DNA of 44,838 bases from Entrophospora sp. SA101 (taxonomy: Eukaryota > Glomeromycota > Glomeromycetes > Entrophosporales > Entrophosporaceae): assembly GCA_958430865.1 (NCBI GenBank), contig CAUDNR010004535.1:2522-47359 (forward strand), read 5' to 3'. A program made the translations under genes and the position numbers. Shown piece by piece: positions 1 to 44,838 of this stretch; positions within the stretch are counted from its first letter, which is position 1; each line of letters opens with the position of its first letter. The notes beneath the pieces are model-generated. The model was not told where the DNA came from. It was given only the letters and a program-made list of their open reading frames with translations, and searched no databases.

Positions 1-2
1 AT

Positions 3-34
3 AAATTAAGGCAATTATATACAACTTTAAACTA
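3..34 (+). repeat. Left terminal inverted repeat of the IS element
   Basis: These 32 bases match the reverse complement of 1996-2027 exactly. The core reads GGCAATTATATACAACTTTA. The TAG stop of the small minus-strand ORF (32-34) lies inside the repeat. Confidence 0.85.
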
Positions 35-166
35 CTTCTTTTCCCTCCTTTTTTTTCTAGGTGGAGAATTTAACAAGGCTTTTATTACTTTATCAAACTC
101 CTCTTGGCTTACTGGTCTAATGCCTTTTTCCTTTTCTGAATGGTGCTTACTTAACTTTTTAGGCAT
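32..166 (-). CDS. Small basic protein, 44 aa, IS cargo
   Basis: An uninterrupted ATG-to-TAG ORF lying against the left IS end. The product starts MPKKLSKHHSEK, has a central VSQEEFDKVIKALL stretch likely to be helical, and ends in a Lys/Arg-rich tail. The PVSxEEF pattern followed by a basic tail resembles small conserved hypothetical proteins often found near mobile DNA, but I cannot name a family. It diverges from the gene at 182 with only about 15 bases between starts. Confidence 0.5.
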   Translation of the reverse strand: MPKKLSKHHSEKEKGIRPVSQEEFDKVIKALLNSPPRKKRREKK

Positions 167-171
167 AATAT

Positions 172-177
172 TATAAT
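172..177 (+). promoter_or_regulatory. Possible -10 box for the gene starting near 182
   Basis: A TATAAT hexamer lies 5 bases before the GTG at 182. With no room for a ribosome binding site, the transcript would be leaderless or nearly so. No convincing -35 box was seen. Confidence 0.3.
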
Positions 178-181
178 TTTA

Positions 182-503
182 GTGAATTTGCTAAGCATTA
201 TTATTGCTCTATGATATAAATGCAGACATTGTAATAAAGAAATAGAATTAGAAAGGGCTGGCGATTGTTATTGACTTGATAATGACCGCGATGAAATATT
301 TCATGATGCCTGTTGATGAAAGGTAGAAAAAGACCATCGGGTGAAAAAGAATGGTAAAAGAAATACCCTTTATCACCGAACCCAAAAGAGTGATACTACT
401 GGAAATGAAGATTATTTATTGTATAACTGAAATACTAATCAATGAGTTTCAATGTGGTTTCCCTCCCAAAGTGATTTAGATAGTTTAGGCAATCCTCCTA
501 ATA

Positions 504-538
<35 letters not shown>

Positions 539-758
539 AAAATCAAGTCAACTCGGGTATATTATAGGAGCATGCATAGTTCTCGTTCCCCTCTTTATCT
601 TTCTCGGTTGATTTATTTGGCGAAAGATTAAGGTAGAAACTGGAACTAACTATGATTTTTTTAGGTGTAAAGTCTGCAAAAAGAAAATCCGCAAGGAATA
701 TGAGACTGAAAAAAACTTGTGTCCATGATGTAAAAATGATGGAGTAAGAAAAGTATAG
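182..758 (+). CDS. Zinc-finger membrane protein gene split across an (AG)16 tract
   Basis: Frame 182 encodes a Cys-Cys/His-Cys finger (CRHC near residue 14, HDAC near residue 43) and a polar region. It then enters an Arg-Glu repeat encoded by (AG)16 at 506-537 and ends at TAA 629-631. The next frame leaving the repeat encodes a hydrophobic span (IIGACIVLVPLFIF), a basic stretch and a CKVC...CPWC zinc ribbon ending at TAG 756-758. One extra AG unit, or two fewer, would join both halves into one protein: cytosolic finger, RE linker, membrane span, second ribbon. As sequenced it is OFF or truncated. The start is uncertain (GTG 182 or TTG 188). Function unknown. Confidence 0.55.
506..537 (+). repeat. 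(AG)16 dinucleotide tract inside a coding region
   Basis: Thirty-two bases of perfect AG lie within the zinc-finger membrane gene. Changes of one unit shift the reading frame downstream, the usual design of a phase-variation tract. Confidence 0.9.
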
Positions 759-829
759 GAGAAGTAATTATTTCATTCTTTTTTCTTGTTTGGGAGAGGA
801 TTTAGAACACTAAAATATATCATATATAT

Positions 830-1063
830 ATGGTAGAAATAGAATTAGAAGAATACAAAAAGTTAGAAAAGAAATTAGAAAAATTATCGGAAACTGCAAA
901 AAAAGCCGATGAAAAAATTAAACAACTTATGGAAAGTTTTGAAAGGTCAAATAATTGCATAATTGAACTTGTTGAAGAGCGTAAAATTAAAGATAAATAT
1001 ATAGGGCTTTTGGAGGAAGAAAACAAGAGACTAAATAAGAATGTAAAGAAAGCAGAATTATAG
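830..1063 (+). CDS. Short coiled-coil protein, 77 aa, IS cargo
   Basis: An uninterrupted ORF rich in Lys and Glu with heptad-like Leu/Ile spacing over nearly its whole length (EEYKKLEKKLEKL, then LLEEENKRLNKN). There are no TGA codons. It follows a TA-rich segment (ATATATCATATATATATGG) that supplies both promoter-like sequence and the start. It ends 6 bases inside the 3' end of the convergent transposase. Function unknown; it may be a partner of the adjacent membrane gene. Confidence 0.5.
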   Translation: MVEIELEEYKKLEKKLEKLSETAKKADEKIKQLMESFERSNNCIIELVEERKIKDKYIGLLEEENKRLNKNVKKAEL

Positions 1064-1981
1064 AGTAGAAATTAATTCTTGATAACTTAGACTTTTACCT
1101 ATACTCGATAAAAGAACTAAATTAAACCTCTCTTGTTCGCTATATTTCCGAGTATTAAACCTGAAAGCAAACTCGTCAACATATTTTGATAAGTGTTTTT
1201 TACTTACTCAATGATAAGTGTTAAGTCCTCTTTTTAAGTGGGAGTTAAAATTTTCAGCCGAGTTAACCGAAGCCTTGTCGTTAACATATTGCTTCTTTCT
1301 ATGATTAACTATCCCATGGTTATATCATTTGCTTAAATCCTTATAAGCCAATCATTCATCCGTATAAACATTACTTCTCTCTTTGACATTAGTCCTGATT
1401 ATTGGCTCCAAAGTTTCTTGTTTAACATTAGGAACCACCCGAGTAATCAAATTACCACCTTTTTCTATCATTACTAACACAGGGGTTTTATCTTTAAAAC
1501 TTCTACCTTGGGAGTTAGGGACTTTTTTATCTCAATGTCGATTAGGATTTGAACCTCCTACATAAGTTTCATCTATTTCAATAATGCCTTTCAACATTTC
1601 ATTAATAAAGTTAGATTGTTTAAGGTTGCTTCGTAAATCATCTAATAAATAGTAGGCTGATTTTTGTGTGATATTGAGGTCTTTTGCTAACTGACAAGAG
1701 GAGATACCTTTTTTATGAGAAGTAAAAAGATATGAGGCTATAAACCAATCCCTTAATTTCAGTTTAGTATTAGCAAAAGCAGTTCCAGTTTTCACACTAA
1801 AAAACTTGCCCGTGTTCTTACACTTATATTGGTTAATGCTAGGGCAAAAATAAACCTTTGAGGTTGGGTCATAAGGAGAAACTACCTTGTCATTTCACCT
1901 ATGCTTTTCTAAATACTTAATAATAGTCTGTTCTTTAGGAAAGACTGCTAATAATTCTGCTATACTTTTAAAACTAAACAT
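1058..1981 (-). CDS. IS1595-family (ISXO2-like) DDE transposase, 307 aa
   Basis: The whole ORF is open with TGA as Trp. The N-terminus (residues 1-65) matches the usual zinc-binding region ending FFSVKTGTAF, although the second Cys pair of the ribbon appears lost. A helix-turn-helix (SSCQLAKDLNITQKSAYYLL) follows. The catalytic domain shows IIEIDETYVGG (about residue 134), VYTDEWLAY (about 210) and NSAENFNSHLKRG (about 243), giving an intact DDE set. It should cut and join the 32-bp ends flanking the element. The length is normal for the family and it is probably functional. Confidence 0.9.
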
Positions 1982-1995
1982 ATATAACTGGATTT

Positions 1996-2027
1996 TAGTT
2001 TAAAGTTGTATATAATTGCCTTAATTT
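1996..2027 (-). repeat. Right terminal inverted repeat of the IS element
   Basis: Perfect inverted copy of 3-34, beginning 14 bases upstream of the transposase start. Confidence 0.85.
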
Positions 2028-2076
2028 TATCTAATTTCTAATTAGTATTTTCGCAATTTCCTTATCACTCACTTTC

Positions 2077-2094
2077 ATATATATATATATATAT
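2077..2094. repeat. (AT)9 tract
   Basis: Eighteen bases of alternating AT lie between the IS end and the stop codon of the topoisomerase fusion. No gene is disrupted. Confidence 0.8.
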
Positions 2095-2112
2095 TAGGTA
2101 ACCTTCAAGCAC

Positions 2113-5100
2113 TTAAAAAGAGTAAATTTTAATATCAGTAATTTCTCTTTTTCTATCTCGTAATAAACTTTTGGTTTTACTATCACTCTCCCAGAAAGAA
2201 ACTAAATCTTTTTTATTATATCAGCACACATTTGTTTGAGCTAATAAATATATCTCCGGATTCTTCTCTTTATTGACTAGACTTACATGCTGCAGAGGAT
2301 TTTCGAACAAGGCTTTATGTTTCTTTTTGTCTTGGTCTTGACACTTTTTACAGTCTTTTCTTTCCAGTTTCAATTTATTCAAAGTCGGACATTTGGTTCG
2401 ATTGCCAAGCACTTCGTGACGTAATTTAGTACTTTGTTCTTTTTTCTTTTCCAAATCATTAGTTAACTTTTGGATTTCTTTGACCGCCCCAGGCTTAGTT
2501 TTCTTTAATTCTTCTAATTTTTCTTTTATTTCTTCGACCTTCTCTTTGGCTGACTGAATTTGTTTATCGTACTTGTGGCAATGATGACAAGTTTCGTGCT
2601 TAATCATTTCCTCCTGAGTTTTTTTCTCATGGTTACCACAATATTTTTGACAATCAGAACATTTTTTATTTTTTTCTTTGAAATCACTTATTTTCTCGTG
2701 CTGATTTTTATATTCATTAAGTTTTTTTTGGTAAATGGCTCCTTTTTGTTTTAAATCTTGGGTTTGCGTGGCAATAGCTACTTCACCAATGGTTAGGTCA
2801 ACTGGAGAATTAGCAATTTTTTTCTCCATTTCTTTAGTATTTACTCCGGTGATTATTTTGCTATCTTTCAATATTTTTTCTTTAATTTCCAGGGGCAGAG
2901 TAGATTTTAGCACTCGTTCTTCGGCGATTTCTTTTTCCTTCCGCAATTCGGTTTCGATTTTCTCTTGGACTTTTTCCAGTTTTTCTAAATCAAACCAATG
3001 TTTTTTACAATGAGCCGTTTTTTTTAGTTTACTATCGGAACTGATTCAAGTTTTAGCCGTGGATAATGGTTTTTTTTCACCCACATTATCTTTTTTAATT
3101 AAAAATAGGAGCAGATTTTCCTTATTTTCTCCGGCTTTAATAATTAATAGGTCTACTACTTGTTCGCATTTTACTTGCTTACGGGTTTGCTTAGCAAATA
3201 ATTGAGGGTTTTGGCAGTCTTGGCAATCTTTAATTTCAGTAGTTAATTTTCTAAATTTCAAGCAACGAGAATAAGCTTTAACTCCTTGGCTTTTATCACA
3301 ACAATTAGCAGTTTTGTGTTTCTTTAACTGGTTCTGATGAACCGGACAATAAAGGGAGTTTCCTTCTTTGTCCTTTCTTCTCATTTGGCGATAAAGTGGG
3401 ACTTTTAAATTTTTTACTTGACCACCCTTGGCTTTTCGTTTCAGAATAATTTCTACTTCCTCATTGCCGTGAATTAAGGTACTTTTAACGATTTCATCAC
3501 CACTGCCAGTTCATTTTTCTTGACAATTACCACAGTCTTTAATTTGTTTTTGAATTTCTCTTAATTGTTGGCAACCAATACCGCAAACATGAGTAATAGA
3601 TTTATGTTCCGTCAATTGACTCTGATGAAGCGAACATTTTTCAATAGTTTTTTGGTAAAGATTGATTAATTTCTTGCCTGATTTGCTGATATTTTGTAGT
3701 TTTTCGGTTGGAATGAGTTTAATTTTTCCTTTTTGGGTAATGATTAAGAGAGATTTCTCGGTAAATTCCTCCTTGACTGGTAAAGCCGCGGTGAAGAATT
3801 CTGAGGATTTTAGAGTGGGTTTTAATTCTCCTTTTCTGATTTTCGTGAAATACTCCTCATCTAAGTTAGTAGTTTTATTGAAAGCAACAAATTTATAGAA
3901 AGTAAGGCTATATAATCTACCATAATTCGAAAAGCACCATAAATCATCACGCCGGTCCAGTTTAATTAACGCTCAATTATCGCCCCGAGTTTTTAACTCT
4001 TTACCTTGACTAGGAATATTAGTTGGTTCCACTGCCGAAAGACTATGAACTGTTAAATAATTATTAATTTTGTTTTCTTTTTTGTTTTCCGAACGACTCA
4101 GTAAAACGATTCTTTCTTCGTGGGGAATTAACTGTCTTTCAGCAATAGAATGGGGTTGAGAAGTAATGATAGTTCTCCTTTGGTCATGGGAATACTCTTT
4201 TTTCAATTCAACCAATTCACTAATTAGTTGTTGTTTTCTTTGTTCTTGTTGAACAATTAATAACTGTTGTTGAATAATATTGGCTTTTAAGACCTCAATC
4301 TCGCTTTGTAATTCTTTTTGCTTCTCCGGAGTAAATTGACGAAAACTAGCGGGCGTATCTAAAATGCGATTAATAACTTTTTGTTCCGGGTTAAGGTAAT
4401 CATCTTCCAGCAAGTTAGGTATATCATCACTTTTTTCAATTTCTAGACTAATTATTATTTCTTTTATTTTATTTATTTCACTCTCTTTATTTTGGTAATT
4501 TTTCTCATTTTTGTAGACATCAATCTGTCTTATCAAACCAACTAATTCCCGGCATTTTTCTTTTTTTGTTACTTCATTCTTTTGCTGGCTTTGAACTTTA
4601 ATTTCACCAATTGTCTTTTCGGATTTGATAATAAGATCCATTAAAAATAAATCTACTGTTGTATCTTTTAATTCTGTTATTTCTTCTCGGAATTTATTTA
4701 TCAATTGTTTTTTGCTTTCTTCTTCGGAAGCATTGCTATGAATTATTTGGGCAATTCCTTGATAATTTTTAATAATAAAATGGCGGGTTTTTTTATTAAT
4801 CAATTCTTTTTGGGCTTTGTAATAAATAAATTGGGCTTTTTTTTGAATATTTTCCAACTTTCTATCAATAAACCCTTGGATAATTTCTTTTAAAGAAAAT
4901 ACCTTGGGTTGGTAGCCAATCAAAGACCGCATTTTAAAAGAGAAGGTGCTTTGCAGTCTGGTTTTTTTATATAATTGATTAAGAATAACTTCTCCATCAT
5001 AATTAGGGTCAAAATAGCAATGAATATTTACTGGTTCTTCATAATTAGAATAGTCGGCAACACTCTTCAAGCCCAGAATCTTTTTATCTTTAATTATTTG

Positions 5101-8100
5101 ACTAATATTAACTACTAGTTTCGATTTATTAATTTTGAAAGGTAATTCGGTAATCCTAATTAAATCTTTTTTTTCTTTCTCTTGTTTACTAGAAATTATC
5201 TCGGCTTTGGCCCGAATGTAAATAGTTCCTTTGCCTTTAGAAACTTCGCCTTTCTCGTAAATTTCCAGTAATTTTTCCTGCTCTAATACTTGTCCGCCCG
5301 TCGGAAAATCTGGGCCAAAATAACTTAACTTGATTTGAGTGCTTTGACAAGTGGAACACTGAATAACTTTTCCTCTTCCTTGACTTTGACAGTCGGAACA
5401 TTTTCAAGTAACGACTAATTTTTCGGTATCAAGTTGAGGATTATTAACCAGGGCAATGGTTAGGTCTACTACTTCTCCTAAATTATGAGGAGGAATATCG
5501 GCACTCATTCCAACGGCAATACCACTGGAACCATTGAGCAATAAATTAAGGTGCGGGGGTAAAACCTCTGGTTCTTTTTCGCTGTTGTCATGATTGTCTT
5601 TTCAGTTTACTACCGTTTCAAAGACTAAATCTTTCAAGAGATATAAACCAAAATGAGACAAACGGGCTTCAGTATAACGATAAGCGGCTGCGGAGTCGCC
5701 GTCAATCGAACCTCAATTACCTTGTCCGTCAATTAGCGGATAGCGATAATTGAAATCTTGAGCCATTTTTACCATCGCTTGGTAAGCACTCTGGTCACCA
5801 TGCGGGTGATATTTACCGATTACATCCCCGACCACTCTCGCTGACTTTCGATGAGGTTTATTGGGTAAAAATCCTAATTCATAAAGAGTGTAGAGGATAT
5901 AACGCTGAACTGGCTTTAAACCATCTTGTAATTGAGTTAAGGCACGGTTTCTTACTACTTCATAAGCATAAGAAGAAAACTTTACTCGTAAGGCCTGTTC
6001 TATATCTACTTTGCCATCAATTACTTCTAGTTGCACGTCCTCATATTCACCACTATCTAAAAGTTTTTTGCGGGGTTCACTTTTTGGACCCATTAAATCT
6101 TGAACTGTATTAAGCAGTGAGGAAAAATTAGAGTAATTTAATTTATGGGGCAGAAGGCGCGTTTCCGCTCCCATAGTAACTTCCCGTAATTGTTTCGGAT
6201 TCATTTCTCCTAATCCTTTAAACCGTTGCAAGTTACCACCAGCAACTTTTTTATTTTCTTGCTTATAAATTTCTCATTCGTAATCACTGAAATACCTAAC
6301 TTCTTCTCGGCTTTTTCAACGATAGAGTGGAGTAACTGCTAAGAATAAGCGACCTTCTTCCACCAAATAAAAAAAATAACGAATAAAAAAAACAAATGCT
6401 AAACAATCAATATGGTTACCATCCTCATCGGCATCGGTCATAATTAATACTTTACCATAGCGAAGTTTTTTTAATAATTTTTCCTTGGATTTTTCAACTA
6501 TGATTTTTACTTGCTCCAAAGTGAGAGAAGTATGAGCCGGAATTATTTGTTCTTGACCAGTGTCATCTTGATAAATAAATTCTTCCGGTATCTCTAACTC
6601 CTCTTGACTAATGTCAGTAGTTTTTAATTTAGTTTGAAAACGATTATAATAATTTTGAGCAGTTTCGGCAGAACCCAGTCCTAAGGCGTTCATTAAGTTA
6701 ATAATTTCTTTATTTTTCGCGATTTGACTTCATTTAGCTCTTATCACATTAAGAATTTTTCCTTGCACTGGTAAAACTGCTTGATTATAAGGATTACGGG
6801 CCGACTTGGCACTACCTCCCGCTGATTCTCCTTCGACAATAAATAATTCGTTGTTAGCAACATCTTTGGAAATACACGGGGCTAATTTACCTGATAAAGC
6901 GACACCTTGTCCGCCTTCACGTAAGGATTTTTGATATTCTTCAGTTTTAGCTCGGTTTTCGGCAGTTTCAATGATTTTCTTGCTAATGGCTTCGGCACTA
7001 TTGGCATGGTCTTGGAGAAATTTTTTAACCAAGTCATAAGTGATATTTTTAACTACCTCTCGCACTGGACTCATGGCTAAACGATATTTAGTTTGGCCAG
7101 AAAATTGGGGATCTTTCACCCGGATAGACAAAATGGCAGTTAATCCTTCTAAAATGTCATCGGCCTTTATGCTTAATTTCAAGTCAGTATGTTTTTCTTT
7201 AATTCAATCCCTACAAGCACTAATTAGACCATTTTCAAAGCCATCTAAGTGGCTTCCTCCACCACCAGTGATAATATTGTTACAAAAAGATTTAATTTGG
7301 CTCTTTTTTTGTGCTTGGTTATACTGAAAAGCAAAGTTCAAGTAAAAATATTCTTTTTGGTAATTTCCTCCCTCATCTTTTCTTAGCGAGACTGAATCGG
7401 TCAATTCTTCCATACAGACTTCAGTATTTTCTAAATAATCATCTTGGTTTATTTCTTTTACTCAACCAGCTAAACCGCTACTAAAATGATAAGTAATCGG
7501 AGTAGCCTCAGGAGAGGGATAAAAAATTAAAGTTAAATTAGGATTAAGGTAGGCCAAGTCTTTTAGGCGGTTTTGAATAGTTTCAATTTTGAAATAAGTA
7601 AACTCTGGAAAAATTTTTGGATCCGGAGTGAAAGTAACCACTGTCCCGCTTGGTTTTTTGGGAGTATCAATAATTTGTGAGTTTATTAAATTTCCTTCCC
7701 GGAATTCGACTATTCCGGTTTTGTCTTTCTCTTGACAGTCATTACACGCTTTGATTTGTTTTCTTAATTCTTCTAATTGCTGACGACAATCTAAAGTGCC
7801 GCAAGGATGATTGTCATCTTCATGCTTCGCTCATTGGGCACCATGCAACAAACATTTTTCAATTACTTTTCGGCTACTTTCAGCCCGCAAGTAGGCTGAT
7901 AAGGCGTTAACGGCAGTTACGCCAATTCCGTGTAGCCCTCCAGAAGTCTTGTAAACTTTACTCTTTAATTTGCCACCCGCGTGAAGGATAGTAAAAATGG
8001 TTTCCAAAGAATTTTTTTTGATGACAAGATGTTTCTCAATTGGAGCACCCCGACCATTATCTTCGACAGTGAGAGTTTTTTGGTCGGCCGAGAGAGTTAT

Positions 8101-8322
8101 TTTAATTTGATTACAATAACCCGCTACTGCTTCGTCAATGGAGTTATCAATCACTTCTTGAAAAAGATGATGTCAACCTTGTTCGTCGGTTGAGCCAATA
8201 TACATTGCTGGATAATTTCTGACTGAATCAATGTCTCCTTTCGGAACCTGAATACTTTCAACCTCATAATCAATTTCGGGCTCTTCTACACCTTTTTTTT
8301 TTTTTTTTTCTTTTTCTGACAT
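2113..8322 (-). CDS. gyrB-gyrA: Fused GyrB-GyrA type IIA topoisomerase, 2069 aa
   Basis: One continuous frame. The GyrB half carries the ATPase region ([10 protein letters not shown] near residue 58, VEDNGRGAP near 88, [13 protein letters not shown]) and the Toprim region ([14 protein letters not shown] near 498, [10 protein letters not shown] near 628, [12 protein letters not shown] near 698). After about residue 760 it runs straight into Gyr[26 protein letters not shown], catalytic Tyr at about 883 in [16 protein letters not shown]. From about residue 1440 comes a beta-propeller-like domain ([15 protein letters not shown]). It is several hundred residues longer than GyrB plus GyrA combined because of Cys-rich insertions: CGTLDC..CNDC in the ATPase part, CSDC..CSTC in the breakage domain and several C..H/CxxC blocks in the C-terminal domain. 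It should introduce or relax supercoils and separate daughter DNAs; gyrase versus topoisomerase IV cannot be settled by eye. An A17 run follows the start codon. Confidence 0.93.
8293..8309 (-). repeat. A17 homopolymer just after the topoisomerase start codon
   Basis: On the coding strand codons 5-11 contain 17 consecutive A. The tract is in frame as sequenced, giving a Lys run. Slippage by one base would abolish the whole 2,069-residue product. Confidence 0.85.
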
Positions 8323-8375
8323 TCGATAAAACTAATTACTAATTTAAGTTATAAACCTAAAAAGAAATTTTCTTT

Positions 8376-8416
8376 TTTTACAAAAGGGAATTCAGAAAAA
8401 AAACCTTTTTGTAAAA
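8376..8416. repeat. Inverted repeat upstream of the topoisomerase gene
   Basis: TTTTACAAAAGG (8376-8387) pairs with CCTTTTTGTAAAA (8404-8416), with one bulged base. It lies between tRNA-Trp and the topoisomerase start and could be a processing hairpin, an operator or an attenuator. No clear U tract follows on either strand. Confidence 0.5.
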
Positions 8417-8509
8417 GAATCATAATTATTTCTCATTCAATTTCTCCTCTAATTTCTACCATGGTTAGTTAAATTTTATTAAAATATTTTTTTACGCTCC
8501 ATATAATTT

Positions 8510-8583
8510 TGGCAGAGGCAATAGGAATCGAACCCATACTCTCGGATCTGGAGGCCGATGTTCTACCATTAAACTACACCTCC
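8510..8583 (-). tRNA. trnW: tRNA-Trp (anticodon CCA)
   Basis: It folds as a full cloverleaf: acceptor GGAGGTG/TGCCTCT with G-T pairs, D arm, anticodon arm with loop CTCCAGA (anticodon CCA), five-base variable loop, T arm with loop TTCGATT, discriminator G and an encoded CCA end. One C-T mismatch closes the anticodon stem. It reads UGG. Because UGA is also Trp here, a second tRNA-Trp with anticodon UCA is expected elsewhere in the genome. Confidence 0.93.
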
Positions 8584-8656
8584 AATTCTCTACTGAGAGT
8601 TAGTATTTTATTCTTATTGCTACTTCTGCCGAACTATATAAATATAAAATTAAAAT

Positions 8657-9026
8657 CATGAAGAATAAGCCGTATTCTGTTTTTAACTGATGATTTATCT
8701 TAATTCCTTGTGAGAATTACCAACTAGGATTATTATTCTCCGTCTTTGGTGCTCCTACCAACATAAAGAATTTGGATTGCTCGCTAGTGGGGTTTACGTC
8801 GTCTCACTTCCTAGGTTTCCCTAGTAATCGTCACTATAGCACTTTTATAGGCTAATACCTTATACTCGAGAGAGAAAAAAGTACTTAGGTATTTGTACCC
8901 GCCGTCAGGAGGAGAACAGAGAAGACCTGCCTAGGTTTATTGGACCTAGCACTAAAACTACTTACATTCCAGTAAGTGCGAGTACGGACTTTCCTCAGTT
9001 TATTCAACTGCCACCAGGACTTCATG
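8657..9026 (-). ncRNA. rnpB: RNase P RNA
   Basis: On the minus strand the RNA has the conserved GAGGAAAGTCCGTACTCGCAC block near the 5' end and ACAGAATACGGCTTATTC near the 3' end, which form the P4 core. The outer P1 stem is CATGAAG at 9026-9020 pairing with CTTCATG at 8663-8657. The length of about 370 nt fits bacterial RNase P RNA. It matures tRNA 5' ends, including that of the adjacent tRNA-Trp. The mature ends are set by P1 pairing and may be a few bases longer. Confidence 0.93.
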
Positions 9027-9082
9027 TTTTTTTTCTTGTAAAAGAAAACTAATTTAATTATTAACTAACTCCCGAGAAATAT

Positions 9083-9088
9083 ATTATA
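9083..9088 (-). promoter_or_regulatory. Possible -10 box upstream of rnpB
   Basis: TATAAT on the minus strand, about 57 bases before the modelled rnpB 5' end. The primary transcript may carry a short leader that is trimmed. No clear -35 box was seen. Confidence 0.3.
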
Positions 9089-9180
9089 TAGTAATTTTTT
9101 GCTTTTTACCAAGGAGAGAAAAGGAAATATTAACTAAAGAACTCCTTATTATAATTTTAGTTTATTTCTTTATCAAGCAA

Positions 9181-9205
9181 GGGAGCCGCTCGGACTCCCT
9201 TTTTT
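9181..9205. terminator. Hairpin terminator at the 3' side of the 1081-aa gene
   Basis: GGGAG and CTCCC (9181-9199) form a GC-rich stem, followed by T6 on the plus strand. On the minus strand the stem lies just past the stop at 9240 but is followed only by a weak T-rich stretch. It is best seen as an end signal for the minus-strand gene or a bidirectional barrier. Confidence 0.5.
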
Positions 9206-9239
9206 ATTGTTAATGGTTATTTACTTAATTAAAGAGGAT

Positions 9240-12200
9240 TTACTCAGTTTTTTCCTTTTTTTCTCCGGTTTCGTCGTCTTCGGTTCCTTCGCCTTCAGTT
9301 TCGGGACCACCCTTTCATCAGTTTTTCAGGTTATCTCAGAAGATAACTGCGGCAAGAGCCGATACTACAACAAACCCAGTACTTATTCAAAGAATTTTTC
9401 CGCTGGTTGTACTTCAATGTCATCATTTAGCAGGCACTTCCTTAGAAGGACCAGTTGGACCAGTTGGACTATCTGTTCCGTTAGTTTGTAATTTACCTAA
9501 TTCTTTATCATAAAGGTATTTAACCATGTCTGGCTTTTTGGGTTCATCACCACCATACTCGCTTTTTTTCAAATCGGTTTTGGCTTTCATCTCATTTTCA
9601 ATAGTTTTTTTGTAATCGTCTTTCTCTAACTTATGAGCGTAAATAGTTTTTATTATGTTTTCCGGAGTAGTTTCTCGCACGAATTTCTTTCAAGAATCAT
9701 TTTCATCAGTTCCAGAAATTTTATCAGAAGTACCGAAAATTCCGGCACCGCTTAAATGAGTAGAAAAATCTTTTTTATCAGAAGCTACCAGATCAATTAT
9801 AGCCTTAACATTTTTTTGATCCTTATATTTATCATTTAGATTTCTTCAATTATCAACCATAGTCTGAGTAGTATCAGATTCGGCAATGCCTAATGCTGCA
9901 GCAAGTGTCGGTATTTGTAAATCATCTTTTTGTGGTATTTCATCTTTCTCTTCTGGTAATTGTCCAGTTAAGGCTTTTTGGATATTTTTATATAAATCAT
10001 CCTCTTTAGGACCTAAATGGCGAACTGCTTTAATCCTGTCGAAACAAGCTTTGATAGCACCAAGCCGAGCACTACGCTGATTAGCATCCTTAAACTTACA
10101 ATTTTTAATTATTTCGCCTATATTTTTACCTAAATTGTCGAAATTACTTGTCTCTATAATATCTGAAGGCAATATTTTACCATAAACGTTATCTTGTAAG
10201 TCTTTTTGGTATCCCTCATAAGTAGCATCTAGTTTTTTATTGTCTGATTTTTCTTTGATTCATCATAATAAACCATCCATCACTTCTAATTCAAAAGGAT
10301 AATATTTCGGATTATTACTGCCACCATTAGTTCCGCCTTTATAAACTGCATTAAATTCAGCTTTCAGTTGATCCAAAGACATTCCTGAGAAGATAAGAAG
10401 ATTCTTTTCGGCTAAGGTTTTTTGATTCTCAGCCTCTCGTTTCTTAGATTGGATAGTGTGCAACTCTTCTCTTAATTTGGTAGCCCGATCTTTTTCCAAA
10501 TTATAGTTATGTTCCGCTAAATGCATATCAGTTTCAGCCTGAGATTGCATTTTATCAAAGGGAAGAAAGTCATAACCAGTTCTTACTAATTCATATCTTA
10601 GTGAAGTGATAAGTCTTTGTTTTGATGGAGCTTCTTCCTTTTTAATGTTTTTAATAGCCGCATCATTAGGAGCAACGAATGAGGCTTGAACAGCAATATC
10701 TTGAGCAGCATCCTGTCAACCCTCATTCCATTTAATACCCTTACTAGTTACTAACCTTTTAATTTCATCAATATAACTAAATTGATCTCGTACAAATTCA
10801 TAATTGCGATTCAGAGAAGTAAAATCATGTTCTATCTGAATTCTTTTCACCACTTCCTCGTCCGGGTCAAAGGGTGCCGCTTCGTAAGGTTTTCGTACAA
10901 CACTTATTCGATAAAGATTAGGGTCATTTCACGCACCTCAAAAATCGCTAAAAGCACCTCCGCTGTAACCAAGAATCACTTCTTTCGCAAGAGGTTTTTT
11001 TTCTTCATCATTAGCAGGCTTTCCGTCGGGTTTCGATGTTCCGTTCCATTGAATAGTAAATTTTTTTCTTAATATATTGGTAGTGCCATCTTTATGTTTT
11101 AAACAATTAGCATTATTCTCATTTATTAAAGCATTTGTATCTAATGATGCCTTAGGAAAAAGATTATTCATAACTAGAAAAAAATCTGCTAAACTAAAAC
11201 GAGCATATGGATATTTATCCTGACGGTCAGCGGCATTATAAGGTCTTTTTTTTCTTCAGTCAGCAAGGGATTTACTGACTGTTTTAGAATCAGAATCTAT
11301 CTCCTGTCCTTGTTCTAACCACGTAATTTTGTTATATGGAGCTCTACCTGATTTTTTCGTTCAGCCTCATTTAGCTTTCATCATTCTATCAAAAGCATCT
11401 TTAACATCTTTTTTATTAGCTCCTGCTCTCATGTTAATGTTGTCAATAGACTTAAAAAGAGCAGCTTTGTCAAACTCCCGAAAGATATCGGCATACTGGT
11501 TACAAAGCACACTTAATCAATATTTTTCAATATATTCGCGTCCGCTGGATGGAAAACTAGTTCTAACAATTCATGTACTATTAGTTCTAGCATTTGAGGT
11601 AGTAATACTATCGATACTTCGCAATCTAATTCTTTCTAATATGGCACGAGAATCATCTGAAAAAGTCCCACTTTTAAGATTGTCGTTAGTTGGAGATTCA
11701 TCCAGTAATTTTTCAATTTGCTCCAGTCGCTTTTTGGCTTCTTTTCATTCAAAATTGGCTGAGCCGCACACTTGAGCTTGACTATCTACCTCGGCTTGTT
11801 TAGCCTCTTCTTCTGACGTATAAATAATAATATCTTTTTTGGCTTGTTCTAAGAGAGAATTTCACTCCGCTTTGGTTTTTCCGGCAATTTTTTCATTCGA
11901 GTCAGGAAGAGGTGAATTTCCACTCAAACTCGTAATAGCCGCATCTACCCGACTCTTTAAGGCCTGATAAGCTTTGCCATTATGATTTTTAGCTTTCTTT
12001 AATCCCTCCACAGCAGTTTTATCATTCGCATTGGCTCTTTGCAGATAATTTAATAAACTGGCAAGGTAATAAACATCTTTCGTTTCCAAACCAGTGGCAT
12101 CAAAAAGGGCGGCATCACTAGAAAATAATGATTTGGCTCATTTTACCGCATCCTCTTTTTGCGAAGCATTTCGCAAGGCAACAATAGCATCTTTGGCATA

Positions 12201-12485
12201 ACCTCGATAATTGTTGATAGCATTATAAGCTTTTCTTTCGGTGCTAGCACTACCGTTTCAACGAGCACTTGACAATTTTTTGTAAGAATCCTCGTTATAA
12301 GTCACTGAACTGCTTCTTTTTACTTCTATTACAATGTGCAATAGGTCTTGAACCTTAGTTAAAACACTGTCATCAGTAATGCTACTGAATATTCCAGTTT
12401 TTTCAGCATCAGTTAATTCATGTTTTGTTGAGGAAAGTCCATATTTAGCATTTTTTGCTGTATCTAATTTACTTGTATCTACCAT
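9240..12485 (-). CDS. Large tail-anchored protein of unknown function, 1081 aa
   Basis: Starts MVDTSKLDTAKNA and is continuous with TGA as Trp. It is mostly polar and probably helical, with one coiled-coil-like stretch (HNYNLEKDRATKLREEL, about residue 660). There is no signal peptide. At the C-terminus a Trp-rich boundary (KWWHWS) leads into one hydrophobic segment (GFVVVSALAAVIFW), then NLKNWWKGG and an acidic tail of about 25 residues. This predicts a cytosolic body anchored at the C-terminus. I recognise no domain. It is transcribed alone, towards rnpB. Confidence 0.85.
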
Positions 12486-12838
12486 TTTTTTTATTTATAT
12501 AATTTTGAATTTTATTTTAATTTGTTAAAAATTTTTTTAGAATTTTATAATTTTTCAGATTGATTGAAATATACACGTGAACTTACTCGCCACTTAGAAA
12601 GTAGGAAGTAAGAGCTTATTAAAAAAATCAACGACTATTAATAATGTTTTTTCTAAAGACCATTTCGACTCTAGCACATTAACCAAATACATATATAATA
12701 GTTTTAATAGTTAATTCATTATCAACTGGAAGATTTTCGTTGCCTAGATTAGTTAAATTTTTAAGTATAAATATCTAGTAATGATAAATCTACTGCCATT
12801 ATTTAATTCTTTCTTTTTTCATAGTTTAATAGTTTAAT

Positions 12839-12886
<48 letters not shown>

Positions 12887-13076
12887 AAAATTGTGATATG
12901 CACTTCATTCTCACGCTTTTCCTAAATTTTTTAACACAGGATTAGAATTTCTTTTTCATCATAATACCATGTATATATATTTTATATTAGTTTTTATTTA
13001 ATTACTACGCATCTGGGAAGATACTCTAACAAAAAACTGACTAGTTACCCTTTTTTCAGCAGCGAATTAATGGTAT
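12486..13076. other. Intergenic stretch with a long (AG)22 tract
   Basis: No convincing ORF on either strand. It is AT-rich, with the AG tract at 12842-12885 as its main feature. It separates the start of the 1081-aa gene from the broken zinc-ribbon gene. Confidence 0.5.
12842..12885 (+). repeat. (AG)22 dinucleotide tract
   Basis: Forty-four bases of perfect AG, followed by CAAAAT just as the tract at 506-537 is followed by CAAAAT. Here it lies outside any ORF I can support. Confidence 0.9.
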
Positions 13077-13354
13077 TTAAAAAGTCCCTAAATAACGATA
13101 CTGATAATAAAGTCGTTGTTTTTTTTTACTTACTAAATCATAAAAATCAATGCGGTCTTTTTCAAACCAGTTATTTAAACAATCGCGACAAAGAATTTGA
13201 TAACTATTTCATTTCTTTCCTTCGGTTCAATAACTAACTTCGTTAATTTTGGTTAATTGTCTTTCCTCGCCCTCTTTGCGGGGGGGATTAGTTTGCGGTA
13301 AAATACGCGTTGGCATTTATCGCAGGTGGTTTCGCGTAATTTTTTGATATTCAT
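13077..13354 (-). pseudogene. Zinc-ribbon protein gene frameshifted at a C7 run
   Basis: From ATG at 13354 the frame encodes MNIKKLRETTCDKCQRVFY and then hits a run of seven C (13280-13286 on the plus strand), stopping after residue 33. The +1 frame beyond the run is open for about 65 residues and carries the matching Cys pair (ILCRDCLNNWF) before TAA at 13077-13079. One extra C would give a protein of about 92 residues with a CxxC...CxxC ribbon. This is either decay, phase variation or a sequencing error in the homopolymer. Function unknown. Confidence 0.6.
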
Positions 13355-13695
13355 AGGCGTTTAAATATATTATAATTTTATGTATAGAGAAGTAAAATAA
13401 TCAGAAGTTTTTTCTCTAAACCTTGCTATTTACCAAGTATCTTAGTAAGTAGTTTTTTTACCTTTTTGGTCTATATTGTAATTTTATATATATTTCTACA
13501 TGTAAAATGTTAAAATATTAATTATATATGACATGACTGAAATCTTCCAATTCTTTAATAGCAGAGAGAAGGCAAAAGTAACTGCTAATTCTCTAAACAA
13601 TTGCTTTTTTACTAATAAAGGGGAATATTTTTTTGTTTTTTCTAGACTAATTTCTTTTACTTTTCCTGAGGAATTGGGATAGAAATAAAAAATTT
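13355..13695. other. AT-rich intergenic region before the kinase gene
   Basis: No ORF seen. It should hold the promoter of the LRR-kinase gene. TATATGACATGAC-like sequence and GGAATTGGGATAG precede the start, but I cannot fix a promoter or a good ribosome binding site. Confidence 0.3.
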
Positions 13696-15936
13696 ATGGT
13701 AGATATACAAGAATATATTAACAAAAAATTAAGGATGCAAACAAAAAAACTTGATATAAGTGACTCAAAGTTAGAAGATGAATTAGACTTATCAGACTTT
13801 ATTAATCTAGAAGAACTGTATTGTGGTGAAAACAAATTAAATCATTTAGATCTTAGCAAGTGTAGTAATTTAAGAAGAATTCATTGTTCAGATAATTTAT
13901 TAACAAATCTTGACCTTAGCAATTGTAATAAATTAGAACATTTACACTGTGCCAAAAACCAACTAATTAGTCTTAAGTTACCTAACAATAAAAATAATTT
14001 AAAACAATTAGTAATACATGATAATAAGTTAGAACAAGACTTATCTTTCTTAGAAGACTTCAATAATTTAGAGGAAATATATGTAGGAGGAAATTTTTTC
14101 TCTGGTTCTTTAGAGCATTTAAAAAAATTAAAAAAGTTAAGAAACTTAGACATTAGTGATAATAACATTGACTCTGGTTTAGAATATTTGCCTGATAGCG
14201 TTGAGGAATTTCATTGTTATATAATTACAAATCCTCGAGCTGAAGTAGAAAAGATTTACAAAGAATTACAACCTTTTGCTGTTGATGCCAAGAAAGGTAA
14301 ATATGACTGTAAAGGATGAAGAAAAGTTAAAAAGAATCAAAAAAATGGACTATGTCTAGAATGTCAACAACCTAACACCAGCAGTAAATGGTGTCAACCT
14401 TGTAACGCTAAACATTTTCAAGAAGAATTTAAGAATTGGACTAGTGATAGCCTTGAAATAGATAGACTTATTCATAAACACCAATTAGAAGCAACTAGAT
14501 CGAGGGATTTATTAGAATGAATACCCTATGAGCAATTTACTAATATTGAATATCTAGCAGAAGGTGGTTTCGGTAAAGTTTATAAGGCGAAATGGCTTGA
14601 TGGACCGATTAATAGTTGAAGTGTTAAGGATAATCAATGACAAAGAGAAAATCAAGGTGACTATTATGGTTTAGGCTTTGAAGGAGAAGTCGCTTTAAAG
14701 AAATTAAATAATTCTCAAAACGCAGAAGCCAGTTTTTTACAAGAAATTACTAACCATAAATTGCTTGGTGATGGAGTAACTGTTGTTGAATGCTATGGTA
14801 TATCAAGAGATCCAAAAACTAATAACTATGCAATAGTTACAAAATATATGGGAGAAAATAGTAATCTAAGACAATTCCTAAGAAGCAAGTACATTTTTTT
14901 AAGTTTTACATGGGATAAACTTTGTCGGCTATCCAATATTTCATTAGGATTAAAACGTATCCATCAGAAAGGATTAGTTCATCGCGATTTCCACCCCGGC
15001 AACATATTAAATTATATGATTAATGATTGTCTTAATTCCTGTCGTATTACTGATCTCGGATTATGTCGGCCAGCAAATGAGAAAGACAATGGCAAAGTTT
15101 ATGGAGTTCTTCCTTATGTAGCTCCGGAAGTCCTTAATGGCAAACCCTATACTCAAGAAAGTGATATTTATTCTTTTGGTATGATAGCTTATGAAATATT
15201 GACCGGTTTACCTCCTTATCGTGAGTTTGCTCATGATTCATCGTTAGCAGTATTAATATGTCAAGGACTTCGTCCCCGGTTCAATGTTGAAATACCACCT
15301 CTTTTAGAAGAATTAATTAAAAGATGTTGAGATGCCGATCCTGAAAGGAGACCAAATGCTGAGGAATTAAATAACAAACTAAATGATTGGTTTAGTGAAA
15401 GTGGCGAAGGTAGAGAAAATTCTACTTTTTTCAAGCAAAACATGGAAATTAAAAAAGTCAGAATAGAAAAGTATTGACCAAAAGACTATGAATCATATCA
15501 ACAAATGATGAGAAAAGAATATTCTCGATGAGAGCCAGAATTTAAAAAATCTGCTATATATGACATGATAACTATTAATAATTCTATTATTAATAACACA
15601 AAGAACTCGGATACAAATTTAGAAGATGGTTTTGAAGCAGCAATACGTCAAGAGTTGTTTTTTGAATGAATTGATAAAAAATTGAATAAGAAAATTCCTC
15701 TTCTTCAAAAAAAAATTCATTCCCGAGCCATTTATACTAGTCGTTTGTTAGACACTAAAAACCTCCCAGAACCCCAAAACAGTAAAGAAATAAATGAGCA
15801 ATTCTACAGTAAGATGCATGGCTCTAAGGATTTAGAATTCGATATTAATAACTTTAACTTTGATGAATTCAATATTCAAGAAGACCCCCAAGAACAATCT
15901 TCCACCCAAGCCCAAGCCCAAATCCCCCCTAAATAA
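13696..15936 (+). CDS. LRR protein kinase of fungal (Rhizophagus) type, 746 aa
   Basis: Residues 1-180 are leucine-rich repeats of the NxLxxLDLSxCxxL type. Residues about 215-240 hold a Cys-rich patch (CLECQQPN...WCQPC) and FKNWTSDS, which directly precede kinase domains in arbuscular mycorrhizal fungi. The kinase domain then runs from about 280 to 570: glycine loop LAEGGFGKVYKAKW (about 290), VALKK lysine (about 333), catalytic HRDFHPGN (Asp 431), metal-binding DLG (453), APE (476), and a C-lobe ending RCW-DADPERRPNAEEL. All catalytic residues are present, so an active Ser/Thr or dual-specificity kinase is likely. A low-complexity C-terminal tail of about 170 residues ends in Gln/Ala/Pro. 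Horizontal transfer from the fungal host, fused to a bacterial LRR, is the simplest reading. A coiled-coil membrane gene begins at its stop codon. Confidence 0.93.
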
Positions 15937-17293
15937 TGCCTCATGAACGATTTAACAAAAAAAAAAAAAAAAAAACAATTTAGTCTGAATAGTCCTGGGA
16001 ATAGCTCTCATAGTTGGACTAATCACTGGAATTTATTTCTTTACTAGTTTCAGTAACAGCAATTCTCCAACTAAATCACCTTCCGATAATCCTTTACCTA
16101 ATCCGGACAATATTCAATATTTACCCAGCGAAGAAGAAGCCCAAGCCAAAATCAACCAAATAAAATCGGCTAAAAACCTTGATGACCAACAAGCCACCAT
16201 TGAATTCCTAACCCAATATGTCCCTCACATAAAGTGATGAGAAATCAATTCCTTAGCCGAATTAGAGGAAAAAATAAAGTTAGTAAATAGTAAGTCGGGT
16301 TTTCCGCCTTTTTCTTCGGTTCCATCCGTCGATAAATTTAATGAAGAATCCCAAAAAAACTTTACCTATAAATCTCTCCTTTTCTTAGCCTCAATAATTC
16401 CCCGGGAAAGTGATGGGAGTATTGATTGAAAAGGCTTAGACTATAACACTTACATTATTACGGTTCTCAAACCTTTACAAGCTCAGTATCAATATAAACC
16501 GGCTTTTGCTACCCAAAGCAATTACCAAGAATTAGGCCGCCGAATATCCGAAGAAATTAATACTCTTTTATCTTCCTTAAATTCCCAATTCCCTAATCTT
16601 TCCCAGGTCAAAGACTTAAACGCTTTAATGGAAACTTTTTTGAGTAAGTTTTTTCAAGGTTATGTTTACAGTGAAATTCAGGATGATTTAGGCAAACAGT
16701 TAACTATTGATAATCATGAGAAATACCGACCTCAGAAGACGGGTAATTCAACTGAAAATTCCAACTGGGGTATTCTTTTCTATGAGTTTGCTTTTCAAGG
16801 TGGTTCAGCTCCTAATCCGGAAACTCCTCCCCAAAATTCCGATGCTCCCATTAATCCTCCTTCTAGCAATCCCCAAATTAAGCAACTCCAAGACCAAGCC
16901 GAAGAAATTAGACAATTACTAAAACCTTGTGAAGAATTAGTTAATTCTTTGGAACAAATTAAAAAAGATAAAGAGAATTTAATAACTCAGTTAGAAGAAA
17001 AAAAGAAAAATTTAGACCCCAACGATGCAAAAGATAAGATTAAACTGATTGATATAGAAACTGAAATAAGTAAAATTGAACACACAATTACTATGGTTGG
17101 ATTTAGTAAAGATGATTTAGAGAAGATAAAAAGAGAAGTAAACCGATTTGAAGACATATTATCCAGTTGGATAGGGAAGGATGATGAATATCGCTTTGAA
17201 CCATTAATTCCTGAATTTCAGAAAAGTTTTTCTGAATGTAAAGCCAATTTTCCCTCCGTGAAAAAAGCCCTAGAAGACTTTTGTAATAATTAA
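15936..17293 (+). CDS. Membrane-anchored coiled-coil protein with an A19 tract near its start
   Basis: The long frame (ending TAA 17293) encodes a hydrophobic span (VWIVLGIALIVGLITGIYFF), a Ser/Pro/Asn linker, a globular part with many Gln/Tyr, a Pro-rich linker and a C-terminal coiled coil (ELVNSLEQIKKDKENLITQL). Candidate starts are ATG 15943 (in frame only if the A19 run at 15957-15975 were 18) and ATG 15936, which overlaps the kinase stop (in frame if the run were 20). As sequenced both give peptides under 40 residues. It may be switched by slippage, rescued by transcriptional slippage, or miscounted. The span is followed by a long soluble part, so the topology is N-terminal anchor. Probably co-transcribed with the kinase. 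Confidence 0.65.
15957..15975 (+). repeat. A19 homopolymer at the start of the membrane coiled-coil gene
   Basis: Nineteen A separate the start codons at 15936 and 15943 from the long downstream frame. Lengths of 18 or 20 would each connect one of the two starts. Confidence 0.85.
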
Positions 17294-17306
17294 TATTATT
17301 GGATAA

Positions 17307-20300
17307 TTAGTAATTAATTCCAATTTTTTTCCGAAGAGTTTCTTCCAGTTGTTGCTTGCTATATCAACTGCTATCAAGATATCCCATTGCTTTTCTTAAA
17401 TCATCAGCCAAAAAGTAAGTTCAAGTTCCCCCTCCACTTGCTTTCACTCATTTACCGGAGTCAAATTGAAACAAACTTGGGTTAATTCTTAAACCTGAAT
17501 AACGGTTAAATCCTTCTTTTGCGGTTGGACATTTATCAAAGTGACTGCCTCCTTGAACACAACGATTTCATTCTTCAATTAACATGGGATAATAAAGAAT
17601 GCTGTCAAGGGCTTTTTGGAAGTTTCGCTCGACTTTGTTTTCATATTCTCGCTGTCTTGCCATCGTATTTGCCGTAGATGCTGCTTGTTGGTCAAAAAGT
17701 TTTCGTTCTCTTTGCTCTTTCTCCATCATCTCCCGAATAGTTTGCTCCTCTTTTTGAGCCATTTCTCGGGCTGTTTCCAGTTCCCGAATTTCAGCTTCTC
17801 GTTCTTCTCTTTGTTTTTGTAGTTCAAGTTCTCTTTTTTTTGTTTCCTCTTCATGTTTTCTTTTTCTTTCTAGCATTTCCGCTTCAATGCGGGCTTTTTC
17901 TTCCTTGGCTTTTTTCTCAATTTGTTGCCGTTGTTCTTCATCCTCTAATGCTATTGTTGCCAATCTTCTTTGGGCTTCTTCTTCGATTAACTTGGATTGT
18001 TTAATTAATCTTTCTTGTTCTTCCTGATTTTCTTTTTCTAACTTAGCAATTTGGTCTTTCTTTTTCTGCTCTTCTAACTCATTTTCCTTTTTTTTATCGG
18101 CTAAGAGTTGTTCGGTAGCCTTCTTTCGTTCCGCTAGATTTTTAGTTTTAGTAGCGAAGTAAGCATCTTGTTCTTCGCGTAGTGCTTTTTCTCTGGCTAA
18201 TCTGGCTTCTTCACGTTCTTGGTCTTCTAATTCGGCTAATTCTTTTTCTTTTTGCCGCCTTTCAGCATCTTCTTGTAATTTTCTATCTTTGTCAGATAAT
18301 TTGGCTTTCCGTCTTTGCCGTTCTTGGTCTTCTAGTTTTTTGCGGGCTTGTTCTCTTTCCAATTTCTTTCTTTCCCGTTCCGCTTCTTCCTTACTTAAAT
18401 TAGCAAATAGGTTATCATAACGGGAAGAGGATTGTTTTGACTCTTTTGCCTGTGACTTAGCAAATTGTTCTCTTAGTTCCGTTTCATTAGCGTTATTTAA
18501 GACTTCTTCCGGGGTTAATTGAATGGTATCTCTTAATCAATTAGCAAAATCATAGTCATTAACTGTTAAGCCAATATTGATTCACTCCTGGCATTCTTCC
18601 TCACTAAAGCCGTGATTTTGTCAAGCTTTCACTAATTCTTGGGTAAAGGCTAGATTGATATTTAACCAATCTTCCCAGCCGGCTCTTTCCGGAGGTTGAT
18701 AATTAGTTAAATGTTTTCTTATTTGTTGATTAATTAATTCTTCTAGGTTTAAGTTATTCAAGGTTTCTCTTGGTTGGGAAGACTGCGAAGAAACAAATTT
18801 AGTTCAGAGGTTTTTATTGATGGTGATGGGTTTATTAACTTGACTGGCTAAATACTTTTGATAATCTTCCTGTAATTGGGGAACACTAACCAAGAATTCA
18901 GCAAAAGAGGTATTAGTGAAGTTTTCCACGGCAAAGATTAATAGTTCAAAGAAATTATACTTGGGAACTGTTTTTAATCCTAAGGTCAATAAAATGTCCT
19001 TTTGTCAGGCTTTAATTACTCTATGTTTTACCCAATCAGTTAGGGAATAAGTCAGAGTATGTAGCTCTTCACCTTTTCGCTTAGTTGCTTCGGCAAATTC
19101 AGCCAGAGAGAGAATGATAGATTGCTTATTTTCTTCTATTTGCTGCTGATTGAGTTGTTTTTGCTTAATTTCCGCTTGTTTTTCTAAGGCTTTTTGTTCT
19201 CCGGCTAAGAGTTTGATTTTTAACGGTAAATAAGGGCTTTTTACTTCGCCAAAGTCTAAATTAGGATTAGGCAAGATTTCCTCATTGACTAAAAAGGATA
19301 AAGATTTGGGTTTTAAATTAAGAGACTTTAATAAATTTAGGCTTGTTGGTGAATACTTATCTTCTCGGGTTAATGGGGCTAAACTTTGTAGAATATTCTT
19401 CTGCGGTTCAGTTAAAGAAAAGTTTCGTAATTGCTCCGTATTTATTAAGTTAATTTGCTGTTCCTCAGTTAGTTGGATTTTCTGACAACCAAAACTTAAT
19501 AAACTATTGGCTTGTTCCGAGCTGACTTCTCAATTAGAAGCATCAAAGAATCTAATACCCATCTGTTCTAAGGAAGTTCTTTGTTCTTGACTTAAATCTA
19601 AACTAGTAATTAGTAAACGGAGAATGTTTTCTTTTTCAGGGGTAGTTAAGCCAAAGTTGGCTTTTTCATTATGGAGTTGCTGATTTAACTCAATAAATTT
19701 CTCTTTCTTTTCCAAGGTGTTGATTTCTAAATTATTTAAGCCTGAATTAATTAACTGTAATTTTGTGTCTTGTGGAAAAGTTGGGAAATTCTCTAACATT
19801 TCCTCTTTTTCCTGGTGAGTTAAATACTGGGCTTGACTAGCCAAAGAAGCAAATTGTTCCATAGTTAAAGATAATTGGCTTAATAAGTCTAGTTCTTCTT
19901 CGGAAGGAGTTGGTAATTTAGTTAGTTTATTATCTAAACCTGAACTAGCTTTTTTCTCTTCTTGACTAAGTATTCGATTGGCTTTTTCGAATTCTTTTAA
20001 AAGTAGAGATTTATCTTTAAAATCTGGGTATTGCTGGTGAATTTTTTGTCAGGACATTCGGTCAGATAAGTTGGCTCGGGCTTGCTCTAATTGCTGATTT
20101 ATTTTTTCGGCTTGTTCTAGTGTTTCAGCCTGCTTTTTTAAATATTCTTCCTGTTGAGCCGCTTCTTCTTTTTGCTGAATAACAGTTTGTAAGTTGGCTA
20201 ATTGCTGGATTTTAATTTGGGCGGAAGTATCGGAGTAAATATTATAATCACTCTGACTAATGGTGCTTTGGACTTGGCTAAATAGGTTATTTTCCCGTGG

Positions 20301-23072
20301 AGGTTGCGACATTCGCTGAACTTGGTGTCATTCCTCGTCGTTTATCTTAAATTCTTCGCGTAATTTATTAATTTGCTGCTGATAAGTTTTTTCGGCTAAT
20401 TGTTTACCGCCTAATCTTTCCCAGTAAGTATAAGCATAAATTAGTAAGATTACCGCGTTATAACCAATTACTACCGGTCATTTACCGTTGGGATTATCAG
20501 TGCTATTATAAGCCATGACATTCCCAATGACATAACCAATAATTAAGAAATATTTTTCTCATAAGTCATAGTATTCCATGATGGTATCCTTTTTATAATA
20601 GAGAATAGCCAAGATAACATTTAAGAGAATTAAACCAGCTACTCCGTTCTTTTTATAAACCACATACTCTAATAAGAAAATAATTAAAAAGAGCATTCAC
20701 TTAGTCATGGTTTTCTGACTAGCCGCTTGGGCGACTTCTTGCTGATTGATTTGTTGAGCGATTTCTTCTAATTTTTTATCTAATTCCTCTTCCTTAGTCT
20801 CTTCCGGTTTTTCTTGGTCTTGTTGAGTTTCTAGGGCTTGCTGAGAAAGAGCTTGAATTTGCTGTCATTGTTCTTCTAACTGTTCTTTGTGGTCTTCGGC
20901 AATTTGGTCTTCCGCTTGCTCCAATTCTTCTTCAAATTCCTGGTCGCGTTCTAAGGTGGTTAATTCGGCTTGGGCTTGGTCTAAGTCTTGCTCGGCTTGT
21001 TTAGTGTCAGCTTGGGCTTGTTCGAATTGTTTTTCGGCTAATTGAGCGGCTTTTTTCTTAGTGGGAGTCGGTTCTTGTTGGGCTTGATATTCGGCATTTT
21101 TTTGCCGAGTTCGAGCTTCCAGTTCTTCCCGTTTTTGCTGTTGTAATCTTTTTTCTTTTAATTGGACTTTACTTTGAGCCGAAATAACTTTAAATTGGTA
21201 AGAGGCTGAGGGTTTAGTTTTAGTAATAATCGGTTGTTCTTCGGCTTGGGTTAGTTCTTGGTTAATTTCAGCTTGGATAGTTTGGAGTTGTTGTAAAACT
21301 TGGGCTTGGACTTTATTAACTTCCTCTAAGGCTTGTTGGGCTTGTTCTTGTTCGGTTTTGACTTCTTCTTCTCCTTCTTGCTCCTTACTTTGGAATTGCT
21401 CCCTTTGGGTTTCTTTTTTATCTTCGGTAGCTAAATGGGAAGTGTCATGTTCGCCAAATAAACGAGTATCTCAACCTCAGTCTTTTAGTTGTTCCGGTGT
21501 GTATTGCTTGGCTCAGGAAGAATTAGGACTTAACATAAATCCTTCTTGACCTTTTAATTCGGTTTCGGTGCCGTGTTTGATACCGACCTTTCATTCTTTA
21601 TTGCTGACTTCTAAGCGAATTAAGTTTTTAGTTTCTTTTAAGAGATTTAAAGTGGCTAATAACTTGGCTTCTTCGGCTTTTAGTTCTAAGGATTTTTGGA
21701 TTTTATCTATTTTAGATTCTTGGGCGGAGTAATCAGTTAGTTGTTGGGATTTAATTAAATTATCCAATCGTTCATTAGCAAGTTTGGCTTCTTTTTTGGC
21801 TTGTTCGGTGTCTTCTTTGTTTTGTTGAATTTGCTCTTCTAAATTAGCCATTTCTTTATGAATATTCTGGACTTCCTTAGTTAGTTTATCAACTTTTTTA
21901 GTAGCATCTTGGGCGACATTTAAAGTTTGTTGGGTTCGCTCATCTAATTTTTGCGAGAGATGCTCCATTTTTAAGTGAACTTCTTCTTGGATATCTTCCA
22001 TTTGTTCGGCAACTAAGTTTAATTTACGTTGTTGAGCGTGAAGAAGGTCATTAGTTTCTTGTAAGTCCTCGGTGATTTCCGAGATTTGGATATTCTGTTT
22101 TTTTTGCTCGTTTTTGGTGTTGGTTAAATCTTCTTGAAATTCCTCAATTATTTCCTCATTATCTTTAATTTGTTCTTCTAAGATAGCAGTTTTGCGTTGA
22201 TATTCGGCTTGGGTATCTTCGAAAGCCTGTTGAGTTTCAGCGGTTTGTTGGTTAATTTGGCTTTTGTATTTATCGAAGTTGTCCGAGAGTTCTTCCTTTT
22301 CTTGCCGTAAGTTTTCTAGGTTAGTAGTAGTAATTTTTATTTTGTCTTTTACTTCTTTGATTTCCGCTTCTCGTTGGCGTTTTTCCTCCTCGATTTTACG
22401 CTTGTTTTCCAGGATTTTCTTTTCTTGTTGTTCGAAGCGTTCGTTGACTTCGTTTTTAAAGTCTTGCAGTTCTTCTTGTAATTTTTCTTGGGCTCGGGTG
22501 AGTTGTTTGGTGACTTCGCGGATTTGGCTTTCTAATTCTTGTTTTTGCTGAGCCATGGCGTTTTTTCGTTCTTCGCGTTCTTTTTCCAAGTCCTTTTTCA
22601 TTTGGCCGGTGGCTTGACCTATTTTGGCGTCTAAGTTTTTGATTTCCTTGTCAAATTTTTCCCCTTGTTGCTTGATAGCTCCTTGGAGTTCGGATTTGAC
22701 ACCGTCGATATGTTTACCTAATCGGTTTCCTTGGGCTTCCATTTCAGCGTTTAATCCATCTAAGCCATCTCTCAGGTCTCCAATACTGGTAGCCAAGCCA
22801 GAAATTTGCGATTGTATTCTTGCGTCCTTGGCTCGGTCAGCAGCAAAAGAAAGAAAGCCGAAAGCTGAACCAAGAATCGGAATATTCCCTAAAACTTTAC
22901 TGGCTGCTTTAAACCCTTCTTCGGCTCAACCTAAACCAACAGTTCCCGTTACTTTTCCCAAGCCGTCGATACCTGACCTTTTAAATACAGTATTACTTAC
23001 TTTGCTATAAGTTGAATCTTGTTTCCCATCATCATCGAATTTGTCAAGTTTCTTTTTTTTGTCGTCTGTCAT
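17307..23072 (-). CDS. Giant membrane coiled-coil protein, 1921 aa
   Basis: One frame from ATG 23072 to TAA 17307. In order: a Gly/Ala-rich, moderately hydrophobic N-terminal region (about 30-75); a very long Lys/Glu/Gln coiled coil (about 95-780); a cluster of about four hydrophobic helices (about 793-885, including LILLNVILAILYY and VVIGYNAVILLIYAYTYW); Gln/Leu-rich helical repeats (about 900-1450); a WINIGLTVNDYDFANWLR motif near 1495; an Arg/Glu-rich single-helix region (about 1570-1825); and a compact Trp/Gly-containing C-terminus. This suggests a membrane-embedded filament or tether, perhaps cytoskeletal or attachment-related as in other mollicutes. No enzymatic domain was seen. Convergent with the gene ending at 17293. 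Confidence 0.9.
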
Positions 23073-23112
23073 GTTTTTTTTATTTGTTGTTTATTTCGTA
23101 AAAAATATTATT

Positions 23113-23409
23113 ATGGATAGTGAGTTATTAGAATTAAAAATAAGGGTAAAATTACTAGAACTTAGGGAAGCCAAAAAAGAAAGGGACAAGTATGGCGGAA
23201 ATCCTATACACTTAATAATCCAGTCTTTTATTTTGTCCGTTTTTCTTTTAGGATTTCTCCTTTATTTTAGAGTTTGGTTGCTTTTTGTAGTAAGTTTGTT
23301 TCTTTTTTTAGGAGCATGATTGTTCCTTTATCAGCATTATAAAAGTGCTTGTCAAAAAATAGAGAAGTTGGAAAGTGAGATATATTTATTAAAAAAGAGC
23401 AAGGGTTAG
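23113..23409 (+). CDS. Small membrane protein with flanking coiled coils, 98 aa
   Basis: Begins MDSELLELKIRVKLLELREA, then two hydrophobic helices (IIQSFILSVFLLGFLL and WLLFVVSLFLFLGAW, the last Trp encoded by TGA) and a short C-terminal helix (IEKLESEIYLLKK). An upstream in-frame start at 23041 would overlap the divergent giant coiled-coil gene, so ATG 23113 is preferred. It shares a 40-base divergent promoter region with that gene. Function unknown. Confidence 0.7.
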
Positions 23410-23419
23410 AAAAAAAGTA

Positions 23420-23494
23420 TTAATTACTGGCTAATTTCTTCCGATAAATTCAGTAAGCGAGGACAATTATTATTAGTATTCAGAGGAGTTTCAT
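23420..23494 (-). CDS. Possible 24-aa single-span microprotein
   Basis: ATG to TAA encoding MKLLW, a hydrophobic run (ILIIIVLAYWIY) and RKKLASN. The pattern, one span then Arg/Lys, matches the many tiny membrane proteins at 24-31 kb. No ribosome binding site was seen, so it is tentative. Confidence 0.35.
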
Positions 23495-23560
23495 ATTGTT
23501 TTGTTGGTTTTCTTTACAAGGCTAGAAGTGGGAAAATCTCATACAAGGAAAAAAGAATAA

Positions 23561-23896
23561 TTACAAAGATTTCCTTAAACGGTTATTAATTTTGGGCTGA
23601 GATAAAGGATGTATCTGCTTTTTAATCTTAACTTCCTGATTTTCTAAAATGTCTTTCAAACATTCTTGTTCGTAATCATTTTGTAAATTAAGTCAAAAAT
23701 TAGGAGACATGCCAAAATAAATGCCTAATCTTAAAGACAAGTCCGGAGTAATGGCTTTTTTCCCCGAGCAAACTTCTCTAATTTGTTGAATTGATATATT
23801 AATATCCTTGGCTAATTGAACTTGACTAATATTTTTTTCTATTAATAAGTCCTCTTTTAACATTATGCCAGGATGAATAGGGGGGAATTTTTTCAT
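23561..23896 (-). CDS. higA: HigA-type antitoxin, 111 aa
   Basis: An XRE helix-turn-helix protein opening with the family signature PIHPGIMLKEDLL, then QVQLAKDINISIQQIREVCSGK as the DNA-binding helices and LGIYFGMSPNFW-LNLQNDYE, typical of HigA/VapI antidotes. The C-terminal extension (about 25 residues, Lys/Arg-rich) is a little longer than usual. It neutralises the toxin encoded just upstream (stop 23913, 16 bases away) and should repress its own operon. The order toxin then antitoxin is usual for HigBA. Confidence 0.9.
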
Positions 23897-23912
23897 GATG
23901 CTTAATTAATTT

Positions 23913-24191
23913 TTAGTGATAGTCGGTAATTTCTACTTCATAAGCATTGCCATTTTTTCATCAAAAACAAATTCGATATTGTTTGCTGATGCGAATACTA
24001 TACTGGCCTTTACGATTTCCGACGAGTTTTTCTAAACGGAGTCCAGAGAAAACTGTTAAGTCTTGCAGTGATTCAGCACGGTTTAAATATTGGAGGGATT
24101 TTCAAGTTATTTCTTCAATATGCTTTCATTTTAATACTCTTTTTCTAGCAAAAAGCATTTCAGTATACTTGTCTTTAAAGGTCTTAATCAT
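23913..24191 (-). CDS. higB: HigB-type toxin (RelE superfamily), 92 aa
   Basis: A complete ORF with three TGA-encoded Trp, first gene of the pair with higA. It has the compact RelE/HigB layout: an N-terminal helical half, a central GLRLEKL stretch, and the conserved C-terminal strand pattern with YSIRISKQYRICF. In this family the product cleaves translated mRNA on the ribosome. The key Arg/Tyr positions appear present, so it is probably functional and held in check by HigA. Confidence 0.88.
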
Positions 24192-24275
24192 TACTAATTA
24201 ATTTTTTCCCTTATTTCTTTAAGGAGTAACCAGGTTAAAAACTCCATTTTAGTTAATTTTCTTTATTGCTCTTTT

Positions 24276-25973
24276 TTACTCATATAGTTCATTGTCACTA
24301 TCCATCCATTCATCATTTTTCTCAATTTCCAATTCTAACTTGTTTTTATCATAGTTATCTCCTCAGTCTTTAACTTGACTGTCTAGCACTCGTAATTTTA
24401 AGGGAGTAGTGGTGGATTGATAAAAGTTTTCGGGTTGAACTATTAATTTGTCATTTCTCGTAATATCTAAGTTGGTAAGTTGGTTATTAGAGACATCTAA
24501 AGAAATTAATTTTCTGTTTTCTAAAATATTTAACTCTTTTAGTTCATTACCCCCTAAATCTAAATGAGTTAAATTAACGATATTTGTGACTTCAATTTTA
24601 TTTATTAGTTGTCCGTTAACCGTGAGAGTTGTTAAATTTGGTTGATTTTTATATTCTGGGAAAGGATAATGATTTCTACGACCAATTCGTTCCAGTTTTA
24701 AAACTTCTAAGTCGCTTGTCTCATTAATGGTTAATTTATTTAATGAATACAAATAATCTAATTCTAATTCTTTTAGTGTTTGAGAAGGTATTATCTCTAA
24801 TTCTTTACCATAATACTCAGTGAAAAATAAACTTTTTAATTTAGGTAATTTTAAACTTCTAACATTTAATACTGAACCAGAGTGATTACTAAGTCTGAAA
24901 TTCAGAATATTTTCTTTCAGTTTGGTAATTTTTTGGTCTTTTTCTTGGGCTTCTTCGTAGAGTTCCCAGTTCTTTTCACCTTTGGCTTTTAATTCAGTAC
25001 TAAATTGTTCCATTAGTTGTTGCTTTTCTTTTTCTCATTTCCGGTAGAGTTGGCTTTTCTCAGTATGTTTTTCCTGCTCTAATTGCTGAATAGTTTTTGC
25101 AGAGTTTTCTTGTTTGGTTAATAAGTCCTGATAAGTTTGATTTTTACTTAATAATTCTTGGCTTTTCTCAGATAAAGTTTGCTCTTTTTTCTCTAATAAA
25201 AGGTTAATTTTCCTTAACTGTTCGTTGAATTGTTGGGCTTGTTCGGTCTGACTAACTTGTAACTGGTGGAGTTGGGAATTAGTTTCGGTTAATTGCTGGT
25301 CAAATTTTTGTTGCTCTTGCTTTCGTTGCTCTTGACTAGTGGTTAAGGCTTGCTTAGCAATAGTTAGTTGCTGGGTTAATTCATTAATCTGAGTTGCTTT
25401 AACTTTTAGTTGTTGCTCTTGTTCTGATTGAAGTGCTTGCCGTTCCTTTTGTCAGTCTTTGTCCTTGTTTTCTCAGTTTTTCGCTGTTTCCTTTCACTCC
25501 TTAATAACTTGGGCTTGCTGGGTTATTTCTTGATTTAAATAATTAATTCGAGCAGTAGATTTTTCTTGCTGTTGCTGGTAATTAGTTTTATCTTTGGCTC
25601 AGTTTTGTTCTAATTCACTGAGGAGTTTTTCAGCAGCTTTTTTACCCTTAATTTTTTGTTTGGCTAAATTCAGTAAAGAAGTTTCTAAATCAGTTATTTT
25701 TTGTTCCAGTAAAGGTTGGGTGGCTTGATAGTTATTTCGTTCCCGAGTGATAGATTGGAGAATATTTTCTTTTGCTAAGTCTTTTTCTACCCGGGACTGA
25801 TAAAGTTTTTGGTAATGGTGGACTTGGTTTTGGAGTTCTTTTATTTGGCGGTTTTCAGCTGGTTCTTTACCGGCTAATGGTTGAGTATTCAGATTACTTT
25901 GCTGATTTTGTCAGTAAAGATAAACTAAAACTGAGACAACAGCAACTGTTATTAATATTTCCTTGTTTTCCAT
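24276..25973 (-). CDS. N-anchored coiled coil with C-terminal LRR domain, 565 aa
   Basis: Starts MENKEILITVAVVSVLVYLYW, a single span at residues 4-22. A long Gln/Lys/Glu coiled coil follows (about 45-345). Six or so leucine-rich repeats come next (about 350-530; for example LDLGGNELKELNIL, LDVSNNQLTNLDI), then an acidic tail. If the N-terminus is the anchor, the LRR sits at the end of a long stalk. It is the last gene of the minus-strand series that begins near 36959, 13 bases after the preceding stop. Probable role: display of a binding domain away from the membrane; ligand unknown. Confidence 0.85.
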
Positions 25974-25986
25974 AAATTTTAATTTC

Positions 25987-26238
25987 TTAACTCCCACTTA
26001 ACATCCACAAGACAATTAACAGTAGCACACATATTCAAAATAAACCCCGATAAAAGGCTTCTTGCTTACGGTAATAGTCAATTGGCTTGTAAGCGGTTTC
26101 TTTGGCTTGCTTAGAGTAAGTGTTTCACTGTTGACTAGCTGAGTTTTCTAGTTCGATAGTTTTATTGGCGATAGGTTGTTTGACATTTCGTTCTCAAACT
26201 CCTTCGACTCATTCTTTAACGGCTGATTTGATTCCCAT
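25987..26238 (-). CDS. Small tail-anchored protein, 83 aa
   Basis: ATG at 26238 lies 4 bases after the preceding stop. The soluble part is MGIKSAVKEWVEGVW..., ending in one C-terminal span (FWICVLLLIVLWML) and SGS. Four Trp are encoded by TGA. The frame stays open upstream without a better start. Function unknown; part of the small-membrane-protein cluster. Confidence 0.65.
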
Positions 26239-26242
26239 AATT

Positions 26243-26899
26243 TTATTGGTGATATTTTGGTGTATTTTGGTTAAATAGTCAGACCGATAAGCAACCCAGA
26301 GCCAGAATTGTAATAATCGGTCAATAGTTAAAAGTAGTGGGTTCGTGATTATTAATCATTGCTAATTCTAATTGGGCATTTTTACCTTGGACTTGACTGA
26401 GTTTGTGGGCTAATTCTAACTTTTTTTTATTAATGGTCAGTAATTTGTTTTCTAGTCTTTTAATTTCACTAATTCCTTCATTTATGTTTAGTTCTAATTC
26501 GGTTTCTAAATCTTGTTTTTTTTCTAAGTAGTCGGCAAATTCTTTAATCTTGTCTAATCTGAGTTGTAAGATTTGTTGTTCTAACTGCTTAATCTGGGCT
26601 GGTAATTCTTCTAAATCAATTATTTTAGCTTGGGCAACTTGGAGACTTTGGAGATAGTTCTGACTAGTTTGAGCATGAAATTTCACTTGCTCTTGTAATT
26701 GGCTGATTTGTTGGCTGGGAGTAGGTTGCTGAGAGACTGGAATATCTAACTGCGATTTACTTTTTTGTAACGGAGTATTAGGCAACGGAGGAGCCACTGG
26801 GATATCACTCAGACTTTTACTTTTGCGTAAGTGAGAAGGCTTAATGCCCGGTTTTACTTTGGCTTTTAATTCTTGCTGTAAGTTATCTTTGTTAGTCAT
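26243..26899 (-). CDS. Tail-anchored coiled-coil protein, 218 aa
   Basis: The start is set at ATG 26899, overlapping the preceding stop by 8 bases; ATG 26908 is an in-frame alternative. The N-terminal third is Ser/Pro/Gln-rich and contains two similar short repeats (SKSLSDIPVAPPLP and SKSQLDIPVSQQP). A coiled coil follows (about 75-190) and a C-terminal span after a TGA-Trp (PIITILALGCLSVWLF). Function unknown. Confidence 0.75.
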
Positions 26900-27074
26900 A
26901 ATTATCATTATCTGAGTTTACCTCTCAGTCTTTGGCGTCTCAAAAGGTTTCTGATTTAGCTTTGCCCTTGCGTTCAATGATATCATCGGGTTTGGGAGCA
27001 ATAGTTTTTGGTTGGTTTTTTCAGTAGAGGTAAATCAATACTACTAAGGCAATTATTATTAAATATTTAGTCAT
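26892..27074 (-). CDS. Small N-anchored membrane protein, 60 aa
   Basis: MTKYLIIIALVVLIYLYW forms a single N-terminal span, followed by a polar Lys/Asp/Asn tail. It overlaps both neighbours by 8 bases (ATGACTAA-type junctions), showing translational coupling. The span resembles that of the coiled-coil LRR gene at 25973. Confidence 0.7.
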
Positions 27075-27312
27075 TATTTTTCTTTTTACTTTTTAATTTC
27101 TTGATTTTCAGCTCTTTATGGAATAAAGAACTTTGAATACTGTGTATTTCTTGGGCTAATTCATTAAGTTGTTGCTGCTCATGTCCGTTTTTTTTCTCTA
27201 ATTTAGCGGTTCGTCAGCCTAGTTTTAAGGAGTAATTGAAAAACATGGCTAACATGGCGAGAATAACTCCGCAAAGAGCCAAGCAGAGGTAAAATCAGTT
27301 GGTGCAGTCCAT
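27067..27312 (-). CDS. Small N-anchored protein with coiled-coil tail, 81 aa
   Basis: Begins MDCTNW-FYLCLALCGVILAMLAMFF (one span), then a Gln/Lys-rich helix and a run of Lys. It overlaps the next start by 8 bases. Function unknown. Confidence 0.7.
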
Positions 27313-27317
27313 AATTT

Positions 27318-27857
27318 TTATTCTTCTTTAATCGGTTGCAACAAACTAGTTAAACTTTCGCCAATTTGCCGATAAGCCTCATTTAACTTTTGGATTTCGT
27401 TAGTTCTTTGGGCTAAAATGGTTAAACTATTATGCTTACATTCGGAGGCTACTTGACTAATCTTTTTCGGACTAATTCCTTGCTGACAACAAGCCGATAG
27501 ACATTGGTAGTAAGCCACGGTGTTTTTTTTAGATTTCGGTTTTTTCTTACCATTAGCAACTGGCACTAAGGAAGTTGCTTTGGCACAGTTCGGACAGTAA
27601 GTCGGATGTTGGGCTAATTCTTCCAGTTTGTCAGTTGGGGAATAAGCCGTAGTTTTCTGAAAATCTTGCTGACATTTATCACAAGTATAATTCTGTTGTG
27701 AGTATTGGAATAATTGGGAGTTAGTTGGTAGATTAAGCATATTTGGTTTAGATTTTCTTGGGATTTGGGCTTGTAATTTATTTCAAAAATATTGGGAGTT
27801 ATGTTTAGTTATGAGCCTCATGGCTCTTTTGCCGATAGTTTTGCCGGTGTGCTTCAT
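27318..27857 (-). CDS. Zinc-ribbon protein, 179 aa
   Basis: A basic N-terminus (MKHTGKTIGKRAMRL) leads to a CDKC...CPNC ribbon (about residues 58-96), a Lys-rich linker (KKKPKSKKN), and a CLSACC...C segment that may bind a second metal. ATG 27857 is chosen because the frame stays open to it; ATG 27740 is an alternative. Possibly a nucleic-acid-binding factor of the element. Confidence 0.7.
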
Positions 27858-27885
27858 AATTTTTATAAATATTTCTCAAGTCAAG

Positions 27886-28050
27886 CTAATTTCTCGGTAA
27901 TTGAGTTAATTGACATTTTCAACAAATAAAAGAACCTCGTCACTCACTACCTCAGAGGCTTTCTTGCTGGCAGAGGAAGCAAATTTGCTTTTTCATAATT
28001 TCGATTAGCACTGGGAGAAAGGCAACTAGTAAACCATTACAGTATGACAA
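27886..28050 (-). CDS. Mini zinc ribbon with N-terminal span, about 54 aa
   Basis: From TTG 28050 the frame encodes a hydrophobic segment (GLLVAFLPVLIEI) and then a four-Cys ribbon (CFLC...CWKC). ATG 27996 would give only the 36-residue ribbon. Two Trp are encoded by TGA. The span-plus-ribbon design repeats at 35604-35822. Confidence 0.5.
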
Positions 28051-28080
28051 AAGAAGACTAGTTTTTAGCTCCCAGTTACT

Positions 28081-28209
28081 TTAAATAGTGCGAATATTAA
28101 AGGGTAGTAAAGTCAAAGAGGTGTTAATAAATGTTTCAATAGTTTGCTGAACTAATACTCCGCAGAGGATAGCCAAAGCGGAGCAAATTAACAGAGTAGG
28201 TGCGGACAT
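28081..28209 (-). CDS. Small membrane protein, 42 aa
   Basis: MSAPTLLICSALAILCGVL forms one span, followed by a short Thr/Leu-rich tail. It starts 6 bases after the preceding stop. Function unknown. Confidence 0.55.
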   Translation of the reverse strand: MSAPTLLICSALAILCGVLVQQTIETFINTSLTLLPFNIRTI

Positions 28210-28215
28210 AGGTTG

Positions 28216-28326
28216 TTAAAAAAAATCGTTTAGTCTTCGAAATTGACCCGAGCCAGTATTGGCTCAGTGGCGAAAATAAAAGCCGACTATTAAGCAAATT
28301 GAGAATCAGATAAAATATTTCGACAT
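28216..28326 (-). CDS. Small membrane protein, 36 aa
   Basis: MSKYFIW-FSICLIVGFYF span, then an Arg-containing tail. It lies between neighbours at 5-6 bases on each side. Another frame across this stretch is longer but breaks the operon pattern. Confidence 0.5.
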
Positions 28327-28331
28327 AGTGT

Positions 28332-28469
28332 TTAATATTCGTTAGTTTGGTTAGTTTGACTATTCTGCGAAAAGTCAAAGCTGTTTTTCTTGTTTGGCAT
28401 TAGTTCTATTATGTAGGGTAATAAATAACCGACTAAAATGCCTAAGGCAATATATTTGAGGTTTTTCAT
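28332..28469 (-). CDS. Small membrane protein, 45 aa
   Basis: MKNLKYIALGILVGYLLPYI span followed by a Gln/Asn/Thr-rich tail. The N-terminus resembles that of the gene at 30547-30648 (KYTYLALGIVAGLVIAY), suggesting paralogues. Confidence 0.6.
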   Translation of the reverse strand: MKNLKYIALGILVGYLLPYIIELMPNKKNSFDFSQNSQTNQTNEY

Positions 28470-28498
28470 AAGGTTTTTTGGTTAATTTTTGGTTTGAT

Positions 28499-28717
28499 TT
28501 ATTCTTCTTTTCAGAAGTAGGCAATTGCTAGTAGTAAAAAGATACCCAGAGCAATCGCAATTAAGGCTTTTTGGGTATTTTGACCGTAAGCAAAGTTTTC
28601 TTGTAACAGTTTCTTATACTCCGCACTTTTATTTTCAATAGTGTCTTTTAATTTTTCATCATAGAAGTTATTCAAGGCTCCTTTGAAATCGGGGAGATAA
28701 TCTTTTCAATTTACCAT
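28499..28717 (-). CDS. Small tail-anchored protein, 72 aa
   Basis: MVNW-KDYLPDFKGALNNFY, a charged helix, then a C-terminal span (ALIAIALGIFLLLAIAYF) and WKEE. It starts 1 base after the preceding stop. Confidence 0.7.
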
Positions 28718-28718
28718 A

Positions 28719-28925
28719 TTAGTCTAATTGCTCTTGATTTTTTATGTAATGATAAACAAATATCCCGACTACGGCGGTGGCTACTAAGGTGTAAGTAATC
28801 AATCGGGCAGTTTCCGAGTTCTGGGGAGCCAGAGCGGATAAACTACCATTTAAATCTTGAACCGTTTTAGCTAAATCAGTAGTAGTTACTACCTCATTAT
28901 TCTTGCGAGTTAGAGTTATTTCCAT
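28719..28925 (-). CDS. Small tail-anchored protein, 68 aa
   Basis: A polar N-terminal half (MEITLTRKNNEVVTTTD) and a C-terminal span (LITYTLVATAVVGIFVYHYI), then KNQEQLD. It overlaps the preceding gene by 29 bases. Confidence 0.75.
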   Translation of the reverse strand: MEITLTRKNNEVVTTTDLAKTVQDLNGSLSALAPQNSETARLITYTLVATAVVGIFVYHYIKNQEQLD

Positions 28926-29175
28926 AGTTGTTTAATTGTTCGGTTTGAGATTGCCGATTCTGAAATTTCTGAATGTTGTCCATTACCGGTCTAATTTCAA
29001 GGTTATTATTCGACTGACTTTTGCTTCTAATCTCTTTGAATTTCCAATAAGTTTGCCCCCGTTTATCAGTTCTAACTAGTCCTAATAATTTCTGATTATC
29101 AGTTTTGATAATAAAACTATTGGGATACTTGGGGTTCTCATTAGTTCACATGAGAATAGTTGAGAAGTCAGTCAT
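28897..29175 (-). CDS. Soluble protein of unknown function, 92 aa
   Basis: Polar, with no span. The N-terminal half looks like beta strands (NSFIIKTDNQKLLGLVRTD, QTYWKFKEIR). The C-terminal half is Gln/Asn-rich. It may be a small structural or nucleic-acid-binding protein of the element. Confidence 0.6.
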
Positions 29176-29218
29176 GAGTTTAATTCTATTATTAGGCAAG
29201 AATTAGGAATTAAGAAGT

Positions 29219-29383
29219 CTATTCTTCTTTTTTCTTGAATATCTTACCAGTTACTTTTTGTAAAATACCGGACTGATATAAGAAATAGCCGGCCGCTAAT
29301 CCGATTGCGAACATGGCTACTTTGCCAGTCGCTCAGGAAGTTCAGGAGTTATTGTTTTCTTCGTTGTTGTTTCGTGGATTCAT
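29219..29383 (-). CDS. Small membrane protein, 54 aa
   Basis: An Asn-rich N-terminus (MNPRNNNEENN), then one span (VAMFAIGLAAGYFLY) and a basic tail (GKIFKKKEE). Two Trp are encoded by TGA. Confidence 0.65.
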
Positions 29384-29400
29384 AATTTTAAATATTGGTT

Positions 29401-29577
29401 TTATTTTTTTAATTGTTGGATAACTAAGTAAGAAACTGCCACATAAATTCCAATGGCAGTTAAACCAATAGTGGCGTAAGTGAAGAGTTTCTGAGCCGAA
29501 TATTCTAAGTCTTCGCGAATCAGAATATTGCGTTTATTGCTAAATCTTTCTTGGGTTTCATTTAATTTTTCAGTCAT
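29401..29577 (-). CDS. Small tail-anchored protein, 58 aa
   Basis: MTEKLNETQERFSNKRNIL..., then a span (ATIGLTAIGIYVAVSYLVI) and QQLKK. ATG 29577 is preferred over an upstream TTG because it sits directly after the preceding stop (29579). Confidence 0.7.
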   Translation of the reverse strand: MTEKLNETQERFSNKRNILIREDLEYSAQKLFTYATIGLTAIGIYVAVSYLVIQQLKK

Positions 29578-29578
29578 A

Positions 29579-29710
29579 TTATTTTTGATTTTGTAATATT
29601 TGTTTGATTTCCTGTAACAGGGCAATAATTTGGGCTTGATTGACTTGTTGATTAGTTTTAAATTCTTGGATTTCCTTAATTAAGGGCGTGATATCAGGGA
29701 ACAAGGACAT
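29579..29710 (-). CDS. Small helical protein, 43 aa
   Basis: MSLFPDITPLIKEIQEF followed by a Gln/Ile/Leu-rich amphipathic helix. No span. It is packed 2 bases from both neighbours. Confidence 0.6.
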   Translation of the reverse strand: MSLFPDITPLIKEIQEFKTNQQVNQAQIIALLQEIKQILQNQK

Positions 29711-29712
29711 GG

Positions 29713-30129
29713 TTAGTATTTATTAGGTTCATCGGTTTGCTGTAAGTTATAATCAATTTGTTTTCGCTCATGGGAGAGCCGAATCGACTTAATGCTTTGG
29801 ACTTGGTTGGTTAAGTTAGTGAATTGCGAACTAGCATTGTTTTCTAAGTTCACTAGTCTTTGATTGAGAGTTTGCTGATTAGTTAATATTTGCTGTTGCA
29901 TAGTTAGAACTTGCGAAAGAGTTAATTGCATTTCGGCAATGGTTCCGCCCATTTGCGGTATCTTTTGACCAGTGAACTGTTCGAAGAGTAAAGGTAAAAA
30001 TGGCAGTGATTGACCGACCATTTTCATTAAACCGGAGGACTCAGGTTGAGTTCGATTATTCTGATTTAAATTGTCAAAGCTATTGTTTTCAGTTGGCTTA
30101 GTTTGATTGTTCGGTTGAAAGTTATTCAT
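29713..30129 (-). CDS. Gln/Asn-rich helical protein, 138 aa
   Basis: A disordered Asn/Gln-rich N-terminus, a short hydrophobic stretch (MVGQSLPFLPLLFEQF), then a Gln/Leu heptad region (LSQVLTMQQQILTNQQ). The stretch is too short for a certain span. In virus-like operons such a protein could be structural, but I recognise no family. Confidence 0.65.
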   Translation of the reverse strand: MNNFQPNNQTKPTENNSFDNLNQNNRTQPESSGLMKMVGQSLPFLPLLFEQFTGQKIPQMGGTIAEMQLTLSQVLTMQQQILTNQQTLNQRLVNLENNASSQFTNLTNQVQSIKSIRLSHERKQIDYNLQQTDEPNKY

Positions 30130-30131
30130 AA

Positions 30132-30293
30132 TTATTGAGTGGCTAAATTAATGATAAAGTTTAATGCGTAAGCTCCACCACCAATGGCGGGTAGGTATTT
30201 TAAATACTCGTTATCTTTTTTCAGCTGTTGTCCGTAGAAATAGAGACCGACACAAACGGCAGCTACTACTAATAGTAATACTTTTTTATCCAT
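30132..30293 (-). CDS. Small membrane protein with two hydrophobic segments, 53 aa
   Basis: MDKKVLLLVVAAVCVGLYFY, a short charged loop, then YLPAIGGGAYALNFII. This two-helix, Gly/Ala-rich small protein is reminiscent of phage coat or holin proteins only in gross form. Confidence 0.65.
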   Translation of the reverse strand: MDKKVLLLVVAAVCVGLYFYGQQLKKDNEYLKYLPAIGGGAYALNFIINLATQ

Positions 30294-30294
30294 T

Positions 30295-30543
30295 TTATAA
30301 ATTCTTACCTTTCAGTTGCTCCGAAAGTTTAAAACTTATTCGGTAGTAACGATAAGTATTGCCGTCTAAGGCACTTTGAATAGTAGTTCTTTTTTTGTGA
30401 AAGGCTCCGCAGTTGCCTAATTTGATAACTGCCCCATCTTTGGCTTTTTTTAAAGTTTGGAACAAGTCAGCAGCCACTAAGTCGTAAGCTGATTTAATTT
30501 GGGACTGATTATTAACAGTCTTCTTAACAGGCTTTTTTAACAT
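30295..30543 (-). CDS. HU-like DNA-binding protein, 82 aa
   Basis: The N-terminal helices (IKSAYDLVAADLFQTLKKA) are followed by VIKLGNCGAFHKKRTTIQ and a C-terminal RISFKLSEQLKGK, matching the HU/IHF layout (helical dimer part, beta arm, closing helix). It is divergent but of proper length. It probably bends or packages DNA of the element. A second HU-like gene lies at 32265. Confidence 0.7.
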   Translation of the reverse strand: MLKKPVKKTVNNQSQIKSAYDLVAADLFQTLKKAKDGAVIKLGNCGAFHKKRTTIQSALDGNTYRYYRISFKLSEQLKGKNL

Positions 30544-30546
30544 AAT

Positions 30547-30648
30547 TTATTCTTCTTTCTTGATTCAGTTCTGATAAGCGTAAGCTATTACTAAGCCAGC
30601 TACAATACCCAAGGCTAAATAAGTGTATTTGCTATCTTTTGGATTCAT
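30547..30648 (-). CDS. Small membrane protein, 33 aa
   Basis: MNPKDSKYTYLALGIVAGLV, one span, ending W-IKKEE. It is the first gene of the small-protein block and 3 bases before the HU-like gene. Similar to the product of 28332-28469. Confidence 0.55.
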
Positions 30649-31031
30649 ATTGTTTTAATTTTTAAATTGATTATTTTTCTATTACAAGGTAAGAATTCAG
30701 AAGAATATTTATTTATTAAAAATTATTTCAGTTGCCTATTTTAGGGAGAGCTGGAAAGTTGACTTTTAGTGAGAGCTTTCAAGGCTTTAACTTTTTAATG
30801 TTTTTCTGAAATTAGTCTGGTTTTTTTTCCGATACCGGTCAATTTACAGTGCTATATTTTTGATTTTAGGGAGTTGTTAAGTGCGGTGTGATAGGGGGTT
30901 TTTGACATGAACTACTACATAACAATTAGGAATGTAGTTGGACAATTTAGAAAATTAGCAAAAAAATTTAGGTGAGAATTTTAGTGAGATTTGGTTAGAA
31001 ATTCAGGAAAAATTTTTAGAAATCGGGAGGG
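30649..31031. other. Intergenic control region of the small-membrane-protein block
   Basis: About 380 bases without an ORF, upstream of the minus-strand block starting at 30648. It contains an inverted repeat (30914-30938), several GAGAGCT/AGCTTTC elements near 30750-30775 and AT-rich stretches. It probably holds the promoter. It splits the long series into two transcription units. Confidence 0.4.
30914..30938. repeat. Inverted repeat, candidate operator or recombination core
   Basis: ACTACAT and ATGTAGT flank 11 bases (AACAATTAGGA). The form suits a dimeric repressor site or the core of a tyrosine recombinase site; nothing shown here decides between them. Confidence 0.35.
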
Positions 31032-31538
31032 CTATTTTCTTTTGTTTTTCTTTAACGATTTTTGAATTGCTAATTCTTGGCATTCATCCTCTTCACTAAA
31101 TAAGCAAATTAGGTCTTTTAGGGAAGTTAGAACATTTTTGCCACTTTTCCGGTAAGTCTTGTGATTGGGGTCTAAAAGTAGAGCTTGAAAAAGGTTGTTA
31201 TGCTTAATAGGTTTGTTCTTTTCTAGTATTCCGAATAAACGGGCTTCTTGACTAAAAGTAATTTGTCAGACAAGTTTTCTTTTTAAATCATCAATCTCTT
31301 TTTTATTTCAATCAATTAGTTTACCAATACGAGACTTGATGTATTCACTTTTTACTTCATGGCAATTATTGGTATTTTCAGCAAACTCTTTTCAATCTCT
31401 ATTACTGCAATCTTGCATAACCATAAAAGAATTGGCAAGCAGTATTTTTGCTTCTTCCCTTTTTATGGCGTTAGTGAAGTCATCAGTATGAATGCAACTA
31501 ACAAACATTTCACTAAAATCAAAAAGAGTTTTAATCAT
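31032..31538 (-). CDS. Putative toxin partner of the Panacea-type antitoxin, 168 aa
   Basis: A complete ORF starting 6 bases after the antitoxin stop, so the two are almost certainly an operon. It contains three TGA-encoded Trp, is mostly helical and charged, and has no span or signal peptide. I recognise no domain. PanA-type antitoxins are known to pair with unrelated toxins, so the assignment as toxin rests on position only. Confidence 0.55.
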
Positions 31539-31544
31539 AAATGC

Positions 31545-32018
31545 CTATGCTCTCAAAGAATTAGTAATGGTTGTTAGTTTAATTGGCTTTGATTTCAAAC
31601 TATCATTTAAGGGTTTACGAGTTATCTTTCAGGCTTTATCTTTAACTTTTTCGTAAAAGTCTAGTTCATTTTTTTTAACTTCATAACGCTTGTATTGTTT
31701 ATGAATGTTATCTAAGTGATTAATAACTACTTCATTATCAATATCTTTTACTTTGTCAAATAATCCTTGGTAAGTCTCATTTTTTTCGAAGTAATTATCC
31801 ATAGCATAAAAAACTGAGTCAAGAGTTGGTCCAGCTCGTCAGGCTTGAAATTCTTCCTCGAAAAGGAGAGCATTTTCCTTTTTCAATATTTCTAAATAAG
31901 AAAGATAAAGTAAGTTCTGCATGATTGAGTTGGTTTCAATACCTTTTTCATAAAAATATTTAGCTACTGATAACGGCTCAATATTTAAATTCTTTAATTT
32001 AGTTGCTCGTGTTGCCAT
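31545..32018 (-). CDS. Panacea-domain (SocA/DUF4065-like) antitoxin, 157 aa
   Basis: Residues 14-65 show the family pattern: VAKYFYEKGIE, MQNLLYLSYLEIL, then ALLFEEEFQAWRAGPTLDSV, the classic FEEEFxAWxxGP signature. Panacea proteins act as antitoxins that neutralise diverse toxins and also occur in phages. It lies directly before an unknown ORF in the same direction. The C-terminal part is Lys-rich. Confidence 0.85.
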
Positions 32019-32025
32019 GATATAA

Positions 32026-32265
32026 TTATTTTACCTCTATCTCATAATCCACTAATAAATTAGCCCCCTGCTTACCTTCTTCGACCGTGAAGTTTAGTTC
32101 TTGACCTTCTTTTAATCAACTTCATCTTTCTTGGCTAATTTTACCGGAGAAAACAAAAATACTGTCCCGATTGTCTAACTCTAAGATTAAGTAGTGATTA
32201 CCATTTCTATCAGTTAATTCTTTGCGTTGATTAATGGTGGATTGGATAGTGCGAGTAAGGTTCAT
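32026..32265 (-). CDS. Small soluble beta-rich protein, 79 aa
   Basis: A predicted small barrel: NHYLILELDNRDSIFVFSG, then WSW-LKEGQELNFTVEEG and LLVDYEIEVK. The alternation resembles OB-fold single-strand-binding or cold-shock proteins, but no signature is definite. Its ATG overlaps the HU-like stop (TAATG), so the two are translationally coupled. It may be a DNA-replication accessory protein. Confidence 0.6.
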
Positions 32266-32567
32266 TATTTTTTGCGATTAATCTCTTCTTTTAAACCAGT
32301 TGCGAATTTACATTTTGGCACTCTTTTAGCGGGAACTTTCATTTTTTTCTTAGTTTGCAAGTTCATGGCTATTCTGGGTTTAGTAATCGTAGTTTTAAAG
32401 GAGTAATAGCCTAAAAAGCGAATTTCTTCACCTTTGACTAAGGCTTTTTGGGTTTCTTCCAATAAACTCTCAATTATTTTGGTTACTTGATTTTGGGGAG
32501 TTTTGGTTTTTTTAGATATTCGTTCAGTTAGTTGTTTTTTACCAGTTATTAAGGCTTTTGTTACCAT
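32265..32567 (-). CDS. HU/IHF-family DNA-binding protein, 100 aa
   Basis: N-terminal helix pair (KQLTERISKKTKTPQNQVTKIIESLLEE), then the hallmark GEEIRFLGYYSFKTT and a Lys/Arg-rich arm. The length matches HU. The C-terminal helix is KFATGLKEEINRKK. Probably an architectural protein for recombination or packaging with the neighbouring recombinases. Confidence 0.85.
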   Translation of the reverse strand: MVTKALITGKKQLTERISKKTKTPQNQVTKIIESLLEETQKALVKGEEIRFLGYYSFKTTITKPRIAMNLQTKKKMKVPAKRVPKCKFATGLKEEINRKK

Positions 32568-32595
32568 ATATTATTTATTTTGGCTTGGTTATTGG

Positions 32596-33195
32596 CTACA
32601 CTGGCCTAAATTTCACTAAATTACTTAATTCTCCATCTCGGATATAAAGGGCGGTTGTGCTAACTTTACTATGCCCTAATACTTTCTGCAATATTGGTAA
32701 AGGCATTCCGGAAATAGCTTGATGGGTGGCAAAGCAACGGCGGAGAGTATGGGGTGCTAACTCTATGCTATCAGCAATATTCATTTCTTTTTTTACTTGC
32801 TCGCAAAACTTGCTAAAAGTGAAACGATTAGTTTGCTGGGGTTGTCAGTTTCTTTTTTTTAATTCTTTGATTATTTCTTCTCCGACATAAACTCAGCGTT
32901 CTTTTTGACCTTTGCCCCTTAATAGGTATAAGTTTTTATAAGCCGATTCTTGGTTTTCCAAGGATAAATCAAAACTAAGAGCTTCACTAACTCTTAATCC
33001 GACTTTCCAGCAGAGTAGAAATAAGCATTCCATTTCCGACTTCTTATATTCTCCTTTTTTATTCGGTCTACTAATAATATAATCCCAAACTTGCTGTAAA
33101 AGTTGGTTAGTTGGCAAGACTGACAAAGTTTTTTTGCTTTTACTAATATTTCTTTTCATGAAGTAAATGTGACTGGCATCCCTTTTTCTTTCCAC
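32596..33195 (-). CDS. Tyrosine recombinase, catalytic domain only, 199 aa
   Basis: The Arg (VGLRVSEAL), Lys region (GKGQKER), HTLRRCFATH, LGHSKVSTT and final Tyr (ALYIRD) are all present, so the active site is complete. The usual N-terminal core-binding domain is absent: the start is GTG 33195 or ATG 33159 and upstream frames are closed. It is either a truncated integrase or one of the compact types. It lies between the Prim-Pol and HU-like genes. The frame ends at TAG 32596-32598. Confidence 0.85.
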
Positions 33196-33280
33196 GAGTT
33201 ATTTCTTTCTTTACTAATTTAGGTTAGATTGGGAGTAAAGTATAAGTTAATTTTAACCTTACCTTCCACTTTATAAGCCA

Positions 33281-34078
33281 TTAGGAGGAAAGAATTTTGT
33301 TTTTCTTTTCCTGATAAATCTTTCAATTTTTCTGATGTTGTTTTCCTGCTAAATGAGATTTAATTCTGGCAGTAGTTTTTTCAAAATAGACTAGGCAAAT
33401 ATAGCAAGTGTTTAGGTTTTCTTTTTGTGGGTGCCGAGCTATTTGCTGTTCTAATTGCTCTTTCTTTTGACAATATTTTTGTTCGGGGCTTATTTTCTTA
33501 GGTTTCGGGTAATAAAGTTCTAAATTTCTAATGCTTTCTACTCCTTTTTTTCCTCAGGGAGTAGTGAAAATATTCCGCTTGGTTAAAAAGGTTTGCAGTT
33601 CTTGCAAATTCTCCATTTTTAAACTTCATTTTTGGTTAACTCTCCCTTTTAAACTATACCGAGTTCCTTGCTGGTGAATAGAACCAATTCCGACAATAAA
33701 CCGACCTTTGCTGTGGATTTCGCCAATCGGTTCTCCGTCTTGGTTGACTAATCAGCAAGATTTCGGTAATTCTTTCAACAAAATATAACGATGGATACCT
33801 TTGTGAGTTTGGATATAGCGACTATCTTTGATTCTTTCCTTAGCTCAAAGGTCATCCAAATCTATCACAATAAAGTAATAATTACCAATTAGAGTGCCAG
33901 TTCGTAAAGAATATTCCTGGTTTAGTTCTAATAGTTTTTCAATACTGCGATACTCAGGATAGTATTTATTCCAATTCTTTACCAAAGATTTCTTAAATTT
34001 AGTTGGTAAAAGAATATGCTTCTTGGCTAATCCTCGCAGATATTTAGTTTCTGATTTAGTTAATTGATTATCTTTCAT
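33281..34078 (-). CDS. Prim-Pol (AEP superfamily) primase with C-terminal zinc finger, 265 aa
   Basis: All three motifs of the bifunctional primase/polymerase domain are visible: LIGNYYFIVIDLDD (acidic pair near residues 73-76), THKGIHRYILL, and GEIHSKGRFIVGIGSIHQQG (about 112-132), matching the domain's GGYVVxPPSxH pattern. After a linker with many Lys/Gln, the C-terminus carries CYICLVYF...HLAGKQH, a C2H2 finger close to the U1/JAZ type of eukaryotes. The protein should start DNA synthesis on an element replicon. No helicase was seen beside it. Five Trp are encoded by TGA. Confidence 0.87.
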
Positions 34079-34170
34079 TTTCTATATGTAGGTGTCTCTT
34101 GTAATGAACACTAGGAGAGAAGACTAAGATAAATATCCTACTCTCAAAGAAGCAAAATATAATTAGCGGA

Positions 34171-34566
34171 GTAAAAAAATAAAAATTCCCCTCCTCTCCT
34201 GTGGTTTTTCTTTTTGTATCTCAGGAGAACCTTTGAAAACTTCCTAAGCTTCTTTGGCTTATGTTTAACCTCATAAGCAAGGCTCCTAGTGCCAGTGGCA
34301 CACTTAGATTGCTCTAAGCCTCTACCCTAATCTTTGGTCTGTTTTCATAATTGACGAACTTATCTTCATTCGGGTTATTCTGTCACTCAGATTGCTGATT
34401 AGTTTTTCATCCCGTTTGTTAATTTCCCTGGGAGAGGTCTTCCTTACTGATTACTCAGCCCTAACTTATCACTGAGGGAAGCAGTTTTGTTGGGTTTTTT
34501 ACCCTCCGGTTAAAGGTAGCTCCAGCCAAGGTTTAGCCTCTTTTGGAGCAGATTAGTTGGCGTTTT
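34171..34566 (-). ncRNA. Structured non-coding RNA of unknown type
   Basis: This stretch lacks ORFs, is visibly GC-richer than its surroundings, and is full of strong stems: 34289-34301 (GTGCC/GGCAC), 34257-34278 (GCTTATG/CATAAGC), 34195-34228 (TCTCCTG/CAGGAGA), and 34519-34549 (GCTCCA/TGGAGC). The last crosses a possible GCCAA/TTGGC pairing at 34525-34561, suggesting a pseudoknot. On the minus strand the 34195-34228 stem is followed by GGGAATTTTTATTTTTTT, a good terminator. It does not match tmRNA, SRP RNA, RNase P or the group I/II intron cores I know. The strand is inferred from the terminator and the neighbouring genes. Confidence 0.6.
34185..34228 (-). terminator. Terminator at the 3' end of the structured RNA
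   Basis: TCTCCTG...CAGGAGA stem followed on the minus strand by a T-rich tract (GAATTTTTATTTTTTT). It probably ends the non-coding RNA before the Prim-Pol gene. Confidence 0.5.
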
Positions 34567-34593
34567 TAATAAAAAATTATTTCTTCAGTAAAT

Positions 34594-34728
34594 TTAAAAT
34601 TCTTGGTCTGGCAATTCTTGATAGTCAATTCAATGCTGTTGAGCTTGGGGGCAAATGTATTGTTGTTGGGGGTCTTCAATCGCCCTTTTACAGCCTCAAC
34701 AGCCATTTTTGTAGATTAGTTGATTCAT
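34594..34728 (-). CDS. Mini zinc-ribbon protein, 44 aa
   Basis: MNQLIYKNGCW-GCKRAIED, later ICPQAQQHW. It has a C-x2-C pair and a Cys/His pair, two Trp encoded by TGA, and an acidic end. It begins 5 bases after the recombinase stop and ends about 30 bases before the structured RNA. Confidence 0.6.
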
Positions 34729-34733
34729 AAACA

Positions 34734-35600
34734 TTAAATTAGAGTTCCTTTTCACAACCGACTATAATCCTGATAAACCGAAGCCCAATCATACTGGATA
34801 TATTTCTCAGTAGTTTGCACGCTAGAATGCCCGAGTAATTGTTGGATAGTTAGTAATTTGGCTCCATTGCGGTGAAGTCAGGTAGCGAATGACCTTCGAA
34901 AAGTATGGGGAGTAATATTTTTCTTAATTTCGGCTTTTTCAGTTCGAGCTTTCAGTAATCAGCGAATATATTCCGCTTTGATGGGATTACCTCGTTGATT
35001 AGTGAATAAGTAATTAGGAGAAATAGGATTAAAGTGCTTAATCAGAAATTCCGGTAATAAAACAAACCGCACTTTATTACCTTTACCTAAGATTCTTAAT
35101 TGGTTAGTTTGCCAATCTTGATGTTTGACATTTACTAGTTCATTAATTCTTAAACCAGAATAAAGGAGGAAGTCCAAGATTAGGTTATTCCTTTGGTGAA
35201 TTGCTAAATTCTTTTCCACCTTGGTTTCCTTTAACAAACTTAACTCTGCTTCATTTAGAGTAGCAAAGAATTTGCGTTGAGTTTTGGGAATAAGTCCCGC
35301 AATTCGGGTTCATTCTACTTCTAATTTCTTAAATTTAATGTAAGAATTCAAAGCATGTTGTTGGGTTTTTAAACTGGTGGCTTGGTAGTTTTTTAAGTTG
35401 GTGCGAAAATATTCTTTCAGATTAGCAGTGTTGAATTCTTGGGGGAATTTATCTAAGACATTGAGGTAAAGTCGGATAGTATTAGCAGATAAATTCTTGT
35501 CTTGTAAATATTCAGTATATTGGAGGATATTATGGTTATTAGTCATAATATTTTGTGGCTGATTAGCCCATTTATTGGCTCAGTAAGTAGTTCAGTTCAT
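34734..35600 (-). CDS. Tyrosine recombinase (XerC/D-like), 288 aa
   Basis: The N-terminal SAM-like core-binding domain (YTEYLQDKNLSANTIRLYLNVL) is followed by the catalytic domain: SGLRINELVNVKHQDW (Arg), LGKGNKVRFVLL (Lys), HTFRRSFATW, LLGHSSVQTTEKYI (His and Tyr). The catalytic set is complete. ATG 35600 is chosen because it lies 3 bases after the upstream stop; ATG 35546 is an alternative. Candidate for integration of the element or for inversion of the LRR locus at 43.7-44.8 kb. Confidence 0.9.
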
Positions 35601-35603
35601 GAT

Positions 35604-35822
35604 TTATAAGGCAATATCTAGTTGGGGTTTAGGTTTTTGGCAGTTTTGGCAGCGTTGCCCGGTGATTACTCGTTCTTTTCAGTGGATAAAGACTATTTCT
35701 TTTAGTGGTTTTAATTGCTTACATTGGGGACATTTAACTTGGATTAGTCAGAGCGATAAAAAGGCTAATGATAAGCCGAGAATTATTCCCAAGATTAGGG
35801 TAAATATTATTAGGGCTGTCAT
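35604..35822 (-). CDS. Membrane zinc-ribbon protein, 72 aa
   Basis: One N-terminal span (IIFTLILGIILGLSLAFLSL), then CPQCKQLKPL and CQNCQKPKPQ, a four-Cys ribbon in the cytosol or outside. Two Trp are encoded by TGA. Translationally linked to the recombinase (TAAATCATG). Confidence 0.7.
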
Positions 35823-35824
35823 GG

Positions 35825-36097
35825 CTAAATTTCTTGGTCTTCTTCCTCGGACTGATAATTATCTACCAAAGAGCATAATCTTTCTTCGGTTAAAGGCTGA
35901 CCAAACTCATCATATTTTCCTTTGATTACTTTATCTTCTAATAATTTCAAGGCTTCTTTGAGGTTTTCCACTAAATCATAAAGGGTGTCGCTATCTCAGG
36001 TTTCGGGATTATCAGGGTCAATTGCTTAGGCTTCATTAATTTGGTGTAATATTTCTAATTTATTTTCTATTTTTTTGTGTAGTGATTTTTTAGTCAT
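35825..36097 (-). pseudogene. Acidic small protein gene with an in-frame TAA
   Basis: The frame from ATG 36097 reads MTKKSLHKKIENKLEIL..., then TAA at 36026-36028 (codon 24), and continues open for 66 more codons (DSDTLYDLVENLKEALKLLE...) to TAG 35825-35827. Both halves look coding, have the same style and sit in an operon with no space for another gene. Likely a fresh nonsense mutation or a sequencing error; the downstream half lacks a good start. Confidence 0.6.
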
Positions 36098-36101
36098 AAA
36101 A

Positions 36102-36377
36102 TTATTTCTGATTGGTTTTTTTGATTTGGTTTATTCAATCGGCTATTGCTTGGCTTTTTTCATCTTTGGCTTGTTCTTTTCGAGCAAAATCTAAAATAAT
36201 CTGTTCTTGACAGTAAGTAACTAAAAGAACTTGTCATTTATCTTGGCACTGGTTCAGGCATTTAGTCTGGGGATTGGTTAAGCAGTCTGTTCTAATTATC
36301 AATAATTGTCAAGTAGTTTGGCAATAAGAGCAATGGAATTTCAATTTCTTTTCAATGGTGTTAAGGTTTTTGGTCAT
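36102..36377 (-). CDS. Zinc-ribbon protein, 91 aa
   Basis: MTKNLNTIEKKLKFHCSYCQTTW, a later CLTN...CLNQC, and a C-terminal Lys-rich helix. Four Cys in two pairs suggest one zinc. It overlaps the upstream gene by 17 bases. Function unknown. Confidence 0.65.
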
Positions 36378-36663
36378 GGTTTTCTAATTCTTGTCAGTCT
36401 TGTAAGACTAATAAACCACTCTTTTTCTTATGACAAGTAAAGAAGTATCGCTTGTCGAGATATTGATTTTGCTCTAAGATTTGTAGCAACTGCTGATTAA
36501 CTAGATTGGCGTAAACAAGAATGGTTTCAGGCTGGGATGAATTAGTTTCTTCGGGTAAGACTTTTAACTGGTAATTAATCTGACCATAAAACTCATTCTT
36601 TTTGTAAACTTTGCGCAGTTCTTTACTAATAATCTTAGCCGTTAGTTCGTGGAGTTTAGGCAT
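36361..36663 (-). CDS. Small protein, possibly OB-fold, 100 aa
   Basis: Alternating beta-like segments (EFYGQINYQLKVLP, ETILVYANLV, KRYFFTCHKKKSGLLVLQDW) with a central helix resemble single-strand DNA-binding OB folds. The support is weak. It starts 2 bases after the preceding stop and ends with a TGA-Trp extension. Confidence 0.6.
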
Positions 36664-36665
36664 GG

Positions 36666-36959
36666 TTATTGGATAAGAATTTCCCCTTTTAGAGAACAGA
36701 GTTTACAGTTTGGTGGGGGTTGCTGGGGAAATTTAATTCAGCCCGAGCCATCATCACACTCGGAACAAGGACTATCTTTATTAAGGTAGCGACTGTCATT
36801 TAAAGAGCAACCTTGGCAGTAATCATAACTCTTAGATTGGGAACAGGTGAAATTGTTGCCACAACCGAGGCAGTTTTTTCTAACTAATTTGGTTTTTTCT
36901 CTCTTTTGGATGTCAAGGCGAGAGAAAGAAACCCCGTTAAGTATTGGCTTTTCTGTCAT
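36666..36959 (-). CDS. Multi-CxxC zinc-finger protein, 97 aa
   Basis: Cys pairs CLGC, CSQS..YCQGC, CSEC and CKLC recall the DnaJ-type zinc centre with four repeats, although spacing differs. No J domain. It is the first gene of the 36.9 to 24.3 kb series, divergent from the LRR-LRAT gene. Confidence 0.7.
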
Positions 36960-36970
36960 ATGTTTTTGGC

Positions 36971-37015
36971 ATATAGACCAAGAGGAAAATTAAGAGTTAA
37001 AAAAAGTTCTGTTTA
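36971..37015 (+). promoter_or_regulatory. Shared upstream box, copy 1
   Basis: ATATAGACCAA...GGAAAA and AAAAAAAGTTCTGTTTA occur just before the LRR-LRAT gene. The same two blocks recur at 42282-42355, which suggests a conserved control or recombination sequence. Confidence 0.35.
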
Positions 37016-37042
37016 GTAAAATAAATATATAATATTAATAAT

Positions 37043-40000
37043 ATGGTAAACGCCCAAGAGTGATTGGATAAAGAGTATCCGCTAGAGACAAGAGCCTCAA
37101 TAAAAAACCTATACATTAGCGAAAAAGAGTTGGAAGGTCACCTAGATTTAAAGGGTTTCACAAATTTAGAAAAATTAGATTGTTCCCATAATCAGCTCGC
37201 TGAATTAGATTTAACCGGCTTAGTTCAACTAGAAAAAATTAATTGCAATGACAACTATTTAAATAATTTCGATTATCTATCCTTGAATCCTAATAAATTA
37301 ACTTACCTAAACATTAGTGATAATAATCTTCCAAGTCAAGACCTAACTTGTTTTAGTCACCTTGCCAACTTAGAATATTTGTGAGTTGGAGGAGATGATA
37401 AAAAAAAATTTCAACAAGGTATTTACAATCGTTTTTATGGTTCTCTAGAATCTCTAAAATACTTAAACAAATTAGAGAGAGTTTTTATTAGTAATACTGA
37501 TATTAATAATGGGGTTAATTACCTACCTAATAGTATTAGAAGAATTTCTTATTCGACTAATGAAAGACCAGAAAGTAAAGTAGGAGAAATAGCGGAACAA
37601 TTAAGTCACTTTCTTAGCAGAGAAATTAACCAAGATTGAAAAAATATTCATTCTGAGTTTGATGAGCAAAAACAAGATGGGTGAAAATATTTAGACTTTA
37701 ACTACCAACAAGTTGAAGAATGAATTAAAGCAGGACTGCAACCTAATGATTATCACTTTGCGGCTTATTTAAGATGAAAAGGTCATAATCCTCAACAGGA
37801 TTTAAATTGAGAAGAGTTAAGAAAGGAAAATAGAAATGCCCAAAAATGGTTGGATCAGGAATATCCTTTAAAAAAAAGAAAAGAAGTAAATTGATTAGAC
37901 ATCAGCAGAAGTGGGTTGGAAGGAGAACTAATTATTGAAAATTTTCCTAAATTAGAAAGGTTAGATTGCTCAAGAAACCAACTTACTAATATAAAAATCG
38001 ATAATCTTCCTAGGCTTAATCACTTTGATGCCTATTACAATAAACTTAGTACCTTAGTTATAAATAATTGTCCAGAGATTAGTTATTTTGATATTGCAAA
38101 TAACTTTCTTTCTAACTTAGATTTTCTTGATAAACTAAACAATAACAAGTTGATTAGGTTATACATGAGTAATAATGATTTTCTCCGCCAGGATATAGCC
38201 ATTTTTAGTAAATTTATTAGTTTGGAGGAACTTCGAGCATCAGGTAATAATTTTTATGGAAACCTACAATCTTTAAAAAATTTGAAAAAATTAAAGAATT
38301 TAATCGTGGCCGATACAGAAGTAGATAGTGGTTTTGAATATTTGCCTGACAACTTGAGCGGAATTTCTTCAATTCTCTTGAAAGAAGATCCAAAAAAGGA
38401 CACTAATGGTTTTAAATTGGTAGGGTGGACAGAACCAACTAAAGTAAAAGGAAATGTTTTTAAATATTCTTCTGCTCCGTCTTATGATTTTAAATTCTGG
38501 AAAGAGGCTCAACCTTATTTTAAATGACTAAAAGAAGAGTTAGAAAAAATCAACCCTGAGTTAAATATTTATGATGTATTGAGTAATGTTTTCTTTAACG
38601 TAAGAACTGGCGACTTTGAAGGCGATATACAAGGATTAATTTCTTTAATACAAATTAATAAATTTATCATTGAAGAAAAAGAACAAGAAATCAATTTCCT
38701 TAAACTTAGAATTCAAGAGTTAACCGGTTTAATCAAAAACCATTGAGAAAGAGTACACCGCACTTATCTTTGCTGTGTTTCTGGAGAAGAAGAGAAAGAA
38801 TTGCTAGAAAAACTAATAAGAACTCGCATCGAACTCACCAAATTCAAAAAGCAAGGACTTGGTTCTTTTGACTATCGCAAGAAATGCCGAGAATATGAAA
38901 GGGATTGCTGAGAAATAGAAGAAGAATTGGAGAATAAGTTAGAGAATAGATTAAAGAAAAAAGTTCTAGAAGGCGAATCAATAAGCAAACTAAGTGATGA
39001 TACTATGAATGAAATAAGAAGTATCCTTACTGACTGCGAAGACATAGCCAACTGGCAATTAGAACTAGAAGAAAAAACTAATATTAGATCTCTACTTATA
39101 GAGGAGAGGAAAAAAATATCTTGATTAACTAATATTGGTAATATATCGTGGAAAGACAACAGTAATTATTTACAGAAAGAGAAAAATGAGAAACTAGTCA
39201 CTTTTCAACAAAACGAAGAAAATGATAATAGTAATAAGAAGATAATTGAATTATTGATTAAGAAAAGTAAAAAACAGTTAGGAGGGGATATAGAGAAAAT
39301 ATCTTTTTTTGATACTTGGTTTAATGATAACTGTGCGATGGTAATTAGCAAGAATGATAAACTGACTGGGAGTAATAATTACAGTCTCTGAATAGTAGTA
39401 TATGAACCTGCTTTCGGAAAAACTAAAGCAAAAATTAACTTAACAAAAGTTGTGGAAAAATTACCAAAAGTTAGGGAAGCATGAGAAGAAGTAACAAGAT
39501 ATTTCAAATATATTATACTACGTAGCGAACATCCAGCTGCAGAGATGTATAACAATATTTATACTTTTGATTTGCCATCACTTTCCCAGAATTATAAAAA
39601 CGTAGCAAGGAGAAAAATAACTTTTTTGTCTCAAACAAACCCTAACGATTATATTAAACCTTATGATATTGTCAAAAGAAAGATTGATAAGTTTGGTATG
39701 ACTCACCATTATGCTGTTTACTTAGGAAATAATGAAGAAGGAGTGCCAGAAGTAGTTCATATTTACAACTTAGAAGAAGGAAAAAAAAGCGGAAAAGATT
39801 TGGGAGCTAGAATTGATACTTGGGAAAGATTTTTAGATGGTAAAAGAGAGGTAGAAATCTGTCATCCTTTTGTCCCGTTCAAAAGACCTGAATTAATCCG
39901 AGAACATATCGAAATAGCAGTCAAAGCTGGATATGGTAAGGGAGAGTATCATTTACTCAAGGACAACTGTGAGCATTTTGCTACCATGTGTGTCTATGGT

Positions 40001-40240
40001 TTAGGCATGTCGCAACAAGCTAAAAGTAAAATAGGGAAAGCTGACTATTTATTACAAGCTATCAAAGAAAGTAATGATTTTTTTAAGCAACTAGAAACTA
40101 GACAAGTAAAGAAAAAAAGCACATCTGACTCAGAAGGATCAGACACATTAACCAATAGTAGTTGGGAAGTTGTTCAGCAGTTAGTAGAAAGTCCTCAAGA
40201 AGAAAAGTACGATTCCTGAATAGAAATTCCTCCCAAATAA
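37043..40240 (+). CDS. LRR protein with C-terminal LRAT-like domain, 1065 aa
   Basis: Starts MVNAQEW-LDKEYP. LRR block 1 covers about residues 25-200. A spacer holds WIKAGLQPNDYHFAAYLR (about 227). LRR block 2 spans about 290-450, followed by a charged coiled coil (about 490-720) and a C-terminal NlpC/P60-superfamily LRAT-like domain (about 860-990). The domain has the circular-permuted triad: His 889 (THHYAVYLG), His 906 (VVHIYN) and nucleophile Cys 976 (DNCEHFA). LRAT proteins are thiol acyltransferases or phospholipases acting on lipids. No signal peptide was found. The LRR repeats presumably guide it to a partner. The tail ends IEIPPK. A host-directed enzyme is plausible but inferred. Confidence 0.88.
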
Positions 40241-40269
40241 AATTATCAAACAGAATTATAATTAATAAA

Positions 40270-40291
40270 ATATATATATATATATATATAT
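40270..40291. repeat. (AT)11 tract upstream of a zinc-ribbon membrane gene
   Basis: Twenty-two bases of alternating AT lie 36 bases before ATG 40328, in promoter position. Length changes could alter promoter spacing. Confidence 0.85.
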
Positions 40292-40327
40292 CAAAATGAG
40301 TAAACTAATAACAATAATTTGCTACGG

Positions 40328-41443
40328 ATGTTAATTACTAAGCAAGTTCCCACTCAAAACGACAATCACCCTGATTTTATCCGCGGTGAATGATTATGCC
40401 CCCAATGTGAAAAAAAATTAGACCACTTAAAAGCCAAAAAGTTAGCCGAAGCCGAACGAGAGCAAGAAAAAATAAATAATCCTGGTAATTGCCAAAGTCC
40501 TAGCTGCCAAACCAAAATAAAGAAAGGGCAATATTGCTCGCCCTGCTTGAAAAAGTCAATTGACGAAACATTTAAAAGGAGTCAAGAAAAAAGTGCGGAG
40601 TTAAACAATATACTCGATGATAATGAAGAAAGCAATAAAAACTTACGGGAAGCCCTGCTTGATTATTTAGCCCAGTTGGAACAGAAAGGTAAAAACAGAA
40701 GTTTCGAAGAAATTGAGGCAGAAATGAGACAAAACGAAGCAGAAATAGCCCGAATTAAACAGCAAATCGCGGACAACGAGCGAAATAAAGGCAATGATTC
40801 TCCTAATGACCCACCAGGAGATAATAATCCTCCTCCTACTAACGATTCTCCTTCTAATCCTATTACTCCTCCCTCTCCATCCGTTTCTGCTCCGCTAAAC
40901 AATAATCCTTCTTCCCCAACTGCTAATAACCAAAGTAATATTAAATGCTGTAATTGTAAAAAATACTTCAATTATGGTGATAATACGCATTATTTTCCCC
41001 AAAAGCCCGATAAAAAGTGGTGTGATGCTTGCGACCCCGAAGCCAAGATAATCTTTCCAGCTATCCAACAAATAATTCAAGGTCAGGAGATAAATATTGA
41101 CAATTTAAATATTTCGTTCCAAAATAAACAAGTATTAAAAATCGCTGCTCGAATTGTCAAAGGTCAAAAGGTAGACATAGATGATATGATTGGGATTGAT
41201 GATGAGGAAAAACAAGAGTTAAAAGAACTTCAAAGATTAGTTCAGAGTGGTCAAATACCAACTTCCACTAATAATCCGTCAAATCCGCCAAAAAAGAAGG
41301 ACCGAAATGTTACTGATTCACCTACTTTTTGAATTACTTTTTTAGTTGTTTTGTTAATATTATTAATTCCTTATTATATTTGAAGACAAAAGAAAGTTAA
41401 AGAATTGAAAAAAGCTGGTAAAAAAGTTCCGTGATGATATTAA
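40328..41443 (+). CDS. Tail-anchored zinc-ribbon protein, 371 aa
   Basis: From ATG 40328: CPQC near residue 25, CQSPSC...YCSPC (about 59-73), a coiled coil (about 75-155), a Pro/Asn/Ser-rich linker, a second ribbon (CCNCKKYF...WCDACD, about 205-235), helical repeats (IIQGQEINIDNLN and IVKGQKVDIDDM are similar), and a C-terminal span after TGA-Trp (ITFLVVLLILLIPYYIW) with a basic tail. It resembles in plan the IS cargo gene at 182-758. An alternative ATG at 40296 gives a 12-codon peptide. Function unknown. Confidence 0.8.
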
Positions 41444-41481
41444 GAAAAGTAAATAGAAAATTTAATTTAAAATAACTTAAT

Positions 41482-41697
41482 ATGACAAACTTAACAATTA
41501 ACTTACCGAAAAAATTAGAAAACCAACTAATTTATTTGGAAGCCATTTCCAAAAGGTCCAAAGACTTTCATATCAAAGAAGCCTTAATTCGTTATTTAGA
41601 GGACGTGGAAGACCTTCGGATTGCTTTGGAAAGACTAGAAAAAGGGGGCAAAACTTATACTTCCGAGGAGGTTAGAGAAAAACTTAACCTGAAATAA
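41482..41697 (+). CDS. RelB/RHH-type antitoxin, 71 aa
   Basis: MTNLTINLPKKLENQL opens as a ribbon-helix-helix DNA-binding domain; ALIRYLEDVEDLRIALERL and a C-terminal TYTSEEVREKL follow, typical of DUF6290/RelB antitoxins. It precedes a RelE-like gene by 13 bases. Confidence 0.88.
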   Translation: MTNLTINLPKKLENQLIYLEAISKRSKDFHIKEALIRYLEDVEDLRIALERLEKGGKTYTSEEVREKLNLK

Positions 41698-41710
41698 AGA
41701 ATATTCTTTA

Positions 41711-41968
41711 ATGAAGTATAAGGCAATTTGGAAAGGTGAAGCGGTAGAGGACTTAGCCAAAATTGACCGAACCATAGCTCAAAAGATTTTTGACAAGGTA
41801 GAAAATTATCTAATTAAAAATCCCACGGAATATGGCAAGCCCTTAGTTGGTAATTTAAAAGGTTTATGAAGTTATCGTTTTAGTGATTATCGGGTTATTT
41901 ACCAAATAAAACAATCCGAACTCTTAATTTTAGTAGTAGAAGTAGCTCATCGGAGAGAAATTTATTAA
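41711..41968 (+). CDS. RelE-family toxin, 85 aa
   Basis: Complete ORF of the usual RelE length. Conserved features seen: AVEDLAKIDRTIAQKI near residues 11-26, the GLW-SYRFSDYRVIY strand region, and the terminal VAHRREIY. In this family the product cleaves mRNA in the ribosomal A site. It is neutralised by the antitoxin encoded upstream. Confidence 0.9.
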
Positions 41969-42093
41969 TGATTTAAGAGTTTGCTTCTCTTATTATTTTT
42001 CTTTAAGGCTCTACTAGATGTGATTATAATCTTATATTAATAAAGAAAATAAAATTATTAAAAATAGCTAACGATATCAAACTAGATAAAATT

Positions 42094-42237
42094 TTGTTGG
42101 AGGAAGAAAAAGAACTAACCAGCGAATATCTTCAACTAGAAAAAGAACGAAAAAACCTAGCGGCGGTAATTCAGTGTCAGGCTCGCACTAATGAAATTCT
42201 GACTCGCCAAGAAGAAATAAACAAAATAAACTTATAA
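42094..42237 (+). CDS. Short coiled-coil ORF without ATG, 47 aa
   Basis: The frame is open from 42007 to TAA 42235-42237, and the only usual starts are TTG 42094/42097. The product is Lys/Glu-rich with coiled-coil character (EEEKELTSEYLQLEKERKN) and resembles the coil part of the neighbouring LRR proteins. It may be a remnant of an LRR gene. Confidence 0.3.
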   Translation: MLEEEKELTSEYLQLEKERKNLAAVIQCQARTNEILTRQEEINKINL

Positions 42238-42281
42238 AAAGCGGACAATATTTTGCATAGTGTAATATATATAAAATTAAG

Positions 42282-42355
42282 ATATAGACCAAACGGGAAA
42301 ACTAGTTGCTGGATGCTTGGTAATTAGGAGGGTTTGGAGAAAAAAGTTCTGTTTA
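42282..42355 (+). promoter_or_regulatory. Shared box, copy 2
   Basis: Carries ATATAGACCAA..GGGAAAA and AAAAAAGTTCTGTTTA as at 36971-37015, with about 30 more bases between the two blocks. Here it lies beyond the 3' end of a minus-strand LRR gene, where it cannot be that gene's promoter. Confidence 0.3.
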
Positions 42356-42374
42356 TTTTAAGTTAAGGGAAAGG

Positions 42375-43796
42375 TTAAGGGTTGTTTTTGGGAGGAATTT
42401 CTATGTTGGTTTCTAGTTCTTGTAAATCAACTGGTATTTCTTTATTGGCTAGTTGATAAATATTTTCTAATATTTCTTTGGCATAGTCTTCTACTTCTGC
42501 TATACTTTTTTTACTGTTTAATTTATCTTCTCATTCCGCTCCTTCTTTTAGTAATTCCGGAGCTACTCCGAGGTCTCATTTTAAATTATTGATTTGTTGA
42601 ATGTAAGTTTGTTTGGAATCTGCTAGTTCCTTGTCTAACTTTATCTCAAATACCTTACTTTTTTCACAGGAAAGCTCAGTTATGGAAGAGATTGATAACT
42701 GACGTTTTTCTCTTTTTTTCGAACTTGTCACTAAAGAATCATTTTGTTCAGTTTGTTTTTTAAAAGAGATTTTCATTTTAGTTTCTAATACCTCCTGGAT
42801 CTGATAGCTAAGATCAGTATTATTGCTCATGGTATTACTAATCAGAGCATGACCCTTATCAATATTAATATTACCGATGTTGTAGGTAATGTGATTAATT
42901 ACTTGTTGATGATCAGCAATAAGTTTTTGATTCTGGTTAATTTGAGCTTGTAATTCCACTTCATAATGGATTAATTCCTCGCAGTTGTTAAGAATATCTT
43001 CCACCTCAATCATTTTTTCTTCGCCAATCTTGTCTGCTAATCTATCATAAACTTTGTTATATTGTCTACGAAGTTTAAAAACATTATCTAATTTTTGTTT
43101 TTGGGATTTTTTATATTCTAAATAATCCGTAATTAGTTCTTTTAATAGTTCTTTTTCAGCAAAGAAATGCAAATAAGCATCTATTATTTTTTCTTTTTGT
43201 TGTTTAATGAGATTAATTAATCTTTCTACTTCTTGTTCTAAAGATTTAATCTTATTACTTTCCTCTCGAAGTTTCTTAATTAAATAATCTTTTCTCCAAG
43301 TTTGATAATCGTAGCCTTCGTGACTGCAAGAACAATCTTTCAAATGTTCAGCTAACTTACCATCGCAAGCAACTCTTTTCAAGTTCTCTGGCAAATGTCC
43401 TAAACCATCATTAATGTCAGTATTCTCGATGCTTAATTTTTCTAATTTAGTTAAACCTTGCAAAGGTTCCAAAGAACCATAAAAGCGATTATACATTCCT
43501 TGCTTAATTCTTTCCTCATAATTTGTGCCAATGTTTAATTTCTCCAAATTTACAAATTTGCTAAAGACCGATAAATTAATTGGAACAATGTCATTATTAT
43601 CTAAATTCAAACGAGTCATTTTCTCCGGATTTAATTGTTTAAGAAAGTCAAGTTCAGTTATTTTATTGTTGCTTAAGACTAGTTCACTTAGTTGTATTCT
43701 TTCACTAAATTTCAAATTAGTTAACTGGTTACCGGAGCAATTTAACTTTCCTTCTAAATTTTTAATGTTTAAATCTAACTTTGTTACCTTTTCTTT
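42375..43796 (-). CDS. LRR-coiled-coil gene lacking a start codon, about 473 aa
   Basis: From the 77-bp repeat the frame encodes KEKVTKLDLNIKNLEGKL..., then LRRs (LVLSNNKITELDFLKQL, YNRFYGSLEPLQGLTKL), an acidic/Lys coiled coil (about residues 170-420) and a tail ending NIEIPPKNNP, close to the end of the LRR-LRAT protein. The coil and LRR parts are clearly paralogous to that gene, but no LRAT domain is present. Upstream of the repeat the frame has only CTG and then TAG; no start or ribosome binding site was seen. It seems to be a silent cassette whose missing N-terminus (MVNAQEY...) exists at 44712. Confidence 0.75.
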
Positions 43797-43797
43797 C
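43721..43797 (-). repeat. 77-bp inverted repeat, copy A
   Basis: Perfect reverse complement of 44762-44838. It codes for the start of the LRR region in the minus-strand gene. The match may extend beyond what the window shows of copy B. Confidence 0.92.
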
Positions 43798-43800
43798 CCT

Positions 43801-44139
43801 CCACAGGAAGAACTAGAAAGAGTAAGAAAAAGAATAGCCAGACCAGGCTATCGTCGGGTAAATATTGGCTTATTACCGGATGCTACTGAGGCTGATAAAG
43901 TTAAATATCACCTTTGTCTTAGTATTTCCCGTTATCAAGATGAAAATAATTTATCAGAAAAAGGATTAGCCCAAAGACTAGGAGTTAATAAAGCCAAACT
44001 AGAATACATTTTGTTCCGTCATCTCGATAAATTAACTTTGGAAGAACTAATCAATTATTTAAGCGAGTTGCCCATGCCTTTTAAACTAAAAACCAATTTT
44101 TCTTATGACCGTAAAGAAGCCTCCGCAAAAGCCCACTAA
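43801..44139 (+). CDS. XRE-family regulator, 5'-truncated at the repeat edge
   Basis: The frame encodes QEELERVRKRIARPGYRR, NIGLLPDATEADKVKYHLC, and a helix-turn-helix with KGLAQRLGVNKAKLEYIL, ending LPMPFKLKTNF. This is a known XRE type found as an antitoxin or regulator. It has no start codon: upstream it runs into the antisense of the LRR repeat. Perhaps 5-10 N-terminal residues are missing. It overlaps the next ORF by 35 bases, as is common for such pairs. Confidence 0.7.
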   Translation, partial: PQEELERVRKRIARPGYRRVNIGLLPDATEADKVKYHLCLSISRYQDENNLSEKGLAQRLGVNKAKLEYILFRHLDKLTLEELINYLSELPMPFKLKTNFSYDRKEASAKAH

Positions 44140-44536
44140 TCTCCGTGAATATGACTGTGATATAGTAATTGGTGAACAAACCTTTACTAAATTAGAAATC
44201 AGTCCTGATTATGAGATAAAGAATGAAGAATTTGAAGAGGGTTTAAAGGAAAAAGGAATTAGATTGACCAAGAAAGAATTAGCCAAAGTATTAATTAATG
44301 ACAACTTAATTTGTGAATTAGTTGAGCAATTAGATGGCAAGAGCGAACAAGAAGTAAAATTTGAAGGAAATTATTACCAATACTCTTATTATTCTTTTGA
44401 ACCAGTTTTTAACCAATGAGACTATGCTTACCGTTTAATTTGATGCTGTGATAATAATAATTCACATATTCTCGGAATTATTGACTGCTATTGGCGAAGT
44501 AAATATAATAAAGTAGACTGACCTTGACAAACATAA
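44105..44536 (+). CDS. Unknown protein, possible toxin-like partner, 143 aa
   Basis: Begins MTVKKPPQKPTNLREYDCD. It has a charged helical middle (LTKKELAKVLINDNLICELV) and a C-terminal region with YAYRLIW and ILGIIDCYWR that recalls RelE/HigB-type folds. It contains five TGA-encoded Trp. The position after an XRE gene supports a toxin-antitoxin or regulator pair, but I do not recognise the family. Confidence 0.6.
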
Positions 44537-44711
44537 AATATTTCCCCAAAATACTCTCCGCTAGACTGAGACAAGTAATTTATGCGGACAATGAAGAATA
44601 ATTATAAAATCAATCGCTACCTAATTTGTTATAATTACTTAAAAGCTAAGTAGTGATTGTAAACACAATTTTTAAACAATAATAATAACACAAAATAAAC
44701 ATCAAAACATT
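44537..44711. other. Intergenic region with the promoter of the rightmost LRR gene
   Basis: No ORF. AT-rich, with GCTAAGTAGTGATTGTAAAC and AATAATAATAAC before ATG 44712. It lies inside the putative invertible segment, so its promoter would be turned by inversion. Confidence 0.3.
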
Positions 44712-44838
44712 ATGGTAAACGCTCAAGAATATATTAATCAACTATATCAAACTAAGCAGGAGAAAGAAAAGGTAACAAAGTTAGATTTAAACATTAAAAA
44801 TTTAGAAGGAAAGTTAAATTGCTCCGGTAACCAGTTAA
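44712..44838 (+). CDS. LRR protein gene, 5' part (runs off the window)
   Basis: ATG 44712 gives MVNAQEYINQLYQTKQ and then enters the 77-bp repeat (KEKVTKLDLNIKNLEGKL). The opening matches the other LRR genes (MVNAQEW at 37043, MVDIQEY at 13696). This is the presumably expressed partner of the start-less gene at 42375-43796. Confidence 0.8.
   Translation, partial: MVNAQEYINQLYQTKQEKEKVTKLDLNIKNLEGKLNCSGNQL
44762..44838 (+). repeat. 77-bp inverted repeat, copy B
   Basis: Perfect inverted match to 43721-43797, reaching the window end, so its true length may be greater. It starts 50 bases after the ATG of the rightmost LRR gene. Confidence 0.92.

What the first reader, a model, noticed from the sequence alone, without database searches (positions are those of the whole stretch)
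24276..36959. A probable undescribed mobile or virus-like element: Prim-Pol, recombinases, HU proteins and about a dozen mini membrane proteins
Seen: about 35 minus-strand genes packed with overlaps or gaps of a few bases. They include a Prim-Pol primase, two tyrosine recombinases, two HU-like proteins, a Panacea-type antitoxin pair, a structured RNA, at least six zinc-ribbon proteins and a run of 33-83-residue single-span proteins, ending in membrane coiled-coil proteins. Known: primase plus integrase plus small coat-like membrane proteins occur together in integrative plasmids and membrane-containing or filamentous viruses. Inference: a replicating integrative element or provirus of mollicute endosymbionts, with the small proteins as virion or secretion-channel parts. 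No capsid or packaging ATPase was recognised.
Basis: partly seen in the sequence, partly recalled or inferred. Interest (0 to 1): 0.88.

Follow-up and report, generated by a model that had tools for sequence, protein, structure and literature searches.

The report
Virus-like integrating element of fungal endobacteria
A stretch of about 20 kb in a wall-less bacterium that lives inside a soil fungus looks like a mobile, possibly virus-like genetic element whose row of tiny membrane proteins recurs in the same order elsewhere but resembles nothing known, so it may be a new kind of bacterial virus or DNA-transfer device.

Summary
The window is contig C2028 of the Entrophospora sp. SA101 (mycorrhizal fungus) assembly: DNA of a mollicute-related endobacterium. 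The gene cluster is real, but its left end is wrong. A sister copy on C293 shows that it runs to 17307, about 19.7 kb. Window and C293 share 23 genes, 20 collinear (shuffle maximum 12), with codon divergence typical of genes. Nine contigs carry membrane-module genes in the same order and strand; three near-full gyrB suggest about three bacterial lineages. C293 has a rolling-circle Rep where the window has a pRN1-like primase-polymerase, so replication is swapped and the membrane module kept. The main recombinase is shared with loci that carry a terminase or capsid-like genes. No capsid, packaging ATPase, Zot/pI ATPase or conjugation gene was recognised in the element; scans of IMG/VR, INPHARED and GTDB genomes found no relatives. 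The second HU is weak, the structured RNA unsupported, no att repeats found. Best reading: an integrated, replicating, probably virus-like element whose membrane module makes a capsidless or filamentous particle. Mobility is well supported by comparison; excision was not seen; the particle is inferred.

The parts
36666..36959 (-). g01, Cys-rich small protein; first gene of the element here
   Evidence: ORF; homologue ahead of the module on C293
35604..36663 (-). g02-g05, small and Cys-rich proteins of the integration module
   Evidence: g02, g03 shared with C293; g02 with C37; g03 with C555
34734..35600 (-). g06 (Y1), tyrosine recombinase, probable integrase
   Evidence: PF00589 1.4e-26; copies at 45-68% identity on C555, C37, C61, C293, C1304, C1387, C1178
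34079..34594 (-). non-coding stretch called a structured RNA; not supported
33281..34078 (-). g08, primase-polymerase with C-terminal C2H2-type zinc finger
   Evidence: 110 related proteins
32596..33195 (-). g09 (Y2), second tyrosine recombinase, catalytic part
   Evidence: PF00589 4.5e-19; 73% identical copy on C366
32265..32567 (-). g10, HU
   Evidence: PF00216 2.7e-20
32026..32265 (-). g11, possible cold-shock-type nucleic-acid-binding protein
   Evidence: CSD 0.00074, below its cut-off
31032..32018 (-). g12-g13, Panacea-type antitoxin and partner
   Evidence: SocA_Panacea 7.6e-5, below its cut-off; pair also on C792
30295..30543 (-). g15, HU-like by eye; first module gene shared with C293
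28081..30293 (-). g16-g26, core of the mini membrane module (36-138 aa)
   Evidence: 11 of 11 have homologues in the same order on C293
30547..30648 (-). g14, 33-aa single-span protein; at another place on C293
26892..28050 (-). g27-g30, Cys-rich and single-span proteins
   Evidence: g28-g30 shared with C293; g29 weakly like Rz spanin (0.0059)
26243..26908 (-). g31, coiled-coil protein with C-terminal span
   Evidence: 64 related proteins; hits on C1734, C1459, C1088, C1178, C2013, C295, C544, C293, weak on C539
25987..26238 (-). g32, tail-anchored 83-aa protein
   Evidence: 73% identical to C293; hits on C1088, C544, C1734, fragment on C923
24276..25997 (-). g33, membrane-anchored coiled coil with C-terminal LRR
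   Evidence: LRR_4 0.001, below its cut-off; homology to C293 weak, clearer over 61 aa with C37
23561..24191 (-). g34-g35, HigB toxin and HTH antitoxin
   Evidence: PF05015 6e-14, PF01381 8.9e-8; another HTH pair at the same place on C293
17307..23072 (-). g36, 1,921-aa coiled-coil membrane protein; last gene of the element
   Evidence: homologues on C293 (36% over 769 aligned positions) and C544; LPP leucine zipper 1.2e-8

Best explanation
It is an integrated, temperate, virus-like element of mollicute-related endobacteria. The Y1 recombinase inserts it into the chromosome and takes it out (inferred from its family). A primase-polymerase, or in sister copies a rolling-circle Rep, starts its replication (families shown, activity inferred). 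HU and other small DNA-binding proteins condense the DNA (inferred). The conserved membrane module (about a dozen single-span mini proteins, tail-anchored proteins and long membrane-bound coiled coils) assembles in the only membrane of this wall-less cell and carries the DNA out, wrapped in protein-studded membrane or as a filament, without a capsid (inferred). Toxin-antitoxin pairs keep the element in the cell (inferred).
For: Conserved order: 20 of 23 genes collinear with C293 against a maximum of 12 in 20,000 shuffles; each of 23 pairs scores above 500 of 500 shuffles and codon positions 1/2/3 are 56/67/41% identical. Nine contigs with module genes in one order and strand, with three near-full gyrB in the assembly. 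Replication genes swapped: Prim-Pol in the window, Rep of the ORF2/G2P family on C293 (1.1e-12), Rep also ahead of module genes on C544 and C2013. Y1 shared with loci that carry a terminase (C555, 3.3e-20) or capsid-like genes (C37, C61). Short single-span proteins of 30-90 aa are a named inovirus trait (passages of PMC6813254). Relatives in endobacteria of several fungi.
Against: No att repeats, empty site or circular form seen. No Walker A protein in the element as called, so no pI/Zot or packaging ATPase. None of 12 mini proteins scanned against PHROGs has a convincing family; weak hits: Rz-like spanin for g29 (0.0059), and a tail protein for g36 (3.5e-5) that may only reflect its coiled coil. 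The second HU is unproven. Tblastn of Rep, g31 and Prim-Pol against INPHARED: no match.
Confidence: 0.5

Rival explanations
1. A replicating integrative plasmid or phytoplasma-PMU-like mobile unit that makes no particle; the membrane module is cargo that remodels the bacterial surface for life inside the fungus.
For: About 20 kb, replication and HU genes in conserved order, as in PMUs (passages of PMC3743221); LRR and giant coiled-coil proteins; no virion gene recognised.
Against: The module of about 20 genes is kept in order while the replication genes are swapped; the recombinase is shared with prophage-like loci.
Confidence: 0.25
2. A satellite or worn-down relative of the phi29-like prophages in the same bacteria, packaged by their capsids.
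For: Shared g02, g03, Y1, Prim-Pol and Y2 genes with C37, C555 and C366; terminase and connector genes nearby on C555 and C366.
Against: The large conserved membrane module would be unexplained; module copies were read in full only on C2028 and C293, and neither has a capsid-like gene.
Confidence: 0.12
3. A conjugative element whose membrane proteins form a DNA channel.
For: Many membrane proteins; the Rep of C293 could act as a relaxase.
Against: No VirB4/TraG-type ATPase: no Walker A protein in the element.
Confidence: 0.06
4. A fixed chromosomal surface or symbiosis island, not mobile.
For: Long coiled coils and LRR proteins; g31 relatives in several fungal hosts.
Against: Nine contigs for about three lineages, different neighbours on C2028 and C293, Rep or Prim-Pol ahead of the module on four contigs, Rep pieces with stops on C2013 and C544 as in decaying copies.
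Confidence: 0.07

Closest known systems
Inoviruses and plectroviruses (filamentous phages)
   Same: Short single-span proteins of 30-90 aa; in sister copies a Rep of the ORF2/G2P family; recombinase and toxin-antitoxin genes
   Different: No pI/Zot ATPase; about 20 kb; long coiled-coil proteins; the window copy has Prim-Pol instead of Rep
Plasmaviridae (Acholeplasma phage L2)
   Same: Mollicute host, genes on one strand with overlaps, integrase, no capsid gene
   Different: No shared protein except the recombinase; L2 is 12 kb and has no Prim-Pol or Rep annotated
Phytoplasma potential mobile units (PMUs)
   Same: About 20 kb, several copies, replication and HU (himA) genes in conserved order
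   Different: PMUs carry dnaG, dnaB, ssb and the IS3 gene tra5; here Prim-Pol or Rep and tyrosine recombinases
phi29-like prophage loci of the same assembly (C37, C61, C366, C555)
   Same: Share Y1/g02/g03 or Y2 genes; C37 and C366 also have a Prim-Pol
   Different: They carry a terminase (C555), a connector (C366) or capsid-like genes (C37, C61), none of which was found in the window element
pRN1 plasmid primase-polymerase (ORF904)
   Same: Same Prim-Pol family (3.5e-6; fold)
   Different: Here a 265-aa protein with a zinc finger and no helicase part; the element is otherwise unrelated

Membership tests
Inoviridae / filamentous phages | pI (Zot-like, FtsK-HerA) morphogenesis ATPase, the only conserved marker (PMC6813254 passages) | tested here: not met
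   No Walker A motif in the called proteins of the window element; on C293 one incidental match inside the g36 coiled coil
Inoviridae / filamentous phages | Short structural proteins of 30-90 aa with one membrane span | tested here: met
   11 such proteins, function untested
Inoviridae / filamentous phages | Rolling-circle replication protein | tested here: inconclusive
   Present on C293, C544, C2013; absent from the window copy, which has Prim-Pol
Plasmaviridae | Proteins homologous to Acholeplasma phage L2 beyond the integrase | tested here: not met
   tblastn: recombinases only (6.8e-14, 9e-13); g19 at 0.004 over 27 residues taken as chance
Plasmaviridae | Enveloped capsidless particle released by budding | not testable with these tools
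   Needs particles
Phytoplasma PMU | dnaB, dnaG, ssb and tra5 genes | tested here: not met
   None among the family hits of the scanned proteins
Integrative mobile element (general) | Site-specific recombinase plus replication gene, several insertion places | tested here: met
   nine contigs
Integrative mobile element (general) | Attachment sites, empty site or excised circle | tested here: inconclusive
   No att repeats found; no empty site or reads available
Tailed phage (phi29-like) | Capsid, portal/connector and packaging ATPase in the element | tested here: not met
   None by Pfam or PHROGs in the proteins scanned

The most novel reading that the evidence does not exclude
A new lineage of capsidless temperate viruses of fungal endobacteria: interchangeable replication starters (primase-polymerase or filamentous-phage-type Rep) joined to a virion module of about 20 collinear genes with no known relatives, which makes a membrane-wrapped or filamentous particle without a morphogenesis ATPase of its own.
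Probability: 0.4. Interest if true: 0.88.

Novelty: new variant of a known kind. Interest (0 to 1): 0.72.

Why it matters
Mollicute-related endobacteria are reported to be rich in phage content and XerC/D genes and to have plastic genomes (passages of PMC10507103 and PMC11423566), but nothing I saw in print describes such an element. This gives a defined, repeated unit to look for, makes the question of what rearranges these genomes testable, and offers a candidate for a new virus type in wall-less bacteria that live inside fungi.

Tried and rejected
Boundary at 24.2 kb: rejected, because g36 follows collinearly on C293 and C544. Structured RNA: not supported. Attachment repeats near 17.3, 24.2 and 37.0 kb and at the C293 ends: none convincing. 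Plasmaviridae membership: rejected. Capsid identity of the 323-aa protein of C37: AlphaFold failed (pLDDT 31, three sequences); only a weak profile hit to a major capsid protein remains (6qvk, E = 0.033; a heat-shock protein ranks above it at 0.027; that 6qvk is phi29 is recalled). IMG/VR scans with Prim-Pol, its alignment and g32: no relatives. GTDB genome scans with Prim-Pol and its alignment: none. INPHARED tblastn with Rep, g31 and Prim-Pol: none.

What the count of nine leaves out. I counted contigs with at least one of g17, g22, g31, g32, g36 and at least two tested element genes. Dropped single-gene hits: C543 (twice), C571, C918, C923, C539, C340, C1916, C2027. Also not counted: C458 and C1593 (Prim-Pol and a g28-like protein in window order, but a ParA plasmid-like setting), C37 (g02, Y1, Prim-Pol, short g33 match), C792 (Prim-Pol remnant, Panacea pair), C366 (Y2 before Prim-Pol, the reverse of the window order), C715 and C1908 (Rep only or with a recombinase). 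C1178 (start) and C295 (start) may be two halves of one copy. Apart from C2028 and C293, the module copies were placed by search coordinates and not read. Pairs were picked by position for the weakest genes; g33, g30 and g14 barely exceed the shuffles (217/182, 57/48, 58/42).
Full report
WHAT IT LIES IN. The window is contig C2028 (47,359 bp) of a 101-Mb assembly. A protein from a contig of that length is filed under Entrophospora sp. SA101, a mycorrhizal fungus (P0105). Open frames need TGA=Trp, and gyrase, RNase P and tRNA-Trp genes lie to the left, so this is DNA of a mollicute-related endobacterium (MRE). Three contigs hold a near-full gyrB: C2028 itself, and C293 and C1609 at 87 and 86% to the window's; C1556 and C1965 hold only an 80-residue piece. 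I take this as about three MRE lineages.

THE OBSERVATION. The tight minus-strand run is real: 36 genes from 36959 to 17307, 26 of 35 gaps at most 20 bp or overlapping, 90% coding. Pfam supports two tyrosine recombinases, one HU, a near-threshold Panacea antitoxin and a below-threshold Prim-Pol. The Prim-Pol is firm on other grounds: its family profile (30 sequences) hits ORF904 at 3.5e-6, and an AlphaFold model (pLDDT 71, pTM 0.53) matches 3m1m first (3.3e-6, TM-score only 0.38), then phage NrS-1 primase-polymerase at 0.03-0.06. D73, D75, G94, H96 and nearly always E120 are conserved; that these are the metal-ligand positions is recalled. Its C-terminal C2H2 finger resembles spliceosomal U1C/U11 fingers, weakly (0.31 by sequence; 0.04-0.7 by fold). 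The second HU and the structured RNA are not supported (66, 67, 71).

A SISTER COPY FIXES THE EXTENT. On C293 the same genes run from at least 36570 to 13377. In the order test 23 genes are shared and 20 form one collinear chain; the best of 20,000 shuffles was 12. In a second test on 23 pairs (g30 in place of g36) each pair scored above all 500 shuffles, and identity over 1,997 codons is 56/67/41% at positions 1/2/3, the mark of selection on protein, though many of these genes have only 33-83 codons. Both chains end with a giant coiled-coil membrane protein (1,921 and 1,747 aa), so the element is about 19.7 kb here and at least 23.2 kb there. Just before it the window has a HigB toxin and HTH protein and C293 another pair with an HTH_37 protein. 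g02/g03, g14 and g32/g33 differ in place between the two.

REPLICATION IS SWAPPED, THE MEMBRANE MODULE IS KEPT. The Prim-Pol search had no hit on C293, and no g10 or Panacea homologue appeared in the C293 stretches searched. C293 begins instead with a rolling-circle Rep (PF23343 REP_ORF2-G2P 1.1e-12; phrog_3419 1.3e-8; motifs FLTLTF, HxH and YxxxY seen) and an ERF protein (3.9e-19). Rep also lies ahead of module genes on C544 and C2013, there in pieces with stops. Its 63 relatives include three proteins of the Glomus versiforme MRE, one of CE_OT135 and one of 'Ca. Moeniiplasma glomeromycotorum', besides fungal assemblies and metagenomes.

HOW MANY COPIES. Contigs with at least one of g17, g22, g31, g32, g36 and at least two tested element genes number nine: C2028, C293, C1734, C544, C1459, C1178, C295, C1088, C2013. 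On these nine, the tested genes (Rep or Prim-Pol, g17, g22, g28, g31, g32, g36, and on C293, C1734 and C1459 a recombinase between g22 and g28) keep one order and strand; the window's Y2 stands elsewhere. Cases left out are listed under Tried and rejected. g31 has 64 relatives, in RV_VA103A and in Ambispora, Gigaspora and Entrophospora assemblies; DhMRE, mread185 and GBAus27B, which appear in the Prim-Pol list, do not appear in the g31 list, which fits an accessory element but rests on a word-limited search.

KINSHIP WITH PROPHAGES. Y1 has copies at 45-68% identity on C555, C37, C61, C293, C1304, C1387 and C1178. On C555 it stands near a terminase (phrog_2150 3.3e-20; PDB packaging proteins 5hd9 and 7jqq at 0.003 and 0.012; that these are phi29 gp16 is recalled). 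On C37 and C61 it stands near a 323- or 309-aa protein preceded by a 95- or 105-aa one, possibly capsid and scaffold (0.033 to a capsid chain; structure failed). On C366 a Y2 copy at 73% follows an upper-collar connector gene (8.4e-8), with a Prim-Pol further on. So integration genes are shared between tailed-phage-like loci and the membrane-module elements.

HOW IT MOST LIKELY WORKS. Shown: the families of the recombinases, Prim-Pol, Rep and one HU; conservation and order of the module; several contigs and neighbours; exchange of replication genes. Inferred: integration and excision by Y1, DNA synthesis, condensation by HU, and a membrane or filament particle made by the module. Filamentous-phage traits given in PMC6813254 (passages) are met in part (short single-span proteins; Rep in sisters), but the one conserved marker, the pI ATPase, was not found. 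Plasmavirus L2 offers the nearest way of life (whole text of PMC12662186) but shares only the recombinase. Phytoplasma PMUs (passages of PMC3743221) are the nearest alternative without a particle.

WHAT IS NOT KNOWN. No att site, empty site or circular form was seen. Twelve mini proteins scanned against PHROGs gave no convincing family; the best was Rz-like spanin for g29 (0.0059). Literature: searches (listings only) and passages of two MRE genome papers mention phage content and XerC/D but no such element; one further MRE genome paper was not held, and most subscription journals are not covered.

Noticed in passing
G000 C366:4137-9378 and 15528-16352 (L011, L012): Prophage-like locus of the endobacterium with a phi29-type upper-collar connector (phrog_2038 8.4e-8), scaffold- and capsid-like neighbours, a Y2 copy, ParA-like protein, Prim-Pol and ERF (1.1e-26).
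   Followed up: partly
G000 C555:12643-17174 (L032): Y1 copy (68%) beside a terminase (3.3e-20) and, by eye, RuvC-like and SprT-like genes.
   Followed up: partly
G000 C543:26827-26964 and 80797-80934 (L041, L042): Isolated g22 homologue (54% over 46 aa) in two 98.8% identical stretches of low-ORF DNA without other element genes; perhaps element DNA in the fungal nuclear genome.
   Followed up: partly
G000 C1387:21187-28764 (L037): Y1, g02-like and neighbouring element genes stand about 4-5 kb from a eukaryotic COG4 gene (3.6e-28): transfer into the fungal genome or a chimeric contig.
   Followed up: partly
window 30787-30898 and C792 (L023:3548-3659): A 112-bp non-coding stretch after the Panacea pair is 79% identical on C792, where the same pair follows a Prim-Pol remnant.
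   Followed up: no
window 2113-8322 (-): One 2,069-aa ORF holds both GyrB and GyrA domains (PF00204 1.8e-37, PF00521 1.7e-104): a GyrB-GyrA fusion.
   Followed up: partly
window 37043-40240 (+): 1,065-aa LRR protein with a C-terminal LRAT domain (1.2e-9) next to the element; LRR proteins are frequent on the related contigs.
   Followed up: no
window 33281-34078: Prim-Pol fused to a spliceosome-like C2H2 zinc finger, an odd partner for a bacterial primase.
   Followed up: partly
window 23041-23409 (+): 122-aa plus-strand ORF with two spans in the gap before g36; no family above its cut-off.
   Followed up: no
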